Shown here piece after piece: positions 1-64,000 of a stretch of DNA of 64,000 nt. The notes below the pieces were generated by a model. The model did not search any database. It was given only the letters and a program-made list of their open reading frames with translations, and was not told the origin of the DNA. A program made the position numbers and the translations under genes. Positions within the stretch are counted from its first letter, which is position 1, and the number at the start of each line of letters is the position of its first letter. The DNA is from Sphaerochaeta sp. (GTDB lineage Bacteria > Spirochaetota > Spirochaetia > Sphaerochaetales > Sphaerochaetaceae), in contig JAGYOG010000006.1 in NCBI GenBank assembly GCA_018399495.1, positions 1 through 64,000 of the forward strand. The letters run 5' to 3'.

Positions 1-595
1 AACGGTTGAAGAGCACTACCCCATCTATAGAGAGTTCGTCAAATCGTCTGAGCATATTTGCCAAGGAAGAGAATGCCGGCCCCATCTTCAGACTAATGGG
101 AAGCTTGAGCTGTTTTCTGGCACTTTTCACAAGGGAGAGATACTCTTTCTCAAGGGTAGATCCTTCGACTTCAATATCAGCAGCCACCACGTAGTGATTC
201 AATTCAATTGCATCAGCACCACAGGCAACAAAACGCTTGGCATACTCGATCCAACTTCCGTTTTGTCGGCAGTTGATACTGGCAATAACAGGAATATCCA
301 AGGACTGTTTCGCATCCTCAAGTAAGGTAAGATATGCATCAATGTGCTGCTCCATGCTCGCATGTTTCATGAATCCATAAGCATCAGCATGGGTAAGATA
401 CGCATTTGACTCATCTACAGCCGAATCACTGTCCATTTCAATCTGCTCTTCAAATATGGATTTCAGTACAACGGCAGATAATCCTGCATCTTCACAACGC
501 TTCAGGTTATCCAAGGATGCCGTAAGAGGGCTGCTCCCTGCGATCAGGGGGTTCTTTAATTTCAATCCAAGATATGATGTAGACAGGTCTGCCAT
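1..595 (-). CDS. Dihydroorotate dehydrogenase-like protein (partial, runs off left edge)
   Basis: About 198 N-terminal residues are present; the C-terminus lies outside the window. The translation opens with SYLGLKLKNPLIAGSSPLT and continues with VIASINCR, GADAIELN and LPISLKMGP, the strand/helix pattern of the FMN-binding TIM barrel of class 1 dihydroorotate dehydrogenases. Many anaerobes carry such PyrD-like paralogues whose substrate is not established, so I do not call it pyrD. The ATG at 595 is preceded by a GAGGAGA ribosome-binding site. An extended -10 promoter (652-660) lies upstream. The catalytic residue and any FeS partner cannot be judged from the fragment. Confidence 0.82.
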   Translation of the reverse strand, partial: MADLSTSYLGLKLKNPLIAGSSPLTASLDNLKRCEDAGLSAVVLKSIFEEQIEMDSDSAVDESNAYLTHADAYGFMKHASMEQHIDAYLTLLEDAKQSLDIPVIASINCRQNGSWIEYAKRFVACGADAIELNHYVVAADIEVEGSTLEKEYLSLVKSARKQLKLPISLKMGPAFSSLANMLRRFDELSIDGVVLFNR

Positions 596-651
596 ACTAT
601 TTCTCTCCTCAACTGGTAAGTATCATCCATGCCATTGGCACAGCATGAGGT

Positions 652-660
652 AGTATAGCA
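652..660 (-). promoter_or_regulatory. Extended -10 promoter of the dihydroorotate dehydrogenase-like gene
   Basis: On the minus strand TGC is followed directly by TATACT, an extended -10 element about 57 bases before the ATG at 595. No good -35 hexamer is seen at 16-18 bases, which is usual for extended -10 promoters. Confidence 0.4.
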
Positions 661-746
661 TGAAAGAACGTGTTTCTCTATAACCCACAACTGGTTTTAT
701 CAACAACCATAGGTGCGGTATTTGCCTAATAGCCATACATAATGAA

Positions 747-766
747 GGGTGCCTTTTCAGGCACCC
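747..766 (-). terminator. Hairpin after the lrp-type gene
   Basis: A perfect 7-bp stem (GGGTGCC/GGCACCC) with a 6-base loop lies 26 bases past the stop of the Lrp-type regulator. The following T-run is weak, so it is a probable rather than certain terminator of the serA-serC-lrp operon. Confidence 0.5.
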
Positions 767-791
767 CTCATCAGCTATTCAATACAGGGAA

Positions 792-1247
792 CTACAAGAT
801 ATAAGGGATTCTCAGATTATGGGATTGGTAGACCACAAAGGTCTCCACCTCAGAGATCTCAGAAATCTTATCAAGTTCAATCTTGAAAAAATCCAAAAGA
901 CTCAACCCCTCATCCTCACTCAGTACCAAATGAACAATCAAATCATAGCGACCAGTAACTACTGAAGCCGAGATGATCCCCCGAAGGCCTGAAAACTCCT
1001 TGGCTTTTCTCTCCAAGTCAAGAGTTTTTAACTTTACCCCCATCATGACCACCTGCAATCCAGGTATTACTTCCGGATTTACCAAACCGGAAATTTCCAG
1101 TACCCCCTCATCAATCAATTTGTTGACACGGGCACGGACCGTATTTTCCGTGATGCTCAGCTCTTCAGCAATAGCACTGAAAGGTTTTCTGCCATCACGC
1201 AACTGTCGGATAATCGCCTTGTTTGTCTCATCCATTTTCACTTTCAT
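792..1247 (-). CDS. Lrp/AsnC family transcriptional regulator
   Basis: The 151-residue protein has the classic size and two-part layout of the Lrp/AsnC family. An N-terminal helix-turn-helix (about residues 5-52, containing ENTVRARVNKLIDEGVL) is followed by an alpha/beta effector-binding domain (RAM/ACT-like, about 65-145, with VVTGRYDLIVHLVLSE). Such proteins bind DNA as octamers and sense amino acids. It is the last gene of an operon with serC and serA, only 4 bases after the serC stop, so control of serine synthesis in response to an amino acid is a reasonable inference. The effector cannot be read from sequence. Starts at M1 or M5 are both possible. Confidence 0.9.
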   Translation of the reverse strand: MKVKMDETNKAIIRQLRDGRKPFSAIAEELSITENTVRARVNKLIDEGVLEISGLVNPEVIPGLQVVMMGVKLKTLDLERKAKEFSGLRGIISASVVTGRYDLIVHLVLSEDEGLSLLDFFKIELDKISEISEVETFVVYQSHNLRIPYIL

Positions 1248-1251
1248 GCAA

Positions 1252-2334
1252 TCACCCGTTTTTCCTTTCGAATTCCTTCATGAACTGTGCAAGATCTACC
1301 ACATCTTCAACAGGAAGTGCATTGTAAATACTTGCCCTAAGCCCACCAACAGAACGGTGACCCTTGAGGCCGAGCATGCCTGCCTTCTTTGACTCCTCGA
1401 CGAATTTTGCTTCTATCTCCTCGTTGGGAAGACGGAACACAACATTCATTCTGGAACGATACGCAGCATCTACAGGGCTACGGAAGAAGGATGAGTTGTC
1501 AATGGTATCATAAATGATACTGCTCTTCTCCTGGGCACGCTTCAACATCCCTTCTGTTCCTCCGTTTGCCTTAATCCATTCAAGAACCAGTTTAACTGCC
1601 CAGATTGAGAAAACAGGAGGCGTGTTGTATAAACCCTTGTTCTTGCTATGCAGTTTATAATCCATATAAGCCGTAAGGTTTGGATTCTGCTTCTCAAGCA
1701 GGGACTTCTTCATAACCACAAATGTTGCACCTGCAGGACCAAGATTCTTCTGTACTCCACCATATATCATAGAGAACTTATCAATAGGAATTGGACGACT
1801 GAAAATGTCACTGGACATGTCACCAATCAAGGGGACAGAACCTGTATCAGGGAAGGCTTGCCACTCGATTCCTCCAATTGTCTCATTCGAACAAAGATGG
1901 AGATAACTGGAATTCTCGCTTGGCTTTACAGTCTTCGGATCGGGAAGGCTTGTGTAGTTGTTCTCCTTTCCATCATAGTAATAGTTGATCTTACCGAACT
2001 TTTCAGCATCATTAGCCGCTTTGTTTGACCAGGCTCCACTGCGAATGTAATCTGCTACACTCCCGGGACGAAGGAAGTTCATGGGGATCATGGTAAACTG
2101 CAAAGTGGCTCCACCACCAAGGAAGTATACGTCATACTCATCACTAATACCGAGCAAATCCTTGAAGAGACCGAGACATTGGTCATACATCTCTTCAAAC
2201 ATGCCACCACGGTGACTGGCCTCGATCATGGACAATCCTTGTCCCTTGAACTCGACCATATCTTCCTTGAGTTTTTCCAATACCTCTACAGGCATTACCG
2301 AGGGACCTGCAAAAAAGTTTTTCTTTCGTTCCAT
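1252..2334 (-). CDS. serC: Phosphoserine aminotransferase
   Basis: SerC converts 3-phosphohydroxypyruvate and glutamate to phosphoserine and 2-oxoglutarate (PLP enzyme, cytoplasm; also used in B6 synthesis in some bacteria). The 360-residue length is standard. Family signatures are present: NFFAGPSVMP at the start, GGGATLQFTMIPMNFL near residue 75, the PLP-lysine segment MIYGGVQKNLGPAGATFVV near 190-208 (Lys in QKN), and GLKGHRSVGGLRASIYNA at the C-terminus for phosphate binding. Its ATG overlaps the serA stop as TAATG, indicating translational coupling, and lrp follows by 4 bases. Confidence 0.96.
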   Translation of the reverse strand: MERKKNFFAGPSVMPVEVLEKLKEDMVEFKGQGLSMIEASHRGGMFEEMYDQCLGLFKDLLGISDEYDVYFLGGGATLQFTMIPMNFLRPGSVADYIRSGAWSNKAANDAEKFGKINYYYDGKENNYTSLPDPKTVKPSENSSYLHLCSNETIGGIEWQAFPDTGSVPLIGDMSSDIFSRPIPIDKFSMIYGGVQKNLGPAGATFVVMKKSLLEKQNPNLTAYMDYKLHSKNKGLYNTPPVFSIWAVKLVLEWIKANGGTEGMLKRAQEKSSIIYDTIDNSSFFRSPVDAAYRSRMNVVFRLPNEEIEAKFVEESKKAGMLGLKGHRSVGGLRASIYNALPVEDVVDLAQFMKEFERKNG

Positions 2335-3218
2335 TAGATTACTCCTTCCTTCTTCAATGCTTCCAGAATGTCATAGGCTTCATTACCAATACGAACAAGA
2401 TTCTCCACACTGTTTGCCCCAACATGTGGGGTTAGGGTCACACGCTCTGCCTTAAGAATAGGGTAATCCTCTGAAGGAGGATCGGTTGGCCAAACATCTG
2501 TGCAATACCAACTGACTGATTCATCTTCAAGCATGGAAACCATCTCATTTTCCTGAACACAACGTGCACGACCAGTGTTGATGATGACCGGCTTCTTGGA
2601 ACAATGTGCAATCAAATTTTTGCCAATCATGCACTGAGTCTCATCAGTTAAGGGAAGATGAAGCGAAATATAGTCAGCATCTTTTACTGCTTCTTCTGGA
2701 GTTTCTTTCATCTCTGCTGCGTCTGAGGTCTTAACATACTTGTCGTAAGCCACAACGTTCATGCCGAAGGCTTTTGCACGTTCAGCAACCTTGCGAGCAA
2801 TATTGCCGATACCAAAAAGACAAAGGGTTTTTCCATAGAGTTCAGTACGTTTCATACTCTTAAGCCACTGCCCACTTTTCATTCCATTATGATACGCAAC
2901 CAAGTTGCATGGAGTGCTGAGCATCAAAGCAAAAGCCAGTTCAGCGACTGCAATTGCCGATGATTTTGGGGTATTGCGAACCACGATGCCTTTGCTTTCT
3001 GCATATTTTTTGTCGATATTGTCGATACCTACACCACCGCGAATGATAACCTTCAAGTTTGGTGCCTGATCAATATAGTCCTTGGTGCACTTGGTCTTGC
3101 TCCGTACCAAAACAACATGAGCCTCACCAAGGCGGCTCTTGTCAGTTGTAACCTCTCCGAATGCAGTCAGTTTTTCTGCCAGCAGATCATCAAAGGCATC
3201 AGAAATGAGAATTAGCAT
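2334..3218 (-). CDS. serA: D-3-phosphoglycerate dehydrogenase (short form)
   Basis: The protein is an NAD-dependent D-2-hydroxyacid dehydrogenase that would oxidise 3-phosphoglycerate, the first step of serine synthesis. Visible features are RGGVGIDNID, the Rossmann motif GIGNIARKVAERAKAFG (about 142-158), the catalytic Arg region NTGRARCV and the catalytic His in LTPHVGANS. At 294 residues it is the short type lacking the C-terminal ACT/ASB regulatory domain of the E. coli enzyme, so direct serine feedback is unlikely. The specific substrate is inferred from its place as first gene before serC. A promoter is visible at 3290-3319. Confidence 0.9.
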   Translation of the reverse strand: MLILISDAFDDLLAEKLTAFGEVTTDKSRLGEAHVVLVRSKTKCTKDYIDQAPNLKVIIRGGVGIDNIDKKYAESKGIVVRNTPKSSAIAVAELAFALMLSTPCNLVAYHNGMKSGQWLKSMKRTELYGKTLCLFGIGNIARKVAERAKAFGMNVVAYDKYVKTSDAAEMKETPEEAVKDADYISLHLPLTDETQCMIGKNLIAHCSKKPVIINTGRARCVQENEMVSMLEDESVSWYCTDVWPTDPPSEDYPILKAERVTLTPHVGANSVENLVRIGNEAYDILEALKKEGVI

Positions 3219-3289
3219 AATTGTACGTCCCTCTCTCTATAAGCTGTGTTTTGCAGGGCTTTGTCACCCTGTAACTTTCTAATGAAAGA

Positions 3290-3319
3290 ATTGTACACCA
3301 GAAACCACCTATTTGTCTA
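3290..3319 (-). promoter_or_regulatory. Promoter of the serA-serC-lrp operon
   Basis: On the minus strand TAGACA (3314-3319) and TACAAT (3290-3295) are separated by 18 bases, a good sigma-70-type pair about 70 bases before the serA ATG. Confidence 0.5.
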
Positions 3320-3350
3320 ATTTATTTTACATTTTTTGACGGATAAAGAA

Positions 3351-3396
3351 AAAATTCCCTAAAATCTTTCCGAATAGGAAAAACTAAGGGAATTTT
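3351..3396. repeat. Long imperfect palindrome between rpsU and serA
   Basis: Outer arms AAAATTCCCT (3351-3360) and AGGGAATTTT (3387-3396) are perfectly complementary, and a second inner stem TTTCC/GGAAA (3367-3371/3377-3381) nests inside. It lies downstream of rpsU and upstream of the serA promoter. It could be a second rpsU terminator or a protein-binding site; neither is proven. Confidence 0.5.
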
Positions 3397-3440
3397 CTAA
3401 TTGATATACATTTTCATATACTATAGGTATACTATAAGTA

Positions 3441-3465
3441 AAACCGCCGCATAATTCGACGGTTT
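3441..3465 (-). terminator. Rho-independent terminator of rpsU
   Basis: As RNA of the minus strand a 9-bp stem (AAACCGUCG with CGGCGGUUU, one G-U pair) forms around a 7-base loop and ends in a short U-run, just after the rpsU stop codon. Confidence 0.65.
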
Positions 3466-3471
3466 GATGTA

Positions 3472-3681
3472 TTAGTAGTTCTTTGAGCCGTTCAATTTAC
3501 GCACCTTTTTCATCTGCTTGCGTGCAAGCGCTTTCTTTTTCCTGTTAAGGATGGTGGAGGGCTTCTCAAAGTACTCCCGCTTTTTCCATTCGCGGATAAT
3601 ACCCTCTTTTTCAACCATGCGCTTAAAACGCTTGATGGACTTCTCAAGAGGTTCATTGTCATCTACTTTTACAAATGCCAT
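3472..3681 (-). CDS. rpsU: 30S ribosomal protein bS21
   Basis: The 69-residue, very basic protein matches bS21 along its length: [18 protein letters not shown], then [19 protein letters not shown] and a Lys/Arg-rich tail. bS21 sits on the 30S platform and aids start-codon selection at the anti-Shine-Dalgarno region. A strong purine-rich ribosome-binding site (GGAAGGGGGG) precedes the ATG at 3681. It is monocistronic with its own terminator. The island's left repeat lies about 80 bases upstream, so before the insertion rpsU probably followed recJ directly. Confidence 0.95.
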
Positions 3682-3734
3682 ATATAAAAATCACCCCCCT
3701 TCCCTATTACTGGGTTCAACTTGACGTGTAGTAG

Positions 3735-3762
3735 ATTGCAATAAATTCACACTGCATGTCAA
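3735..3762 (-). promoter_or_regulatory. Probable rpsU promoter at the island junction
   Basis: On the minus strand a consensus TTGACA (3757-3762) is 16 bases from TGCAAT (3735-3740). The -35 touches the first base of the 30-bp direct repeat, so the island boundary abuts but does not remove this promoter. Confidence 0.4.
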
Positions 3763-3791
3763 GTACACCCAAGAGATTATTCCGATCGCTT
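3762..3791. repeat. Left copy of 30-bp direct repeat (putative attL)
   Basis: The 30 bases starting AGTACACCCAAGAG and ending CCGATCGCTT are identical to 13185-13214. There they span the last four codons and the stop of recJ plus 15 downstream bases. The left copy is therefore a stranded fragment of the recJ 3' end. The two copies bound a 9.4-kb segment of unrelated content, as att sites or a target duplication would. Confidence 0.8.
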
Positions 3792-3829
3792 AACATAAAA
3801 TGGTTCATCCATATTCTTTGGATGAATGA

Positions 3830-5605
3830 ATGCTCAGAATTAGTTTGACAGCACAATATCTGTTTGGTTATAGTAGACTAAAGTTTGCCATGAAAAAACC
3901 TCGACAAAATTCCACAGCCTTACGCGTAATCCTCTACCTAATCTTTGGTGTGAGTACCATTATACCTATATTTTGCATCATTATTATCATTCCATCCTAT
4001 TTTCGAACACAAATGAACAACGAAAACTTGGAAAATATTGATGGTAATCTTATGCTTATCTCGGAACGAATATTGACGTATTTATCTGATATACAACAAA
4101 TAAATGGCCTTGCCTATAGTGAGCCTTTATTCGTGAATCTGTTGACCCAAGACACTGATACTCCCCAAGTGATTGACCTATCCCACGAAAAGCTCTTTCT
4201 AAACTCCATAAAAGTATTGAAGAACGATATCAAGAGTATTATTGTGTTTGCCCAAAATGATAATATCGTCTATTTTCACCGAAATGTGAATGCAAAATTG
4301 AAGACTGGATATGATTTTTCTTCCTTGATGCAGCATAGCACTATGGAGGATATCAACTTTATTGGCGCCCATAACCCCGATTATTTTGCGAATGATGGGA
4401 GATCCATGGTATTCTCTATGGTTCGGACGATTCGTCAACCGTATATGGAAGACAGCCTGGGGACAATACTCATTGACGCCGATAGTACTATGTTTGAGAA
4501 CATCTTTCGTTCTATTAACATGAAAGAGGGTATAGTTTCTCTTTTAATGGACAACGCAGGACAAGTACTCTATTCCTCCCGTCAAGTAAGCGACAATGTT
4601 CTATCTTCAATCAGGCAGGAGCAAAAGAAGATCGATATAGGAGAGATACAATACAAAGTCCTGCAGAAAAATGTTCCAATCGGAGACTGGAAGATTGTTG
4701 TCTTGGTTTCAGACTATGCCATCAACAGAAGCATGCGACTGGTTTATCTAGTGGGAATATTGACCTCATTGATTACGATTATCTTTACTTATGTTGTTTT
4801 TAGCTTCCTAAGTTCCCACTTATTGCTAAAACCCATCAAGGATATGGCATTGGTACTCAAGCAAGTGGAACAGGGAAATCTGGAGGTAAAATTCAAATCA
4901 TCCTACCATAACGAAATCACCCAACTGGGGGAGAATATCAATAGAATGATAAGCAAGCTAAAGATACTCATCGACCAAGAATATAAGATGGCCATAAGTC
5001 AGAAACAAGCGGAATACAGGGCCCTACAAGCACGGATTAAACCACATTTTCTCTATAACACGCTTAATTGTCTTATCGGACTGAACCGCCTTGGTGATAG
5101 GGAAAAACTGGAGAATGCAATCATCGATATGACCAATATGATGCGTTATTCACTTTCCGATAGCAAACATGGAATGTCTACCATAAGGCAGGAAATTGAA
5201 TTCATCAGTGATTATGAACGGCTGGAAAAATTACGATTCGAAGAGAAACTCGATTTCACCCTTGAGGTTGACAACAGGGTATATGATGCAGTGATTCCGA
5301 AGATGTTGATTCAACCTTTAGTAGAGAATTCGATACTACACAATGTAGAGAAGTCTGACGAACCGGTAAAAGTAATCGTCACCGTATCCTATCTCGCTAA
5401 CGAGAACAAGATATCCATTGTTATTGAAGACCATGGATATGGTTTTGATACTGAAAAAGAAAATATTGTCGGTACAGGTTTGCGTAATGTCCAGGAACGT
5501 ATCCGATATTGGAACAAGGATGGCTCCTATACTATCAATTCTATCATAGGAAAAGGTACCGTAATCGAAATTCTGATTCCAATGCTACAGGATCAAAGCT
5601 CATGA
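3830..5605 (+). CDS. Sensor histidine kinase, YesM/LytS type
   Basis: The protein is a membrane sensor kinase of the His_kinase/HATPase_c class used by YesM-YesN systems. It has a membrane segment near residues 31-57, an extracytoplasmic sensing region to about 300, a second membrane segment (about 303-327), a HAMP linker, and the phosphoacceptor motif IKPHFLYNTLN with His406. The ATPase domain follows, with PLVENSILHN (N-box), DHGYGFD and GTGLRNVQERI. Its stop overlaps the regulator's start as ATGA. Start is uncertain: the ATG at 3830 has a weak GGA, and the ATG at 3890 (MKKPRQNS) gives a more usual short N-terminus. It probably senses the ligand or binding protein of the downstream TRAP system. 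Confidence 0.88.
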   Translation: MLRISLTAQYLFGYSRLKFAMKKPRQNSTALRVILYLIFGVSTIIPIFCIIIIIPSYFRTQMNNENLENIDGNLMLISERILTYLSDIQQINGLAYSEPLFVNLLTQDTDTPQVIDLSHEKLFLNSIKVLKNDIKSIIVFAQNDNIVYFHRNVNAKLKTGYDFSSLMQHSTMEDINFIGAHNPDYFANDGRSMVFSMVRTIRQPYMEDSLGTILIDADSTMFENIFRSINMKEGIVSLLMDNAGQVLYSSRQVSDNVLSSIRQEQKKIDIGEIQYKVLQKNVPIGDWKIVVLVSDYAINRSMRLVYLVGILTSLITIIFTYVVFSFLSSHLLLKPIKDMALVLKQVEQGNLEVKFKSSYHNEITQLGENINRMISKLKILIDQEYKMAISQKQAEYRALQARIKPHFLYNTLNCLIGLNRLGDREKLENAIIDMTNMMRYSLSDSKHGMSTIRQEIEFISDYERLEKLRFEEKLDFTLEVDNRVYDAVIPKMLIQPLVENSILHNVEKSDEPVKVIVTVSYLANENKISIVIEDHGYGFDTEKENIVGTGLRNVQERIRYWNKDGSYTINSIIGKGTVIEILIPMLQDQSS

Positions 5606-7032
5606 GAATATTGATAGCTGACGATGAACATTTGGCAAGAGTAACGGTACTTTCAATGCTCAATGAAATTGATAACACCTTTGAAGTCCTAGAGGTGAGA
5701 AATGGAAAGGACCTGATTAAGAAGGCTTTGGTATTTATCCCTCATGTCATTATTGTTGATATCCAGATGCCTTTGGTAAACGGGCTTGATGCAATGAAGC
5801 GAGTTAAGGACAGATTGCCCATGACAAAATGGATTATCTTGACCGGTTTTGCCCAATTCGCTTATGCAAAAGAAGCTGTTATTCTTCATGCATACAACTA
5901 TCTTCTGAAACCAATCCCATTCAAACACCTGAATGACATCATACTACAGGCCAATACAGAGATTATTCAAGAAATTGGTGCAGTAAATGCTGCATTCGAG
6001 CAGCGTTTACAAGCATTTTTACAACTTCCTGATCAGAGCAGTCTGGAGCTTTCATACTTTCAAGTGGCACTGATCTGTATAGATGAAAACGAGGATGGCC
6101 TGCCATGCGCTTTGAGCCATATGATTACAAATGCACAAAAAATTCTAGTCGATGACTTTGAGATTTTGGCAAGAGGAGCTGTCATCCCGTTGGATGAAAA
6201 AGTTTGTTGCATAATTGGAGGTTCCCAGGATCGGAACATACTTGAGAATCTGTTTGTTCCCGCCTTGTGGAAAATTCATCACCGTTTCTCTGCCTCTCGA
6301 TGGGTTGTATTTGATGCCGTCCAAAAAGGTTCAGGTACAATTATCTCTTCGCTGGACAGATGCAAGGAAGCCTGTTTCCTCAAAGCCTTTTTGTCTCAGA
6401 AAGAGTGCCTCGATGTATTATCCGTCCAATTATTGCCAAATACCGTAATTCTGGTTTCTATTGCCAACAGTCTGCAACAAGCATGGCTCAACAAATGCCA
6501 AGGGCGCGTCCTTTATGCAAAAGAATTAATAGAGTCTGCAGTTGTCAAATCAAGAGAACTACCGGAAATCAATAAAAATGAGCTATACCATTTACTCTGT
6601 TATTTGCATCGATTTGTACAGTCGAAATACCCTCTGTCTCCAGATGAGGTCTCTTATCAACGAATCAACATGGATTTGGATGATTTTCTACATTTGTTGT
6701 ATGACAACTCCTCAACACAGGTAAACACAATAATCAGTTATATAAAAAACCACTACAGTGAGGCGATTAGTGTAAAAGGCATTGCTTCAATATTACGGAT
6801 TTCCCCCAATTACCTCAGTGCGAAGTTTAGACAGGAAACAGGAAAGCGTTTTGTAGAATACGTATCTGAAATAAGAATAGACCAAGCAAAATTGCGGCTC
6901 ACTCATACGCAGATGCAAATTAACGAAATCTCCAATGCCGTGGGTATCCATGATGTACGTTATTTTTCTGATCTGTTTAGAAAGTATGAAAGTTGTACCC
7001 CTTCAGAATACCGTGCAAGGACAACTAAGTAG
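5602..7032 (+). CDS. Response regulator with AraC-type DNA-binding domain, YesN type
   Basis: The protein has 476 residues. The N-terminal receiver domain has the acidic pair D7-D8, phosphoacceptor D53 (VDIQMPLVNGLDAM) and K103 (YLLKPIPF). A long linker of no clear family follows. The last roughly 100 residues hold two AraC-type helix-turn-helix units (SVKGIASILRISPNYLSAKF and INEISNAVGIHDVRYFSDLF). The start chosen is the ATG overlapping the kinase stop (ATGA); a longer frame from 5509 would run inside the kinase gene. Partner of the preceding kinase, and likely activator of the TRAP and transketolase genes that follow at 7120. Confidence 0.92.
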   Translation: MRILIADDEHLARVTVLSMLNEIDNTFEVLEVRNGKDLIKKALVFIPHVIIVDIQMPLVNGLDAMKRVKDRLPMTKWIILTGFAQFAYAKEAVILHAYNYLLKPIPFKHLNDIILQANTEIIQEIGAVNAAFEQRLQAFLQLPDQSSLELSYFQVALICIDENEDGLPCALSHMITNAQKILVDDFEILARGAVIPLDEKVCCIIGGSQDRNILENLFVPALWKIHHRFSASRWVVFDAVQKGSGTIISSLDRCKEACFLKAFLSQKECLDVLSVQLLPNTVILVSIANSLQQAWLNKCQGRVLYAKELIESAVVKSRELPEINKNELYHLLCYLHRFVQSKYPLSPDEVSYQRINMDLDDFLHLLYDNSSTQVNTIISYIKNHYSEAISVKGIASILRISPNYLSAKFRQETGKRFVEYVSEIRIDQAKLRLTHTQMQINEISNAVGIHDVRYFSDLFRKYESCTPSEYRARTTK

Positions 7033-7119
7033 TTTTACCCCATACTATTAATAGAAAATATACGCTATATTTATGAATTACGCCCTTTTATCATACTAAT
7101 ATCTTTTAAGGAGGTCACT

Positions 7120-8118
7120 ATGATGAAAGGAAAAAAATCTTTGGTATTGGGATTGTTGTTCATCTTTGCAATGACATCGATGTTCGCACAAGGGAAACAG
7201 GAGAAAATTAACCTGAAGCTAGGCTATAGTTCTCCCGAGTCAAATCCTTGGCACGTGTGTGCCCAAGAATTGGCCCAGTATGTCAGTGAAAATACTGACG
7301 GAAACATAACGGTAAATCTTTTCCCTGCAGAGGTGTTGGGTTCTGACAAACAAATGGCAGAAATGCTTAAAATGGGAACACTGGACATGCATATCTGCCC
7401 ACAGGGTGTTGCTTCTGACTATGAACCGAAAATCGCGGCTATTGGGCTTCCTTTTCTTTTCGATTCCAACGAACAGGCTGCACGGTTGCTTGACGGTCCT
7501 ATTGGAGCAGAGTTGGTAAACGACTTACCGGCAAAGCAGAAGATAAGAGCCCTCGCATATTGGGAAAACGGTATGAGGCAGACAACAAACAGTCTTCGTC
7601 CGATTGTACAGCCTTCTGATTTGGAAGGAATGAAAATCCGCACTCCTAATGACAAAGTGACTATCAGTATCTATAAGGCACTAGGATCGAACCCTGCTCC
7701 TTTGGCGTACAACGAGTTGTACATGGCCTTATCGCAGGGTGTCTTCGACGGGCAGGAGAATCCAGTAGTAAATATTCATGCTTCCAAACTCTATGAGGTC
7801 CAGAAATACTTGAGTTTTACTAACCACAAGTATGAGTGCAAGATCTTTATGATCAGTGAATCCACTTGGAACAAGTTGACCCCGGAATACCAGAAGGTAA
7901 TTAGCGATGCAGCTAAGAAGTTTGCTGTTGAAAACCGGGCAATGTTTGCCGAACAGGACAAGACCCTCCGTGATGATCTGATTTCTAGGGGTATGAAATT
8001 GAATACACCCGATTTAAAACCATTCAGGGCAGCAACCGCTTCTGTCTACGATGAGTGGAAGGAAACTTTGGGTGCAGACCTACTCAATAGGATTGTTGAA
8101 TCCGCACAGGCTAAGTAG
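7120..8118 (+). CDS. dctP: TRAP transporter solute-binding protein
   Basis: Secreted DctP-family protein of 332 residues. A signal peptide (about 1-23, KKSLVLGLLFIFAMTSMFAQ) precedes the mature domain, which shows LKLGYSSPESNPWH, VNLFPAEVLGSDKQMAEMLK and the conserved GMKIRTPNDKVTISIYKALG segment that holds the carboxylate-binding Arg of the family. It would bind an organic acid or related ligand in the periplasm and hand it to DctQM. AAGGAGG lies just before the ATG; a second ATG follows at once. A hairpin after the stop separates it from dctQ. The ligand cannot be deduced. Confidence 0.95.
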   Translation: MMKGKKSLVLGLLFIFAMTSMFAQGKQEKINLKLGYSSPESNPWHVCAQELAQYVSENTDGNITVNLFPAEVLGSDKQMAEMLKMGTLDMHICPQGVASDYEPKIAAIGLPFLFDSNEQAARLLDGPIGAELVNDLPAKQKIRALAYWENGMRQTTNSLRPIVQPSDLEGMKIRTPNDKVTISIYKALGSNPAPLAYNELYMALSQGVFDGQENPVVNIHASKLYEVQKYLSFTNHKYECKIFMISESTWNKLTPEYQKVISDAAKKFAVENRAMFAEQDKTLRDDLISRGMKLNTPDLKPFRAATASVYDEWKETLGADLLNRIVESAQAK

Positions 8119-8132
8119 CAAATAGAGATTGG

Positions 8133-8171
8133 GGGAAAGATAGACAGGTTTGCCTGCTGTCTTTCCCTTTT
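8133..8171 (+). terminator. Intergenic hairpin between dctP and dctQ
   Basis: GGGAAAGATAGACAGG pairs imperfectly with CCTGCTGTCTTTCCC across a 4-base loop and is followed by TTTT. It can act as a partial terminator or 3'-stabiliser giving more dctP than dctQM mRNA. The dctQ gene has its own GGAGG site downstream. Confidence 0.6.
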
Positions 8172-8189
8172 CTACAGAAGGAGGAATGC

Positions 8190-8696
8190 ATGAAAAAAAC
8201 TCTGGATATTCTAAGTGAGAAACTCTGTACTATATGCAAAGAATTGGCGGCAATATTATTGGGTATTCTTGCTGTATTCATATTCGCTGGGGTAATTGCT
8301 CGCTATGTTTTCAATAACCCTTTTGTATGGCTTTATGAATTCACCTTGATCTTGTTCTCCTGGATGGTTTTCCTGGGAATAAGTGTGGCAGTAAAGAATG
8401 GGGAGAATGTCACCTTAAATCTTCTCGGAACATTGCCTGCAAAACTCAACCTTATGTTCGTAGTATTAACTAATATTTGTACTATATATTTTTTCTTTTT
8501 ACTTACAAAAGAAGGAATTGTTATTATAAAAAGTACTAGTACAGAGATGTATAACACCATCAATATCTCTACGGCTTGGTTCTATGTCCCTCTACCTGTT
8601 TGTGGCGTGATATCGCTTATCCATATGTTGGACGCGTATGTCGAAAAGAAAAATCCTTTGCAGAAAATTCAAACTGCTGCAATAGGGGAGGTATAG
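8190..8696 (+). CDS. dctQ: TRAP transporter small permease subunit
   Basis: The 168-residue membrane protein has four predicted membrane segments (about residues 16-38, 49-66, 88-110 and 128-150). The family region RYVFNNPFVWLYEFTLILFS is followed by FLGISVAVKNGENV. DctQ subunits help assemble the large permease subunit and couple to the binding protein; transport is driven by a sodium or proton gradient. GGAGG precedes the ATG and the stop is 3 bases before dctM. Confidence 0.93.
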   Translation: MKKTLDILSEKLCTICKELAAILLGILAVFIFAGVIARYVFNNPFVWLYEFTLILFSWMVFLGISVAVKNGENVTLNLLGTLPAKLNLMFVVLTNICTIYFFFLLTKEGIVIIKSTSTEMYNTINISTAWFYVPLPVCGVISLIHMLDAYVEKKNPLQKIQTAAIGEV

Positions 8697-8699
8697 ACC

Positions 8700-9974
8700 A
8701 TGGGTTGGGCACTTATAATATTTTTTTCTGCCTTATTGATTATCGGTGTACCTATTGCGGTAGCAATGGGATTCTCATCCATGCTTGTATGTCTGCTTTT
8801 CAATACATACCCGACGCTTGCCATAGTACATAGGCTAGCGGGAGGCATCGATAGCTATGTATTGATTTCTATCCCCTTCTTCATCCTTGCCGGTGAAATT
8901 ATGAATACTGGAGGAATTACTACAAGGATCTTCAACTTTGCCAACCTAGTGGTGGGAAAAGTCCCAGGAGGGATGGCCCATACCAATGTTCTGGCAAGTA
9001 TCATCTTTTCCGGGATGTCCGGATCGGCAGTTGCTGATACAGGAGGTCTTGGTATGATAGAGATGAAAGCCATGACCGACAAAGGATATGATAGGGAATT
9101 TTCTGCGGCTGTGACCTGCGCGTCTGCAACCATAGGCCCAATCATTCCTCCGAGCATACCTATGATTGTCTATGGAGCAATGGCGGAAGTGTCTGTCGGG
9201 GCATTATTTTTGGGAGGCGTTCTTCCTGGGCTCTTGATGGGGGTGAGCGTGATGATAATCATATTTTTTATCTCAAAGAAACGTAAATACCCTACAAGGG
9301 AACATATTGTATTTCAGGAAGGGCTGGAGATCTGCAGACAAGCTATACTCCCTCTCCTAACTCCCATTATTGTCATTGGTGGTATTCTAACTGGTATCGT
9401 GACACCAACCGAGGCTGCTATCATTGCTTCATTCTACGCATTCTTCTTGAGCATTTACTACAAGGAGATAACGTTAGCGAAGTTGATAAGAATGTTGGAG
9501 AATACGGCAATAAACAGTGGAACGATTCTCTTTATCATTGCATCGGCTACTTCCTTTTCTTGGGTGCTTTCGGTCGAAGGTATTCCCCAACGGGTTACTG
9601 AATTTATCCTTTCCCTTACACAGCAACCCTTTGTTATTCTAATTCTCTTGAACATCATTCTTTTGATTATGGGTATGTTCATTGAGGGTTTGTCCATTCT
9701 GACAATTATCGTGCCGTTCTTGCTTCCACTAGTGAATGCAGTGGGAATCGATCCTGTACACATGGGTGTAATGGTTGTCTTGAACGTAATGATAGGACTT
9801 TCGACCCCGCCTGTCGGGATGTCCCTGTTCGTCATCAATAAAATTGCTAATGTGGAGATGAGGAATTTATATAAGGAGATAATGCCTTTGATCATACCAC
9901 TGATCATTGTCTTACTTCTGGTAACGTATGTGCCACAGATATCAGTTTTTCTCCCTCAGCTTCTGATGAACTAA
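8700..9974 (+). CDS. dctM: TRAP transporter large permease subunit
   Basis: The 424-residue integral membrane protein matches the DctM/YiaN family. Signatures include IPFFILAGEIMNTGGITTRIF, GMAHTNVLASIIFSGMSGSA, the PIIPPSIPMIVYGAM loop and GLSTPPVGMSLFV, with about 12 membrane spans. This subunit forms the transport channel. It begins 3 bases after dctQ and is followed after 25 bases by the split transketolase genes, so uptake and metabolism appear co-transcribed. Confidence 0.95.
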   Translation: MGWALIIFFSALLIIGVPIAVAMGFSSMLVCLLFNTYPTLAIVHRLAGGIDSYVLISIPFFILAGEIMNTGGITTRIFNFANLVVGKVPGGMAHTNVLASIIFSGMSGSAVADTGGLGMIEMKAMTDKGYDREFSAAVTCASATIGPIIPPSIPMIVYGAMAEVSVGALFLGGVLPGLLMGVSVMIIIFFISKKRKYPTREHIVFQEGLEICRQAILPLLTPIIVIGGILTGIVTPTEAAIIASFYAFFLSIYYKEITLAKLIRMLENTAINSGTILFIIASATSFSWVLSVEGIPQRVTEFILSLTQQPFVILILLNIILLIMGMFIEGLSILTIIVPFLLPLVNAVGIDPVHMGVMVVLNVMIGLSTPPVGMSLFVINKIANVEMRNLYKEIMPLIIPLIIVLLLVTYVPQISVFLPQLLMN

Positions 9975-9999
9975 AATTATTATTTACAAGAGGACTTAT

Positions 10000-10842
10000 A
10001 TGGAAGAAAAAGAGAAAGAAAAGCTCAGTGATATTGCAAAACACGTCAGGGAAATAATTCTCACCATGATCTACGAGGCGCAATCTGGCCATCCAGGTGG
10101 ATCCCTATCTGTCGCTGACATTATGACGGTGTTGTATTTTAAACAATTGCAAATCGACCCGAAAAATCCTAAATGGAACGAACGCGATAGATTTGTATTG
10201 AGCAAGGGCCATGCTTGCCCTGCTTGGTACTCGTGTTTGCAACTCAGAGGATTTTTCGATGAGAAACATATCCATACTTTCAGACGAATGGATAGTATTT
10301 TGCAGGGGCATCCTGATATGAATAAGACTCCCGGTGTCGATATGACTACAGGATCCTTGGGCATGGGCGCAGCCGCCGCTGTGGGAATGGCTTTGGAAGC
10401 CAAGCTTGAAGGTTCTCCTCGTCGTGTCTATACCGTAGTGGGTGACGGAGAGTTGAACGAGGGAGTGATCTGGGAGGTTATGCAATCGTCGGTAAAATTC
10501 AAACTGGATAATTTTTGCATGATTGTTGATCGAAATGGACTGCAACTCGATGGTCCTACGAATGCTGTAATGCCAATCCATGATCTTACTCAGATTATCG
10601 AAGGCTTCGGATGGTACGTCCAAGAGATTGACGGTCATTCAATACAAGAAATCGATAAAGCTTGTTCAAACGCCAAGCAAAAGAAAGGCATTCCGAGTTG
10701 CATCATTGCAAATACGGTGAAAGGAAAGGGTGTCTCTTGTATGGAAAACCAATTGAAGTGGCACGGTAGGGCACCTTCGACTGAAGAGTACAACCAAGCT
10801 GTACGTGAAATCCGCAATGGAGGCTGTCGATGTATACATTAG
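10000..10842 (+). CDS. Transketolase, N-terminal (TPP-binding) subunit
   Basis: The 280-residue protein equals the first domain of transketolase. It has GHPGGSLSVAD, SKGHACPAWYS, and the thiamine-diphosphate motif beginning GDGELNEGVIWEVMQ and ending about 28 residues later at Asn (VDRNGLQ). Split transketolases work as heterotetramers with the following gene product, moving a two-carbon unit from a ketose to an aldose. Known split relatives serve pentose metabolism, apulose phosphate or sulfofructose cleavage; location beside a TRAP importer hints at a specialised substrate. The gene overlaps the next by 13 bases. Confidence 0.93.
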   Translation: MEEKEKEKLSDIAKHVREIILTMIYEAQSGHPGGSLSVADIMTVLYFKQLQIDPKNPKWNERDRFVLSKGHACPAWYSCLQLRGFFDEKHIHTFRRMDSILQGHPDMNKTPGVDMTTGSLGMGAAAAVGMALEAKLEGSPRRVYTVVGDGELNEGVIWEVMQSSVKFKLDNFCMIVDRNGLQLDGPTNAVMPIHDLTQIIEGFGWYVQEIDGHSIQEIDKACSNAKQKKGIPSCIIANTVKGKGVSCMENQLKWHGRAPSTEEYNQAVREIRNGGCRCIH

Positions 10843-11786
10843 AAAAAGCAAAAGAACCAACAAGAAAGGCGTTTGGGATACGTTTGAAGGAATATGGTGC
10901 AATCGATTCAGATTTTGTTGTCTTTGAAGCAGATATTGGGGCTTCCACCTCTTCTATATTGTTTGGTAATGAGTTTCCTAAACGATACTTCAATATGGGA
11001 ATTGCAGAATTGGGAATGACTGACGCCGCAGCAGGAATGGCTGCAGGGGGACGCACTGTCTTTGTTTCATCCTATGGTATCTTTTTGTCAACCCGTGCGC
11101 TGGAAGCAATCCGCACCTGTATCTGTTATCCGAACTTGAATGTAAAATTCATGGGTTCCCACGGTGGTTTGACCGCTGCGATTGATGGAGTCACTCATCA
11201 AGCTACTGAGGATATTGCGAATATTTGTACATTACCAAACATGAAGATGGCAGTACCCTGTGATACGAATTCTGCACGTAAACTGTTTGATCTTGCCATA
11301 CATACAGCAGGACCTTTCTATGTCCGGCTATTAAGGGATGCCTACTACGAAATCTATGACGAGGGCACGGAGTTTTCTCTTGGTGGCAGCCATGTCCTGC
11401 GGGAAGGGAAGGACATTACCATTGGAACGTATGGGGATATGGTCTTTCAGGCGCTTGCTGCTGCAAAAAGATTGGCTGAACAAGGGATTGAAGCAGAAGT
11501 AATCGATTTTTACAGCATCAAACCGTTTGATTATGCTAGGTTGGTTGCTTCAATCCAGAAGACCGGGAAATTGTTCGTAATCGAAAACCATCAGAGAAGA
11601 AACGGCTTGGGGTATGAAATTGCCGATTATCTTATTACCAATCGCTATTACATTCTATATAAACATATAGGGCTTGCTGATACTTTCGCAGAAAGTGGAC
11701 GATATCAGGAAATTCTCGGCAAATATCATCTGGATGGTTCAGCCATCGAAGAAGAGGTCAAGAAAATGATCGATACCTGTCGATGA
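10830..11786 (+). CDS. Transketolase, C-terminal (pyrimidine-binding) subunit
   Basis: The 318-residue protein supplies the second and third transketolase domains. The catalytic Glu region NMGIAELGMTDAAAGMAAGG, the FMGSHGGLTAAIDGVTHQA segment, then DTNSARKLFDLAI and a C-terminal domain with VIDFYSIKPFDY are visible. It would activate TPP bound by the N-terminal subunit. Translation is probably coupled through the 13-base overlap. No other sugar gene follows within the island, so a complete pathway would need enzymes encoded elsewhere. Confidence 0.93.
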   Translation: MYTLEKAKEPTRKAFGIRLKEYGAIDSDFVVFEADIGASTSSILFGNEFPKRYFNMGIAELGMTDAAAGMAAGGRTVFVSSYGIFLSTRALEAIRTCICYPNLNVKFMGSHGGLTAAIDGVTHQATEDIANICTLPNMKMAVPCDTNSARKLFDLAIHTAGPFYVRLLRDAYYEIYDEGTEFSLGGSHVLREGKDITIGTYGDMVFQALAAAKRLAEQGIEAEVIDFYSIKPFDYARLVASIQKTGKLFVIENHQRRNGLGYEIADYLITNRYYILYKHIGLADTFAESGRYQEILGKYHLDGSAIEEEVKKMIDTCR

Positions 11787-12115
11787 CTCTAGATGTTCGC
11801 TTCAAGTACAATGGCATATCAGCTGAAAGACCAATGAGCAAGGGACTGACAGACAATCTTTTTGTGCATGGGGCCATTCAGGGGTGTATGTTCTGCTATT
11901 GACTGTGTTTTGTCAATAAAAGCTAGGTATCCCCTCTTCTTGTTTCTCAGTGGGAAGCGATATTGTCTTATGTAAGCGGAAGGGACTTTGTCCTAATGGC
12001 TGTCTCTGAAGAAACAATCATTGATATGTAATAGTGTTCGGAGAAAATAAAGATGGGGTTGGTTCCCAAAGCTTAGTTCACCAAAGAACCAACACCGTCA
12101 AAAGGCGTTTACAGT
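11787..12115. other. Non-coding stretch before the transposase remnant
   Basis: I see no convincing gene here. The only structure is an inverted repeat (GTTGGTTC 12058-12065, GAACCAAC 12086-12093) just before the transposase remnant. It could be a hairpin of the element or a leftover terminator of the transketolase operon. Confidence 0.5.
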
Positions 12116-12947
12116 ATGTATTGGGATGACGAGTCTATGCAAGCGATCAGGGATGTGGTCGAAGGTAAAACCAATAAATTCAGGGCTTCCCTGAAGATTG
12201 GCTGTGTTCTTAGGACTGTATAACGGAAAGTCAGGGAGTACAAGACCAAGGGAGAGCAGTGCTTTGGGCACGGGAACAAGGGAAATGCGCCCTCCAACAA
12301 GATAGATTTGGATAGTGTTATTTATTCAAACATACGAATAAAAGATCAAGCGGGCCAACCAGACACTTCAGGGCATGATTCCCCACCGCCTTACCATGGA
12401 AAGGATCACTAGCTTTGATGAGGCGAACGAATATTTCCAGTCCAAGCTGATGCCGTACTTCAACGGGACGTTCGGCTATGGCTACGATTGGGTAGTTGGG
12501 TACAAGAGGTCTGTACAGTCCGTATTTGAGCCGTGTACAACCGGGCAGATCAGGACCCCCCTGTCAGTCCTGTGCGAGCGCGTAGTCAACAAGGGCAGCT
12601 CCATCAGCCTGAACAAGGTCTATATGGCCCTGTTGGACGAAAAGGGGAAACGCATCACTCTTCCTTACCATACAAAGGTCACCGTCGCCAAGCTTCTGGA
12701 CGGATTACTCTTCGCTACAACGAAAAATGATAGGTGCTATGCATTGGAACCCATTCCTGAACGGCATGCATTCTCACCTGAGATAGATACTGAGGACATG
12801 AAACCGAAGAAAAAGGCAAAGAGGCCGAAAATTCTGGCAAGCCATCCCTGGAGCTTTGAAAAACAGATGAAGTTCAGGGAAAACGATGCCCTGATGAAAA
12901 AGCTCGAACCGTGCTACAAGAGTCGGGACGAGTATCGATACGCCTAA
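12116..12947 (+). pseudogene. ISNCY-type transposase remnant
   Basis: The first part (12116-12335) reads AIRDVVEGKTNKFRASLKIG and then, past an in-frame TAA at 12221-12223, RKVREYKTKGEQCFGHGNKG, the N-terminal helix-turn-helix and linker typical of ISNCY-family transposases. The central catalytic domain is missing. A second frame, open from 12342, starts KIKRANQTLQGMIPHRLTME and continues DEANEYFQSKLMPYFN, the C-terminal part of the same family, then a beta-rich tail (LNKVYMALLDEKGKRITLPY) and a Lys-rich end. So the gene has a stop, a large internal deletion and a frame change, and cannot make transposase. Family assignment is from recalled motifs. Confidence 0.75.
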
Positions 12948-13184
12948 AGCTTACGCTTAGATCAAATTGAATTCCTCTCTAGCAGCGTTCCAGCAGGAAC
13001 GCCATCGTCCATGCCTTCAGAAGACACTTTTTTCCATACAGCGGATTCATTTTTAGCAAATCTTAAAAAATCAACAAAAAAAGTCGAAAAAACAGAAAAG
13101 AATTCTTTTGCATTTAGGATGATTGTTAAAAAATCTTTTTGACAAGAGAGAAAAACTTAAAACACATTATCGCATCCGCTTGAC
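12948..13184. other. AT-rich spacer at the right end of the island
   Basis: No gene seen. It contains a perfect 7-bp stem with 4-base loop (12985-13002, GCGTTCC/GGAACGC) after the transposase remnant and a run of A-rich sequence (about 13060-13155) ending at the right direct repeat. As minus-strand RNA the T-rich tracts could serve as a recJ terminator region. Confidence 0.4.
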
Positions 13185-13214
13185 AGTACACCCAAGAGAT
13201 TATTCCGATCGCTT
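13185..13214. repeat. Right copy of 30-bp direct repeat (putative attR) in the recJ 3' end
   Basis: Identical over 30 bases to 3762-3791. Bases 13200-13214 encode the last four recJ residues (KRSE) and the stop; 13185-13199 are downstream. The island therefore restored an intact recJ end, as integrases that target gene 3' ends do. Confidence 0.8.
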
Positions 13215-15332
13215 TAGGTCCATGATGGTTAATTGCAAACTTTCCTGGTTGCGGAAATAATTTCTTCCTAATCGGAAGGCCACATTGACACGATCACCCT
13301 TGTCGAAATCACTTCCTACACGGTCTCCAGCACGCCAGAACAATGCAGGCCATTTATATTGGCCGAACGCCAGAGTCAGCTTAACATGCTGCACACTACC
13401 ACCTTTGTTATTCATGAACTGGATGTTTTCGATTTGGGCTCCCTCCATCATCAACATCAACGGAGGATTTTTCTCCCCATACGGCTCGAAGAATTCCACT
13501 ACCTTTATAATACCTGGTTTCATATAGGTTTCGGGAAGCGTTACATCAATGACCAACTCATCTTCCAAATCATCTATCATGCAATCCATGGTATCGATTT
13601 CATCTGCTACCCGCTTCTTGAATTCAGAAAGGTGCTCCACATCCATAGAGAACCCACCTGCGCAGGTATGTCCCCCAAAGTCAAGGAAGAGATCACTAAA
13701 ACGGGAGAGAAACTCACGAGCATCAAAATACTCAGGGCTACGCATTGATGCGGAAACCCGACTCTCATCTACAGTCGCAAGGACGATTGCCGGAGCATTG
13801 TACTGCCGTAGCAATCGACTTGCCATTAACCCTGTAATTCCCCTTGAGAGGGTGCTATCCTCAACCACGACCAGCTTGCTACCGGAACTCTCAAAGCTCT
13901 CTTGCGCACTACTCTTCATCCGTTCCCATGCGTCTTCTCCAAGCTTCTGCCGCTCCTTGTTCAGTTTAATCAACTCACCAGCAAGGGATTCGGCCTCGTA
14001 TAAATCTTCTGCAAGCAACATTTCCAAGGCAACTGTGGGTTTCCCCATTCGCCCTGAGGCATTGATTACCGGACTGATCTGCCAGGATATATCACTAGTG
14101 GAAAGTTGTTTGCCCATCAGGTTCTGCATGGAAAAAAGTGGAAGTAGATTTTGTCTACGACCTTGAGCAAGCACTTTGAGCCCACGTTTGACAAGAATCC
14201 TGTTCTCATTCTCCATCGGCATCAAGTCAGCAACCGTTCCTATGGCAACCAAGTCAAGTATCGTTTCATACTCAGCATCCAAGGAGGGATAACGCTTCAT
14301 ACAATAGGCAATGAACAGCGTATAGAGTACTTGTAGTTCATCCTTTCCATGGGGTGAATACCGTATGGCTCTACTGATATTGGAGAGGGCAAACAGCCCC
14401 TTTCCTTTTACCACAGGGAGGACCGCTTCCATTTCGCTGCGCATATCTATGAGATGGATATCAATTTTCTTTCCAAATGCCTGCCTTAATTGGGCAAGTT
14501 CTGCTGCTGCATCAAGTACCATAATGGGAAGCCCGGCAGAGAGGAACTCCAACGCTTTGCTCTTGCTTACATCAATAAGGCCAGGATTGATTTCCTCAAT
14601 CACCTGATCCACAACCAGGAGATTATCAATCCTCATAGCCTGTATAATCACCGTGTCATGACCAGGCTGTGTATGCAACAGGATGCACTCCTCCCGATAG
14701 AAATCTGTTTTACTGAATCTAAGTGCCCAAAGCACCTTTGCCACAACTCCACATCCTGCAAGATGCTCGAAAGGATATCCGCATCCTGGTACTTTCGGGT
14801 CGATGATGGCCAAGGCTGGCGGTAAGCTTTCTCCACTAATATGATGATCCAAGACAATGGTATCAATTCCCATGCTGTGCGCATGAGCAATCTCATCAAA
14901 GTTTGATATACCGCAGTCCACGGTAATGATTAGGGTCACATCCTGCTGGGAAACCAAGTCAACACCATCCATGGTGAGCCCATACGGTTCATCACCATTG
15001 GGAAGCTTATAGCTGACCTCAATTCCCATGGCTCGTAATTCTTGCACCAACAAAGCAGTACTGGTAATGCCATCTACATCACGATCTCCGAATACACAAA
15101 CCTTCTCCCCTTCAGTGACTGCTTCATTGATGCGGTCAACCACTTCTTCCATATCATCAAAAAGAAACGGATTATGGAGATAGGAAAGCTCACTCTCCAA
15201 ATAAAACTTAATCTGATCTCGGCTGGTTAATCCCCTCCTTGCTAGGATTGAGGAACTAATAACATCCAAACCATACTGTTCATGCAGACGGCGGATATCT
15301 TGGGACGAAACGGGAGACTTTTTCCAAACCAT
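13200..15332 (-). CDS. recJ: Single-stranded-DNA-specific exonuclease RecJ
   Basis: RecJ degrades single-stranded DNA 5' to 3' in recombination and repair. The 710-residue protein has the DHH-family motifs VFGDRDVDGITSTALL, LIITVDCGIS and TIVLDHHISG, then the DHHA1 region with SGRMGKP and GGHTCAGGFS, and a C-terminal OB-like domain. About 125 extra residues separate the GCGVVAKVLWAL and LDLVAIGTVADLMP segments that are nearly adjacent in most RecJ proteins. The ATG at 15332 is 31 bases after recO; a longer frame would overlap recO. Its last codons lie in the 30-bp repeat. Confidence 0.93.
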   Translation of the reverse strand: MVWKKSPVSSQDIRRLHEQYGLDVISSSILARRGLTSRDQIKFYLESELSYLHNPFLFDDMEEVVDRINEAVTEGEKVCVFGDRDVDGITSTALLVQELRAMGIEVSYKLPNGDEPYGLTMDGVDLVSQQDVTLIITVDCGISNFDEIAHAHSMGIDTIVLDHHISGESLPPALAIIDPKVPGCGYPFEHLAGCGVVAKVLWALRFSKTDFYREECILLHTQPGHDTVIIQAMRIDNLLVVDQVIEEINPGLIDVSKSKALEFLSAGLPIMVLDAAAELAQLRQAFGKKIDIHLIDMRSEMEAVLPVVKGKGLFALSNISRAIRYSPHGKDELQVLYTLFIAYCMKRYPSLDAEYETILDLVAIGTVADLMPMENENRILVKRGLKVLAQGRRQNLLPLFSMQNLMGKQLSTSDISWQISPVINASGRMGKPTVALEMLLAEDLYEAESLAGELIKLNKERQKLGEDAWERMKSSAQESFESSGSKLVVVEDSTLSRGITGLMASRLLRQYNAPAIVLATVDESRVSASMRSPEYFDAREFLSRFSDLFLDFGGHTCAGGFSMDVEHLSEFKKRVADEIDTMDCMIDDLEDELVIDVTLPETYMKPGIIKVVEFFEPYGEKNPPLMLMMEGAQIENIQFMNNKGGSVQHVKLTLAFGQYKWPALFWRAGDRVGSDFDKGDRVNVAFRLGRNYFRNQESLQLTIMDLKRSE

Positions 15333-15363
15333 ATATAACAACCTTTCATATAAGTATACACAT

Positions 15364-16119
15364 TTATATACTCGCCGCCTCCCATAAAATGGGAGAGGAG
15401 AGCGTCTTGAGCATCTGCTGACCAATCACCTGTGCGTACCTAAGCAAATATCGCTTGATACGTAGTGTGGCAGCATCGCTGAGAGGGACCTGGAGACTCT
15501 GTTCGAAGCTCATGGAGGAAGTCACCTCAAGATACCTGCGAGCTCCAGGGGGGAGCAAGAAATCTGCATCGAGACTGGCGCAAGCCTCACAACAGTGAGC
15601 AAGCAGACTCGTTGAAAAACTCACAACTTCAGTGCTCCCATAGGGACGACCACAGATGGGGCACCGCGAATAATCAGCACGGAGGCCAACCAAATCACTG
15701 AGCTGATGCACAAACTGGATAATAACCAAGTCTGTCTTCTGGGGCATGTTACTCAGATGGTCCAATGCCTGACTGAGCAATCGATATTCATCAGTGCTTT
15801 CACCACCATGTACCCTTAGGAGCAACTCACAGAAAAACAAGGCTGCATAGGTAGGATGTAGAGCCTCCCGTAATTCATCGTGGGTAGCGATCACCGTAAC
15901 ATCCTTGAGCGTATAATCCTTCTTGACTGGATTGTAATACAAAAAGAACTGCCCATCGGTAAATACCTCAGCTTTGACCGATTTAAGAGACTTCTGGGCT
16001 CCATAAATCAACACATCGATAATACCAAAGTCCACAGTCAGCAACTTCAGCCGCCTATTCAGTTGGCCGTACCGTTGACTATGAAGTACAATGGCCAAAG
16101 ACGATACGTTACGTTCCAT
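15364..16119 (-). CDS. recO: DNA repair protein RecO
   Basis: RecO loads RecA with RecR on SSB-coated DNA. The 251-residue protein has the N-terminal OB fold (SSLAIVLHSQRYGQLNRRLK, LTVDFGIIDVLIYGAQ) and a helical C-terminal domain with a four-cysteine zinc site (CPICG and later CCEAC). The ATG at 16119 was chosen because GGAGGG precedes it; a longer frame exists upstream without a good site. It is the first gene of a recO-recJ pair and diverges from the DUF4105 gene. Confidence 0.9.
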   Translation of the reverse strand: MERNVSSLAIVLHSQRYGQLNRRLKLLTVDFGIIDVLIYGAQKSLKSVKAEVFTDGQFFLYYNPVKKDYTLKDVTVIATHDELREALHPTYAALFFCELLLRVHGGESTDEYRLLSQALDHLSNMPQKTDLVIIQFVHQLSDLVGLRADYSRCPICGRPYGSTEVVSFSTSLLAHCCEACASLDADFLLPPGARRYLEVTSSMSFEQSLQVPLSDAATLRIKRYLLRYAQVIGQQMLKTLSSPILWEAASI

Positions 16120-16168
16120 GGACCCTCCAACGCCAAGAGTAGAGTGAACAAGGTAAAAAATCAACTGG

Positions 16169-16197
16169 TTGGAAGAGCCGACACTCTGTGGTATATT
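16169..16197 (+). promoter_or_regulatory. Promoter placed directly before the DUF4105 start codon
   Basis: TTGGAA (16169-16174), a 17-base spacer and TATATT (16192-16197) form a good sigma-70-type promoter. The GTG start is at 16204, only 6 bases past the -10, so transcription should begin at or next to the start codon and the mRNA would be leaderless. Confidence 0.55.
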
Positions 16198-16203
16198 TGT
16201 CGA

Positions 16204-17478
16204 GTGAAACGAATCATCCTCTGCCTCATACTCTTGGTGTTGCTGGTTCCTCTTATGGCACTAAGCATCTATCCAAGTGAAATTGAACAACCCTTTGACA
16301 GTGTCAAAGAGTTGTCTGTTGTCGATTTCTCTGGGGAACTCGCCCCAAACCAGGAAGACTGGATAGACCAGACAAAAATTCACTTGCTCACCGTTGGACC
16401 TGGGGATCCTCTATACGCTTGGTTCGGCCATAGTGCACTGGTCATCACCCAACCCTCAGGAGGTAAGGTCATGTATGATTGGGGCATTTTCGACCCCAAT
16501 CAACCACACTTCTACCTTAATTTCGCTCTGGGAAGAATGTACTACTATGTAGTGGCTAGTGAGGCTACCTGGAGAATCCAGGATGCAATCGATGAAATTC
16601 GTGATGTCAAATTGGTTGAACTTTCTTTCCCTAAAGAGGCAAAGTTTGCACTTATCTCCTTCTTGCAAAAAAACATTCAAAGTGAGTACTCAACCTATCT
16701 CTACCACTTCTATTATGACAACTGTTCCACGCGTATCCGTGACATCATCAATGCAGCTACCGGGGGAGATTTCCAAACATGGGCGGAAAGCAAATCAGCA
16801 GGGGCCACACTGAGGAATTCTGCAATGCAGAACATGATTCACAGCCCCTTGATCTTTTGGGCACTCGATTTCTTGCAAGGAAAAACTATTGATGCAAGAT
16901 TGAACCGCTATGATGAAATGTATCTCCCTGAAGCTCTCCATCAGGCGGTACTTGATTTCACCTATCCCGATGGCTCAGAGCTTGCCATCTCTGAGGAAAT
17001 CCTACAGGACACAAAAGATCTGGGAGTGAGGTTTACGGTACCCGTAAACCCAGTTTCCTATGACTGGGTTTACGGACTCAGTGGACTTGCCATAGGGGTG
17101 CTTCTTTTAACTATAGGAAGCAAACATCCTAAGAGCAAAGGTTTGCTCCTTGGCCTCATCCTGTTGATCTTGGCAGTATTGGGTTCACTGCTGTTGTTCA
17201 TGATGAGTTTTTCGGATATGGACATGACCTACTTCAATCTTAACATCCTCTTCGTTCATCCACTTCTTTTTATACCGGCATTCACCTTTCTCTTTCATAA
17301 AAAAAAGACCTCAAAGGTACTCTCCTTCTCGGTCTTGGTAATGGTGATTCTCTTGGTGGGAAGACTCATCATCCCCGTACTTTTCGTGCAGGATAATTTG
17401 AAAATCATCCTCTTGTTGCTTCCAATTTTCTACTCAGGGTCGACTTTTCAAAGCAGACGAAACAGTATAGGACGGTAA
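16204..17478 (+). CDS. DUF4105 (Lnb-like) membrane protein
   Basis: From the GTG at 16204 the protein has 424 residues: an N-terminal membrane anchor or signal (RIILCLILLVLLVPLMALS), then a DUF4105 domain. Typical motifs are GPGDPLYAWFGHSALVI, VMYDWGIFDP and YHFYYDNCSTRIRDII, with His and Cys residues characteristic of a papain-like (NlpC/P60-type) fold. Four or five membrane segments follow in the C-terminal third. The function is not established; an envelope hydrolase is inferred from the Cys/His pattern. No Shine-Dalgarno is seen. Its last 45 bases overlap the converging LemA-like gene. Confidence 0.82.
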   Translation: MKRIILCLILLVLLVPLMALSIYPSEIEQPFDSVKELSVVDFSGELAPNQEDWIDQTKIHLLTVGPGDPLYAWFGHSALVITQPSGGKVMYDWGIFDPNQPHFYLNFALGRMYYYVVASEATWRIQDAIDEIRDVKLVELSFPKEAKFALISFLQKNIQSEYSTYLYHFYYDNCSTRIRDIINAATGGDFQTWAESKSAGATLRNSAMQNMIHSPLIFWALDFLQGKTIDARLNRYDEMYLPEALHQAVLDFTYPDGSELAISEEILQDTKDLGVRFTVPVNPVSYDWVYGLSGLAIGVLLLTIGSKHPKSKGLLLGLILLILAVLGSLLLFMMSFSDMDMTYFNLNILFVHPLLFIPAFTFLFHKKKTSKVLSFSVLVMVILLVGRLIIPVLFVQDNLKIILLLLPIFYSGSTFQSRRNSIGR

Positions 17479-18018
17479 TTCTACAAGATTGATCCTTTTC
17501 GCAACCAAGTTGGCAGGAAATGCATGGATTTGCCGGTTGAAATAGTCTGCCTGCAAATTGTATTCAGCAATTGAGTCCACCAACTGCTTTTCAATCTCGT
17601 ACATTTTCTCGAAATAGGGAGCATACCGGTTGTAAGATGGATCAATATAGAGTTCCTTCTGCAACAATGCCAACTCCATTTCCAGTTCTCGATACAGCTC
17701 ACTCTGTCTTTCAATTGTATCAGCCGTTTCAAAGGCAGATACAACACGTTGCAGTGAATCACGCTCCTCAAGGAGTGTGGAAAGCGTTGCTGCATACCTA
17801 AAACGTTCAGAGAGATGTAATTCCACCATCTCCCTGGAAAGAAATGCCTTCCTCTGGTACCCACTTAGCCGTCTTACATTGTTACTATCAATTCCCAAGA
17901 CTGCGAGGACTAAGAGAAACACAACCACCGTAATACTGATTACTGCACTACGGCGGTCTTTGAAATATGGTTTTCTAGCTGACAACCTTGGTTCCCTTGC
18001 CCTCATACAGGGCACCAT
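17434..18018 (-). CDS. LemA-like single-span membrane protein
   Basis: One membrane segment (about residues 27-44, SITVVVFLLVLAVLGI) is followed by a long helical, coiled-coil-prone region. Near the end EYNLQADYFNRQIHAFPANL resembles the C-terminal signature of LemA proteins, whose role is unknown. The frame overlaps the 3' end of arcC by 44 bases; starts at 18018, 18006 or a TTG near 17985 are possible and none has a strong ribosome-binding site. Co-transcription with arcC is likely. The family call is moderate because only the C-terminal part is recognisable. Confidence 0.6.
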   Translation of the reverse strand: MVPCMRAREPRLSARKPYFKDRRSAVISITVVVFLLVLAVLGIDSNNVRRLSGYQRKAFLSREMVELHLSERFRYAATLSTLLEERDSLQRVVSAFETADTIERQSELYRELEMELALLQKELYIDPSYNRYAPYFEKMYEIEKQLVDSIAEYNLQADYFNRQIHAFPANLVAKRINLVELPSYTVSSALKSRP

Positions 18019-18919
18019 AGAGATGCTCTGGGTCAGTTATAAGTCCCTCATTCCCAGTGGTACGAACAAAATCAACAATTGCCTGCATCTTGGGAAGCAT
18101 GCTTCCAGGAGCGAAGTGCCCTTCTTTCATATACTGATCTGCTTCCTCCGTGGTGATAGTGTCAAGCGTCTGCTGGTTGGGTTTCCCAAAGTTCAAACAA
18201 ACTTTCTCGACAGCAGTAGAGATGACAAACAGGTCTGCCTTCAGCTCCTTGGCCATCAAGGCTGCTGCCAGGTCTTTGTCGATGACTGCCTCTCGTCCAC
18301 TGAGATACCCATCTTCATCACGTACCACTGGGATTCCACCTCCACCGCCAGCAATGACAATGATACGGTTCTCCAACATAGTACGAATAGTGTCGATCTC
18401 TACGATGGACTTTGGTTTGGGGCTTGCTACCACACGTCTGTACCCTCGCCCTGCATCTTCAGTGCAGACCCATCCGTCCTTTTCCACATGATATTGAGCA
18501 TCTTCCTTGCTCATGAAAGAACCAATCGGTTTGGTTGGATTCTGGAATGACGGATCGTCATCCGATACCTCTACCTGTGTAATAACGGTAGCAACCTGAG
18601 GGTTCATCTGAACACAGTTGAATTCGTTCTTCAAAGCCATTTGCAACTGATATCCAATTGATCCCTGGGTATCAGCAACACAGCTATCCAAGGGTACGGT
18701 ATGGAGGATGGAGCGGGAGAATTCTGAACGAAGCAGGATAAATCCTACTTGTGGTCCATTTCCATGTGCTATGACTACACGATGGCCTGCCTTAACCAGC
18801 TTCGCAATATGCGAGGCAGTCTTCCGAGCTGCCTCATACTGGGCAGAAACGGAAACATGCTTGGGGTCCTCGATCAAAGAATTTCCCCCAATAGCAATGA
18901 CAATTAATTTACTATCCAT
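17975..18919 (-). CDS. arcC: Carbamate kinase
   Basis: Carbamate kinase makes ATP from carbamoyl phosphate and ADP at the end of arginine, agmatine or purine fermentation. The 314-residue protein shows LIVIAIGGNSL, HGNGPQVGF, VIAGGGGGIPV and AVIDKDLAAALMA, all hallmarks of the amino-acid-kinase fold of ArcC. The ATG at 18919 sits well after AAGGAAG; an ATG 6 bases earlier is too close. No arginine deiminase or ornithine carbamoyltransferase gene is adjacent, so the source of carbamoyl phosphate is not shown here. A good promoter is at 18952-18980. Confidence 0.94.
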   Translation of the reverse strand: MDSKLIVIAIGGNSLIEDPKHVSVSAQYEAARKTASHIAKLVKAGHRVVIAHGNGPQVGFILLRSEFSRSILHTVPLDSCVADTQGSIGYQLQMALKNEFNCVQMNPQVATVITQVEVSDDDPSFQNPTKPIGSFMSKEDAQYHVEKDGWVCTEDAGRGYRRVVASPKPKSIVEIDTIRTMLENRIIVIAGGGGGIPVVRDEDGYLSGREAVIDKDLAAALMAKELKADLFVISTAVEKVCLNFGKPNQQTLDTITTEEADQYMKEGHFAPGSMLPKMQAIVDFVRTTGNEGLITDPEHLYGALYEGKGTKVVS

Positions 18920-18951
18920 ATACATTACTTCCTTCTAACGCGAGACTAAGA

Positions 18952-18980
18952 ATTATATAGTAATAATAGCACGACTGCAA
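18952..18980 (-). promoter_or_regulatory. Promoter of arcC
   Basis: On the minus strand TTGCAG (18975-18980), a 17-base spacer and a perfect TATAAT (18952-18957) lie 33 bases before the arcC ATG. Confidence 0.65.
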
Positions 18981-19078
18981 CAAATTGCAACAGCTTTACA
19001 CGGTAATTATCCTTGCCGGGGGATTTGACCCATGTCCAATCTTTCAGATACACTTGCGCAAAGTTAAGTGAGGAACCT

Positions 19079-19720
19079 ATGGAAACACAGACAACAGCAT
19101 TGGACAAAAAAGAGTTCTTTCTTTTCGCCCTGTACATCACTGGAATGATTGTGGTAAACACAGTTGGTAGTAAGATTATCAGCCTCTTTGGCGTACGGGT
19201 GTCAGTAGGAATCTTTTTCATGCCTGTACTATTCTTGGTCACGGACATTGTAGGAGAGGTAAAAGGCCACCAGCATGCCTCCATTTTTGTGAAGTACTCC
19301 ATCATCATGCTGGTTATTCTCTTTGTCGTGACAGGTCTGTTCGTCCAGATAAGACCACATGAGACATGGGACCTACAGAGTCAGTATCAACAGATCTTCG
19401 GAATGAGCATGCGCATGAGTCTGGCAAGCCTTATCAGCTTTGCCATCAGCCAGACAATTGACATCTCAATCTTCCTGCAATTCAAGAAACTGAATAAAGG
19501 GAAAATGCTCTGGCTTAGGAACAACCTGAGCACCATGGCAAGCCAGTTCATAGATACGGTTATCTTTATGTTTATCGCATTCTATCACCTGACACCAAAA
19601 TTCACAGCTGCCTATGTATTCTCCCTGATCATCCCCTACTGGCTTTTCAAAATACTCTTTGCCTTAGTCGATACTCCTCTCTGTTATCTTGGGGTAAAAT
19701 GGATGGCAAAACGAAAGTAG
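19079..19720 (+). CDS. yhhQ: Queuosine precursor transporter (YhhQ/VUT family)
   Basis: The 213-residue membrane protein has about six spans and family features: ITGMIVVNTVGSKIISLFG, FFMPVLFLVTDIVGEVKGH, the SFAISQTIDISIF segment and FALVDTPLCYLGVKW near the end. YhhQ-type proteins import queuine/preQ0/preQ1 for tRNA modification. The ATG at 19079 has AGGA 6 bases before it. I looked upstream for a preQ1 riboswitch, which sometimes controls such genes, and did not find one. It stands alone between arcC and lon. Confidence 0.87.
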   Translation: METQTTALDKKEFFLFALYITGMIVVNTVGSKIISLFGVRVSVGIFFMPVLFLVTDIVGEVKGHQHASIFVKYSIIMLVILFVVTGLFVQIRPHETWDLQSQYQQIFGMSMRMSLASLISFAISQTIDISIFLQFKKLNKGKMLWLRNNLSTMASQFIDTVIFMFIAFYHLTPKFTAAYVFSLIIPYWLFKILFALVDTPLCYLGVKWMAKRK

Positions 19721-19756
19721 TGACTTTCCTTTGAGAAAAAGATTGAGTACCTTTGG

Positions 19757-19783
19757 TTCAGACAGGTTGTACGCTTGTCTGAA
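19757..19783. repeat. Inverted repeat upstream of lon
   Basis: TTCAGACA and TGTCTGAA form a perfect 8-base inverted repeat separated by 11 bases, 25 bases before the lon ATG. It may be an operator or a leader hairpin; the regulator is unknown. Confidence 0.45.
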
Positions 19784-19807
19784 TGTAATTGCTATATTGG
19801 AGGCGCT

Positions 19808-22270
19808 ATGTCTGAACAGGAACTGATGCCGATTGAGCAACTGCTTCCCAATAATTTATTTATACTCCCGGTTACTGGAAATCCGGTTTTCCCAGGATTA
19901 TTCACCCCGTTGATGATCACTGACAATCAAGATGTCGAAATCGTCAACCAGGCTATAAAGCACGGTGGCTTCCTTGGCCTCTTGCTTGTCAAAGATGACA
20001 ATGACGAAGAGGAGTACTCTGAGAAGAATCTCTATACGATTGGGACAGTAGCAAAAATTGTCAAGAAAATCAAACTCCCCGATGGAGGAATCAGTATCTT
20101 CATCTCAACGCTTAAACGTTTTGAGACGAAACAGTATTATCCCAGCGGTCCGTATTTGGTCGCAGAGGTTCAGTACCTTGAGGATATCGAGGACGAGCAA
20201 GAAGAGTTGCGCGCATGGACTCGTCTTTTGCTCACGGAAATGAAACAGTTGACCAAGAACAACCAGCTCTTTAGTGAAGAGATGCGGTTAAACATGGTCA
20301 ATATCGATCATCCGGGTAAGTTGGCGGACTTCATTGCCAGCATCCTGAATGTCGAACGTAAACAACAACAGGAAATTCTTGAGACCTTGGTGGTACGAAA
20401 ACGTATCGAGAAAGTCTTGGTTTTCATCAAGAATGAGCAAAATATTGCCCAAGTACAGGCAAAAATCCAAGCCAGGGTGAACCAGAAAATTGAGAAAAAC
20501 CAGAGGGATTACTTTCTCCGCGAGGAGCTGAAGTCCATTCAGCAGGAACTAGGTCTCTCTACAAACCCCAAGGCTGAATTGATCAACCGCTTGAAAACCA
20601 AGTTCAAAAGTCTTCCTCTCTCGGCAGAGGCGAAGGAAACAGTTGACCGTGAAATGAATCGTCTTGAGGGTATGGACCCAACCAGTCCTGAGTACTCTCT
20701 CACCAGAACCTATTTGGAAATCATCAGCGACCTTCCTTGGAAAGAGCCGAAACCAGAAAGATTCAGCATTGATAGTGCCCGGAAAATCCTTGAGCATGAC
20801 CATTACGGCATGAAGGATGTAAAGGACCGTATCCTTGAATTCCTTGCTGTTAGGAAAAAGAAGCAGGATACCAAGGGATCAATCATCTGTCTTGTTGGAC
20901 CTCCGGGCGTCGGTAAGACCAGTGTAGGTGTCTCAATTGCCAGGGCTTTGAAGAAGGAATATTTCCGCTTCTCCGTTGGTGGCATGAATGATGAGAGTGA
21001 GATTAAGGGACATCGAAGAACCTACATTGGAGCAATGCCTGGTAAGATTATTCAAGGCTTACGAATCACCAAGAGCAAGAACCCTGTGTTCCTCATCGAT
21101 GAAATCGATAAGATGGGTGTCTCCTACCAAGGAGACCCTGCAAGTGCACTGCTTGAGGTACTCGACCCGGAGCAGAATTTTGCATTCAGGGATACATATC
21201 TTGATCTTCCTTTCGATGTCAGTGAAGTACTCTTTATTGTTACCGCAAATACACTGGAAACAATTCCGCGTCCTTTACTCGACCGTATGGAAATCATCCA
21301 ACTTGCTGGATACACCAGCGATGAGAAACTCGCTATCGGGAAGAAATACCTGGTACCAAAATCCTTGCAGAAACATGGTCTCAGCAAGAGCGAATTACGC
21401 TACTCTTCCAAGATTCTCAGGAAAATTGCTGACGAATATGCACGAGAAGCTGGGGTGAGGAACTTCGAGAAATCCTTGCATAAGATCAACCGAAAAGTTG
21501 CGCTTATGCTCACGGAAAATCCCGAGGAGAACCTGCCGGTGAGAATAAACGAAGAATTATTGTATAAACTACTTGGTCAACCCATCTTTGTTGAGGATGA
21601 AATCCTCAAGGCGGACCGACCTGGTATGGCAATTGGACTTGCATGGACAAGTATGGGTGGGGATACACTCATCATCGAAGCTCAGAACACTCCTGGCAAG
21701 GGAGAGATCAAACTCACCGGCCAGCTTGGGGAAGTCATGCAAGAATCGGTCGGTCTTGCCTATACCTGGGTGAAAGCTCACGCCTTGGAACGAAAGATTG
21801 ATCCAAGCTGGTTTGAGCATAACTCAATCCATCTCCATGTTCCTGAGGGTGCTACCCCAAAGGATGGGCCATCGGCTGGAATCACCATGACTGTCGCACT
21901 CTACTCCTTGGTCACAAACCAGGTCATCGCTCCCGCTTTGGCCATGACCGGTGAATTGAGTCTGAAAGGAAAGGTTATGCCGATCGGGGGATTGAAGGAG
22001 AAGGTACTTGCTGCCAGAAGGAACAAGATCAAGGACATTATCATCCCACAGTTCAACAAACGTGACCTGGACAAGTTTGATGAGCAAATCACCCAAGGTG
22101 TCAACTTCCATCTGGTTGGAACCATTGAAGAAGTGCTTGCTCTCGCTTTCCCGGATGACGAGAAGCGTGAGATGATGCACCCTATTTTGAGTACTTCAAA
22201 CTCCGGTGATGCTGAAACGATCAGCAAGGCGGTAGCCCTTGCTGTGCGGGAGGCATTGCGTGAGCGTTGA
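19808..22270 (+). CDS. lon: ATP-dependent protease Lon
   Basis: Lon degrades misfolded and regulatory proteins in the cytoplasm. The 820-residue protein has the N-terminal substrate domain (LFILPVTGNPVFPG), coiled coil, AAA+ module with Walker A GPPGVGKTSVG (about 363) and Walker B FLIDEIDKM (about 430), and the protease domain with Ser689 in KDGPSAG and Lys732 in GGLKEK. The Ser-Lys spacing equals that of the E. coli enzyme. GGAGG precedes the ATG at 19808. It leads a probable operon with the U32 peptidase, whose start lies inside the lon 3' end. Confidence 0.97.
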   Translation: MSEQELMPIEQLLPNNLFILPVTGNPVFPGLFTPLMITDNQDVEIVNQAIKHGGFLGLLLVKDDNDEEEYSEKNLYTIGTVAKIVKKIKLPDGGISIFISTLKRFETKQYYPSGPYLVAEVQYLEDIEDEQEELRAWTRLLLTEMKQLTKNNQLFSEEMRLNMVNIDHPGKLADFIASILNVERKQQQEILETLVVRKRIEKVLVFIKNEQNIAQVQAKIQARVNQKIEKNQRDYFLREELKSIQQELGLSTNPKAELINRLKTKFKSLPLSAEAKETVDREMNRLEGMDPTSPEYSLTRTYLEIISDLPWKEPKPERFSIDSARKILEHDHYGMKDVKDRILEFLAVRKKKQDTKGSIICLVGPPGVGKTSVGVSIARALKKEYFRFSVGGMNDESEIKGHRRTYIGAMPGKIIQGLRITKSKNPVFLIDEIDKMGVSYQGDPASALLEVLDPEQNFAFRDTYLDLPFDVSEVLFIVTANTLETIPRPLLDRMEIIQLAGYTSDEKLAIGKKYLVPKSLQKHGLSKSELRYSSKILRKIADEYAREAGVRNFEKSLHKINRKVALMLTENPEENLPVRINEELLYKLLGQPIFVEDEILKADRPGMAIGLAWTSMGGDTLIIEAQNTPGKGEIKLTGQLGEVMQESVGLAYTWVKAHALERKIDPSWFEHNSIHLHVPEGATPKDGPSAGITMTVALYSLVTNQVIAPALAMTGELSLKGKVMPIGGLKEKVLAARRNKIKDIIIPQFNKRDLDKFDEQITQGVNFHLVGTIEEVLALAFPDDEKREMMHPILSTSNSGDAETISKAVALAVREALRER

Positions 22271-23543
22271 GCTGTTAAGTCCTGCTGGGAACCTTGAGAA
22301 ACTACGTCTTGCATTTGAATACGGTGCGGACGCAGCCTACATGGGACTCAGCGACTTCTCTTTGCGTGCCAATGCAAGGAACTTTACTGAAAAAGACTTA
22401 CATGAGGTTTCCCGCTTGAAACAGTCAAGCGGGAAACGCTTGTATGGAACATTGAACATGATTTTCGATGAGCAGAAGCTCTCCTCATTGCAAGAGCAGA
22501 TGGAGCTCATAAAAACCTGGCCCTTTGATGCTTTCATCATCAGTGACTTGGGGCTGGTTCCTATTTTACAGGATGCAATTGGAGAGGATGTCGAGCTCCA
22601 CCTCTCCACCCAAGCCAGTTGTACCAACTCAAGTAGTGCAGCAATGTACCGCAAAATGGGCTTCTCTCGCGTCATACTAGGCAGGGAAACCCCGCTTGAT
22701 GATATCAAACGAATCAAGGATGCAAATCCCGACCTACAGCTGGAAGTATTTGTGCATGGGGCCATGTGTATGGCCTACTCTGGTAGATGCCTGCTCTCCA
22801 GCCATCTGGCGGGAAGAAGCGCTAACCAAGGCGACTGCAGTCATACCTGTAGGTGGAACTACCGCTTGGCGACCACCGATGCAATCGAGGATGTCCTGAG
22901 AAGTGGCTCGTTGGCTCTGGAAGAAGAACAACGAAGCGGTGTCTACTACCCTATCACTGAAGAGAATGGATATACCACCATACTCTCCAGTAAGGACCTG
23001 TGCATGATTGACCACTTGGGTGAACTCATCGATGCCGGAGTAGACTCATTGAAGATTGAGGGAAGAATGAAGAGCAGCTACTACGTTGCGGTAGTCACCA
23101 GAGCTTATAGGAAAGCACTCGATAGCCTAAAAACAGGTAATGAAAGCTGGAAAACGTACCGTGAGGACCTATTCAATATCAGTCATCGCGAGTATTCTAC
23201 TGGATTTTTCTTCGGCCATGGACCGATTGATCCAGTCATGGGTGAATCCATCGACAAGAGCACGGAAAAAGGATATGAAAGAAATTATCTGTTCTGTGGA
23301 TTTGTTGGTGAGAAGGTTTCTGAGGGAATCTATGCATTGGACTTGAAGAACCAGATCAAGGATACCATGAAGATCGAGTATATTAGCAAAGATGTACCAA
23401 AGATAGAAGATGAAGGATTCACCTTGCTTGATGCTGACCATACACCAGTACAGCAAGCGGACCATGGCAAGGTACAGTACCTCCAAACAACGAAACCGAT
23501 TGAGAAAGGATATATCATCCGACGGGAATCTATGGTTAAATAG
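22260..23543 (+). CDS. Peptidase U32 family protein (tRNA/rRNA hydroxylation type)
   Basis: The 427-residue protein opens with VELLSPAGNLEKLRLAFEYG and contains the family signature GAMCMAYSGRCLLSSHLAGR with NQGDCSHTCRW, whose cysteines are conserved. Characterised relatives (TrhP/YegQ, RlhA) take part in 5-hydroxylation of uridine or cytidine in RNA rather than acting as proteases, so the name peptidase is historical. The GTG at 22260 overlaps lon by 11 bases and follows GGGAGG, which decides the start. Which RNA it modifies cannot be told. Confidence 0.88.
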   Translation: MSVELLSPAGNLEKLRLAFEYGADAAYMGLSDFSLRANARNFTEKDLHEVSRLKQSSGKRLYGTLNMIFDEQKLSSLQEQMELIKTWPFDAFIISDLGLVPILQDAIGEDVELHLSTQASCTNSSSAAMYRKMGFSRVILGRETPLDDIKRIKDANPDLQLEVFVHGAMCMAYSGRCLLSSHLAGRSANQGDCSHTCRWNYRLATTDAIEDVLRSGSLALEEEQRSGVYYPITEENGYTTILSSKDLCMIDHLGELIDAGVDSLKIEGRMKSSYYVAVVTRAYRKALDSLKTGNESWKTYREDLFNISHREYSTGFFFGHGPIDPVMGESIDKSTEKGYERNYLFCGFVGEKVSEGIYALDLKNQIKDTMKIEYISKDVPKIEDEGFTLLDADHTPVQQADHGKVQYLQTTKPIEKGYIIRRESMVK

Positions 23544-23547
23544 AGCC

Positions 23548-24300
23548 ATGAGGAGATTATGTATCGCTTTTAGTATGGTTTTCATTATCTCTTCTGCATT
23601 AGGGGCTGCCATACCGCTATCAGATGACTATGGTTTTCTCAGTGAGCACACTCCCTTTCTACAATTCATAGATGCAGTTCGCGGAAAGGGAGATGCTGAG
23701 ACGGGAGAAGTATTGCGCCAGCGTCTCCTCTCTAGACCGCTTCATGATGAAGACAAACAGTCTGTTCTTTGCATAAAAAGTGCTACACTGCTCGCGAGGC
23801 TATACACCGAAATGGAAACGCCGGACTCACAGAGAGCAAAAGAATTACTGGTGGAAGCTGAATCATCTCTCAAGAAATTGAAGGATACTCCATTTTTCCA
23901 GTTGATGAGTGAAGCAGAAATTGATTCCATCTATTATCTCATCAACCCATCGAGGCTCACCAAGGGAATCAGTAGCAATTCCAAAATCAAGAAAGCCTAT
24001 GCTCAGTATCCCGATCAAATATATGCCATATTAATGAAAGCAAACAGCCTGCTCTATGCTCCTTCCTTTGCAGGAGGCGATAAAGCAGAGGCACTTTCGC
24101 TTTTTCTCACACTGCTTGAGGCAGGCTCTTCCCAACTCAATACATGGGATCTCTGTAGTATATACGTAGGAATAGGACGTATATGCATGGGCAGAAACGA
24201 GTGGGACAAGGCCCTGGGTTATTTTACGGCAGCAAAAGCGCTCTATGCGTTCGACCCCACCCTCGATGAATACATTAGGAAAACGAAGGAGAGGCTATGA
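23548..24300 (+). CDS. Secreted helical (TPR-like) protein of unknown function
   Basis: The 250-residue product begins with a signal peptide (RRLCIAFSMVFIISSALGAA). The rest is helical, with a C-terminal region (about 170-245) whose spacing resembles tetratricopeptide repeats, for example SSQLNTWDLCSIYVGIGRIC and NEWDKALGYFTAAKALYAFD. I do not recognise the family. It begins 4 bases after the U32 gene, and its stop overlaps the next start as ATGA, so it is translated with the glycosyltransferase and may act with it in envelope synthesis (inference). Confidence 0.75.
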   Translation: MRRLCIAFSMVFIISSALGAAIPLSDDYGFLSEHTPFLQFIDAVRGKGDAETGEVLRQRLLSRPLHDEDKQSVLCIKSATLLARLYTEMETPDSQRAKELLVEAESSLKKLKDTPFFQLMSEAEIDSIYYLINPSRLTKGISSNSKIKKAYAQYPDQIYAILMKANSLLYAPSFAGGDKAEALSLFLTLLEAGSSQLNTWDLCSIYVGIGRICMGRNEWDKALGYFTAAKALYAFDPTLDEYIRKTKERL

Positions 24301-25436
24301 GCATGATTTTCTCTGTTATTGTCGGTATCCTTGGACTATATGCTTTCCTCCTAACCCTCTCCAATATCCGCTATCTATCCGACCTGCAGAATACGATACG
24401 CCTTAACTTTTCATCAGAGCTGGTGAGCGTTTTGATCCCGGCACGGAATGAAGAACACACCATTGGGCCATGTGTGCGTTCACTGCTTAAGCAAACGCAC
24501 ACGAACCTTGAAATCCTCATCCTTGATGATGGATCGAATGATGAAACCGCAATGGTGGTTCAGACCCTCTGCCAAGAAGATGAGCGTATCCGCCTCATTC
24601 CAGGAAAACCCCTGGAACGGGGTTGGAGAGGAAAGATATATGCAATGCAGCAACTCTATGAGGCAAGCAGAGGTGACTATCTGCTCTTCACAGATGCTGA
24701 CACGGTACACAACCCAGACTCCATCACCTACGGTCTCAGCCTGCTAAAGGGGCATAATGCATCCATGCTCAGCGGATACCCTAAACAGATTACCCGGAGC
24801 CTGAGTGTTGAGTTATTGGTGAGTGCAATGCTGTTCAACCCTACCCTCTTTGTTCCATTCAGGCTTCAGGAAAGGCTCCAGCTATCCATGTTTGCCATGG
24901 CGATCGGGCAATATATGTTTCTTAAGCGCTCTGCTCTTGATCATATGGAAGGTTTTTCCCATATCAAGAGTGAAATCTGTGACGACGTCCAATTAGCGCG
25001 GAGTTGTACCAAATTTCAGGAGAAGCAGATATTCTCACCAATGGGTAATGCACTCTCATGTGAAATGTTCCCAACCTTCAAAGAAGCATTCCATGGATTG
25101 GAACGTTCCATAAATGGAGTAGTTACACAAGGGTGGCTTAGAACCATCATTCTTTTAGTGATTGTCATTGCATTAATCCTCCTAGCCTTATCCCCCTTAC
25201 TTCCTCTTTACCTTGCATTTACAGGCGAATCTTTACTCCTCATACTGCTTAGCCTTGCTGGTTCATTGCTCTTCCTTGCTGCTTGGATGATCAATGCTCA
25301 TTTCTTTAAATTCTCTCTTTCATCTTCCCTTTTAGCCCATATAACCATTCTGTATGTTGTTTTGATGTACCTCCATGGACATTTTTTGATACTTACGGGG
25401 AGGGGTTTTACTTGGAAAGGTCGTAAAATATCGTAA
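24297..25436 (+). CDS. Membrane glycosyltransferase, family 2
   Basis: The 379-residue protein has an N-terminal membrane segment (about 2-20), a GT2 catalytic domain and three membrane spans near the C-terminus (about 280-300, 305-330, 340-365). Visible motifs are VSVLIPARNEEHTIGPCV, LILDDGSNDETAMVV, LLFTDADTVHNPDS (DxD for the nucleotide sugar) and GWLRT, the usual place of the QxxRW-like motif. The layout resembles enzymes that glycosylate lipid carriers or carotenoid acids; acceptor and sugar are unknown. The start overlaps the preceding stop (ATGA). Confidence 0.85.
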   Translation: MSMIFSVIVGILGLYAFLLTLSNIRYLSDLQNTIRLNFSSELVSVLIPARNEEHTIGPCVRSLLKQTHTNLEILILDDGSNDETAMVVQTLCQEDERIRLIPGKPLERGWRGKIYAMQQLYEASRGDYLLFTDADTVHNPDSITYGLSLLKGHNASMLSGYPKQITRSLSVELLVSAMLFNPTLFVPFRLQERLQLSMFAMAIGQYMFLKRSALDHMEGFSHIKSEICDDVQLARSCTKFQEKQIFSPMGNALSCEMFPTFKEAFHGLERSINGVVTQGWLRTIILLVIVIALILLALSPLLPLYLAFTGESLLLILLSLAGSLLFLAAWMINAHFFKFSLSSSLLAHITILYVVLMYLHGHFLILTGRGFTWKGRKIS

Positions 25437-25473
25437 AAATGGCGTTTTAACGCACTAAATACCGGTTTTTTAC

Positions 25474-25501
25474 TTGCTTATGAGTGAAACCATGGTAGAA
25501 T
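25474..25501 (+). promoter_or_regulatory. Promoter of the Hc1-like gene
   Basis: TTGCTT (25474-25479) and TAGAAT (25496-25501), spacer 16 bases, lie 28 bases before the ATG at 25530. Confidence 0.45.
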
Positions 25502-25529
25502 GAATTAACCTAGACACATGGAGGAATAC

Positions 25530-25703
25530 ATGACTATTCACGAGCAGATTGTTGCGCAGTATGAGACCTATCTGGCAGAAAACCAGAAGTTCACCGAGAA
25601 GGGAGTCAAGGTATCGGCTGCAAGAGCTCGCAAGGCTCTGGCTGAAATTGCAAAGCTTGCCAAAGAACGCAGAAAAGAAATTCAGGAAGAGAAAGGCGAA
25701 TAA
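25530..25703 (+). CDS. Histone H1-like protein (Hc1 family)
   Basis: The protein is a 57-residue, helix-rich peptide with KVSAARARKALAEIAKLAKE followed by RRKEIQEEK. This is the conserved core of the Hc1 domain found in chlamydial histone-like proteins and short spirochaete and Bacteroidetes homologues. DNA or nucleoid binding is inferred. Unlike chlamydial Hc1 it lacks the long Lys/Ala-rich tail and is close to neutral because of many Glu residues. GGAGG before 25530 fixes the start; an in-frame ATG at 25518 has no such site. It has its own promoter and terminator. Confidence 0.8.
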   Translation: MTIHEQIVAQYETYLAENQKFTEKGVKVSAARARKALAEIAKLAKERRKEIQEEKGE

Positions 25704-25726
25704 TACAAAGTCCTTACTCGTTTTTC

Positions 25727-25754
25727 AGGCGCCCTAAGGGGCGCCTATTTCTTT
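25727..25754 (+). terminator. Rho-independent terminator of the Hc1-like gene
   Basis: An 8-bp GC-rich stem (AGGCGCCC/GGGCGCCT) with a 4-base loop is followed by ATTTCTTT. Confidence 0.85.
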
Positions 25755-25779
25755 GTTCCCAACCAACGGAAACAATAAT

Positions 25780-25801
25780 CCCCCTAAAAATAAACAGGGG
25801 G
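25780..25801 (-). terminator. Terminator hairpin of valS
   Basis: CCCCCT pairs with AGGGGG around a 10-base AT-rich loop. On the minus strand it lies 28 bases past the valS stop and is followed by a T-rich stretch (TTATTGTTT). Confidence 0.65.
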
Positions 25802-25829
25802 ACAATGAAATGTAATCTCAGTTTCTATG

Positions 25830-28484
25830 TTAGAGGAAACTCTTGAGCAAGGCCAAGTGTTTCTGTCCTTTCTCAATTTTCTCCTCAAACTCAGCTTTCT
25901 TGCCCTTCTCTTTTTCGATAGCTTCCTCCTTTGCATTCTGGAGAAACTTCTCGTTGGAGAGCTTAGCCATAACCTTAGTAAGATTATTGTCATACTTGTT
26001 CAGATCATTTTCCAAACGTGCAATCTCTTTCTCCACATCAATTGCTTCCCTGACAAACACATACATCTCATAGCCAGTACCTGCAACCGGGAATGCTCCA
26101 TCCACATCAACTCCATCGCTGCTGTCCACCTCAATTGAGGAAGCTCCTGCAAAGGTAGCCATCAATGATTTCTGTTGAGCGAAGAACTCTGAAGCAAAGA
26201 AATCCTTGTCGCATTTGACAACTACACGAATCTTCCGCTCTACAGGGATACCCAATTCTGCACGCATCGCTCTCAAGCCGGTAACAGCTTCCTGCATTCG
26301 CTGCACTAAGGCAGCTTCCGCTTTATGCTTCCGCTCTTCTTGGAATACCGGATAGGCACTCTCGATCAACTGGTCATGCACATTGGGAAGCTTTTGGTAA
26401 ATCTCCTCACTGATGAAAGAAGCAAATGGATGCATCAAGCGCATCGATTCAGCAAGCAGGTCAAGCAGGATGGTTACCTGTCTCTGCTTCTCCTCGGGAT
26501 TCTCACTATATAATCCACGTTTGGCACTCTCTACGTACCAGTCACAGAAGTCATTCCAGAAGAAATCATAGATAGCCTGTGCCCCATCGTTGAACTTATA
26601 ATTCTCCATGGCCACTTTGATTTTCACCACTACCTCATTGAGCTGATTATATATCCACTTGTCCAAAGTGGTGAGCTCGACCTTGGCAATATCACCCAAC
26701 TCCACTCCCTCAAGATTCATCAAGAGGAAGCGTGCTGCATTCCAGACTTTGTTTGCAAACCGGCTTCCCAGTTTGAAGGTTTCCATATCAATGAGAATAT
26801 CCTGTCCTTGGGTAGCCATGTAGGCAAGCGTAAATTTCATTGCATCAGCACCGTACTGTGAGACGACATCCAAGGGGTCTATGCCGTTGCCAAGGCTCTT
26901 GCTCATTTTTCTTCCCTGTTTGTCACGCACCAAACCAGTGATGTAGATGTCCTTGAACGGAACCTCACCAAGGAATTCCAAGGAAGCCATGATCATCCGA
27001 CTCACCCAGAAGAAAATAATGTCATACCCGGTAACCAAGGTGCTCGTTGGGAAGAATTGTTTCAAGTCAGCAGTTTTCTCAGGCCAACCAAGGGTACTGA
27101 ACGGCCAAAGCCATGAGCTGAACCATGTATCGAGTACATCACTCTCCTGAAGAAGATGTTTGGAACCACACTTGGGACAGAAAGCGGGATCATCGCGGCT
27201 TACAATAATCTCATTGCAATCCTGACACTCCCAAACTGGTATGCGATGCCCCCACCAGAGCTGACGGCTGATGCACCAGTCGTGGATATTCTCCAGCCAG
27301 TGGGTGTAGGTATTCTCCCAACGCTTTGGATAGAAGACAACCTTCTCATCCTTCCAAGCCTGTAAGGCCTTCATAGCCATTCCTTCCATCCTGACAAACC
27401 ACTGATTGGAAAGGTACGGTTCAATAACGGTATGGCAACGGTAACAGTGGCCCACATCATGGTTGTGAACAACTTCCTTGACCAGGAAACCTTGTTCCTT
27501 CAGATCTTCAACCACCAAGGAGCGGGCATCGACCACACTCATGCCGCGATACTTTTCAGGGCAGTTCTCATTAAGCGTACCGTCAGGATTGAGTACATTG
27601 ACCTTTTCCAGATTATGCCGCATACCACACTGCCAGTCATTAGGATCGTGGGCAGGAGTAATCTTCACCATTCCGGTACCAAAGCCCATTTCCACAAAGC
27701 TGTCGGCAATGAGGGGAATCTTCTTATCAGTAAGGGGGAGATCGATCAGCTTGCCTATAAGATGGGTATAGCGTTCATCATCAGGGTGCACAGCAACCGC
27801 CACATCACCAAACATCGTCTCTGGGCGTGTAGTTGCCACGGTAATATAACCACTTCCATCACTATAAGGATATCGTACGTCGTAGAGAAAACCACCAAGC
27901 TCTTGGTACTCAACCTCATCATCGGCAAGAGCTGTACCACACTTGGGACAGTAATTGACCAAGTACTCACCCTTGTAGATTAAGCCACGTTCATACAGAG
28001 TGACAAAGCTTTCCCTAACAGCTTGGCTGAGTCCTTCATCCATCGTGAAACGTTCATGGTCCCAGTCACAGCTGCAACCAATCTTCTTCAATTGGTCTGT
28101 GATGATGCCATGGTGTTTATCTTTCACCTGCCAGGTTCTCTCCAGGAACTTATCACGGCCCAAATCCTGACGCCGCAGCCCTTCAGTTGCAAGCTGACGT
28201 TCCACCACATTCTGGGTAGCAATGCCTGCATGATCAGTACCAGGAAGCCAGAGGGTTGTCCTTCCGTTCATCCGATAGTAACGGGTAAGGATATCTTGCA
28301 GGGAGTTGTTCAGGGCATGTCCCATATGCAATATTCCCGTGACATTGGGAGGAGGCATAACGACGGTAAATGGAGGTTTTTTACCCTCAACGGGTTTGAA
28401 CTTTCCTTCTTGCAACCATTGCTGGTAGATTCGATCCTCAAACTGCTTGGGATCATAGGCCTTCGATAACTCAACAGCCTTCAC
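25830..28484 (-). CDS. valS: Valyl-tRNA synthetase
   Basis: The 884-residue class I synthetase charges tRNA-Val and edits mischarged threonine. Visible features: PPPNVTGILHMGHALN (HIGH region, residues about 41-56), the editing domain with TTRPETMFGDVAVAV, GRKMSKSLGNGIDP (KMSKS), the anticodon-binding helices and a C-terminal coiled coil (EKEIARLENDLNKYDNNL). The start codon is GTG at 28484, supported by AGGAGG 7 bases upstream. It is monocistronic with a terminator downstream. Confidence 0.97.
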   Translation of the reverse strand: MKAVELSKAYDPKQFEDRIYQQWLQEGKFKPVEGKKPPFTVVMPPPNVTGILHMGHALNNSLQDILTRYYRMNGRTTLWLPGTDHAGIATQNVVERQLATEGLRRQDLGRDKFLERTWQVKDKHHGIITDQLKKIGCSCDWDHERFTMDEGLSQAVRESFVTLYERGLIYKGEYLVNYCPKCGTALADDEVEYQELGGFLYDVRYPYSDGSGYITVATTRPETMFGDVAVAVHPDDERYTHLIGKLIDLPLTDKKIPLIADSFVEMGFGTGMVKITPAHDPNDWQCGMRHNLEKVNVLNPDGTLNENCPEKYRGMSVVDARSLVVEDLKEQGFLVKEVVHNHDVGHCYRCHTVIEPYLSNQWFVRMEGMAMKALQAWKDEKVVFYPKRWENTYTHWLENIHDWCISRQLWWGHRIPVWECQDCNEIIVSRDDPAFCPKCGSKHLLQESDVLDTWFSSWLWPFSTLGWPEKTADLKQFFPTSTLVTGYDIIFFWVSRMIMASLEFLGEVPFKDIYITGLVRDKQGRKMSKSLGNGIDPLDVVSQYGADAMKFTLAYMATQGQDILIDMETFKLGSRFANKVWNAARFLLMNLEGVELGDIAKVELTTLDKWIYNQLNEVVVKIKVAMENYKFNDGAQAIYDFFWNDFCDWYVESAKRGLYSENPEEKQRQVTILLDLLAESMRLMHPFASFISEEIYQKLPNVHDQLIESAYPVFQEERKHKAEAALVQRMQEAVTGLRAMRAELGIPVERKIRVVVKCDKDFFASEFFAQQKSLMATFAGASSIEVDSSDGVDVDGAFPVAGTGYEMYVFVREAIDVEKEIARLENDLNKYDNNLTKVMAKLSNEKFLQNAKEEAIEKEKGKKAEFEEKIEKGQKHLALLKSFL

Positions 28485-28534
28485 TATATGCCTCCTACGG
28501 GTGAAAAGAGTCTCCCCATAGTACCAAAATAGGA

Positions 28535-28562
28535 AAGGCTCTACAAGTGAATGTAGAGCCTT
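28535..28562 (-). terminator. Terminator of the cysS-sigma-anti-sigma operon
   Basis: An 11-bp perfect stem (AAGGCTCTACA/TGTAGAGCCTT) with a 6-base loop lies just after the anti-sigma stop. On the minus strand it is followed by TTTCCTATTTT. Confidence 0.85.
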
Positions 28563-28586
28563 CGGCTTGAGAAGAAGAACATAGTG

Positions 28587-29129
28587 TTATTCGAGAGGAG
28601 TAACCGCCTTGACCTCCAGCTTCACAGCATACCCCATTGCATCAAGATGCTGGACTATCTGTTCCAAACTGAACATATCAAGGGAAGGCTGCTGTACTTC
28701 AGTCACTTGCCGTATATGGGCACTATCGATTTGGGATGCAACCCCAGGAAGGATTTCCTGTCCCTGCTGGGAGTTGTTCCCAAAGAAAACAAATGCTCCG
28801 ATAAAAACAACGACAAATGCTGCCGCAGAGGTAATCAAGGCAGGAACAAGCCTTACCTGAATTTTCTTTCGAAAAATGTGCATTTTTTTATTTTTATTGG
28901 AAGGAGAAAAACGTGTTTTCTCAAAATATTGGAGTACACGATCCTGTCGAGCATCAATTTCCGAGTCCGGCAATACAGCATCGGCAATTTTCTGGTGGAG
29001 GGCGCGAAGCTGTTCGAGTCTTTGGCGACATGCATTGCAATAACCTAAGTGTTCCTGGACCTGAGTCCTCCAAGGCTCTTGTAATTCGCCATCTAGATAG
29101 GTATTCAACAATTCGTCATCGACACACAT
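28587..29129 (-). CDS. Anti-sigma factor with zinc-binding domain
   Basis: The 180-residue protein has an N-terminal zinc-finger anti-sigma domain (LLNTYLDGELQEPWRTQVQ, then the H-x3-C-x2-C motif in HLGYCNACRQ), a linker, one membrane span (about 94-116, VPALITSAAAFVVVFIGAFV) and a roughly 60-residue periplasmic tail. It would hold the upstream ECF sigma factor at the membrane until an envelope or redox signal. It begins 5 bases after the sigma gene. A zinc site of this type is sometimes redox-sensitive (as in RsrA); whether this one is cannot be told. Confidence 0.87.
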   Translation of the reverse strand: MCVDDELLNTYLDGELQEPWRTQVQEHLGYCNACRQRLEQLRALHQKIADAVLPDSEIDARQDRVLQYFEKTRFSPSNKNKKMHIFRKKIQVRLVPALITSAAAFVVVFIGAFVFFGNNSQQGQEILPGVASQIDSAHIRQVTEVQQPSLDMFSLEQIVQHLDAMGYAVKLEVKAVTPLE

Positions 29130-29134
29130 TCACA

Positions 29135-29653
29135 TCACTCCTGGCTGAGAATCGACTCGAGCATCTTTCTTGCCCGATAGACTCGTACCTTCACGTTACT
29201 TTCGGAAATATGCAACACCTGTGCGATCTGCTTGTAGTCCATATCGGTGTACTCTTTCATCACAATGACAAGGCGAAACTTTTCAGGTAGCTGATCAATT
29301 GCTTCCTGAACGAGTTTTCTGGTCTCCTTTTCCATCAATACCTGAGATCCATCGGAATGGTTTGCCCCGGTGGTGGGATATTTCTTCAATTTCTCCACCA
29401 TATTCATCTCACGGGATTTCCGCTTCACTTGGTTGATGGCAAGATTTTTCGAAACTCTAATCAGCCAATATTTGGCATCGTTAAGAGTAGCGAACTCCAT
29501 ACCTTTGTCAAAGAACCGGATGAAAGCTTCCTGACAAATCTCCTCAGCAAGATCCTGATTATTGGTTACGTGATAAACCACACGCATCAATATCGGGAAT
29601 ACCTGCTCATACACTTGCCGAAAGGCTCGCTCATCGTTGCTTTGTATTTCCAT
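29135..29653 (-). CDS. RNA polymerase ECF sigma factor (RpoE family)
   Basis: The 172-residue protein has sigma region 2 (FRQVYEQVFPILMRVVYHVT, then DLAEEICQEAFIRFF) and region 4 with QIAQVLHISESNVKVRVYRA as the -35-binding helix-turn-helix; region 3 is absent as in all ECF factors. Partner of the anti-sigma encoded 5 bases downstream. It follows cysS by 27 bases, so it is probably co-transcribed with cysteinyl-tRNA synthetase. Its regulon is not evident from the window. Confidence 0.92.
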   Translation of the reverse strand: MEIQSNDERAFRQVYEQVFPILMRVVYHVTNNQDLAEEICQEAFIRFFDKGMEFATLNDAKYWLIRVSKNLAINQVKRKSREMNMVEKLKKYPTTGANHSDGSQVLMEKETRKLVQEAIDQLPEKFRLVIVMKEYTDMDYKQIAQVLHISESNVKVRVYRARKMLESILSQE

Positions 29654-29680
29654 AACGTTAACAACTCACCAGTAACCAAG

Positions 29681-31096
29681 TTACATCTTTTTTTCCAAAG
29701 AACTTCCCGTTGGGGTGTCTTTGACAAGGTAGCCCATCACATCCAACTCAGAACGCAGAGAATCAGCAAGCGACCATTTCTTTTCCTTCTTCGCTTGCAG
29801 GCGCTTCTCGAGTAGCGCAAGCGCCTCAGAAGGAAAATCTTCCCTCTTGGGCACCTCAACAGATGCAAGATCAAGGCCAAACACCTGATCAAAGAACATG
29901 ATGAGGGTGTACCGTTCATCACAGCCCAGCGACTCGTCCTTCAGCACTCCCCAAAGGTCAGCAAGTCCTCTAGGACTTCCAAGATCATGTTGCACATGAT
30001 CAAGGAACGTATTTTGGTATTTCAGAGCTTTTTCACTCGTCAAAGGAACCTTTTTGGCTCCTACCTCAAGCAGACCTTGGATACGATCCTGTACATTCTT
30101 TCGAGCCTTACGAGCAGTATCAAGTGCTCCAAAGCTGAACTTTAACTGGCTACGATAATGGCCTCCCAAACAGTAGTAACGGTAGTCCATTGCATCGTAG
30201 CCTTTGCGCTTCAGCAAATCAAGGGTAAGGAACTCCCCTTTGCTCTTGCTCATCTTCCCCGTCTCATCGAGGAGAAATTCACCGTGCATCCAGTACTTTA
30301 CCCACGATTTGCCGGTAGCTGCTTCACTTTGTGCAATTTCATTGGTGTGGTGAACAGGTATTGCGTCAATCCCTCCACAGTGAATATCAAAGGACTCTCC
30401 CAGATAGTGCATACTCATCGCAGAACATTCGATATGCCAACCAGGAAATCCTTTTCCCCATGGGGAATCCCACATCATTGCTTGTTCCCCATGCTTGCTC
30501 TTGGTAAACCAAAGCACAAAATCCTTTGAATTCTTCTTGTTGTCGTCACTGCTTACATCATCACGAACAGCTGTCTTGAGGGAATTGAGATCCAACCGCG
30601 CAAGTTTACCGTAGTCGGGTATTGAATCAATACTGAAGTAGACATTCCCCCCACTGACATAGGTATGACCGTTCTTTTCAAGACGCTTTATCAAATCAAT
30701 CATCTGCTCAATATGGTCGGTTGCTTTGCAGACAATAGTTGGCCTGATCATGTGCAAGGCGTCATAATCCTTGAAAAATGCATCGGTATAGAACTGGGCA
30801 ATCTCCCAAACGCTCTTATGGGCCTGGCTTGCCATTTTTTCAATCTTGTCCTCACCCTCGTCCCCATCTCCGGTCAGGTGTCCAACATCGGTTATGTTCA
30901 TGACATGGTTTACCTTGAAACCAGAAACAAGCAGCGTACGTTTAAGGAGGTCCTCGAACAGGAAGGTCCTCAGATTTCCGATATGTGCATAGTTATAAAC
31001 AGTAGGTCCACAGGTGTAAAGACCCACTTCCTTATCGTGTAGTGGTTCGAACTCTTCCAAACTACGACTCATGGTATTATAGAGAAAGACAGGCAT
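29681..31096 (-). CDS. cysS: Cysteinyl-tRNA synthetase
   Basis: The 471-residue class I synthetase has LYTCGPTVYNYAHIGNLRTF (zinc Cys plus HIGH-like motif), FPGWHIECSAMS and the zinc His region DIHCGGIDAIPVHHTNEIAQ, and GKMSKSKGEFLT (KMSKS). The ATG at 31096 is preceded by GGAG; an upstream in-frame ATG at 31120 has none. It diverges from murB across 51 bases and heads the operon with the ECF sigma pair. Confidence 0.96.
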   Translation of the reverse strand: MPVFLYNTMSRSLEEFEPLHDKEVGLYTCGPTVYNYAHIGNLRTFLFEDLLKRTLLVSGFKVNHVMNITDVGHLTGDGDEGEDKIEKMASQAHKSVWEIAQFYTDAFFKDYDALHMIRPTIVCKATDHIEQMIDLIKRLEKNGHTYVSGGNVYFSIDSIPDYGKLARLDLNSLKTAVRDDVSSDDNKKNSKDFVLWFTKSKHGEQAMMWDSPWGKGFPGWHIECSAMSMHYLGESFDIHCGGIDAIPVHHTNEIAQSEAATGKSWVKYWMHGEFLLDETGKMSKSKGEFLTLDLLKRKGYDAMDYRYYCLGGHYRSQLKFSFGALDTARKARKNVQDRIQGLLEVGAKKVPLTSEKALKYQNTFLDHVQHDLGSPRGLADLWGVLKDESLGCDERYTLIMFFDQVFGLDLASVEVPKREDFPSEALALLEKRLQAKKEKKWSLADSLRSELDVMGYLVKDTPTGSSLEKKM

Positions 31097-31112
31097 TAAG
31101 AGCTCCTTTAGG

Positions 31113-31141
31113 TTGCCCACCCCAAAAAAAGGGGGTAAGAT
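31113..31141 (+). promoter_or_regulatory. Promoter placed directly before the murB start codon
   Basis: TTGCCC (31113-31118), a 17-base spacer made of ACCCC, seven A and GGGGG, and TAAGAT (31136-31141). The murB ATG is at 31148, six bases past the -10, suggesting a leaderless transcript. Confidence 0.5.
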
Positions 31142-31147
31142 GTCTCC

Positions 31148-32065
31148 ATGCCTACCAATGTACGCAATAGTATTGAAAAAATCAACCTTGATTACCTACT
31201 CATACAGAATCTGGAACTTGGGTCTCATAGCAGCATCCAGTGCGGAGGGAATGCCCAATGGGCTGCCTATCCCACCAATTTTGAAGAACTCAGGATTCTG
31301 ATTACCTATGCAAAGAATAACGATTTACCGCTCTCAATCCTAGGAGGAGCAACCAATACCTTGATCAGTGACAAAGGTGTCGAAGGTCTTGTTGTCCTTA
31401 CAAACCACCTTGCCCGCAGACATGTACAGGGGGAGATGTTCTGTGTCCGCTCCGGATGTCCTTTGGACAAGGCCATCTCGCAAGCAATAGAAGATGGACT
31501 AGAAGGACTGGAAATGCTCGGAGGCATTCCGGGTACCATTGGTGGGGCCATTTATGGCAACAGTGGTGCAAACGGTGTACAGATTGGAGACCTGCTTTAC
31601 TATGTCGACTATATGACCTTGGATGGAAAACTCCATCGGCTACAGGCCCATCCTGATGAGTTCTCCTACCGACACTCCCCCTTTACCGACAGAGATGATC
31701 TGATCATCTATGAAGCTGGATTCCGCTTGAAGCCTACCACACAAACCAGCGAGGTGCGAAAACGCAAGGACACGGTAAAAAAACATCGCAAGCAGAAAGG
31801 GCTGTATGATTATCCAAGTCTTGGATCAATATTCAAGAATCCTGAAGGAAAGAAAGCTGCTGCACTCATTGAAGCATGTTCTCTCAAAGGTCATACAATT
31901 GGTGGTGCCAGCATCTCCCCTAGGCATGCTAATATCATCATCAATAAGGATGGAAAAGCTACCAGTGAAGAGGTGCGTGCCTTAATTGAGTATAGTAAGA
32001 CTACAGTACAGAATGAGATGCACATCACCTTGCAAGAAGAGATTCACTATCTCGGTAGCTGGTAA
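31148..32065 (+). CDS. murB: UDP-N-acetylenolpyruvoylglucosamine reductase
   Basis: MurB reduces the enolpyruvyl group to give UDP-MurNAc, an FAD/NADPH step in peptidoglycan precursor synthesis. The 305-residue type II protein has the FAD-binding segments LGGATNTLISDKGVEGLVVL and GIPGTIGGAIYGNSGANG. The catalytic region is YPSLGSIFKNP (Ser proton donor) and the end is GHTIGGASISPRHANIIINK. No clear Shine-Dalgarno precedes the ATG. Its last 41 bases overlap the converging gene. Sphaerochaeta species are reported to lack penicillin-binding proteins but keep precursor synthesis genes, which this would fit. Confidence 0.95.
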   Translation: MPTNVRNSIEKINLDYLLIQNLELGSHSSIQCGGNAQWAAYPTNFEELRILITYAKNNDLPLSILGGATNTLISDKGVEGLVVLTNHLARRHVQGEMFCVRSGCPLDKAISQAIEDGLEGLEMLGGIPGTIGGAIYGNSGANGVQIGDLLYYVDYMTLDGKLHRLQAHPDEFSYRHSPFTDRDDLIIYEAGFRLKPTTQTSEVRKRKDTVKKHRKQKGLYDYPSLGSIFKNPEGKKAAALIEACSLKGHTIGGASISPRHANIIINKDGKATSEEVRALIEYSKTTVQNEMHITLQEEIHYLGSW

Positions 32066-33077
32066 ATCGAAATGAGTAGGTAATAGAAAGCCTCTCCTTG
32101 GTATCTTTCTTAATGGTAAGGGACAGGGGGCCTCTTTTCAGGAGTAGGGAAAAGGAAATACCATCCCTTGCGCTTATACGCAATGTTCCCTGTTCGGCTT
32201 CCAACACTACAGCCATACCATTGAGGCTGTCCCATGCAACAGTAAGAACATAGCCCTTCCACTTTCCTTTCAACTGACAGGTGCTTCTCTCCACTGGGTC
32301 TCCAGTTTTCTTGGTCAGTACCCTATGTTTCATGGTACTTCCCAGAGTATAAGCACCCAGTGTATAGCTGATTTTGGAGAGCACTAAACGTTCCATCGTT
32401 TGTTTCTGCCCTCCAAAACATGGAGGATTTCCTATTTGAAACTCTGTTTGCCACTTTGCCGTGATATTCTGGTTCTTCATCACCAAGGCAACAGAACGTG
32501 ATTGTTCTTGAGTACTTCCGTCAAAATCCCAGTCGAGTGTGAGAGCTCCCTCTGATAATGAGATATCGCGAGACAGAGAAAATCGTTCTCCCCCAGCCCA
32601 CGAACAAACAAGACTGAGATTCGCATGAGGACTCTCTGCATTCCAAAAACAGAACACTTTCCCGCCTTTTCCTTGCCATGTATATACAGCGGGAAGTGAA
32701 GTTGGTTTTTCGTCAAGCAGATAGGCAAATCCGCCACACCTCCCCTCAATATGGAAAGCTTTGCTCTGGTCATCATCGTATAGGTAAGAAAGACGCAGGT
32801 CTCGGTTCTCCAATGAGGTGCTGAGCCAAGATCTCCCCAAGAAATTCTTGGGTTTCCAAGTAATGTTCCAACCATATCCCTCGTAAGAGCCATATGGTTC
32901 AGCGGTTATTCCAGAAGGGGAAAAAGAAAATTTGCAACGCAATGAAGCACTGCCTTCCTGTACACGATACTCAAGTTTCGTCATCTCTTGCAAAGGGGAA
33001 AATGAGCCTTGCCATGTCGTTTGTGCGTACAGGAAGAATGGAATTGTGTAAAGATACAAAAATAGTAATACCTTCAT
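32025..33077 (-). CDS. Secreted beta-rich protein of unknown function
   Basis: The 350-residue product starts with a signal peptide (KVLLFLYLYTIPFFLYAQ). The mature part is rich in alternating polar/aromatic strands (for example FSPSGITAEPYGSYEGYGWN) with few helices, suggesting an all-beta periplasmic or outer-membrane protein. Four cysteines are present and no catalytic motif is recognised. The family is unknown to me. It converges on murB with a 41-base overlap. No good ribosome-binding site is seen before the ATG. Confidence 0.7.
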   Translation of the reverse strand: MKVLLFLYLYTIPFFLYAQTTWQGSFSPLQEMTKLEYRVQEGSASLRCKFSFSPSGITAEPYGSYEGYGWNITWKPKNFLGRSWLSTSLENRDLRLSYLYDDDQSKAFHIEGRCGGFAYLLDEKPTSLPAVYTWQGKGGKVFCFWNAESPHANLSLVCSWAGGERFSLSRDISLSEGALTLDWDFDGSTQEQSRSVALVMKNQNITAKWQTEFQIGNPPCFGGQKQTMERLVLSKISYTLGAYTLGSTMKHRVLTKKTGDPVERSTCQLKGKWKGYVLTVAWDSLNGMAVVLEAEQGTLRISARDGISFSLLLKRGPLSLTIKKDTKERLSITYSFRFTSYRDSESLLAR

Positions 33078-33157
33078 AAGGTGAAAAGACCTAACAGTTC
33101 TTTTTTCGCTTCATGTTGATTATTCTGTCGAATAGTGTTTTAATGGTTAGGTATTTT

Positions 33158-33185
33158 TTGCAATCAATTTACATAGTGTTATAGA
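33158..33185 (+). promoter_or_regulatory. Promoter of ackA
   Basis: TTGCAA (33158-33163) and TATAGA (33180-33185) with a 16-base spacer lie 19 bases before the ackA ATG. Confidence 0.45.
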
Positions 33186-33204
33186 GAGATAATAGGAGTC
33201 ATTC

Positions 33205-34542
33205 ATGGTAATTTTAACCTTGAACTGTGGCAGTTCGTCTGCCAAGTACCAGGTGTACGACTGGATCAACAAAGATATTCTTGCTGTTGGTGTCGTAGAA
33301 CGCATCGGTCTGGAGTATTCCACCATTGAACACAAAGCCAATGGTAAAAAGGAATATCATGCAGAGTTTTCCTCCCCTACTCACAAGGAAGCAATTGAAT
33401 TGATCATCAGGATGCTTCTTGATGATGAGTACGGAGTCATCAGCAACCTGAATGATATCGGGGCTGTTGGACATCGTGTTTTGCATGGTGGAGAAGTCTT
33501 CAAGCAGTCTGCTCTGGTAACCGATGAGGTCATTGAACAACTGAAGAAGGTCACGCACCTTGGTCCGTTGCACATGCCTGCCAATATCATGGGAATCGAA
33601 GCAGCCAGAAAGGCAATGCCTTCCGTTCCACAGGCTATTATTCTCGATACAGCTTGGCATCAGACCATGCCTGAAGAGGCATTCATGTATGCAGTTCCCT
33701 ACGAATGGTATACTGATTACAACGTACGGCGGTACGGCTTCCATGGAACCAGCCACCTCTACTGTGCTAAGCGTACAGCAGTAGTTCTGGGCAAAAAGAA
33801 TGAAGATACAAATGTCATCGTCTGCCATATCGGAAATGGAGCTTCCATCAGCGCTGTAAAGAATGGTGTATGTATTGATACTTCCATGGGACTTACCCCG
33901 CTTGAAGGCCTTATCATGGGTTCACGAAGCGGTGACATCGATCCTGCAATCATTCCCTACATGATGGGAAACACCGGTATGAGTGCAAAAGAAATGGATA
34001 CCGTTCTAAACAAGAAGAGTGGCTTGATTGGCTTGTGCGGCAAGAGCGACCGCAGGGACGTGCTCAAGGCAAGCCAAGAAGGAGATAAAAGAGCAGCAAT
34101 GGCCATCAAGATGGAGACCCGCAGAATTGCAAAGTACATCGGTGGATATGCTACCCTCTTCGGTGATAAACTGGATGCAATTGTATTCACCGCTGGTGTA
34201 GGTGAAATGGCTCGTCACATTCGTCTTGGTGCTTGTCAGGGCTTGGAGGCAATCGGGGCAAAGCTTGATGAGCACAAGAACGAAGTCTGTTTCAGCAGAA
34301 ACGGAGAATTCGAAATCAACACCGATGATTCGAAGGTAAAGATTCTGGTTATTCCAACCGATGAAGAGTTGGTCATGACTGAGGATGCATATGCACTCAT
34401 GAATGGCACCTATGACGTACATACCAATTTCCATTATACCTTTGAAAACAAGGATTATGTAAACAAGAGCAGGGACAGGGATCTTCAGAAGAACATTGAG
34501 AAGAACCCAGAACTAGCAACAATCTTGGCAATGCCACGCTAA
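33205..34542 (+). CDS. ackA: Acetate kinase
   Basis: AckA makes ATP and acetate from acetyl phosphate, the main energy step of fermentation. The 445-residue protein has LTLNCGSSSAKYQVYDW, VGHRVLHGGE, FHGTSHLYC, HIGNGASISAV and FTAGVGEMARHIR, covering the acetate- and nucleotide-binding motifs of the ASKHA fold. It is longer than typical AckA (about 400) because of a C-terminal extension after TDEELVMTEDAYALM, with about 35 extra residues. GGAG precedes the ATG. It has its own promoter and terminator; pta is not adjacent. Confidence 0.96.
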   Translation: MVILTLNCGSSSAKYQVYDWINKDILAVGVVERIGLEYSTIEHKANGKKEYHAEFSSPTHKEAIELIIRMLLDDEYGVISNLNDIGAVGHRVLHGGEVFKQSALVTDEVIEQLKKVTHLGPLHMPANIMGIEAARKAMPSVPQAIILDTAWHQTMPEEAFMYAVPYEWYTDYNVRRYGFHGTSHLYCAKRTAVVLGKKNEDTNVIVCHIGNGASISAVKNGVCIDTSMGLTPLEGLIMGSRSGDIDPAIIPYMMGNTGMSAKEMDTVLNKKSGLIGLCGKSDRRDVLKASQEGDKRAAMAIKMETRRIAKYIGGYATLFGDKLDAIVFTAGVGEMARHIRLGACQGLEAIGAKLDEHKNEVCFSRNGEFEINTDDSKVKILVIPTDEELVMTEDAYALMNGTYDVHTNFHYTFENKDYVNKSRDRDLQKNIEKNPELATILAMPR

Positions 34543-34564
34543 CAAGTAGTAGCTTTTCCAATCC

Positions 34565-34601
34565 AAACCACGCAAGGAGTAATCTAAGCGTGGTTTTTCT
34601 T
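34565..34601 (+). terminator. Rho-independent terminator of ackA
   Basis: AAACCACGC pairs with GCGTGGTTT around a 14-base loop and is followed by TTCTT, 22 bases after the ackA stop. Confidence 0.8.
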
Positions 34602-34645
34602 GTTCATGAAACCTATGAAAAATATATGAATTCATCTGGGAAATC

Positions 34646-34674
34646 TTGCTTTCACTGTGTAATACAAGTAGTGT
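34646..34674 (+). promoter_or_regulatory. Possible promoter directly before phoB
   Basis: TTGCTT (34646-34651), 17 bases, then a weak TAGTGT (34669-34674), six bases before the ATG at 34681. The -10 matches consensus poorly, but no Shine-Dalgarno is present, so a leaderless start is possible. Confidence 0.3.
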
Positions 34675-34680
34675 ATAGCT

Positions 34681-35355
34681 ATGGAAACTATCTTGGTTGT
34701 TGAAGATGATGTTGATATTCGGGAACTGGAGAAATACACGCTTGCTTCGCTCGGTTACACCGTCCTGGAAGCTGAACAGGGTGCCCTTGCATTGGATATA
34801 CTGAAAAGTCATCATGTCGATTTGATTGTTCTCGATATTATGATGCCGGTCCTTGATGGACTTTCCACCATCAAGTCAGTTCGCTACAGCCTGAACAACC
34901 CCGTACCTATCATCGTTGTATCTGCACGCGGAGAAGAGAGTGACATTATTACAGCCTTGGAACTTGGTGCAGATGACTACCTAAGCAAGCCATTCAGTGC
35001 AAAAGTACTTGCCAGTAAGATTCGTGCAGTGCTTAGACGGACGCAGGAACAAGAACAACAACACCAGGTAGTACAGACCGCTGGCTTGGTCATGGACCAG
35101 CAAAAACATAAATGTCTCCTTGAAGGGGAAGAGATTGAACTTACTGCTACAGAATTTGCACTGCTGTACCTCTTAGCCTCTAATCCTGAACAGGTTTTTA
35201 CCAGAAATCAGATTATCACCAAGGTCAAGGGAGATGATTACCCGGTCACAGATCGTTCAATCGATGTCCAGATTGCCACACTCAGAAAGAAACTTGGATC
35301 CTATGGCACCAAAATCAAAACAATCTGGGGAATCGGGTACACCTACAAAGGGTAG
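34681..35355 (+). CDS. phoB: Phosphate regulon response regulator, PhoB-like
   Basis: The 224-residue OmpR/PhoB-type regulator has a receiver domain with acidic pocket EDD (8-10), phosphoacceptor D52 in VLDIMMPVLDG and Lys in YLSKPFSAK. The C-terminal winged helix has LTATEFALLYLLASNPEQVF, VTDRSIDVQIATLRKKL and the closing IWGIGYTYKG. Identification as PhoB rests on the phoR-phoU-pstBACS genes downstream; by sequence alone it is a generic OmpR-type regulator. PhoR is encoded 5.7 kb away with unrelated genes between, an unusual separation. Confidence 0.82.
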   Translation: METILVVEDDVDIRELEKYTLASLGYTVLEAEQGALALDILKSHHVDLIVLDIMMPVLDGLSTIKSVRYSLNNPVPIIVVSARGEESDIITALELGADDYLSKPFSAKVLASKIRAVLRRTQEQEQQHQVVQTAGLVMDQQKHKCLLEGEEIELTATEFALLYLLASNPEQVFTRNQIITKVKGDDYPVTDRSIDVQIATLRKKLGSYGTKIKTIWGIGYTYKG

Positions 35356-35364
35356 TCAGTCAGT

Positions 35365-35979
35365 TCACTTTTTAAGCAACCGGTAGAGTTCAGCGAGAAA
35401 ACTTTCATCATCCTCAGCAAATGGGGAAGGCTCTTCGTTCTTCTTGGTTTCAACTAAATAGTGTCCCACCCTACTCTGATATTCATTCTCAAAAGCCTTG
35501 GAAATATCAGCATCAGTTGCACTCCCGTCTTGGATTTTCTCAATGATGGAGAGACTCCCGTCAGTAATACCCTGAATTCTCTCCATCTCTCTCCCCTGCA
35601 TCTCTAACAGTTGTAGTTGCTGCTTTTCTGTGAGAGGCATCTGTTTCGATGTTGAGTGCAGAACCTTTGCTGCAAAGTTCGCCATACGTTCCCCCCTCTG
35701 TATTCCCGCTTTCTCCCACACTGCATACCCTTGACTCTCTTGTTGGATGAATACCTGTGATTCACCAAGAAGATGCAAAGAAAGTATGGCAAGTTCTGAC
35801 TCCACAATCATAAGAAGAGCACCAAGAGGAATAGAATCAAAAAACTTTTCCCTTCCCTTTACTGTGTCACATCGTCCTCTTGCATAGTGGGGGTGCATTC
35901 CTTCGTAATCAAGAACACACAGCACGTAACGATCACCTATGATATCAACTCCGACATATCCTGTTTCTGTATCATTCAT
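35365..35979 (-). CDS. IS110-like RuvC-fold protein, probably catalytically dead
   Basis: The 204-residue protein begins YVGVDIIGDRYVLCVLDYEG, then TVKGREKFFDSI and LLMIVESELAILSLHLLG, and RGERMANFAAKVL. The order and spacing match the DEDD (RuvC-like) N-terminal domain of IS110 transposases: DVSK-type first Asp, GLERL, a Glu strand usually followed by ATG, then KTDRIDARLLA. The first Asp and the Glu remain, but the two Asp of the last motif are absent. The rest is a charged helical tail, not the IS110 C-terminal domain. It is a full-length, uninterrupted gene with AGGA and an extended -10 near the start, so it is likely a retained host protein. The family call is tentative. Confidence 0.55.
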   Translation of the reverse strand: MNDTETGYVGVDIIGDRYVLCVLDYEGMHPHYARGRCDTVKGREKFFDSIPLGALLMIVESELAILSLHLLGESQVFIQQESQGYAVWEKAGIQRGERMANFAAKVLHSTSKQMPLTEKQQLQLLEMQGREMERIQGITDGSLSIIEKIQDGSATDADISKAFENEYQSRVGHYLVETKKNEEPSPFAEDDESFLAELYRLLKK

Positions 35980-35985
35980 TGTCCT

Positions 35986-35994
35986 ATTTTAGCA
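35986..35994 (-). promoter_or_regulatory. Extended -10 element of the IS110-like gene
   Basis: On the minus strand TGC precedes TAAAAT (35986-35991), six bases before the ATG at 35979. This spacing again allows a leaderless or very short-leader transcript. Confidence 0.35.
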
Positions 35995-36038
35995 GATGAA
36001 AACACGAGAACCAGTGCAAAAAGAAATCATGACAATAG

Positions 36039-36068
36039 TTGCAAAAATACCACCTGTGATGCTACAGT
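36039..36068 (+). promoter_or_regulatory. Promoter placed directly before the yqeC start codon
   Basis: TTGCAA (36039-36044), 18 bases, then TACAGT (36063-36068) preceded by TGC (extended -10). The ATG is at 36074, five bases past the -10, with no Shine-Dalgarno: a candidate leaderless mRNA. Confidence 0.5.
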
Positions 36069-36073
36069 AAAGC

Positions 36074-36763
36074 ATGGCGACATTAATAGAATCCCTGCTG
36101 AAGCATTTCTCTACCAACGAGAACTGTATCTGTATCACGGGAAGCGGGGGCAAAACCACCGCTTTGATACTACTTGCTGAGGCGTATGCTGCTCAGCAGA
36201 AGCGGGTTCTCGTCTCCACAACCACGAAAGTACTTTATCCTGAAGACAGGAACTACTACTGTGACCACTATTTTTGGGATGAGGAGGTTTTCTCCTATCC
36301 ATGCAAAAAGGGAGAGCGAGTCTTCTATGCAAGACAGGGCATCATCAAGGCAGAGGCACCACCACTTGAAGATCTTGAACGTCTGAAAGCACGCTATGAC
36401 GTCATACTAGTCGAAGCGGATGGTGCGCGTGGAATGGAATTGAAACTTCACAGTGAAAGAGACCCAGTCGTACCCAACTTCACCACCGCAACCCTAGCAA
36501 TATCCTCGATTTCTGTATTCGGCAAGAGGCTCAGTGAGCACTGTTTCGGCTGTGATTCCCTGGAAAATCGTCTTATTGATGAAGCGACCTACTCCTTGCT
36601 ACTCACCCACCCTGAGGGGATTCAGAAAGGCATGAAGGGTGTACGTGCTATACTTTTTAACCAAGCAGAGAGAACCGATCGAACCAAGATTGAGAATATA
36701 CAAAGAGAGTTTCCTGATCTGAATTTGTTTTTTGGTTCCCTTGAACAAAATGTTATCATATAA
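36074..36763 (+). CDS. yqeC: Selenium-dependent hydroxylase accessory protein YqeC
   Basis: The 229-residue protein has a P-loop at the N-terminus (CITGSGGKTTALILLAEAYA), the STTTKV motif after it, VILVEADGARGMELKLH in the middle and a C-terminal GSLEQNVII. These are the marks of the YqeC family, which co-occurs with selenium-dependent molybdenum hydroxylases; the exact reaction is unknown. It starts a three-gene set with the XdhC-YqeB fusion (11 bases downstream) and the permuted XdhC. No hydroxylase or selD is seen in the window. Confidence 0.85.
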   Translation: MATLIESLLKHFSTNENCICITGSGGKTTALILLAEAYAAQQKRVLVSTTTKVLYPEDRNYYCDHYFWDEEVFSYPCKKGERVFYARQGIIKAEAPPLEDLERLKARYDVILVEADGARGMELKLHSERDPVVPNFTTATLAISSISVFGKRLSEHCFGCDSLENRLIDEATYSLLLTHPEGIQKGMKGVRAILFNQAERTDRTKIENIQREFPDLNLFFGSLEQNVII

Positions 36764-36774
36764 AGGAAAATGCC

Positions 36775-38577
36775 ATGAAACACACAGTATTTGAAGCAGC
36801 AGCATACTTAAGTGAACACAAAGAGGACTTTGTGTATGCAACCATTATCAGGACTGAAGGGTCCACAAGCAGAAACCAAGGCTCCATGGTCATTGATACC
36901 AAAGGGAGGATTACCGGGACCGTCGGAGGAGGAGAACTTGAAGCGTACGTACTCAGCCAGTCCCTAAATTTGACCAATACTGATGAGTCATACCGCCATA
37001 TACATTTCACCGTCCAAATGGAGGACAAAGTTAGTGTTGGAATTGTCTACCTTTTCCTTCTACGTTGCACCACTGAGGAGGAAAGAAAAGCATTCATCGA
37101 TTTCAGACGATGGGAATCGTATGAGCTAGACCATGTATTTGGTCTCCAGCTGCAACCCTCAGTCACACTGCTCGGGCTCTGTGAAGGAGGAGCCACCATC
37201 GGAGATGTACATCCGACATTCCTCAGTCATGCCCAGGATACACTCAATAAAAAGGCTACTACCTTGGTAGACACCGGCTCATGGCTTTGTCACCTCAGCC
37301 TGCCTGTGAATTACCATAACATCCTCCTGATAGGTGGAGGGCATGTAAACCAAGCCATCGCGGAACTTGCCCACTTTGTGGGGATCCCTAGCCAAGTGGT
37401 TGAAACGCGTGAGGATTTTGCCACTGAAGACCTCTTTACCTACTCAAAGAAGCGCGAAGTTGCACCGACCTTGGCAGAAGCCTTGAACAACATAGAAACC
37501 AACGAATATACAGCATGTATCATTGCCAGCCATGCCTTTGGGCTTGAGACCGCCAAACTCCTGCTTAATCGGAATATTGCTTACCTCGGTGTACTTGGCT
37601 CGAGACATAAAGCAAAGCAATTGCTTGCTTCCCTTACCCTTGAACAGAATGATCTTCGACGGTTGCACTGCCCTATTGGACTGGACATCGGTACTGAAAC
37701 CCCCCAAGAGATAGCGCTCTCCGTAATAAGTGAGGTTATGAAGGTTTTCAACAACCGTAGTGGCCAAAGCCTCAAGCATAAGGCAAACAAAATGATTATT
37801 GTTCGTGGTGGAGGAGATTTAGCCACTGGTGTTATTCTTCGTCTCTTTAGAGCAGGATACTATGTCTTGGTACTGGAAATTGAACGACCTACGGTTATCA
37901 GAAGAACAGTCAGTATCGCCCAGGCATTATATAGCGATACGGTGGTAATTGAGGGATTGAAGGCCTCACGTTGTAATGATTTGAAGGACGCCTATGTAAA
38001 ACTCGACGCAGGAATCATTCCCGTCCTTGTTGATCCAGAGGGAGAGCATATCAGTAAAATCAAACCAGTCTGTGTGGTGGATGCCATCTTGGCAAAGAAG
38101 AATATTGGTACCAAAATCACGGATGCTCCACTGGTTATTGCCCTCGGCCCCGGATTCGTTGCAAAACAGGATTGTGACTTTGTCATAGAAACAATGCGTG
38201 GACATAGCCTTGCCAGAATCCTAAGGGAAGGTTCTGCGATGGAAAATACAGGTGTTCCTGGAGTAATTGAAGGGTATGGTAAAGAACGTGTGCTTCACAG
38301 CCCTGCAGCGGGAATCTTCAATAGTGATCACCAGATAGGTGACATGGTAAAACAAGGAGAGGTGGTCGCAAAGGTGGGTGAGGTAGATGTCATTGCAACC
38401 ATAGATGGAAAACTCAGAGGTTTGCTGAACAATGGTCTGGAGGTTCCCGAGCACTTCAAAATTGCCGATATCGACCCAAGGGGCGAGCGTGCTGACCATA
38501 CCACGGTCAGTGAAAAAGCGATGGCAATCGGTGGAGCAGTCCTTGAGGCAATCGACGGATTCCTCAGTAAAGCATAA
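36775..38577 (+). CDS. XdhC-YqeB fusion protein (selenium/molybdenum hydroxylase maturation)
   Basis: A 600-residue two-part protein. Residues about 1-330 are XdhC: a CoxI-type start (YATIIRTEGSTSRNQGSMVI, GTVGGGELEA) and a Rossmann half (ILLIGGGHVNQAIAELAHFV, YLGVLGSRHKAKQLLA, PIGLDIGTETPQEIALSVIS). Residues about 335-600 are YqeB: MIIVRGGGDLATGVILRLFR, EIERPTVIRRTVSIAQALYS, VIALGPGFVAKQDCDFVIET and a biotinyl-like end (AAGIFNSDHQIGDMVKQGEV). These are normally separate genes. XdhC inserts sulfurated molybdenum cofactor; YqeB belongs to the selenium variant. A good terminator follows. Confidence 0.87.
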   Translation: MKHTVFEAAAYLSEHKEDFVYATIIRTEGSTSRNQGSMVIDTKGRITGTVGGGELEAYVLSQSLNLTNTDESYRHIHFTVQMEDKVSVGIVYLFLLRCTTEEERKAFIDFRRWESYELDHVFGLQLQPSVTLLGLCEGGATIGDVHPTFLSHAQDTLNKKATTLVDTGSWLCHLSLPVNYHNILLIGGGHVNQAIAELAHFVGIPSQVVETREDFATEDLFTYSKKREVAPTLAEALNNIETNEYTACIIASHAFGLETAKLLLNRNIAYLGVLGSRHKAKQLLASLTLEQNDLRRLHCPIGLDIGTETPQEIALSVISEVMKVFNNRSGQSLKHKANKMIIVRGGGDLATGVILRLFRAGYYVLVLEIERPTVIRRTVSIAQALYSDTVVIEGLKASRCNDLKDAYVKLDAGIIPVLVDPEGEHISKIKPVCVVDAILAKKNIGTKITDAPLVIALGPGFVAKQDCDFVIETMRGHSLARILREGSAMENTGVPGVIEGYGKERVLHSPAAGIFNSDHQIGDMVKQGEVVAKVGEVDVIATIDGKLRGLLNNGLEVPEHFKIADIDPRGERADHTTVSEKAMAIGGAVLEAIDGFLSKA

Positions 38578-38597
38578 GTACTGAGCTCCTTATACAG

Positions 38598-38630
38598 CAC
38601 CCGGTCACAAGCCGGGTGTTTTGTTTTTGT
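38598..38630 (+). terminator. Rho-independent terminator after the XdhC-YqeB fusion
   Basis: CACCCGG and CCGGGTG form a perfect 7-bp stem with a 7-base loop followed by TTTTGTTTTT. Confidence 0.9.
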
Positions 38631-38722
38631 TCTCTTTCCATTATTCTTTTCTACCCGTAATGGATATTTTGCCATCAATCCTGTACTATTAACAAAGCAT
38701 ACAGGTCTTGCCCGGAGGAACC

Positions 38723-39691
38723 ATGGATTCACAGCACTATTACACACATTTGCTCGATGCATTGAAGATTGATACCGTTGAACGGAAAACTGTGTTGCAG
38801 GAACCCTATTTAGGAGATGAAGCTCTCCTTCAGAATAACAAGGTCATTGCTACCCATGCAAGAGGCAAGCATGATTGGAATGATACCAGCTATCTCAAGG
38901 AAAGGCTCGCTAGTGATGTGCATCTGGTCATCTTTGGTGGTGGTCATATTGCCCTCGATCTCTACCATCTGGCGATAGACCTCGCCTTACAGGTTACCAT
39001 AGTAGATGATCGCCTTGAATTCTGTAATCAGGAACGTTTTCCAAAGGCCACCTGCCTCTGTGCCCCGTTTGAAGAGGTGCTTGCAAGGCCTCAATCGTGG
39101 ATCAGGCCTTACTTCATAATCACCACACGAGGCCATGCGTATGACAAGCTCTGCCTAGAGAAAACACTTCGCCTCCCCCACGCCTATATTGGCATGATAG
39201 GTAGTAAGAAAAAAGTCGCAAACACGTTTGATGCACTACGTGCAGCTCATTTTGGTGAAGCTGAACTTTCAAATGTGAAAGCCCCAATCGGATTGGATAT
39301 CGGAGCAGTGACTTCCTCTGAAATTGCACTCTCCATTCTTGCCCAAGTCATTAGTGAATATCGTAAGAAGGAACAGGCTGTCAGGCTCAATGAGTCATTG
39401 CTTGCAAGACAAGCTACCGGAGAGAGCCATATTCTTGTCCGGGTGGTGGAGAAGCATGGTTCTGCCCCGTGCGAAGTCGGTTTCCAGCTTGCTCTATTTG
39501 ATGACAGGACTATCATGGGGACTGTCGGGGGTGGAGAGATTGAAGCAAAGGCAACCATGGAAGCACAGCGGATGCTCACCGATGCCCAAGTAAAAGACCA
39601 CACAGTAGTCTACGATTTAAGTAATGAGCGTGCAGGTAGTCTCGGGATGATCTGTGGAGGTATTGCGACCCTGCTGTTTCAACGTAGGTGA
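38723..39691 (+). CDS. XdhC-family protein with permuted domain order
   Basis: The 322-residue protein has the Rossmann XdhC_C half first (LVIFGGGHIALDLYHLAIDL, IVDDRLEFCNQERFP, YIGMIGSKKKVANTFDALR, PIGLDIGAVTSSEIALSILA). The CoxI-type half comes second (ILVRVVEKHGSAPCEVGFQL, GTVGGGEIEAKATMEAQ, LGMICGGIATLLF). In ordinary XdhC the order is reversed. GGAGG before 38723 decides the start. It would act in molybdenum-cofactor sulfuration or delivery. A terminator separates it from the fusion gene, so it may have its own promoter. Its end overlaps the converging FemABX gene by 13 bases. Confidence 0.85.
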   Translation: MDSQHYYTHLLDALKIDTVERKTVLQEPYLGDEALLQNNKVIATHARGKHDWNDTSYLKERLASDVHLVIFGGGHIALDLYHLAIDLALQVTIVDDRLEFCNQERFPKATCLCAPFEEVLARPQSWIRPYFIITTRGHAYDKLCLEKTLRLPHAYIGMIGSKKKVANTFDALRAAHFGEAELSNVKAPIGLDIGAVTSSEIALSILAQVISEYRKKEQAVRLNESLLARQATGESHILVRVVEKHGSAPCEVGFQLALFDDRTIMGTVGGGEIEAKATMEAQRMLTDAQVKDHTVVYDLSNERAGSLGMICGGIATLLFQRR

Positions 39692-40755
39692 TACCCTTCT
39701 CCCACCATCTCATAGGCAACTAGTTGAGATGCTTGTTCTTCATCATAAGCAAAGTCCCAACAACCCATCCGATGGAACGTGGTTCCCCCGAACCCTTTTT
39801 TAAAGGTGTAAAGACCGCTCATAGGGTGATTCTTGCCTTGAGAGGGAGATACCCCGAAAAGATCATACTCGGTACACCCCCAGCTCTTTGCCAATTGAAT
39901 TGCATGCCACTGCAATGCATAGGTACTCATGGAGTTCCGCAACTTGGATGAGGATGCCCCATAAAGATAGGTAGCACGGCGCGCTGATCGACTAAGGAAC
40001 ATGGCACTAAGCGGTTGCCCATCAAAGAAGGCCATCAAGAGCACAATTGCTGCTCCCTCATCTTCAGCTGTATAAAGAGCATCGAAATACGAACGGTCAT
40101 GCAACGTTATTCGGTTACGTTCACAGGTTTCTTCATACAACGAATAGAAAGTTTCAAGGTGGTCTCTCCCAACTTGGCGAACCTCTACCCCCTTCCGCAA
40201 CGCAAGACGAATGTTGTATCGAGTCTTATGGTGCATACAGGAGAGTATTTGTTCCTCACTACCTTGCAGATTCACAAACATGGTGTCGCTGGGAAGTTGG
40301 TTTGACACCGCTTTCCGTAGTTTCCTATTGCTTGTACCCCAGTTGAGTCGTAGATTTTGCAAGGAGAGCGGAACATCCTCATCCTCCTCCCAGATGGACT
40401 GCCAAGGAAGATCATAGCGAAGCAAAAGACAATGAGAAGGAAGTTTTTCGCGGAGATTCATAGAGAGTTCTTCCAAAAACGGACCCATCTTCTCCTCATC
40501 TGGATTCAGTACTGGGCCATAAGGGACATAGCCAATACTTTGATGCCGATTTACTGGGATCAACTGCACAAGAATGTCATCCAAGAGAAAGGATGATCCT
40601 GGTTTCCCGTTGAGTTCAGAAAGAGGCGCTTTTATATCAAATGCTTTGGTGTGGTATCCTTGGTACTCCTTGACTTGAGACCAGAAATACGATTGATGTA
40701 GCAGAGGGGTATCGTAGAGACCCGCAGGATCTTTTTCCTGCACCGTAAGATTCAT
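39679..40755 (-). CDS. FemABX-type peptidyltransferase (GNAT fold)
   Basis: The 358-residue protein has the paired acyltransferase domains of the FemABX family: YGPVLNPDEEK and a long helical/strand region, then RYNIRLALRKGVEVRQVGRD, FYSLYEETCERNRITLHDRS, TYLYGASSSKLRN and LQWHAIQLAKSWGCTEYDLF with a closing FKKGFGGTTFHRMG. Such enzymes add amino acids from aminoacyl-tRNA to peptidoglycan precursors, or act on other acceptors. The ATG at 40755 has GGAG 8 bases before it, which favours it over the ATG at 40767. The donor amino acid is unknown. Confidence 0.88.
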   Translation of the reverse strand: MNLTVQEKDPAGLYDTPLLHQSYFWSQVKEYQGYHTKAFDIKAPLSELNGKPGSSFLLDDILVQLIPVNRHQSIGYVPYGPVLNPDEEKMGPFLEELSMNLREKLPSHCLLLRYDLPWQSIWEEDEDVPLSLQNLRLNWGTSNRKLRKAVSNQLPSDTMFVNLQGSEEQILSCMHHKTRYNIRLALRKGVEVRQVGRDHLETFYSLYEETCERNRITLHDRSYFDALYTAEDEGAAIVLLMAFFDGQPLSAMFLSRSARRATYLYGASSSKLRNSMSTYALQWHAIQLAKSWGCTEYDLFGVSPSQGKNHPMSGLYTFKKGFGGTTFHRMGCWDFAYDEEQASQLVAYEMVGEGYHLR

Positions 40756-40857
40756 TGCAAACTCCATTCTTAGATAATGAAGAAAACCATACCACAGAAA
40801 GAAAAAAGGGGGAAGATGCATAAAATATGAAGAAAGTATGAATACCGTATGATTCTC

Positions 40858-40887
40858 TTGTCTTGCGGGAACCAACGTTGGTAGAAT
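40858..40887 (+). promoter_or_regulatory. Candidate phoR promoter
   Basis: TTGTCT (40858-40863), 18 bases, then TAGAAT (40882-40887). This would give a leader of about 160 bases before phoR. Confidence 0.4.
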
Positions 40888-40903
40888 GAAAGGTATCAAT
40901 ACA

Positions 40904-40943
40904 TCAGGGCAAGCCCTGAACCCAGGAGGCGTTGCCTCCTTTT
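40904..40943 (+). promoter_or_regulatory. Two-hairpin leader upstream of phoR
   Basis: TCAGGG/CCCTGA (40904-40919) is followed by AGGAGGC/GCCTCCT with a 3-base loop (40924-40940) that runs straight into TTTT. The second looks like an intrinsic terminator lying between the promoter and phoR, so attenuation is possible. No known riboswitch is recognised. Confidence 0.4.
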
Positions 40944-41056
40944 CCGCCCCAAGGGACGGAATATCTCACCTTGCTTTCCCTGCATTCGCTCGGGAGAAGA
41001 ACTATCATGATGGTTCCTTTCCTCTCGCTCCGTTGGGGAATCAAGTGAGGAAAATT

Positions 41057-42898
41057 ATGCAATACAAAAGTATTCGTGCACGTTTGGCGTTGACTACCTT
41101 TCTGGTTCTTGTGTGTTCGCTCTTGGGCAGCATGTGGATTGCAAACCGTGCCTTTTCTACTACCATTAGGGAGACCACCTACGCTGAGCTCTCTGCAAAG
41201 GCAGACTATCTGGCAACATTGACAAAAGACTCCCCTAAACCTTGGTTGCAAGAACATTTCGACTCCTATGCAGCTTCAACTGCAACCAGGATTACCATCA
41301 TCAATAGAAAAGGTGTTGTCCTGTTTGACTCAGACTATGAGGCTGAAATACTAAACAACCACCTCTACAGGGAAGAGGTGCAAGCAGCATTGATGAATGG
41401 GAAAGCCTTTAGTGAGCGAAGAAGCAGCACCCAGAATCTTCCTGTGCTATACTGGGCCATAGCATTGGAAGACCATCCCACCATCGCGGTACTGAGAGTC
41501 TCAAAAACCCTCAGCCAGCTTGCAGGGTATCAGACGACTTACCAAAGCCTCTTTTTAAGAGGTGTTGGAATCCTAATACTCTTTTTCTTGTTGCTTACCT
41601 TCTTCGTCATTACCATGATCACGCGCCCTCTCGACCAATTGAAGGGTTTAGCAAGAAAATATGCAACAGGAGAGCTACAGACAAAACTTCATCTCACATC
41701 CCCACAGGAGTTGGCTGAACTCTCCCATACCATGGAAGAGATGGCTCAAGAAATTCAAGAAAAAATATCTCTGGTAGAGTTCGGAAAAAACCAAGTGGAA
41801 GCTATTCTCAACAGTCTTAGCGAAGGAATTCTTCTGCTTGACAGAAACCTGAACATCAAAGTGGCTAACCAAGAAGCACACTTGCTCTTTACCGATCATA
41901 AAGACTCTGTGCTTGAAAGAAACCTTTCGCAGCTTATCAGTTCCAATGAAGTACGTACACTCTGTAATGCCACCCTACTAGATGGGGAGGAAAGGGAACT
42001 CACCATTGAGCAGTACGGACACCTTTTTGGGCAAACTGCACGGATTGCGGGAAAACAAAGGGTTAGGGAACTTAAAATGCTCACCTGTGCCGTACAATCA
42101 TCAGAAGGATTTATCAGCTCAGTGGTGCTCTCCATCAACGATATGACAGAGTTGAAACGCCTAGAACAGATTCGCAAGGATTTTGTGGCTAATGTAAGCC
42201 ATGAACTCAAAACCCCAATCACTTCTATTGCTGGATTTGCAGAAGCACTCACCGAAACACAGAAACCAGAGGAGATCATACACTTCTCTAAAATCATCAA
42301 CAGACAAGCAAACCGGATGAAACGGCTTGTTGAAGATTTGTTGTTGCTCAGCAGTCTGGAGCAAGAACAGAACAAAGCATCCATGAGCTGGACTACTCTT
42401 GAGCAAATAGTAGGAGAAACTGAAGAAGCCTGTAAGTATCGTTATGAGGAACGAAGGAGTATCTTGCAAATTGCTCCCAGCAATCCAGACAATCTTCTTC
42501 TCTATGTCAATGAGAACTTGATTGCCCAAGCATTGACAAACTTGGTCATCAACGCTTTGAACTACTCTGAAGCAGGTGCAAAGGTTCTCCTCTCTGCTAT
42601 TGTAGGTGAGGAACAGGTCACCTTCAGTGTCCTAGACCATGGCATTGGAATCCCTAGGGATGTCCAGGATAGAATTTTTGAACGGTTCTATCGCGTCGAT
42701 GCGGCAAGAAGCAGAAGCCAAGGAGGCACAGGCCTTGGTCTATCCATCGTGAAGCACATCGTAAACGTCCATGGAGGCAAGCTCTCTCTTGAAAGCGAAA
42801 TAGGAAGAGGAAGCACCTTTACCATTGTTCTTCCAAGGATGGGAGGGCATCTGAAGGACCTCCAGAAACGTAGTGATGAGCTCTATAGAAAACACTGA
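41057..42898 (+). CDS. phoR: Phosphate regulon sensor kinase, PhoR-like
   Basis: The 613-residue membrane kinase has membrane segments at about 9-31 and 165-190 enclosing an extracytoplasmic region, then HAMP, a PAS-like domain (VEAILNSLSEGILLLDRNLN), HisKA with His382 in VANVSHELKTPITSIAGFAE, and HATPase_c (NLVINALNYSEAG, DHGIGIPRD, GGTGLGLSIVKHIV). The ATG at 41057 follows AGGAAAA; a longer frame from 40886 would include the hairpin leader and is rejected. It faces phoU and the pst genes, supporting the PhoR call; its partner is probably PhoB at 34.7 kb. Confidence 0.85.
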   Translation: MQYKSIRARLALTTFLVLVCSLLGSMWIANRAFSTTIRETTYAELSAKADYLATLTKDSPKPWLQEHFDSYAASTATRITIINRKGVVLFDSDYEAEILNNHLYREEVQAALMNGKAFSERRSSTQNLPVLYWAIALEDHPTIAVLRVSKTLSQLAGYQTTYQSLFLRGVGILILFFLLLTFFVITMITRPLDQLKGLARKYATGELQTKLHLTSPQELAELSHTMEEMAQEIQEKISLVEFGKNQVEAILNSLSEGILLLDRNLNIKVANQEAHLLFTDHKDSVLERNLSQLISSNEVRTLCNATLLDGEERELTIEQYGHLFGQTARIAGKQRVRELKMLTCAVQSSEGFISSVVLSINDMTELKRLEQIRKDFVANVSHELKTPITSIAGFAEALTETQKPEEIIHFSKIINRQANRMKRLVEDLLLLSSLEQEQNKASMSWTTLEQIVGETEEACKYRYEERRSILQIAPSNPDNLLLYVNENLIAQALTNLVINALNYSEAGAKVLLSAIVGEEQVTFSVLDHGIGIPRDVQDRIFERFYRVDAARSRSQGGTGLGLSIVKHIVNVHGGKLSLESEIGRGSTFTIVLPRMGGHLKDLQKRSDELYRKH

Positions 42899-42903
42899 AG
42901 CAC

Positions 42904-42931
42904 ATCATCCCCCCCTTTCGGGGAGGATGAT
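42904..42931. terminator. Hairpin between converging phoR and phoU
   Basis: ATCATCCCCCCC pairs with GGGGAGGATGAT (one mismatch) around a short CTTTC-type loop, centred between the two converging stops. No strong T-run on either side, so its role as a shared terminator is probable only. Confidence 0.5.
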
Positions 42932-42957
42932 AGGTAGTGGTATAAACTTGGGGATTT

Positions 42958-43635
42958 CTACTCACTCATCTTTGGTCCGTTGAGCTTCGGCCTTTGTCCC
43001 TTGTCCATATAGACTATCCACCTACAGATTGTAGTCACATGATCCCCATAACGCTCCATCTCTTTCGTCAAATAGAAGAGATTGAGAATACGCTCCATTT
43101 CTGTTTCCGTTTCCGGTCTAATCGCGAACAAATCAGCATTCAAGGCATCCCGCTCTGCATCCATTTTGTCATCAAGCAATGCTACCTCTATTGCCTTCTC
43201 GGCTTTGACATCAATGAAAGCTTCAACAACCTTGCGCGTCATGGTAGCACCAAGCAACGCCATCTCACTGATACGTTCGACAAACGGTATGAATATAGCC
43301 TCCTCTTCACGACTTGCCATCTTGGCCATATGAGCGGCATGGTCTCCCATTCGCTCCAGGCTGGAAACAATCTTGATTCCTGCAATGATATGGCGCATGT
43401 AGTGACCATAGGGCGTTTCGCTTACAAGAAGGCGTACTGCATCGTTCTCCACCATCTCCTGCAATTGATCGATGAACCAGTCATTAGCTATGACCTTCTT
43501 AGCTAACTCCACGTCATGGTTGCGAAAGGCATATTGCGCCTGGTAGATTGCCTCTTCTACCCTGTTCACCATTTGAATGAGCATCTCTTGGAAGAATTGC
43601 ATCTTCTCATCGAGCTTATTGATAGTTTGGTCCAT
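42958..43635 (-). CDS. phoU: Phosphate-specific transport regulator PhoU
   Basis: The 225-residue all-helical protein has two PhoU repeats, each a three-helix bundle (for example EAIYQAQYAFRNHDVELAKK and RISEMALLGATMTRKVVEAF), with the metal-binding E/D-rich helices (SLERMGDHAAHMAKM, MERYGDHVTTICRWI) typical of the family. PhoU links the Pst transporter to PhoR and holds the Pho regulon off when phosphate is plentiful. It follows pstB by 15 bases as the last gene of the operon. Confidence 0.93.
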   Translation of the reverse strand: MDQTINKLDEKMQFFQEMLIQMVNRVEEAIYQAQYAFRNHDVELAKKVIANDWFIDQLQEMVENDAVRLLVSETPYGHYMRHIIAGIKIVSSLERMGDHAAHMAKMASREEEAIFIPFVERISEMALLGATMTRKVVEAFIDVKAEKAIEVALLDDKMDAERDALNADLFAIRPETETEMERILNLFYLTKEMERYGDHVTTICRWIVYMDKGQRPKLNGPKMSE

Positions 43636-43650
43636 GATTCCCTCCTAGGA

Positions 43651-44481
43651 TCAACCGAATTTTCCGGAGATGTACTCTTCCGTCTTTTTGTGTGTCGGGT
43701 TAAGGAATAGTTGCTCGGTAGGAGCATATTCCTCAAGATATCCCGTTCGTCCCTCATCAACCATAAAGAAAGCAGTGTTGTCTGAAACACGCGACGCTTG
43801 GCCCATATTATGGGTGACAATGACAATCGTGTAGTATTTCTTGAGTTCAAGAATGAGCTCCTCAATGCGTCCCGTTGCAATGGGATCCAAGGCTGAAGCC
43901 GGTTCATCCATCAAGATGACCTCAGGCTGGACAGCTAACGTCCTTGCGATACAAAGACGTTGTTGCTGTCCGCCACTGAGGCGAAGAGCATTCTCCTTGA
44001 GCTTGTCCTTAACTTCATCCCAGAGAGCAGCCTTCTGTAAGCTGGTCTCCACCAGCTCATTATAGTCCCCTTTGAATCCATTGATCTTCGCGCCCCAAGT
44101 AATATTCTCATAAATTGATTTTGGGAAAGGATTAGGTTTCTGGAACACCATACCGATGCTTCTCCTGATTAGAACAGGGTCAACATCCTTCGCGTAGAGG
44201 TCATGGCCATGGAACAGTACCTTACCGTCAATGGTAGCCCCCCTGATCATATCGTTCATACGATTGATACTTCTCAGTACGGTGCTCTTCCCACACCCCG
44301 AAGGCCCGATGAATGCGGTTACCTGTTTCTCATAGATTGGCAGGGAGGCATTCTTTACTGCATGGAAGCTACCATAATGAATATTTACATCCTCCAGCGT
44401 TATGATCTCCTGATTCTCCACTGCTTCTGACTTCCCTAAGAATTCAAAACTCTCTTCTGCTGCTGCTTGCATTACTTTCAT
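43651..44481 (-). CDS. pstB: Phosphate ABC transporter ATP-binding protein
   Basis: The 276-residue ABC ATPase powers phosphate import through PstCA. Walker A is [19 protein letters not shown], the signature [18 protein letters not shown], Walker [14 protein letters not shown], and the H-loop [13 protein letters not shown]. The start at 44481 forms an ATGA overlap with the pstA stop and follows AGAGGA; a longer frame would run inside pstA. The [17 protein letters not shown]-type C-terminus is typical of PstB. Confidence 0.96.
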
Positions 44482-45746
44482 GCTGCCATCCTCTTTTTCT
44501 TGGATAGTATATCTCTTAGATAAATTGCCCCGCTGTTTAGCACAAGCAGAAGCACCAACAGAACTATGATGGCGGCTGCTGCAATATTGCGATAAGACCC
44601 CTGGGGACGAGCCGACCATTGGTAAATCTGGATCGGCAAGGTGGTAAACTTCGAGAAAATACTTGAAGGGTCCACACTGATGAACGTCGATGCCCCGATG
44701 ACCACCAAAGGAGCAGTCTCTCCCAAAGCCCTGGAGAGGGCCAGAATAGTTCCTGTTAAAATCCTGTCAAAGCTGACAGGAAGCACATGGCTCCAAATAG
44801 TCTGCCACTTTGTGGCTCCTACCCCGTAGCTGCTCATCCTCAGTGTGTCAGGAACACCCTTAAGGGCTTCCTGGGTATTGATAATGATGATTGGGAGTAC
44901 CAATAACCCCAAGGTAAGACCACCACTTAGGATAGTCCTTCCATTTGCTGTGGTATCGGCTACAGCGGAGAAGATCGCCCCACTTGTCACCCCTTCCATG
45001 GCCCGTACGAAGACGGCCAATCCCAAGAGCCCGTAGATGATGGAAGGTACTGCACTGAGATTGAAGATATTGAGCTGGAGCATACGGTTCAGTTTTGTAT
45101 CGTCTGCATACTCCTCAAGGTAAATGGCAGAACCAACCCCAATGGGGAAAGCCAGCAAGAAGGTGATGGCAATAATCCACAGCGAGCCTAATAATGCGGT
45201 ACGGATACCAGCATTCAAGGGATTTGCTGACTGGTCATTGGTAAGAAAATCCGGGGTTATCCAGCTCTTGAAGATGAGATAGGAATCTTCTTGATTTGCC
45301 ATGTAGGCACCAATCTCATCCTGTTTGGTGATCGAGTCCCAAAGCCCCCAGCTCCTTAGTACTGATGGTTTGATGATATATTGCTCGATCAAGGCTCTCA
45401 GCTCACGATCACTTTGCTCTGCTATCGGTTTCTCGTACTCCACCCTTCTTAGAATTCCACTGGAAAGGTTGTCTCTGGCTGTCTCCTCCAATTGGGACCG
45501 TGAGAGATCATCCAGGGAGGAAGCCCCACTGACCAACTCAGGAACATCTACCTCATTACGGATGACGGTATAGCCAAAAATGGAATCAATCACCGATACG
45601 AGCAACAACAGAAGGAACAAAATCGCAATTGCTGTAGCAAAGATAAATATCATTTTCCAGAACATCGATACACGAGAGCGTTGCTGCATCAAGAGCAGGC
45701 CTTCTGCTTTGGTACCAAACATCGATTGTGTCTGCATATTATTCAT
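44478..45746 (-). CDS. pstA: Phosphate ABC transporter permease PstA
   Basis: The 422-residue integral membrane protein has six or seven spans and the permease loop [20 protein letters not shown] with [16 protein letters not shown]. It is about 130 residues longer than typical PstA, owing to a long N-terminus and a roughly 110-residue polar region after the first membrane span (about 55-170), presumably periplasmic. Its start overlaps the pstC end by 8 bases; an in-frame ATG 9 bases later is better placed relative to AGGAG. Confidence 0.94.
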
Positions 45747-46659
45747 ACTCCTGATAGAAAAGGCTTGAAACTTTTCTCGAGATAAGATTCAACGTGAAGG
45801 TGATGATGAACAACACCAACCCAAGTGCAAAAATACTGTTGTAATCAACTGAGTTGTAGCTGACATCCCCACCGCTGATCCTCACGATATATCCAGTGAT
45901 GGTTTCAGCAGCCTCGAAAGGATTGAACGTCATATTGGGTCCCGCACCTGCCGCCAAGGCTACAATCATGGTCTCTCCTATAGCTCTCGATAGAGCAAGC
46001 AGGAAGGTTGCACTAAGCCCGCTCAGAGCAGCAGGAATGACAACACGGAACGTGGTCTCTATCGGGGTCCCGCCAAGCGCGAGACCAGCAAGGCGCAACT
46101 CCTTGGGAACAGCAGAGATGGCGTCCTCGGCCATGGTTGCTATCATGGGAAGTACAAGAATCCCGATTACCAAGCCTGCACTGGCGGTATTGTAAATCTC
46201 TACCGTCTCCTGCCCAAAAATCGAGCGAAGCAACGGGGTCATGAAGGTTAGGGCAAAATAGCCATAAACAATAGTGGGAATCCCGGCCAATACTTCCAGG
46301 ATTGGCTTGAGTCTCCCCCTAACTTTGTCAGTCGCATACTCGGCTAGATAGATGGCCACAAACAATCCAAGGGGAATGGCAAACAGCATGGCGATCACAC
46401 TGGTCGTGATGGTTGCATTCAATAAGGGAAGAAACCCGAACATGTCGATCATAGGTTGCCACGTCTTACCAGTAAAAAAGCCAACTAAGGTGACCTCTGG
46501 AGTAGAAAAAAAGAGAAAAGACTCCCGAATGAGAATCACCGCAATCCCAACCGTAATCATGATGGAGAACAATGCGAACAGGAACAGGATGGTTTCAATA
46601 ACGCGTTCGTGTAACCTGCGCTTTTTCCCAAAAGGATGGGTGATAGATCTTTGTGTCAT
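45739..46659 (-). CDS. pstC: Phosphate ABC transporter permease PstC
   Basis: The 306-residue inner-membrane permease has about six spans and the family motifs VAIYLAEYATDKVRGRLKPI, LEVLAGIPTIVYGYFALTF and ATFLLALSRAIGETMIVALA (the loop contacting PstB). It pairs with PstA to form the phosphate channel. It is separated from pstS by a 12-bp hairpin and overlaps pstA. Confidence 0.95.
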   Translation of the reverse strand: MTQRSITHPFGKKRRLHERVIETILFLFALFSIMITVGIAVILIRESFLFFSTPEVTLVGFFTGKTWQPMIDMFGFLPLLNATITTSVIAMLFAIPLGLFVAIYLAEYATDKVRGRLKPILEVLAGIPTIVYGYFALTFMTPLLRSIFGQETVEIYNTASAGLVIGILVLPMIATMAEDAISAVPKELRLAGLALGGTPIETTFRVVIPAALSGLSATFLLALSRAIGETMIVALAAGAGPNMTFNPFEAAETITGYIVRISGGDVSYNSVDYNSIFALGLVLFIITFTLNLISRKVSSLFYQEYE

Positions 46660-46684
46660 ACTGTATATCCTATTTTCATGGGAA

Positions 46685-46711
46685 TTGGCCGCACCATTGT
46701 GGTGCGGCCAA
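46685..46711 (-). terminator. Perfect 12-bp hairpin between pstS and pstC
   Basis: TTGGCCGCACCA and TGGTGCGGCCAA with a 3-base loop form a very stable stem in the intergenic space. No long T-run follows, so it may stabilise the pstS mRNA end or cause partial termination, giving more PstS than permease. Confidence 0.65.
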
Positions 46712-46728
46712 CTTCGATTCCTGGTACT

Positions 46729-47724
46729 TTAGTACGCACCCTGGGTAGCATCCAACCAAGCCTGACGAGCTTTATTCAACTCATCCTCATTGGCTGGGAA
46801 GTAACCCACACCTACAACCTCTTCATTGACATAGCTGAGGTAGAAGTCAAGGAAGGCAGCAACCTGCGGCTTACTCTTCATAATCTCTGCATCACTATAG
46901 AGGAAGAGAGGCCTTGCTAAGGGATAGGAGTTGTTGTCCACATTCGCCTTACTGGCTTCAATTCCATTGATGTTGAGTATGTTGAGCGAATCGGCATTCT
47001 CATTGTAGTATGCATAGCCGAAGTATCCGATTGCATAGGGGCTGCCCTTGATTCCCTGTACCAGGATGTTGTCATCCTCACTAAGCTGCAAGTGACTTGC
47101 AGCGAGCATTGGTTCAGGATTCTTGGAAAATACTTCCTCTGCAAAGTAGTCAAAGGTACCACTGTCGGTTCCAGGGATAAAGCGCTGAATCGGCTCATCA
47201 GGATAGGAAGGATTGACATCCGACCACAACGTAGCGGTGCTGAAAATCTTGCCAAGCTCTTCCATGGTGGCATTTTTAATGAAGGTATTTTCCTTGCTCA
47301 CGACCACTGCAAGGGCATCGGTACCAACCCTGAATTCGATTGGGTTTCTTCCAATTTCCTTCGCATCCTCAATTTCACTTGCCTTGATTCCACGACTTGC
47401 GTTGGAGATATCAGTCTCACCTGAAACGGTGAACCGTTCAAATCCAGCACCACTTCCGATGGAGTCAATGGTGATGACACCACTATAGCCCTCTTCCTTG
47501 AAGCGTTCAGCCATGCGTTCAGAAAGTGGGTAAACGGTGGAACTTCCGGCGGTGATGATATTCCCGCTGACCTTCAGGGGGTTTACCCCAGGAAGACCTT
47601 CAACTTCGGTACCTTCAATCCAGCTGAAGGCGCTTGTTGCAACATTCTCTGATTCACTCTTGCCTGCTGCACTGAGCGAAACCAAGGTGATAACCATCAG
47701 TACGATAATACTCAATCTTTTCAT
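46729..47724 (-). CDS. pstS: Phosphate-binding protein PstS
   Basis: The 331-residue periplasmic binding protein has a signal peptide (KRLSIIVLMVITLVSLSAAG) and the phosphate-pocket segments ITAGSSTVYPLSERMAERFK, SIGSGAGFERFTVSGETDIS, and RFIPGTDSGTFDYF. It captures phosphate for PstCAB. The ATG at 47724 is preceded by GGAGG, which decides against the ATG 12 bases upstream. It is the first gene of pstSCAB-phoU. I did not find a Pho box that I would defend. Confidence 0.95.
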   Translation of the reverse strand: MKRLSIIVLMVITLVSLSAAGKSESENVATSAFSWIEGTEVEGLPGVNPLKVSGNIITAGSSTVYPLSERMAERFKEEGYSGVITIDSIGSGAGFERFTVSGETDISNASRGIKASEIEDAKEIGRNPIEFRVGTDALAVVVSKENTFIKNATMEELGKIFSTATLWSDVNPSYPDEPIQRFIPGTDSGTFDYFAEEVFSKNPEPMLAASHLQLSEDDNILVQGIKGSPYAIGYFGYAYYNENADSLNILNINGIEASKANVDNNSYPLARPLFLYSDAEIMKSKPQVAAFLDFYLSYVNEEVVGVGYFPANEDELNKARQAWLDATQGAY

Positions 47725-47788
47725 TGTTTCCTCCATATTTTAGAAACATTGTTGGGCATACCCTACAGCTAATATGTGAGAAAAGTGT

Positions 47789-47816
47789 TTGGAGACCATG
47801 AATAGTCTGTTATGTT
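47789..47816 (+). promoter_or_regulatory. Possible promoter of the desulfoferrodoxin-like gene
   Basis: TTGGAG (47789-47794), 16 bases, TATGTT (47811-47816), about 60 bases before the ATG at 47878. Confidence 0.3.
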
Positions 47817-47877
47817 TTTCGCCCCTCCCCTTTCCTCTTTGAACGAACCTTGGTACCTTTAGAAGAAAGGAGGGCTT

Positions 47878-48255
47878 ATGGCTAAGAAGCTTCACTTCTA
47901 CCGTTGCCCCATCTGTCATTCAATGGTTGACCTGGTTCATGATGAGGGGCACTCCTTGCACTGTTGCAAAACAGAGATGCAACTCTTGAAACCCAGAACC
48001 GCTGACGAGAGTGATGCAAACCATGAAATCGTACTCACACACCGAGGAGACTTGCTCTACGTGAAAGTCGGAAGCAAACCCCATCCTCAGAGTGATGAGC
48101 ACCAGATCACTACCATATTCTTGGTGACCAAACACCATACCCGGCGCTATGATATCCGCAAGGGGACTCCTGCATCCGCGGTATTCACCGATACTGACCA
48201 TGGAGATGTCTATGCCTACTGCAACAAAGAAGGATTATTCAAAACCTCGTTCTAA
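47878..48255 (+). CDS. Desulfoferrodoxin/superoxide reductase-like protein with altered iron site
   Basis: The 125-residue protein has an N-terminal desulforedoxin-type module (FYRCPICHSMVDLV, then HCCKTEMQLL: four Cys for an FeS4 centre) and a C-terminal superoxide-reductase fold (VGSKPHPQSDEHQITTIFL, VYAYCNKEGLFKTSF). In known enzymes the catalytic iron is held by four His and one Cys; the last His, in CNxHG, is Glu here (CNKEG), and the catalytic Lys before the first His is Asn (ANHE). So it may not act as an ordinary superoxide reductase. AAGGAGG precedes the ATG. It overlaps the next gene by 44 bases. Confidence 0.82.
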   Translation: MAKKLHFYRCPICHSMVDLVHDEGHSLHCCKTEMQLLKPRTADESDANHEIVLTHRGDLLYVKVGSKPHPQSDEHQITTIFLVTKHHTRRYDIRKGTPASAVFTDTDHGDVYAYCNKEGLFKTSF

Positions 48256-48766
48256 GAAGTTGCTTGTCGTGATCGACATGCAAAAAGACTTTGTTTCCGG
48301 AAGTCTCGGAACCCCTGAAGCACAATCAGTTGTGAAGAAGGTGGTTGCAAAAGTTACTGGGCACAGCGGAACGCTTGCCTACACATTGGATACCCATGAG
48401 CCAAATTATTTGGAAACCAGTGAAGGAAAACATCTTCCTGTCCCTCACTGTATCAAGGGAGAGGAAGGCCACCAGTTGGTAGATCCGCTCAAAGAACCTC
48501 TGAAAAACGCAATGGTCTTTGAAAAACCCACCTTCGGCTCAGTTGAGCTTGCAACCTACATAGCAGGAGACGAGGCAATCACCCAGGTTGAGTTGATCGG
48601 GGTGTGCACCGACATCTGTGTTGTCTCCAACGCCCTGCTGATCAAGGCAATGCGACCAGAGCTCCCCGTCCTCGTTGATGCAAGTTGTTGCGCCGGTACC
48701 ACCATCGAGAATCATGAAGCTGCACTTCAGACAATGCGTTCCTGCCAAATAGAGATTTTTTCTTGA
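48212..48766 (+). CDS. Isochorismatase-family cysteine hydrolase, nicotinamidase-like
   Basis: The 184-residue protein has the fold and triad of the family: Asp in LLVVIDMQKDFVSGSLG, Lys in VFEKPTFGS and Cys in VELIGVCTDICVVSNALL. A metal-site pattern DTHEPN with a later GKHLPVPH matches nicotinamidase, which would deamidate nicotinamide in NAD salvage; the exact substrate is not proven. The ATG at 48212 with GGAG upstream overlaps the preceding gene by 44 bases, implying coupling with the desulfoferrodoxin-like gene. Confidence 0.85.
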   Translation: MPTATKKDYSKPRSKKLLVVIDMQKDFVSGSLGTPEAQSVVKKVVAKVTGHSGTLAYTLDTHEPNYLETSEGKHLPVPHCIKGEEGHQLVDPLKEPLKNAMVFEKPTFGSVELATYIAGDEAITQVELIGVCTDICVVSNALLIKAMRPELPVLVDASCCAGTTIENHEAALQTMRSCQIEIFS

Positions 48767-48774
48767 ACAGGTCA

Positions 48775-48803
48775 TAGACAAAGAACACCCTGCCTTGTAG
48801 GAT
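48775..48803 (+). promoter_or_regulatory. Possible promoter of the NDP kinase-like gene
   Basis: TAGACA (48775-48780), 17 bases, TAGGAT (48798-48803), 35 bases before the ATG at 48838. Confidence 0.4.
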
Positions 48804-48837
48804 ACGGTGTACAGACACTTTACTAAGGAGGCTGCTC

Positions 48838-50040
48838 ATGGAACAGTCCTTATCGTATGTTCTGGTTACCCCATATACCGTAGCAAAAAGTCGCACTGGC
48901 GGGGTGCTATCCAGACTTCTCTCCCGCATATCCCTTGAGCTCGTAGGAGCTCAGATGATTGCAATGGATCATACCATTACTGAGGAATATGCATCGATTA
49001 TCAAGACCCGGGAAAAGGATGAGGGAATCAACACCTCAAACCTTCTTTCCTTTTACATAGAACAGAACCTCGGGCCTGCTGGTGGAGTGAAACACCGTTC
49101 CCTGTTGCTTTTGTTCAAAGGGGAACATCCTTGCGATGAACTTTCCAAGGTAGTGGGTTCGTTCCAAAAAGAAATCCGCGTAGTGGAAAACGTTACCGGT
49201 ATGTCAATCCGTGACACCTACGCCGACCTGATCTACACCGATGAGAAAGAGCAAGATGTTCTCTATTTTGAACCAGCAGTCATCACTGCCCAAAGTCAGA
49301 ATGAAGCTGACCAGACGCTTTCCCTTTTTGGTCCTTGGTTGCCGAAACAGAACAACGTCATCAAGAATAGACCAGCAGAGTATTATGAGAAGGCCCAACG
49401 CACACTGGTCATCATCAAGCCAGACAACTGGAAGTACGCCTCCAGCCGTCCCGGCATGATCATAGACATGTTCAGCCGAAGCGGACTTCGCATCGTAGGA
49501 ATCAAGGTATTGAAGATGTCTGTTGCCCAGGCATTGCAGTTCTATGGCCCGACCAAGGAAGGATTGAAAGCCAAACTTGCCCCCATATACGGCATGCAAG
49601 CAAGGGAACTTCTGGAAGGCGAATTCAATATCCTGCTCGGCGACCAACTGCAGAACATCCTGACCAACAGCTTTGGTGACATGTACAGTGAAGAACAGTT
49701 TGAACGCATTGTAGAGTTTATGGCCGGCATCAAACCAAGTGAATGCAAGGCTGAAGACTTGGACAAACCAGGTCTGGTAAAATGCATGGTCTTGATCTAT
49801 GAAGGATGTGATGCCGTAGGAAAGATCAGAACCATTCTTGGCGCTACTGACCCGAACAAGGCACTCGCTGGAACCATCCGTAGAGAATTCGGCTCCAACA
49901 TCCGCGTCAATGCAGCACATGCATCTGACTCTCCGGAGAATGCCCAACGTGAGATGGGCGTATTGCAGGCTGAAGAGAATTTCAACGCTACCCTGATCAA
50001 GGAATATCTCGAATCTAAAGCAACCGCTTCTCCCCGCTAA
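48838..50040 (+). CDS. ndk: Two-domain nucleoside-diphosphate kinase-like protein
   Basis: NDK moves the gamma-phosphate between nucleotides through a phospho-His. The 400-residue protein is nearly three times the usual length. The second half is an NDK domain: TLVIIKPDNW, MIIDMFSRSGLRIVGIKVLK, then after about 70 extra residues MVLIYEGCDAVGKIRTILGA, TIRREFG and NAAHASDSPENAQREM with active His361. The first half repeats the plan in degraded form (SYVLVTPYTVA, SLLLLFKGEHPCDELSKVVG, SIRDTYADL) and ends AVITAQSQNEAD where the His should be, so it is probably inactive. AAGGAGG precedes the ATG. Confidence 0.85.
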   Translation: MEQSLSYVLVTPYTVAKSRTGGVLSRLLSRISLELVGAQMIAMDHTITEEYASIIKTREKDEGINTSNLLSFYIEQNLGPAGGVKHRSLLLLFKGEHPCDELSKVVGSFQKEIRVVENVTGMSIRDTYADLIYTDEKEQDVLYFEPAVITAQSQNEADQTLSLFGPWLPKQNNVIKNRPAEYYEKAQRTLVIIKPDNWKYASSRPGMIIDMFSRSGLRIVGIKVLKMSVAQALQFYGPTKEGLKAKLAPIYGMQARELLEGEFNILLGDQLQNILTNSFGDMYSEEQFERIVEFMAGIKPSECKAEDLDKPGLVKCMVLIYEGCDAVGKIRTILGATDPNKALAGTIRREFGSNIRVNAAHASDSPENAQREMGVLQAEENFNATLIKEYLESKATASPR

Positions 50041-51115
50041 GGGATCTGAGGTGTGTTGCGTCTTGGGTCACTTCTAAAGTCCCAAGATATTTTCCATCCA
50101 TGCTACGCACGGCGTAGTACTGGATGTAGACAAACGCTCCCTTCATAACAAGATAGAACTCCGCAGAATCCTCCCTTCCTTCTTTAAAGGAACTGAGAAT
50201 TTCCTCGACGGTGGACACACTTTTAGGTGGATGGCAATTCTGTACCAATCTTCCAATTACCTGTGGACTGCGGGGGAAAATACGATGTGGTGGATCAGAA
50301 TAGAATTTGACCCGGTCATCATCTCCAATGAAGGCAATATCAAGTGGAAGGAGACCGAAGATCAACTCCAGCTGCTCGAACGTAAGTGAGCCAGTCTTAC
50401 AGGAGAAGAGTGCATCAGAGAGTCCCTTCTCAATACTTCTCTCGCTGTGCTCCCCCAGAGCCCGATATGCAACCGGAAAAAGAATATAGGTCTCGCGATA
50501 GCGCAAAACCTCCATATTAAAGTAGAAACTGCTGAACAATTTCCAGAAAGATGCGATATCACTTCCGTCAAAGGCGATCGTCTCCTTCTTGAATGACAGG
50601 GCAGTATTCTGGATCGCCCACATAAGCTTTACACAACTATGCTCATTGCTTGTTTGCTCGAAGAGCGGAAAAAGCTCATTCTGCAGTCGTTCGTAATGCC
50701 TCTGCAACTGATCAAATGAAGCTAGTACTTCCTGTATGGCGGAAAAATCACTGCTTTCTTCGTTTTTCAATTGTATGCCGAGTTGTTGTAATGAAGAAGT
50801 AACCTTCGCAATCTCACGATTCTCCTCAGCCAAGGTGAAAAGCAAAACATTGTCTTGATATTCAGGAAGCGTAGCATGTTCTAATCCCTTTCCCACCGAT
50901 CTAATAAACCTGGCAACAGGGATGGTATATGCTTCTACATCTTCTGCCTTGCTGAGTACAGCATCCAAGGCAACGTTAGTTTCATATGCCGTGGCTGTTT
51001 CCAATACATCAACATAGGATTGATAGGTCTCCTTGTTTGTTGTTCCCCCACAGAGAATCTGAAAATATTCAATAAGACGGGCAATACGCTTGTCTTCAGT
51101 ATGTAGTAATTCCAT
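50015..51115 (-). CDS. DUF438/hemerythrin-like protein with C-terminal PAS domain
   Basis: The 366-residue cytoplasmic protein has an N-terminal helical region of DUF438 type (LHTEDKRIARLIEYFQILCG), a hemerythrin-like four-helix part (LQRHYERLQNELFPLFEQ, RYRETYILFPVAYRAL) and a C-terminal PAS domain (GLLPLDIAFIGDDDRVKFYS, YIQYYAVRSMDGKYLGTLEV). Most metal-ligand His/Glu of true hemerythrins are not obvious. Such proteins are thought to be redox or oxygen sensors, with no proven output. GAGGAG precedes the ATG at 51115. It converges on the NDK gene with a 26-base overlap. Confidence 0.75.
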   Translation of the reverse strand: MELLHTEDKRIARLIEYFQILCGGTTNKETYQSYVDVLETATAYETNVALDAVLSKAEDVEAYTIPVARFIRSVGKGLEHATLPEYQDNVLLFTLAEENREIAKVTSSLQQLGIQLKNEESSDFSAIQEVLASFDQLQRHYERLQNELFPLFEQTSNEHSCVKLMWAIQNTALSFKKETIAFDGSDIASFWKLFSSFYFNMEVLRYRETYILFPVAYRALGEHSERSIEKGLSDALFSCKTGSLTFEQLELIFGLLPLDIAFIGDDDRVKFYSDPPHRIFPRSPQVIGRLVQNCHPPKSVSTVEEILSSFKEGREDSAEFYLVMKGAFVYIQYYAVRSMDGKYLGTLEVTQDATHLRSLSGEKRLL

Positions 51116-51288
51116 GTTCTGACTCCTCTCATGCAGTTTGGAACAAACTCTGTCATATGGCAAGCAGGATTTGTGCAACTTACACAGGGTGGATTTTTCA
51201 AGCAGACAGTTTCGGGAGTATGCTTTGATTGGAATAACAGGAATCTCGGGGAATTGGTACCACTACCCACCAAACATGGGGGTTACCA

Positions 51289-52059
51289 ATGAACAAGCTT
51301 ATTCGTATCTGCATTGGAATTGTAGTACTTTCCCTGTTACTTCTCGGTTGCACTTCTGCTTCCCTCTCTTTCTCAAGTGGGATTCCAGAGATTCATCTAG
51401 GGTATGATCATGGGGCGTTCATCGAGGCGCTCACTTACATTCCCGATGGAGATCCATGGACCATGAGCGGGGACATGTTCAATGAACGGGTTGGCGATAT
51501 CTTTACCCTGGAGTTGCCACTTGGGGGAGAGGAACTTACAATCTGGGGATTAGGGAATACAGCAATGTAGTAACAGCTGCAATACACAGTGGACTGGTCA
51601 CCTTTGAGGAAGGTTGCAGGGTTTTCTTCAAGATTCTTGATGACCGCTTGCACTACAGAGAAAGCACCCAAGAAGCGGTGACCTCACTCACCTATGGTTC
51701 TTGGCCTCTCAGCTTCGTGTTTACTGATAGGAAGGGCAATCTACTCCATGAGGATATGCTGGGAGAGTATGTAATTGACGGGCAAACAAAGGCAGATTTC
51801 CTCAATCTGTTTGTAGGGGAAGAGATGACTGTACGTCTCCCTCCTGGAGGAACAGCGGGCCAGTTGCTCCCTGCGGTTACAGCAGCGACAGCCCGATTGG
51901 AACCGCAGCAGTCCATGCAGGTAGATCACCTTCGAAGAAGGAGGAGGAGAGGTGACCCTCCGCTTTATGGAGGAAGCACCTTCATTCAGGGAGTCAACGA
52001 GGCATGGTGTCTCGTCCCAGCCACATTGATGGTCCCCTTGGAGCATATATTTTCCTCCT
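51289..52059 (+). pseudogene. Frameshifted LCCL-domain lipoprotein
   Basis: It starts with a lipoprotein signal (IRICIGIVVLSLLLLGCTSA, lipobox Cys 21). The first LCCL-like domain is cut by a frameshift near 51556 (IWGLG | EYSNVVTAAIHSGLVTFEEG). After a run in the second frame the third frame gives APCGYSSDSPIGTAAVHAG (about 51870-51925), the start of a second LCCL domain, and another shift continues ITFEEGGGEVTLRFMEEAPS. At least three shifts are needed, so the gene is broken. LCCL domains are extracellular and were best known from eukaryotes; bacterial lipoproteins with them exist but are not characterised. Confidence 0.72.
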
Positions 52060-52132
52060 GATCTGCTGTACATACATATTCCACTTCTTGTCATCTCCCT
52101 GCACGCTGAGGTACAGTACGTGCAGGAGTCTT

Positions 52133-52877
52133 ATGAAAATTGATAAAGAAAGCATTACATTTCGCCCTTCTCTTTTCCCTATGGGACTTCTGTGTTCCTG
52201 GTATCTGGCTTACACAAATAGCACCGTTGCAGCAAACCTCGGTGTTGAGGTCTCCCTACCCTACTTCTAGCAGCTACTCGTGCAAGTGGCCTTGGTGTAT
52301 ACGTTGGTCCTTGCCTACCTAGAGGTACCAACTCGCAAGTAAGGTCAAGCTACTCCCGTCCTCTCATTCGAGAAAAAGCTTGTAGAAGGCAGTCCTTTTA
52401 GGTTTGCTCTCCGCTGTGGTCATGTTGGTGACTATTTTGTCTTTGCACCTGGAAATTCCTCAGGTCCAGGCTTCGTACTCCCCTGATTCCTTCAGCCTGA
52501 TTGCACTACTCTTCTCCATGCTCTACGGTGGTATCTTGGAGGAAATCATGCTTCGCTTGTTCTTCCTCTCCCTCTTGGTCTTCATACTCGACCTAGTATT
52601 TGGAAAGACAGAACAAGGCCTGGAAATTCCAAAAGCCTTTTATCTTATCGCCAACCTGATCGCTGCTATTCTTTTCGCTCTTGGACACCTACCGGCAACG
52701 CAAGCAACCTTTGGATCCTTGAGTGGGATGTTGGTACTCAGGAGCCTCGTCCTCAACGGGGTGTTGGGGTATCTCTTTGGCTGGGTCTATATTAAATGGG
52801 GAATCCAATACGCTATGATCACGCATGCTCTGACGCATCTGTTCTTCCAAACGCTTCTCTTTCTCTTTATCTTCTAG
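52133..52877 (+). pseudogene. Frameshifted CPBP intramembrane protease
   Basis: A GGAG site and ATG at 52133 lead almost at once into another frame reading KKALHFALLFSLWDFCVPGI. Further shifts pass through VALVYTLVLAYLEVPT before an open frame from 52404 gives the conserved C-terminal part: GGILEEIMLRLFF (EExxxR), FALGHLPAT and YAMITHALTHLFFQ, the three CPBP/Abi motifs of glutamic-type membrane proteases. The C-terminal fragment is uninterrupted but without its N-terminal spans it is unlikely to work. It ends 4 bases inside the converging GGDEF-EAL gene. Confidence 0.7.
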
Positions 52878-54937
52878 ATGAAACAGCGAGGAGTATTGTC
52901 TGTAAGTAACCGCTCATATTCAGAGACCTCCAGAGGCTGGCTGTAGAAATATCCTTGCACGCCATCACAGCCCATGGAAGCGAGCATCCTGGCTTGTTCC
53001 TCGCTCTCCACGCCTTCAGCGATGGAGGTAATCCCGAGTTCCTTTGCCATGGCAATGACATGTTTGATTACCACCATTCCCTGCTTATTGGTGGTAAGGT
53101 CGGTAAAGAACCCTTGGTCCATCTTAATCACATCAATCTGTACATCCTTGAGCATGGTGAGGGAGGAGTATCCTGAGCCAAAATCATCGAGGGAGACCAA
53201 GAAGCCCTGACTTCTCAGTGAGGTCAACACAGAAACCAGATGGGTCAGGTCATGAAGGAACAAGGTCTCGGTCAATTCGAATTCCATAAGTCGGTGGTCG
53301 ACTTCGTAGTGATCAACCAAGGTTACCAAGCTCTCCTCATAATTACGGGTGAAGAGATGTGCCCTTGACTGGTTGACCGAGATAGGCAGAAGGGGTTTTC
53401 CCTCACCTTTCCATTGGACAAACAGCTTGCAGACAAGCTTCAATACATACATGTCCAACGCGATGAGAAGGTTGTGTTTCTCCAACAAGGGAATAAATTG
53501 GGAGGGCATCAGTAGTCCTTTTTCTGGATGCCTCCACCTAACCAGGGCTTCCCCTCCTATAAGACATCCGGTAGCAAAAGAGTATTTTGGTTGTATCTGG
53601 ATGAAAAACTCTCTGGATTGTAGCGCTTTATTATATACATTTTCCAACTCACTCTCTTCCAACAACTGGTCCTTGAGCGCTTCCTCGTAGAAAAGATACC
53701 AACCTTGTTTTGTCTCCTTCAATGCAGAGAGGGCAAACAGTGCACGGTCGATATAGGAGGTAATATCCTTGCCTGGCTCATCGATCAGAGAGATTCCGAT
53801 GAGAATATCGAGTTGAAACTGTGATGCCTTGGGGAAGGAAAAACGACGCAACTCCTCCCCGATAATGGTGATTCTCCGTTGCAAGGCGGCTCTCTCACGG
53901 TAACTCACGAGCATGATGAACTTATCACCGCTCAATCGCGCGCACAGCCCATCACGAGTAACATAACGGGGAAGGACCTTTGCACAGTGCAAGAGCAGAG
54001 AATCGCCGAACCCATAGCCAAAATGATCATTGATCAACTTGAACTTACCGATATCCAGAATCAGGAGTGCATAAGGGTCCCTGGGATGCAGCAGGCGCTG
54101 CTTCGCTTCTTTTTGGAAAAGGTTCTTGTTCGGGAGTTTAGTCAGTTCATCCTCATAGGCAAGATGCCATAAGTTCCTTGCATACCGGTGGTCCAAGGAA
54201 AGCAGGTAGACAAGGAAGAAAAAGAAGATGACGATAACCAGCACTGCCATGGAAAGGGAGGATCGAAGTATCGCTAGAGAGATAGAATCAGAGAGCCCCC
54301 GTTTGGCTACCAAGACGAACTGTCCCCATCCACCATCCAGCTTACTGGTAAACAACTGCATCGTTTCATCAGAATCAAGCGCAAGCGAATCAAGCCCCTC
54401 GAGACTCCCATCAGTCTGCCAGAGCAAGGTTCCCTCCGGCTTGATCCAATATCCAGTGAAAATATTTCCCGCAAATAACGTACCAAGCAGAGAATCATAG
54501 GTTTTGGTGGAAACGGTATGAAATAGGGTAAGATTTGTCCCATCTGCAAGCTCAGCCTTTTCAGTATATTGCAGAAAATCACCTATTCGGGTAATGGAAG
54601 GATAATTTCCAGCTTTTTCCCACTGGATAGTACGTTCATTGAGCATGGCCACAGCATCCCCCAGTGTAAGGTATGCAATTTGGTCAACCAGCGAAAGCAG
54701 CATTCTCTGGTCTTCATTGATTTGTTGGATGACCAGTTGGGCACTCTGGTCTGCAAGATACTGGAACTGTCCTTGCTTCTCTTCCCAAAGTGACTGTTCA
54801 AGTTTTCTATAAAACTGATGGAAAAACAAGGAGAGTATGATGATGAGAAAAAAACTGAGCAGAAGGACACGAATGGTCAGCTGACCTGCTCGGTTTGAAT
54901 CTTTTCTTCCAGCAAAGGACGGATTCCGCTTTTCCAT
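52874..54937 (-). CDS. Membrane GGDEF-EAL protein, probable c-di-GMP phosphodiesterase
   Basis: The 687-residue protein has membrane segments at about 23-42 and 228-250 around a periplasmic sensing region. Its GGDEF domain carries the site LSGDKF instead of GGDEF and is probably inactive, while the EAL domain is intact: GGEALVRWRHPEKG, PISVNQSRAHLF, ELTETL, DDFGSGYSSL, KMDQGFF and AEGVESEEQ. The likely role is hydrolysis of cyclic di-GMP, with the GGDEF part perhaps binding GTP as a regulator. No neighbouring effector is apparent. Confidence 0.9.
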   Translation of the reverse strand: MEKRNPSFAGRKDSNRAGQLTIRVLLLSFFLIIILSLFFHQFYRKLEQSLWEEKQGQFQYLADQSAQLVIQQINEDQRMLLSLVDQIAYLTLGDAVAMLNERTIQWEKAGNYPSITRIGDFLQYTEKAELADGTNLTLFHTVSTKTYDSLLGTLFAGNIFTGYWIKPEGTLLWQTDGSLEGLDSLALDSDETMQLFTSKLDGGWGQFVLVAKRGLSDSISLAILRSSLSMAVLVIVIFFFFLVYLLSLDHRYARNLWHLAYEDELTKLPNKNLFQKEAKQRLLHPRDPYALLILDIGKFKLINDHFGYGFGDSLLLHCAKVLPRYVTRDGLCARLSGDKFIMLVSYRERAALQRRITIIGEELRRFSFPKASQFQLDILIGISLIDEPGKDITSYIDRALFALSALKETKQGWYLFYEEALKDQLLEESELENVYNKALQSREFFIQIQPKYSFATGCLIGGEALVRWRHPEKGLLMPSQFIPLLEKHNLLIALDMYVLKLVCKLFVQWKGEGKPLLPISVNQSRAHLFTRNYEESLVTLVDHYEVDHRLMEFELTETLFLHDLTHLVSVLTSLRSQGFLVSLDDFGSGYSSLTMLKDVQIDVIKMDQGFFTDLTTNKQGMVVIKHVIAMAKELGITSIAEGVESEEQARMLASMGCDGVQGYFYSQPLEVSEYERLLTDNTPRCFI

Positions 54938-55068
54938 GCTACTCCTAATATCTGGTTTTCAGTATAGCGAAATAAGGAAAGGAATCAAGGTATCAAGAGG
55001 TTCTTAGATACTCATTTCTCTGCTATCCTCGGTTGCTTCGCTTCACTCTTTACCGTATAGTTCAGCTC

Positions 55069-55950
55069 ATGATCATCTCATCACTAATCCAGATGCTTCC
55101 CATTATTATCGTAGTGTTGGGAGGTTTTTTCCTCAGCAGCATAGAATCAATCAAGGTAGAAGACCTTGTTCGCATTGTCTCTGACTTTTTCATGCCTGCC
55201 CTGGTGTTCATCTCACTGACCGAGAGTTCCCTCAGTGGAGCGGTTATTGGAGATATCGCAAAAGCATCGGCATTGGTCTCTCTTTTGCTCTTCCCTCTCG
55301 CACTTGGGTGGGCAAAACTTGCAAAGCAGGACATACGAAGTACAATCCCCCCACTGGTTTTTATGAACTCCGGGTTTCTCGGTATCCCTTTGATGGAACT
55401 GTGGGGAGGAAGTGAGGCAATGAACCTGATTCTCATTTACGACCAAATCCAAGGAATTTTCCTTTTCACACTGGGCCTATTGATCATCACCGGTGGGTTT
55501 AGCAGGAAAGGATTGATGAACATGCTCCACTCACCCATTCTCTGGGCGGTATTGCTTGGATTCCTCGTGAGGATACTTCCCATCACCATGCCGAAGGCAA
55601 TAGTTTCCACTTTTACCTTTGCAGGAAGTGCAGCCAGCCCACTTGCAGCATTTACTCTCGGTGTATCACTGAAGAGAATCCGCTTCACCTTCGACCGTCA
55701 TATCATTGGGGGATTGACCATCAGATTCATCGGAGGCTATGCCGTAGGTTATCTCGCTGCGACGATTCTGGGACTTACCGGACTATCCAAAACAGTGGTG
55801 ATTGTGGCAACAGCACTCCCCTCAGCAGTTTTCACCAGTGTATTGCCACTTCGTTATGGGTTGAAGAATCAGTTTTCCAGTACCATGGTCTTGGTCAGTT
55901 CCCTGTTAGGGATTTTCACCATCCCCATTACGTTTGCACTTGCTGCCTGA
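55069..55950 (+). CDS. AEC family transporter (auxin efflux carrier type)
   Basis: The product of 293 residues has about ten membrane segments in two five-helix halves. Family features include PIIIVVLGGFFLSSIESIKV, DFFMPALVFISLTES, FMNSGFLGIPLMELWGG and the later TALPSAVFTSVLPLRYGLK. Bacterial AEC proteins often export or exchange malate or other carboxylates; the substrate is not evident. The ATG at 55069 gives the usual start; a TTG at 55033 would add 12 residues. No strong ribosome-binding site is seen. It stands alone. Confidence 0.85.
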   Translation: MIISSLIQMLPIIIVVLGGFFLSSIESIKVEDLVRIVSDFFMPALVFISLTESSLSGAVIGDIAKASALVSLLLFPLALGWAKLAKQDIRSTIPPLVFMNSGFLGIPLMELWGGSEAMNLILIYDQIQGIFLFTLGLLIITGGFSRKGLMNMLHSPILWAVLLGFLVRILPITMPKAIVSTFTFAGSAASPLAAFTLGVSLKRIRFTFDRHIIGGLTIRFIGGYAVGYLAATILGLTGLSKTVVIVATALPSAVFTSVLPLRYGLKNQFSSTMVLVSSLLGIFTIPITFALAA

Positions 55951-55951
55951 A

Positions 55952-57453
55952 TTACTCAAGAATCTTGAGCTTCACCTCACTAAAACTCAATCCTTGCGAC
56001 TCAGCAAGTACCTTGATACTCTCATTTTTATTTTCTACTGTCCCTAGAATTGACTCAATCAGTGAAAGACTGATTCCTTTATCCAGGACTTCCTGTACCG
56101 TGGTCTTCCCTAGAATCTCCACCGTAGGAGCGGGTATTACGACACTTGTATCGATTGTAAGCTCCTGTGCCTGTTCCTTGATCTCCCTTAAGGCGAAGAT
56201 CGGAGGCACTGCTTCGCTCTCAAGACTCGTACAGCACTAGTGGGCATCAAGGGTTCCTCTTCTGCGGTGAGGCCAGTCCGGTACACCGATACAAACAGTC
56301 TATGGAGTCAGTCCTACTTCTGTCCCTCTGGAATCGAACCTACAGATTTCCTCCAAGGGACCCAAGGCGCATGGCTCCCTCTGTCACGCCAAAAGCATCC
56401 AACAGTGTGGAAAGCGGGACAGGAAAAGCCTTTGCGACATCGTCGAGTATAGCTGCCACGAATATCGGCCGGGTTGGGAGTCCCACATAGTCCCCTTCCT
56501 TGAGAAGCGTCGGTTGCTTACTGCTGGAAGTTCTCCACAGTCCAAGCACCATGGAGAGTATGATGCCTCCCACGAGAACCAATACGGTTATGATGCCGAT
56601 ATGCCGTATTGAAACCCCTTCTGTTTCTTGTTGATCGAAGCAATCACGGTATCAGAGACTGGTTATGCATCTTCACTGGTGCAGGCCATGCAGGAGAATA
56701 CATTGACCGGAAGAAACAACTGTACTTCCCTCTACATCAATATTCATTGGACAGGCTTTATTGCATGCAGAACAGCTGATACATAAATCGTTATTTCTTC
56801 ATATGCTTGAATATCCTGATCTTGTTGAATAGCCCAAGAAATGCGCCATAAGGGCAGGCGTACTTGCAGAAGGGACGTTCCACAAAAAGCGAAACAGTAT
56901 GATTACCAAAAGGATCAGTAGGCCAGCAACCGCAGGCTCCCTATGGATGAGTGAGAAGAGTGCATAGTAGGGGGTCATAGGGTTGGAAGACCAGGGTTGC
57001 TGAAAGTGCAGTCATTACCAAGATCCACACAAGGATGCCGTAACGCAGGAACCGCAGGTAGCGGTCAATATGCTTGGGAACGAAGGTGTTGTATCGCTTG
57101 GGAAAGAGCCGCTTTCCAAGCTTTCCGATCCACTCCTGGAAGGTACCGAACGGACAGACCCAGGAACAGATGACCGGCCCAAACAAAACAGCCAGGATTA
57201 CCGAGAGTGATGCAAGCACCACCGCCGATTCATGGATCTTTCGGATCAGGACCCCATCTTTGATGAGGTTCCACAGTGTTACCACCCCGCCAAAGGGACA
57301 GATTGCATGCAGGGAGACTGTTTCCATGGAAAAGGGAAGAGAAAGTCCGTTCTGTACTGCCTCACTCAAGGCAATTACCGTAACCACCCAAAAAAAGAAA
57401 ACCAGTTGGACAATCTTTCTAATTCGTTGCACTTTTCCCCGTTTCAGTTTCAT
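55952..57453 (-). pseudogene. Broken NapH/NosR-type 4Fe-4S membrane protein
   Basis: From the ATG at 57453 (GGAGG upstream) the frame reads a membrane segment, ICPFGGVVTLW and VICSWVCPFGTFQEWIGKLG, then stops near 56941. Other frames continue the same protein: CKYACPYGAFLGLFNKI (about 56830-56880), NDLCISCSACNKACPMNID (about 56740-56795), then LVGGIILSMVLGLW (from 56582) and a C-terminal part with TVQEVLDKGISLSLIESILG ending at 55952. At least four frame changes are needed. The intact gene would encode a polyferredoxin-like electron-transfer protein of about 480 residues. Confidence 0.8.
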
Positions 57454-57517
57454 ACACCCACCTCCATTAATACACATGAGTCTTTCGTTTGTCTGTGTGC
57501 TTTGTGTGTGCAATTGC

Positions 57518-57545
57518 TTCACATTGGGTAAAACCATGGTACACT
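57518..57545 (+). promoter_or_regulatory. Candidate serpin promoter
   Basis: TTCACA (57518-57523), 16 bases, TACACT (57540-57545), about 20 bases before the ATG. Confidence 0.4.
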
Positions 57546-57564
57546 CAAGAGAAGGAGTCTATTC

Positions 57565-58761
57565 ATGCGCAAAATTGTATTACTGTCTTTGGTACTCTTG
57601 GCCACAGGGGCACTCGTTGCCCAGCCCTTACAAGAAACGCCCCCTTCCAAGTCTTACAGTGAAGTAGCGAGAACCTTCTCAGACCATCTTTTCTTCGCCG
57701 GCTACGAGCAGGGAGGCAACCGAATGATCAGTCCCCTTTCAGCCCTTCTTGCACTCTCAATGACGATGAACGGTGCTGCCGGTGAAACCGAAAGCGAGAT
57801 GCTCGCCGCCCTCACCGATGCACAATATACACCTGAAACACTCAACCAAGAGAGTGAGACGTATTTGCGTTCCATCAAACAAGAGAGCGTATTGGATATT
57901 TCTAACAGTATCTGGATGAACGAAGCGTTCCAGATCTCACCGGTGTTCCTTGATTCAATCCAGAAGCACTACCAGGGAGTTGCCCAGTCCCTCGACTTCC
58001 AGGACCCCTCCAGTGCAGGGATTATCAACGCATATGTTGAAGAAGCAACCCGAGGGGCGATTGCGGACATTATCGACCGCACCTCAGCAGATATGCTCAT
58101 GTATCTTATCAATACCATTGCATTCAAGGATGACTGGAAAAATCAGTTTTCAGGCAGTGATACCAGAGAGGCTGCCTTCTTCGGAGAACAAGAAAAGACA
58201 ACGGTCCCTTTCATGAATCAGGAGAAGCAGTTCTCCTACCTTGAGGAGGATGACTACCAGTTCATCGTCCTCCCCTACGCCACTGAGCGGTTTGCCTTCG
58301 TGGCGCTCCTGCCAGACAAAACCATCCCTATCAGGTCCTATCTAGCCAAACATGAGGGGCAACCGTTCAGCCAGATGCTTTTTGACTGGATAGAAAAGAG
58401 TGAACAGACCTTGGTAAGGCTGACCCTTCCCAAATTTGAAAGCCGATACAAGGAAAGTCTGGTCTCTTCACTGAAAACACTAGGAATGCAGAAAGCATTC
58501 ACCCCTGGACAAGCCGATTTTTCCGCTATGCTCAGCACAGGGAGGGATCCTCTCCATATTGATGAGGTACTGCATAAGAGTTTCATCCGTGTAGACGAGG
58601 AAGGAACAGAAGCGGCAGCAGTAACTGCTGTCATGATACGGGTGACAAGCTTTATGCCCAGGGAATCGGTAGAGATGCGCCTCAACCGACCATTCTTCTA
58701 TGCCATTTTGGACATGCAGGAAGAGATACCTTTGTTCATGGGAATCCTGGACACGCCATAA
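57565..58761 (+). CDS. Secreted serpin (serine protease inhibitor)
   Basis: A 398-residue protein with signal peptide (KIVLLSLVLLATGALVAQ) and the whole serpin fold: GNRMISPLSALLALSMTMNG, LYLINTIAFKDDWKNQF-type shutter region, and the C-terminal RPFFYAILDMQEEIPLFMGI. The reactive-loop hinge is EEGTEAAAVTAVMI, which fits the small-residue consensus of inhibitory serpins; counting from it places P1-P1' near Thr-Ser in RVTSFM, though an Arg two residues earlier could be the bait. It would trap proteases in the periplasm or outside the cell. It has its own promoter. Confidence 0.92.
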   Translation: MRKIVLLSLVLLATGALVAQPLQETPPSKSYSEVARTFSDHLFFAGYEQGGNRMISPLSALLALSMTMNGAAGETESEMLAALTDAQYTPETLNQESETYLRSIKQESVLDISNSIWMNEAFQISPVFLDSIQKHYQGVAQSLDFQDPSSAGIINAYVEEATRGAIADIIDRTSADMLMYLINTIAFKDDWKNQFSGSDTREAAFFGEQEKTTVPFMNQEKQFSYLEEDDYQFIVLPYATERFAFVALLPDKTIPIRSYLAKHEGQPFSQMLFDWIEKSEQTLVRLTLPKFESRYKESLVSSLKTLGMQKAFTPGQADFSAMLSTGRDPLHIDEVLHKSFIRVDEEGTEAAAVTAVMIRVTSFMPRESVEMRLNRPFFYAILDMQEEIPLFMGILDTP

Positions 58762-58769
58762 TTTTTTTA

Positions 58770-58798
58770 TTGTGAATTTCCAAGAGCCACAGTACACT
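58770..58798 (+). promoter_or_regulatory. Promoter of the GPH symporter gene
   Basis: TTGTGA (58770-58775), 17 bases, TACACT (58793-58798), 28 bases before the ATG at 58827. Confidence 0.45.
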
Positions 58799-58826
58799 CA
58801 TTGCAAAGAGGGAGGGTACCATTCCC

Positions 58827-60149
58827 ATGCTGACAAGACGTACAAAACTAGGGTTCGGTGTAGGTGACCTTGGGGGAAACCTTTTTTTCACCATTATTGG
58901 CTTCTATCTGCTCTTCTACTTTACCGATATACTTTCCCTCGCACCTGCGCTTGCGGGAACAGCACTGATGATCGGCAAGATTTGGGACGCCATCACCGAT
59001 CCCATCACAGGATACCTCTCAGACAGAACCCATTCCCGTTTTGGGAGAAGAAGGCCGTACATGGTAGTAGGGGCGATCATCTCCTTCTTCTGCATGGGTC
59101 TTATTTTCACTCCCGTGGAACTTTCAAGTCAGATGAAGCTCTTCATCTATGTGACATTTCTCTACTGCCTGCTCAACACAGCCTACACCCTAGTAAATAT
59201 CCCCTATGCTGCCTTGCTTCCTGAGCTTACCGACGACTACCACGAGCGCACCATACTGACCGGGTACAGGATGAGCTTTGCCGTTTTAGGTACATTCGTG
59301 GGCGCAGCGTTGGTCATGCCTATCGTTAACCTGTTTCCCGATGTTCCCCGTGGCTGGTCCATGATGGGAACCTTCATGGGAGCAGTGATGCTCATCTCCA
59401 CAATGGCTACGGTCTTTGCAATCCATGAACCGAAAACCACCAAAAACCATGAACAGACAGGATTCATCTCTACCTTCACCGGTGTTCTAAGAGATCGTGT
59501 ATTTCTCTCTGCCCTGCTACCGTGGACCTTTTTCATTACCGGCACCAGCATGGTCCAGGGGGCTCTGGTCTACTACTTCACCTACATCTTCGGCAACGAA
59601 GGACTGTTCCAGCTTGCCTTGATCGCCTTGCTGACTTTCAGCTTGCTCTGTATCCCCCTCTGGGTGCGAATCGCCCACAGAATTGGCAAGAAACGTTGCT
59701 ATATGATCGGTATGGCCATCATGAGTGCCTGTATATTGGCATTCAGCCTGCTTGGCCAGTATCTCGGACCAGTCTTTGGTGTCATTATCATGGGAGCGGC
59801 CGGTGTGGGCCTTTCCACTCACTATGTGATGCCGCATGCAATCCTTCCTGATGTGGTTGAGTACGATTCGATCAAACACCAAAGCGGAAGAAGGGAGGGA
59901 GTGTTCTCCAGTCTTTGGACATTTTCCAGCAAGATAGGCCAGGCATTCGCCTTGGCACTTAATGGCTGGGTACTGGCACTTTTCGGATATCAGAGCGGTC
60001 AGGTATCAGAGCTGGCAATGAAAGGAATAGTCCTTGTCTCCGGCCCACTCCCTCTGCTGTGGTATCTTTTGGGCTTGTTTATTCTCAGAAAATACCCCAT
60101 CGACCAAGCGTACTATGAACAGATGCTGGAGAAGCGGGAGGTACGGTGA
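58827..60149 (+). CDS. GPH-family sugar:cation symporter (MelB-like)
   Basis: The 440-residue transporter has about twelve membrane spans. The diagnostic loop after span two reads DAITDPITGYLSDRTHSRFG followed by RRRPYM, as in the glycoside-pentoside-hexuronide:cation symporters. Other family segments are TAYTLVNIPYAALLPELT and LPDVVEYDSIKHQSGRREGV. It probably imports a glycoside or uronate with sodium or protons. GGAGG lies 11 bases before the ATG. Its stop overlaps the GTG start of the next gene (GTGA). Confidence 0.92.
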   Translation: MLTRRTKLGFGVGDLGGNLFFTIIGFYLLFYFTDILSLAPALAGTALMIGKIWDAITDPITGYLSDRTHSRFGRRRPYMVVGAIISFFCMGLIFTPVELSSQMKLFIYVTFLYCLLNTAYTLVNIPYAALLPELTDDYHERTILTGYRMSFAVLGTFVGAALVMPIVNLFPDVPRGWSMMGTFMGAVMLISTMATVFAIHEPKTTKNHEQTGFISTFTGVLRDRVFLSALLPWTFFITGTSMVQGALVYYFTYIFGNEGLFQLALIALLTFSLLCIPLWVRIAHRIGKKRCYMIGMAIMSACILAFSLLGQYLGPVFGVIIMGAAGVGLSTHYVMPHAILPDVVEYDSIKHQSGRREGVFSSLWTFSSKIGQAFALALNGWVLALFGYQSGQVSELAMKGIVLVSGPLPLLWYLLGLFILRKYPIDQAYYEQMLEKREVR

Positions 60150-61348
60150 AAGCACAGAATTCCTCCCCGTTTCCAGAACCACGCTTCAGCAAGCCGGTAT
60201 TCCATCTCAGTAGGATGATCATCCGCCCTTACCTCCATCTCGCGATGGGAGTGAGTGGAATCACTACCATACATAGGGAACACCTGAAGGAAGCCCTCAA
60301 TTCCTCCTACCCCGTAATCCTTGCATTTCGCCATACAGCGAAGGAGGATGCCCCGGTCCTGCTTGCGGCAGTCAAGGAGACCCATGTACGGTTTCTCTAT
60401 GGTCGGGATGTGCTCTACTGGGCTGGAAAGGCTACACAGTTTCTATTCCCCCGACTTGGTTTTATCGCCGTGCAGAACAGGAGTGCGAACAAGGAGGGAA
60501 TGCAATACCTAAGGAATGAGTTGTCCAGACCCAAATTTCCCCTTGCCTTGGCCCCAGAGGGCCAGGTGACCTACCACATGCATCAGGTATCGAAATTACA
60601 GTCAGGGATTGCCAGTATGGCAATGTGGGCTGTGGAAAGCACAGGAGGGGTTACCATACTTCCTCTCTCCATCGGGTATAAATATGCGAACACCGGGCAA
60701 GATTGGATTGCTTCGTTGCTGAAAAGGTGGGAGCAAGCGAGTGGGTTAACTGTAGAGGGAGAGACACTCGCAGAGCAACTTATTCATGCAATGGAGAGCA
60801 TGCTCAGGAAGATTGCAACCACCTATTCGTTACAGTACAACCCCCAGGATTCGTTCATTAAGCGAAGAGACACGCTCTGTGAAGGATTGCTTTCACTTGC
60901 AGAGGCAGAGGCAGGCTTGCAGGATACGCAAGGCTCCATCATAGATAGGCTGTATCGGGTTCGTTTTACTGGCAGTGATACGCTTTTTACCAGGAACAGC
61001 TCGATTGAGGAACAGGAGACAGCAAAACAGTATCTTCTGAAGAACCAGATTGTGGACCTGTTGGAGTATTTGAATCCGGCTTATCTACAAGGTAGACACG
61101 AAGACGGCAGAGCAGCTGAAAGTGCGTTGAATCTTTTGGACTTGGTAAACAGAATACAAGGGGGAACGATCAATACCCGCTACTCTCCCCGTGGTAAGAG
61201 TGCATACATTCAGATGGGAAAGCCATTGGACTACCAAAAGGAATTCCTCTCCCCTCTTGGAAGAAAATCACAACAGAAGCATATACTCCTCTCAGTCTCA
61301 AATGCATTACAAACATGCAGTGAGGAGTTGGAACATATGCTTATGTAA
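60146..61348 (+). CDS. PlsC-type acyltransferase with long C-terminal extension
   Basis: The 400-residue protein starts at a GTG overlapping the symporter stop. The N-terminal 200 residues form a glycerolipid acyltransferase domain: LAFRHTAKEDAPVL (HX4D), FLFPRLGFIAVQNRSANKEG and LALAPEGQVTYHMHQ in the place of the substrate-binding EGTR motif. The remaining roughly 180 residues are helical and of unknown function. It would acylate lysophospholipid or a glycolipid at the membrane. It converges on a second acyltransferase with 8 bases of overlap. Confidence 0.82.
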   Translation: MKAQNSSPFPEPRFSKPVFHLSRMIIRPYLHLAMGVSGITTIHREHLKEALNSSYPVILAFRHTAKEDAPVLLAAVKETHVRFLYGRDVLYWAGKATQFLFPRLGFIAVQNRSANKEGMQYLRNELSRPKFPLALAPEGQVTYHMHQVSKLQSGIASMAMWAVESTGGVTILPLSIGYKYANTGQDWIASLLKRWEQASGLTVEGETLAEQLIHAMESMLRKIATTYSLQYNPQDSFIKRRDTLCEGLLSLAEAEAGLQDTQGSIIDRLYRVRFTGSDTLFTRNSSIEEQETAKQYLLKNQIVDLLEYLNPAYLQGRHEDGRAAESALNLLDLVNRIQGGTINTRYSPRGKSAYIQMGKPLDYQKEFLSPLGRKSQQKHILLSVSNALQTCSEELEHMLM

Positions 61349-62012
61349 TGGTCTGGGTAAGAGTGAATTCAATCGGTTTCCCCTGGTAGTATCCCCGTCT
61401 TTCCTCGGGCATCAGGGCTGCCAGGTGCAGCATGATTTCATCACCAAGCTTTTCCCTTGTCTCTGCATCAAGGCGACCACCCTTCTGGATGATCTCAAAA
61501 GGCTTCCCTACCTTGATTGAGATGACTGTACGTTTAAGGCGCTTCATATTGGCTTTGGTCTTTTCGAAGCCCATTACCACTACGGGAATCATTGGTACGT
61601 CTTTTTTGTGAGCGATGAACGCAACGCCACCCTTTCCCCTCTGGAGTGTCCCGTCCATGCTCCTGGTGCCCTCAGGGGCAATGGCAAGAATATGGTTCTG
61701 TTCAAGTACCTTGAAACAAGCATCCATGGTGGCACGCCCCATGTTCTCCCGGTCAACAGGAATACTCTCCCAGGTCTCCATTAAGTAAGCCATGAACTTA
61801 TGCTCCCAAAGCTCTTGCTTGGCCATGGCGTGGAGTTTTCTTGGCTGCAGGTATTCATAGAGCATGGGACCTTCAATATTTGAGGTATGGTTCACCATCA
61901 TCAGAAGCGGCCCCTCCATGGGGACTTTTTTCAACTCACTGCGGTCAATTTTAAAGCAAACGCGAAAAAAGGCACGCAATAAGGCATTGATCATTCGCTC
62001 ACTCATTTTCAT
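61341..62012 (-). CDS. Lysophospholipid acyltransferase (PlsC family)
   Basis: The 223-residue protein has the standard size of 1-acylglycerol-3-phosphate acyltransferases. Motifs: MVNHTSNIEGPML (HX4 acidic, with Glu where Asp is usual), PVDRENMGRATMDACFK, LAIAPEGTRSMDGTLQRGKG and VPMIPVVVMGFE. It would transfer an acyl chain in phospholipid synthesis at the inner membrane. It lies 37 bases after the MFS transporter gene, which is transcribed in the same direction. Confidence 0.9.
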   Translation of the reverse strand: MKMSERMINALLRAFFRVCFKIDRSELKKVPMEGPLLMMVNHTSNIEGPMLYEYLQPRKLHAMAKQELWEHKFMAYLMETWESIPVDRENMGRATMDACFKVLEQNHILAIAPEGTRSMDGTLQRGKGGVAFIAHKKDVPMIPVVVMGFEKTKANMKRLKRTVISIKVGKPFEIIQKGGRLDAETREKLGDEIMLHLAALMPEERRGYYQGKPIEFTLTQTIT

Positions 62013-62049
62013 TGGTCCATAGTAGCAGAGAGAAGAACCACTGCCAAGC

Positions 62050-63240
62050 TTATCGCTTGCGTATCAGGGCCCAAATATAGGCAAAAACCAACAGGGTTGC
62101 AGTGATTGCCATCAAGGTGAATGAAAGCAAGAGAGAATGGGTACTGCCGACCAACCCAACCAAGGGAAAGATCATGATCATGAACAGGCTATAGGCCATG
62201 CTCTGGAAACTGAGAATGGTGGCTCTGAACTTGGAGGGAATGAGCTTGTTCAGATAGCTGCTGATCGTGGGAGCCAACAAGCCCTCCATACATCCAAGAA
62301 TGACATAGAACACCATAGTATACGACGTAAGTGCTATTCCCCAGAGACAGAGAACAAGGAATACGGGACAGATGATAAGGATCCCTTTCTCATTGATCTT
62401 CCGCTCAATACGATGGGCATTGAAAGAGAAAAATGCCGCCAGCAAGGCGTGGGCTGCATAGGCAACCCCGATGGCATCGGGGAGGTACCCCTGGGCGGTC
62501 CAGAAGTTCTGCAGGTAGAAGAAAAGACTGATCATGAAGGCAAATAAAGATTCGCTGAATACTATCAGGAAGGCAATACGGGGTGTTTTCCTGAACACCT
62601 TCACGCTGGAGAAAATCTGGGTCTTCAAGGAGTTCAGGATTCCGGAGAACAGTCCACTTATTGGTTCCTTCTCAATCTCAGGTTCCTTGAAAAACAACGC
62701 CAACAAGAAGGCAAGCAAATTGGTCAGGATGGTAAGGGAGAATGCATACCCGTAATTAACCGTGGCAAGCAATCCGCCAACGAGGAAGGCCACCACTGAG
62801 CATGCCTGATAGAGCAGTTCATCCAGTCCTTTGACTTTCAGATAGGAGGATTCCTTTTCATCGAGCAACAGCGAATCATAGAGCAAGGCATCCCCTGCCC
62901 CGGACTCTAGATTATACCCCAAGGCACTACAGATGAATCCCAGTACCTGTAGGCTGAAGGAGGGAGCAAAGAACATAATGGTAAGGCTAAGAGCGCTGAA
63001 CAATCTGCCTGAGAGGCGGCTGACTTTTCTTCCCCAGATGTCGGCAACCGATCCCGTGGGAACTTCCATCAGGAAACTGGTAACGTGGAAGATTGCTTCC
63101 AAGATACCAAGTTGTACCAAGGAGAAGCCTTTCGACGCAAGGTACATCATCCAAAGTCCATGCGTAAAGGAGAGGTTCATCAACGCAGTGAACCCATAGG
63201 AAAGTGGAATATTCCTTCTGTACCTTCTCAATTTTATCAT
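62050..63240 (-). CDS. MFS transporter
   Basis: The 396-residue protein has about twelve membrane spans. The N-terminal half shows LVQLGILEAIFHVTSFLMEV followed by PTGSVADIWGRKVSRLSGRL, the major-facilitator loop 2-3 motif. The arrangement resembles drug or macrolide exporters but the substrate is unknown. The ATG at 63240 follows GGGGAGAG; an upstream extension to 63411 has no such site. It probably forms a pair with the acyltransferase downstream. Confidence 0.87.
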   Translation of the reverse strand: MIKLRRYRRNIPLSYGFTALMNLSFTHGLWMMYLASKGFSLVQLGILEAIFHVTSFLMEVPTGSVADIWGRKVSRLSGRLFSALSLTIMFFAPSFSLQVLGFICSALGYNLESGAGDALLYDSLLLDEKESSYLKVKGLDELLYQACSVVAFLVGGLLATVNYGYAFSLTILTNLLAFLLALFFKEPEIEKEPISGLFSGILNSLKTQIFSSVKVFRKTPRIAFLIVFSESLFAFMISLFFYLQNFWTAQGYLPDAIGVAYAAHALLAAFFSFNAHRIERKINEKGILIICPVFLVLCLWGIALTSYTMVFYVILGCMEGLLAPTISSYLNKLIPSKFRATILSFQSMAYSLFMIMIFPLVGLVGSTHSLLLSFTLMAITATLLVFAYIWALIRKR

Positions 63241-63367
63241 TTCTCTCCCCAAATCTTGTCCATAATAGACTTGCTGAGGGACTAGCGCAAGGCAATACGA
63301 AACAAAATTGCTGGAGAGGTAACACAGGAAAAAATACTGTGGTATCATTGCAAAACAGGGTTTTGAC

Positions 63368-64000
63368 ATGGAAACGCGGTATTTTAGAAACATTTTGACA
63401 CATTCGCGCATCCCTGCTGGTTTTGGAGCTATACGCTTCCACTACCACTGACGGCAAGATTGACCCGGAAGCGTTCACTGACCATGATGAGGGAACCTAT
63501 GAAGCTGAGGTGGTGTTTGATACCGCTATACCCATATCATGGCGGGAGAGCGAACCATTGGTAGGGGAATTCCTTTCTGGTCTGGACAGGAGCGCATGCT
63601 ACGTTGCCACAAACTTCCCCAATGAGTCGGTACATTCAGTCGATGATGCAAAGCGGATATTCAATAGACTTCAGCGAGAGGCTACAACTGACCTCTATAG
63701 ACTTCTACTAATCCATGCCATAGACGAGGCGGTGACTTGGATGGTCGACGGTATCAGTTACCTATCTGGAAGAGAACAGAAAAAAGGCCGTATCAAACAT
63801 TTGGGCTTCTCGTTCCGCCTCATCTATGAGGATTTTGAATATATCACCCGCTTCCGCCCTGAGGTTTCATCCAGATCCAATACAACTATCTTGACACAGA
63901 AGAGCAGGCTGGAGATAAGGGTATGAACTGTATGTACAGAAACTCATTATCCCTGTAATCGTCATGGAACCGATCAAGGAGATCACTAGCCGGCCTATCT
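63368..64000 (+). pseudogene. Decayed aldo/keto reductase (partial, runs off right edge)
   Basis: From an ATG at 63368 one frame reads RIPAGFGAIRF, a second (63423-63926) continues DGKIDPEAF, FDTAIPISWRESEPLVGEFL and RIKHLGFSFR, and a third gives FIQIQYNYLDTEEQAGDKGM, then VQKLIIPVIVMEPIKEIT. Together they follow the order of a 4Fe-4S-type aldo/keto reductase, so several frameshifts have accumulated. The catalytic Tyr of the usual FDTAYPY segment has also become Ile. The rest lies beyond the window. Confidence 0.75.

Follow-up and report, generated by a model that had tools for sequence, protein, structure and literature searches.

Introduction

The IS1202 family was defined by Harmer, Pong and Hall (2023; PMC10132070), who examined its long-duplication members and found no conserved target for them. 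The target-site duplications of this sub-group measure 16–28 bp, with 27 bp in IS1202 and 28 bp in ISSeq2 (PMC10132070). Insertion beside promoters is known from TnGBS, ISLre2 and ISKra4 (Mutator-like p-MULT 3 and 4), which insert 15–17 bp upstream of the −35 box of sigma-A promoters (Guerillot et al., 2014; PMC3942029).

Here, a 9.4-kb genomic island between recJ and rpsU was analyzed in a 64,000-nucleotide stretch of DNA (the window), which is part of contig C56 in a draft genome of 2.6 Mb and 92 contigs with Sphaerochaeta and Sphaerochaetaceae as its named relatives. We propose, with a probability of about 0.85, that the island was inserted by transposition through a DDE transposase of the IS1202 family (ISNCY, long-duplication group). 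The features of the island and its flanks are listed in Table 1.

Table 1. Features of the island and of the flanking recJ-rpsU region; positions are those of the window.
Feature	Position	Strand	Evidence
rpsU (ribosomal protein S21), gene with the targeted promoter	3475–3681	−	68 aa frame, 92–100% identical to genus relatives, beside recJ there
Predicted rpsU −35 box TTGACA, target edge	3757–3762	−	Same place in empty sites L004–L008; −10-like TGCAAT at spacer 16
Left copy of the 29-bp putative target-site duplication (−36 to −64 of rpsU)	3763–3791	.	Repeat, empty-site and IS-copy comparisons
Inserted island (cargo and IS remnant)	3792–13185	+	Relatives lack it between recJ and rpsU
Histidine kinase (open frame from 3830)	3892–5605	+	Pfam His_kinase, HAMP, HATPase_c
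AraC-type response regulator	5599–7032	+	Pfam Response_reg, HTH_18
TRAP transporter DctP, DctQ, DctM	7120–9974	+	Pfam DctP, DctQ, DctM; same order in G129 and G120
Transketolase, two subunits	10000–11786	+	Pfam Transketolase_N; Transket_pyr and Transketolase_C
TGTCAA and 28 bp immediately left of the IS, target layout of an earlier IS insertion	11911–11944	+	Layout as in other copies; no good −10
IS left terminal repeat	11945–11967	+	Top hit of the left-repeat profile within the window; 16 of 23 positions as in the right repeat
Decayed IS1202-family transposase, internal deletion and stops	12042–12947	+	58–59% aa identity to the intact G011 transposase; NF033594
IS right terminal repeat, right boundary of the island	13163–13185	−	Top hit of the right-repeat profile within the window
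Right copy of the 29-bp putative target-site duplication	13186–13214	.	Repeat and empty-site comparison
recJ, intact reading frame	13200–15425	−	Pfam DHH, DHHA1, RecJ_OB

The direct repeat and the empty site

A perfect direct repeat of 30 bp was present at 3762–3791 and 13185–13214, exactly where an earlier note on this DNA had placed it. A pair of identical 30-mers would be expected by chance ~1e-9 times in 64 kb. The possibility raised in that note, that the 30-mer is scattered elsewhere, found no support, as a genome-wide search detected no further copy even when three mismatches were allowed. Its account of the genes (a two-component system, a TRAP transporter, a split transketolase and a transposase remnant) was also correct, and the right copy indeed overlaps the last four codons and the stop of recJ. 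The duplication proper comprises 29 bp (3763–3791 and 13186–13214); the 30th base, an A, is common to both copies only because TGTCAA is the sequence of the target box and TTGACA that of the element's end.

The genes recJ and rpsU were adjacent in 18 of the 18 other genus genomes where both were located, each of which shows the empty site that the earlier note had predicted, and the gene order recO-recJ-rpsU-serA-serC was conserved around the site in relatives. In the five closest relatives (recJ 92–94% identical), the two genes were separated by a gap of 97 bp holding one copy of the repeat region. When the flanks in the window were joined on a single repeat copy, they were collinear with these five empty sites (L004–L008), in which the −35 box TTGACA occupied the corresponding place. 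The last recJ codons showed lineage-specific substitutions that were present in both repeat copies. Since both copies carry the lineage's own substitutions, we infer that the repeat is duplicated target DNA and that the insertion post-dates the split from the five closest relatives.

The left copy, previously taken for a useless fragment, is actually the native segment from −36 to −64 upstream of the rpsU −35 box. Insertion at the end of recJ with duplication of the target had also been suggested; the insertion and the duplication were borne out, but the target is better described as the rpsU promoter. The comparison with the empty sites showed that the upstream edge of the predicted −35 box was targeted, and that the 29 bp from −36 to −64 were duplicated.

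A cargo contig wrongly joined to recJ-rpsU during assembly would give a similar picture, and in this draft of 92 contigs at least one contig (C22) ends within another IS copy. However, an identical stretch of 29 bp stands at the two junctions, exactly where this IS group would place it, and no other copy of the 30-mer exists, so that an artefact of this kind is extremely improbable.

The IS remnant and its family

The transposase remnant in the window matched the ISNCY transposase model NF033594 weakly, and it was 58–59% identical to the intact transposases (481–492 aa) of genomes G011 and G019. The intact G011 transposase passed the same model with 288.6 bits (cut-off, 250) and possesses the family's Q at +7 after the catalytic E. 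NCBIfam and Pfam assigned ISNCY and rve, and no Mutator (p-MULT) family. The G011 element is ~1,857 bp long, and its terminal repeats are TCTCATTAGGAAGTGATATTGTC and, for the right end read inward, TGTCAACCGTCAGGGAAAATGTC. With 1,241 bp against the 1,857 bp of an intact element, the window's IS is ~616 bp too short, and it contains stops. Shortened and interrupted in this way, it is dead, and the island is probably immobile by itself because its transposase has decayed since.

The two terminal repeats of the IS in the window were identical at 16 of 23 positions. Its right end carries TGT/ACA and its left end begins with TCT, the family hallmark being 5′-TGT and ACA-3′. Profiles of the terminal repeats, built from sequences that included the window's own repeats, gave their best match for the right repeat at 13163–13185; therefore, island and IS share their right end. 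The remnant is classified as a member of the IS1202 long-duplication sub-group, and the island as the product of such an element, not as a standard member.

A plasmid search with the remnant and a viral-contig search with the transposase gave no match. Pieces of a second IS, of the G011 type, were observed in the genome of the window itself, at G000:C12 ~133.0 kb (L267) and G000:C22:1-360 (L268). The C22 piece is cut at the contig edge, and an intact IS copy acting in trans may exist. Separately, Vibrio filamentous phage genomes of 9–13 kb (PQ189337.1, L231, and ~15 similar records) were seen to have an ISNCY-like transposase gene at one end, which suggests that these phages integrate by an IS-type enzyme rather than by XerCD.

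Long duplications in related copies

Related copies of the IS were flanked by repeats of 30 and 28 bp in G011 and of ~29 and 28 bp in G019, which were mutually unrelated in sequence. The copy in G026, a genome of another family, had a flanking repeat of ~29 bp, again with a sequence of its own. At three related sites, the flanks joined on one repeat matched uninterrupted DNA in relatives with 90–100% identity; at the G011b site, only the left flank was matched in the empty-site search, and no full match was obtained. The 29 bp in the window and the 28–30 bp in G011 and G019 agree with the duplications of more than 15 bp that characterize the sub-group, and lengths of 29–30 bp are slightly above the published maximum of 28. 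In the two more distant relatives (n = 2), TGTCAT was found beside the duplication in G003 (L067), and no box was found in G006 (L071). Judged from these comparisons, the 30-bp repeat is a target-site duplication generated by a DDE transposase.

Integrase islands commonly show a direct repeat at the 3′ end of a gene, and the earlier note had compared the repeat to an att core whose integrase was lost or acted in trans. A tyrosine or serine recombinase acting on a 30-bp core in the 3′ end of recJ would explain a perfect repeat at a gene end and the absence of an intact mobility gene from the island. However, the right terminus of the island is an IS1202-family terminal repeat, and relatives of this IS duplicate unrelated sequences of the same length (28–30 bp). 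Moreover, no integrase family was detected among the island proteins, a third copy of the 30-mer is absent from the genome, and both copies in the window are explained as duplicated target instead of a core carried by the element. An att-type island was thus rejected on the IS end, the unrelated duplications and the absent integrase, and we regard it as very improbable.

Promoters as targets

Promoters were predicted from the sequence and scored by their matches to TTGACA and TATAAT (of 12) with a spacer of 16–18. In the orientation of the IS, TGTCAA or a variant (the complement of −35 TTGACA) preceded the left duplication copy, and a −10-like hexamer followed at spacer 17 in most copies, so that the promoter read away from the element. 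The rpsU −10 was weak by consensus (TGCAAT, spacer 16). In other copies, the neighbouring genes, recognized by reading the flanks by eye, were tRNA-Gly and feoA in G011, and infA and a CarD-like gene in G019.

Two insertion events of the window were counted among the 12 copies of the group, as were two copies on Enterococcus plasmids, of which one lies upstream of cfr(D), and the Sphaerochaeta copies that had suggested the promoter idea. All 12 scored at least 8/12 at the expected distance, vs. 3.3% of equal-sized windows in the same flanks, and the mean score was 9.67 vs. 5.25 (z 13.3; 0 of 20,000 resamplings). Any signal in the right flank of these copies was weak (z 2.1).

After the hypothesis had been formed, the analysis turned to further spirochaete groups of the family with long duplications. 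In G465, with duplications of 17–20 bp, 12 of 17 copies had a promoter in the right flank exactly after the duplication (z 12.0, compared with z 0.2 on the left), and several targets were TTGACA-N17-TATAAT or one change away from it. A promoter accompanied three of three copies in G306 (z 8.0) and two of six in G170 (z 4.0). In G402, promoters occurred on either side (z 5.0 right, 7.2 left), and 10 of 16 copies scored at least 8 on one side. Several sites of G170 and G402 had no predicted promoter. Some promoter-less copies looked rearranged and had no matching duplication, and others (for example, L199, L211, and L223) had a clean duplication and no promoter. Given such clean sites, the preference for predicted promoters is strong, not absolute.

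The IS right end likewise has TGTCAA as its six outermost bases, and the target motif could accordingly be a mimic of that end (TTGACA) instead of a promoter. However, the −10 hexamer alone was enriched at the fixed spacer of 17 (z 7.8, the value of the 12-copy group, and 8.5), and many G465 targets had a poor −35 (TTGCTT, TTGTAA) yet TATAAT at spacer 17. A mimic is therefore improbable. The comparisons showed instead that insertion in this group is directed to predicted sigma70-type promoters, which face away from the element and whose −35 box directly adjoins the duplication.

Two further observations were made among these sites. The target duplications of five G465 copies (L191, L194, L196, L198, and L203) share the start ATGAAGCAATTCG, which is part of a dispersed repeat upstream of promoters; this repeat is possibly a non-autonomous relative. 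The element upstream of cfr(D) in Enterococcus (L123, NZ_LR135354.1), which belongs to the IS1202 group, occurred in six more plasmid records (H2–H7). The −35 of a predicted promoter, TTTACT-N17-TAAAAT, is 28 bp away from it, and the element may bear on the movement or expression of cfr(D).

Cargo and left end of the island

The G+C content of the cargo was 41.3%, vs. 45.8% for the window. The best relatives of the transketolase C subunit in the other genus genomes searched were 59% identical, and the closest DctP in the class sample (87% identical) came from G129, a member of another genus of the family. The response regulator, DctPQM and transketolase of G129, and the histidine kinase, response regulator and DctPQM of G120, were arranged in the order of the island. 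By composition and relatives, the cargo looks foreign to the genus. Neither genome served to locate the native left border of the cargo: the G129 contig begins inside the response regulator, and the G120 kinase was 45% identical (aa) and showed no non-coding similarity. An inverted repeat, TTCATCCA-N7-TGGATGAA, was found at 3804–3826, in front of the promoter (TTGACA at 3845) of the histidine kinase; as a candidate operator, it might be bound by the response regulator that the island encodes.

An IS terminal repeat bounds the island on the right but not on the left. A profile search of the window found no terminal repeat in the element orientation at 3792, and no IS sequence was present there; a composite transposon, which would have another IS at this end, was rejected on these grounds. 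The left end of the IS itself, at 11945, is preceded by TGTCAA and 28 bp, the target layout of the group. As a side observation, the minus strand read from 3795 (3770–3795, four island bases and the duplication) resembles the right-repeat profile in the wrong orientation, ranking 3 of 127,948 positions.

We propose that an earlier insertion had placed the IS next to the cargo operon. The transposase would recognize a promoter, perhaps one occupied by RNA polymerase, whose role is a proposal. One strand would be joined at −35/−36 and the other approximately three helical turns upstream; joins this far apart would explain why the duplication is long and why the promoter and its upstream region are left intact. 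The cargo (8.2 kb) would have been carried by a one-ended or aberrant transposition in which the right end was genuine and the left end, at 3792, irregular, and the transposase would have decayed after the insertion of the island. A genuine right end with an irregular left end appears to be the simplest reading of the left-end history.

A serious rival proposes two steps: a simple IS inserted at rpsU and recombined with a second IS copy beside the cargo, for example on a circle, and the left hybrid IS was then lost by a deletion starting exactly at the terminus. It would account for an island left end without a terminal repeat and for the separate target context (TGTCAA and 28 bp) of the IS left end, and other IS pieces of the group do occur in the same genome. 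However, this history takes more steps, requires a deletion that ends at the exact IS boundary, and calls for a second copy of the window's IS variant, which was not found. We consider it unlikely, though far less so than the alternatives above, and prefer one-ended or aberrant transposition.

Comparison with known systems

No report of promoter targeting in the IS1202 family was found in the open literature, most subscription journals being outside the search. The promoter rule answers what the long-duplication members target, which the family-defining paper had left open, and suggests a testable reason for their odd duplication length. We lean toward the view that the long-duplication half of the family forms a second, independently evolved class of promoter-targeting bacterial transposons. 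These would insert at the upstream border of the −35 box, with RNA polymerase bound at the promoter as the probable guide, and the duplication length (~18 or 29 bp) would reflect where the complex exposes DNA. Such elements could bring whole operons to housekeeping promoters without breaking them. For cargo operons, this would be a low-cost route to settle near housekeeping genes, and it might be used as a tool for targeted insertion. The locus also cautions against taking every long direct repeat around an island for an att site.

The elements described here share with the long-duplication sub-group the NF033594 transposase with Q at +7 after E, imperfect terminal repeats of 23–26 bp, a right end with TGT/ACA, and long duplications (PMC10132070). 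They differ in the rule of the promoter −35 edge, in duplications of 28–30 bp, in a left end that begins with TCT/TAT rather than TGT, and in the 8.2-kb cargo. The ISAjo2 group (dif/pdif hunters) belongs to the same family, and its duplication likewise abuts a protein-binding site on the left side of the IS; however, it targets the XerC side of dif sites, and its duplication is 3–5 bp (PMC10132070). The transporter IS ISKpn21, ISKpn65, and ISRel10 are IS1202-family elements with passenger DNA (PMC10132070). They carry one extra ORF between proper ends, whereas here a whole operon lies outside the left end of the IS.

TnGBS, ISLre2, and ISKra4 resemble these elements in that their insertion, oriented or two-sided, keeps a fixed distance from a downstream promoter. 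In contrast, the transposases are unrelated, and in the IS1202 group the duplication itself (~18 or 29 bp) fills the gap to the −35 box. The IS1202-group elements work like TnGBS, ISLre2, and ISKra4 but are no members of that class; they would represent a second class of transposase that inserts next to promoters without destroying them. Promoter-upstream insertion itself is already known elsewhere, and it is the target rule that is newly seen for the IS1202 long-duplication sub-group.

Follow-up and report, generated by a model that had tools for sequence, protein, structure and literature searches.

A gene row encoding a two-component sensor, a TRAP importer and a split transketolase (TK) in a Sphaerochaeta genome lies in a 9.4-kb insert flanked by identical 30-bp direct repeats, a feature missed in the preliminary description of this DNA. 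At the level of sequence, the gene content, the recJ-derived repeat and the insert-free junction identify the stretch as a horizontally acquired islet within the window (the whole 64,000-nucleotide stretch analysed). The TK belongs to a distinct clade carrying the head-group motif RSYHR, and we lean, with modest confidence, towards a role in which a hydroxylated carboxylic acid is imported and its keto form serves as C2 donor to a sugar phosphate. The islet is a small testable unit: its sensor, importer and enzyme genes lie next to each other and arrived as one piece.

The seven-gene row and its insert

All seven genes of the YesM/YesN, dctPQM and split TK row proposed previously are present and open, and the reported overlap of kinase and regulator corresponds to 4 nt (ATGA) at 5602-5605 (Table 1). 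The row combines a kinase with HAMP and HATPase domains, a receiver with an AraC-type HTH, the three TRAP components in uninterrupted order, and separate ThDP-binding and pyrimidine/C-terminal TK subunits with their catalytic residues. Judged from the homologue in genome G081, the ATG at 3890 is a likelier kinase start than 3830. The statement that the genes from dctP onward follow within 25 bases of each other applies from dctQ through the TK C subunit (gaps of 3 nt for dctQ-dctM and 25 nt for dctM-TK N, then a 13-nt overlap of the TK genes) but not to the dctP-dctQ gap (71 nt) or to the 87 nt separating regulator and dctP. The latter stretch, a candidate regulated promoter, is similar in the close relative G090 (L066) and less so in G081. 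The region 8110-8195, spanning the dctP-dctQ gap, is predicted to fold into a stable hairpin (-30 kcal/mol, z -3.4).

Table 1 Features of the islet and its borders (positions in the window).
Feature	Position	Strand	Evidence or remark
Left 30-bp direct repeat	3762..3791	+	Copy of recJ 3' end
YesM-type sensor histidine kinase	3830..5605	+	His_kinase (PF06580), HAMP, HATPase_c
YesN-type response regulator	5602..7032	+	Response_reg, HTH_18 (AraC-type HTH)
Regulator-dctP intergenic stretch	7033..7119	+	Candidate regulated promoter
dctP, TRAP solute-binding protein	7120..8118	+	TIGR00787, 268 bits (cut-off 175); PF03480
dctP-dctQ gap with stable hairpin	8119..8189	+	Predicted by folding
dctQ, small permease	8190..8696	+	PF04290
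dctM, large permease	8700..9974	+	TIGR00786, 446 bits; PF06808
TK N subunit (ThDP-binding)	10000..10842	+	PF00456; best PDB match 6yak, E 2.2e-90
TK C subunit	10830..11786	+	PF02779, PF02780; best PDB match 6yaj; motif RSYHR
ISNCY-family transposase-like fragment	12375..12947	+	NF033594, 36.6 bits (below cut-off 250)
Right 30-bp direct repeat	13185..13214	+	Overlaps 3' end of recJ (13200-15425, - strand)

The arrangement resembles that of a site-specific integrative element, with the repeat being a copy of the target site and the site occurring free of the insert in relatives: of 25 other genomes of the genus, 20 have recJ directly next to the S21 gene. Three relatives (L181-L183) show no recJ next to S21 even though their sequence continues past this point. 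A scan of the islet ORFs revealed no integrase or recombinase gene, only the transposase fragment. Parts of the islet also occur at high identity in another genus.

The RSYHR transketolase clade

The catalytic residues of the window TK, His included, are kept, as are the R-S-H-R phosphate ligands, and its RSYHR motif is formed by R12, S39, Y82, H111 and R169 of the C subunit. In a tree of 74 non-identical subunit pairs (N part at least 220 and C part at least 250 residues) plus 6YAK, it falls in a 14-row clade (support 94/94) that contains all 14 RSYHR rows. The motif is absent from each of the other 67 TK rows read, human included. The tree excludes the truncated TK genes of L066, L068 and L069, and L115 was added later. 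The six-row clade holding the window TK (support 100/100) stands apart from the housekeeping-type TKs, and a tree joining it with the 15 housekeeping-type rows was rejected (AU p = 1.9e-6). The housekeeping-type label is an inference, based on neighbouring RpiB genes and on genomes with a single match at E 1e-40, since in two such genomes, G001 and G124, the sole match falls in other clades. The earlier proposal of a specialised TK is thus borne out by both the clade and the AU test. Four further split TKs are encoded in the same genome.

The closest characterised structure, the split TK of Carboxydothermus hydrogenoformans (6yak/6yaj), is the best PDB match of both subunits and shares the domain split, the catalytic His and R-S-H-R, but reads RSFHR (Phe in place of Tyr) and branches elsewhere in the tree; the window TK also differs in being part of a TRAP operon. 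Specialised split TKs of catabolic clusters are also known, and in this respect the window TK resembles the sulfofructose TK SqwGH, with head-group motif RAFDR in the accessible part of PMC11659671 (section 22), and the apulose-4-phosphate TK AptAB, as presented in the available text of PMC13001218. Neither of these roles fits, since the window TK reads RSYHR where SqwGH has RAFDR and AptAB of Escherichia coli SE15 has ATANG; in the tree, AptAB clusters with eight further rows (SH-aLRT 99). Since some housekeeping-type TKs of this row set also read RAFDR, that motif is no proof either way. As remarked previously, the partner genes of both pathways are absent among the islet genes, which include no SQ isomerase, SEu isomerase or sulfoacetaldehyde enzyme and neither an FGGY kinase (aplK) nor an ABC importer. 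An apionate route was also discarded: PF16896 was detected in three of 138 genomes, this one not among them, and the TK beside the PF16896 gene in G089:C225 reads RAYNS, not RSYHR.

Importers and enzymes beside related transketolases

DctP of the window type (at least 48% identity) was found at six spirochaete loci, five of which have an adjoining TK, and a DctP-alignment search returned four loci already obtained from the genome search. The TKs of the window and of G445 are placed in the RSYHR clade by the tree; that of G090, whose C subunit is lost at a contig end, was assigned by the 77% identity of its N subunit to that of the window, and those of G089:C354 and G088:C824 by the closest match of C-subunit fragments. 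The remaining locus, in G081, carries kinase, regulator and DctPQM (DctP 71-72%) without an adjoining TK, and an RSYHR TK lies on another contig of that genome. Among 55 TK loci, a sample chosen partly for TRAP genes and hence not random, 16 have DctM within 6 kb and 12 have TctA. An importer was not seen within the 1.5-kb flanks in G113 (C1, near 1.58 Mb) and G038, nor in G078 near a contig end.

Some other RSYHR TKs of Sphaerochaetales, such as those at G000:C13 and G123:C45, are clustered with a TTT importer. These clusters share the TK clade with the window but differ in having TTT rather than TRAP genes, and they contain a 2-hydroxyacid dehydrogenase together with TIM-barrel enzymes and GntR regulators. 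Some also contain BKACE (an enzyme acting on beta-keto acids), which is present in five of nine RSYHR neighbourhoods tabulated. The additional enzymes at related loci, namely an SDR, a dehydrogenase of the Zn-dependent or 2-hydroxyacid type, TIM-barrel enzymes or BKACE, do not support the idea of the TK as the whole pathway. The islet genes include no dehydrogenase and no SDR. The full pathway modelled on G445 was rejected for this genome, which is 88.6% complete: BKACE, TIMa and the reductase had no close relatives there and the best SDR matches reach 35-38%, in partner-enzyme searches of which one had a control positive in one of 14 genomes and two had no positive control. Locus C13 of the same genome, where a paralogous RSYHR TK adjoins a TTT importer, could supply the missing set only in part, as it encodes just the 2-hydroxyacid dehydrogenase and TIMb, a TIM-barrel enzyme.

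DctP homologues (34-42% identity) also occur beside split TKs on plasmids. Fourteen plasmid loci (DctP identity 38-42%), taken from the 30 matches listed of 236 matching records, were inspected; a split TK is present at ten, with a related SDR at eight of these, and a reductase related to L-threonate dehydrogenase (310 bits, its closest match, below the cut-off of 350) at eight of the 14. The other four have no TK, and in two loci from Shinella a distance of 7 kb separates the TK, which adjoins a second TRAP set. The SDR-split TK-DctPQM operons are hosted by Rhizobium, Sinorhizobium, Azospirillum, Shinella, Sulfitobacter and Sphaerotilus, and their records name gene products but state no pathway. 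They resemble the window in pairing a homologous DctP with a split TK, but contain an SDR and, where the window has a two-component system, a LysR-type regulator, and their TKs form another, strongly remodelled clade with motifs PYYLR, SYYLR or AYYLR and, in the two members read, Tyr and Ser in place of human His37 and His110. Because the proteobacterial TKs are so different, the shared pairing need not mean the same chemistry. In the accessible portion of the open-licence literature, no paper devoted to a TRAP-TK-SDR operon was found. The accessible text of PMC3333776 reports a Rhizobium cluster in which two TKs accompany a transporter, and that of PMC5996035 a TK alpha subunit seen only on mannitol, neither of which settles the substrate; that of PMC11770544 has no match for group 22.

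Candidate substrates and competing readings

The usual ligands of TRAP binding proteins are carboxylates or sulfonates, and the window DctP keeps the carboxylate-site residues R153, R174 and N214 and the aromatic Y197 (152, 173, 213 and 196 in 4P47, by alignment). The phosphorylated ketose suggested earlier is therefore unlikely. The available part of PMC11668362 describes this Arg/Arg/Asn site with its aromatic residue, erythronate or pantoate in crystals of homologous binding proteins, and IseP, of the same broad group, which serves isethionate. A predicted DctP model (mean pLDDT 66.7, five-row alignment) was too weak for pocket analysis; its structure search returned TRAP binding proteins, with 4p47 first (Z 23.4, rmsd 3.1, 279 aligned) but tied with many.

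In the reading that we favour, the sensor pair would respond to the substrate, or to a signal related to it, by switching on dctPQM-TK, and the importer would take up a hydroxylated, sugar-acid-like carboxylic acid. The keto form, either taken up directly or produced by a dehydrogenase whose gene lies elsewhere, would be the ketol donor. From it the RSYHR TK would transfer C2 to a phosphorylated sugar, probably glyceraldehyde 3-phosphate to give xylulose 5-phosphate, with release of a shorter oxo acid. The 2-hydroxyacid dehydrogenase and TIM-barrel enzyme of locus C13 may take part. If this is right, split TKs repeatedly serve, beyond their pentose-phosphate role, to cleave C-C bonds of imported acids, with several remodelled active-site classes (RSYHR, RVYNS, PYYLR, ATANG and others) distinguishable from sequence.

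The islet TK might instead be an extra pentose-phosphate enzyme riding with an unrelated importer of a common acid that is used by other routes. The canonical phosphate ligands and the G081 locus, where the same sensor-importer set lacks a neighbouring TK, are compatible with this, but we consider it unlikely in view of the separate clade, the recurrence of the pairing (five of six spirochaete and ten of 14 plasmid loci) and the four other split TKs that the genome already has. Hydroxypyruvate is a textbook TK donor and, as an irreversible ketol donor, would need no further enzyme; its import, or that of a 2-hydroxy acid converted to it, would account for the TK as sole enzyme of the islet and would suit the presence of a 2-hydroxyacid dehydrogenase in the TTT clusters. 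No sequence feature points to hydroxypyruvate in particular, however, and to our knowledge free hydroxypyruvate is not an abundant nutrient, which makes this option improbable. A sulfonated ketose, also raised in the preliminary description, would suit the relationship of DctP to IseP, as far as the accessible text of PMC11668362 goes, but is highly improbable with RSYHR in place of the published sulfo motif and no sulfoquinovose-type partner gene in the islet. We give hardly any credence to an apulose-phosphate pathway: AptAB, in the available part of PMC13001218, is likewise a split catabolic TK, yet it falls in another clade, and the islet lacks the kinase and importer of that route.

Within our favoured reading of an imported acid as C2 donor, 3-oxo-tetronate is an attractive but unproven substrate candidate. 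The kinase/decarboxylase route loses the carboxyl carbon. RSYHR TKs could conceivably, though this is quite doubtful, allow acid sugars with four carbons, or with five in a branched chain, to be used without a kinase and with that carbon retained: a tetronate, for instance D-erythronate or L-threonate, would enter by TRAP or TTT and be oxidised to 3-oxo-tetronate, which with glyceraldehyde 3-phosphate would yield xylulose 5-phosphate and glyoxylate, the latter then being reduced by the 2-hydroxyacid dehydrogenase of the TTT clusters. Hints in this direction, none of them decisive, are the erythronate and pantoate ligands of homologous binding proteins, the reductase closest to L-threonate dehydrogenase in the plasmid clusters, BKACE, and a four-carbon-acid-kinase-type gene in the G035 cluster, which matches D-threonate kinase weakly (50 bits against 450).

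The islet and its junctions

The islet combines known parts and, judged by its sequence, was inserted. Two identical copies of a 30-bp direct repeat, of which zero are expected by chance in shuffled sequence, bracket it, the right copy overlapping the end of recJ. If up to three mismatches are allowed, 8 of the 26 genomes of the genus contain this repeat, with two copies solely in the window genome and one copy in each of the other seven, six of which have a junction spacer that reads as insert-free. The S21 gene is present in all 26 genomes and, in fetched stretches, recJ adjoins it in 20 of the 25 others; in the remaining five there is a contig end (two) or recJ was not found (three, L181-L183). 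GC content is 41.8% in the islet versus 46.5% in the remainder of the window. Among the matches listed for the other 25 genomes no DctP relative exceeded 37% identity; a 4.8-kb contig from another genus of the same family carries the same succession of genes, starting with the regulator and finishing with the transketolase N subunit (DctP 87%, N subunit 77% identical). A transposase fragment is present in the islet, and no integrase was seen in it.

The seven-gene row claimed in the preliminary description was borne out by ORF reading and domain scans, with all frames open and the order as stated. Domains assigned to the kinase are His_kinase, HAMP and HATPase, with a dCache match under the cut-off, and the regulator combines a receiver with an AraC-type HTH. 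DctP matched TIGR00787 (268 bits, cut-off 175) and DctM TIGR00786 (446 bits), while the best PDB match of the transketolase subunits was the Carboxydothermus split enzyme (6yak, E 2.2e-90; 6yaj, E 6.1e-68). The dctP-dctQ gap contains a hairpin (RNA folding, -30 kcal/mol, z -3.4), a common feature where the binding protein is made in excess.

Coordinates of the islet boundaries and of further clusters
Feature	Sequence	Positions
Direct repeat, left copy	window	3762-3791
Direct repeat, right copy	window	13185-13214
recJ end	window	13200
Islet-homologous kinase, regulator and DctPQM, adjoining transketolase absent	L067 (G081:C52)	6032-12076
Second TRAP-transketolase cluster of the window genome	L082 (G000:C12:30000-48000)	3880-10282
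DctPQM and split transketolase cluster	L070 (G089:C225)	106-5637
Transketolase and FGGY-like kinase	L084 (G000:C40)	1431-8669

Phylogeny and head-group motif of the transketolase

The window genome holds five transketolase N-domain matches, each in an open frame of 276-297 residues and paired with a C subunit. In a tree of 75 N+C rows the islet enzyme groups with that of G123:C86 (98/81), within a six-row clade (100/100; also G445:C22, G000:C13, G113 and G115) that eight more rows extend to fourteen (94/94). The proposal of a specialised enzyme held: forcing it into the 15 housekeeping-type rows (RpiB-linked transketolases and their clade-mates) was rejected (AU p 1.9e-6), and R-S-Y-H-R occupies the sugar-head-group-orienting positions in 14/14 clade rows and 0/67 other rows read, human among these. 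The enzyme retains its catalytic His residues together with the R-S-H-R ligands, so at least one of its partners is probably a sugar phosphate.

Two special roles of split transketolases had been named, and the sequence, as far as it goes, speaks against both. PMC11659671 gives RSFHR for phosphate-type and RAFDR for sulfofructose transketolases, against RSYHR here. AptAB of E. coli SE15 (locus tags from PMC13001218), which acts on apulose phosphate, reads ATANG and places elsewhere in the tree. One large clade of the order, with RpiB-linked and other transketolases, carries RAFDR (7 rows), RCFDR (5) or -CFDR (3) (L083 and L084, on G000:C6 and C40; L097, L102, L126, L127, L132; L118-L125), so RAFDR does not look specific to the sulfofructose enzyme.

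Importer and transketolase neighbourhoods

Searches for window-type DctP (at least 48% identity) gave five genomes out of 139 in the order and one more among 392 drawn from the phylum. Transketolase adjoins it at five of these six loci (window, G090, G445, G089:C354, G088:C824). The G445 locus, its transketolase 57% identical to that of the islet, also encodes an SDR, two TIM-barrel enzymes, BKACE and GntR regulators; G089:C354 and G088:C824 show transketolase-SDR-DctPQM at contig ends, and the best matches of their C-subunit fragments lie in the RSYHR clade, on its TTT branch. The sixth, in G081, has kinase, regulator and DctPQM, and its RSYHR transketolase sits on another contig in a TTT cluster. 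Across the fourteen RSYHR rows a TRAP importer is nearby in three (window, G123:C86, G445) and a TTT importer in eight (G000:C13, G115, G123:C45, G122, G121, G032, G081, G035); none was seen in G113, G038 and G078. Partner genes were tabulated in detail for nine neighbourhoods: 2-hydroxyacid dehydrogenase and TIMb accompany 6/6 TTT cases, G445 has TIMb and no 2-hydroxyacid dehydrogenase, in G123:C86 DctPQM is accompanied by a Zn-dependent dehydrogenase, and the window has none of the three.

The closest plasmid DctP homologues among the matches listed share 37-42% identity. At 14 loci inspected, from 236 records with a DctP match, a split transketolase lies within the fetched stretch at ten (at two of them, both in Shinella, some 7 kb off and adjacent to another TRAP set) and is missing at four (Chelatococcus, Neorhizobium, Skermanella, one S. 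meliloti). A related SDR is present at eight of the ten, and a reductase family at 8/14, its single scanned member matching L-threonate dehydrogenase best in NCBIfam (310 bits, under the cut-off of 350). Rows of SDR, split transketolase and TRAP genes were seen at L140, L142, L146, L147, L149, L152, L153 and L155. The seven proteobacterial transketolases added to the tree form a separate clade (SH-aLRT 100) with PYYLR, SYYLR or AYYLR motifs, so importers of this type became, or stayed, paired with different transketolases. The active sites read from this clade are strongly remodelled, human His37 and His110 being replaced by Tyr and Ser in two.

Predicted substrate and other clusters

The islet DctP retains, by alignment, the carboxylate residues and an aromatic residue, so its ligand probably bears a carboxylate or sulfonate. 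The simplest joint reading would be an acid whose alpha-hydroxy-ketone form serves the transketolase as ketol donor. With hydroxyl and carboxylate on one carbon beside the ketone, cleavage would yield a 2-oxo acid (glyoxylate or hydroxypyruvate), a kind of substrate used by the 2-hydroxyacid dehydrogenase family, which is represented in the TTT clusters. In the window genome (88.6% complete) the best SDR relatives, as candidates for the dehydrogenase of the first step, reached 35-38%, and searches for BKACE, TIMa and the reductase gave no hit, two of the three having no positive control.

Further clusters were met. L082 encodes an Asp/Glu racemase family protein, a transketolase (motif RVYNS, phosphate ligands mostly lost), DctPQM and a transaldolase-like gene, assigned by eye and similarity. 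Judged by eye, the genes next to the transketolase and kinase of L084 resemble those for type II GAPDH, phosphoglycerate kinase and LarA. L070 also encodes a PGDH_C/KARI_N protein, which has the domain architecture of D-apionate oxidoisomerase; a two-enzyme apionate route is possible there.
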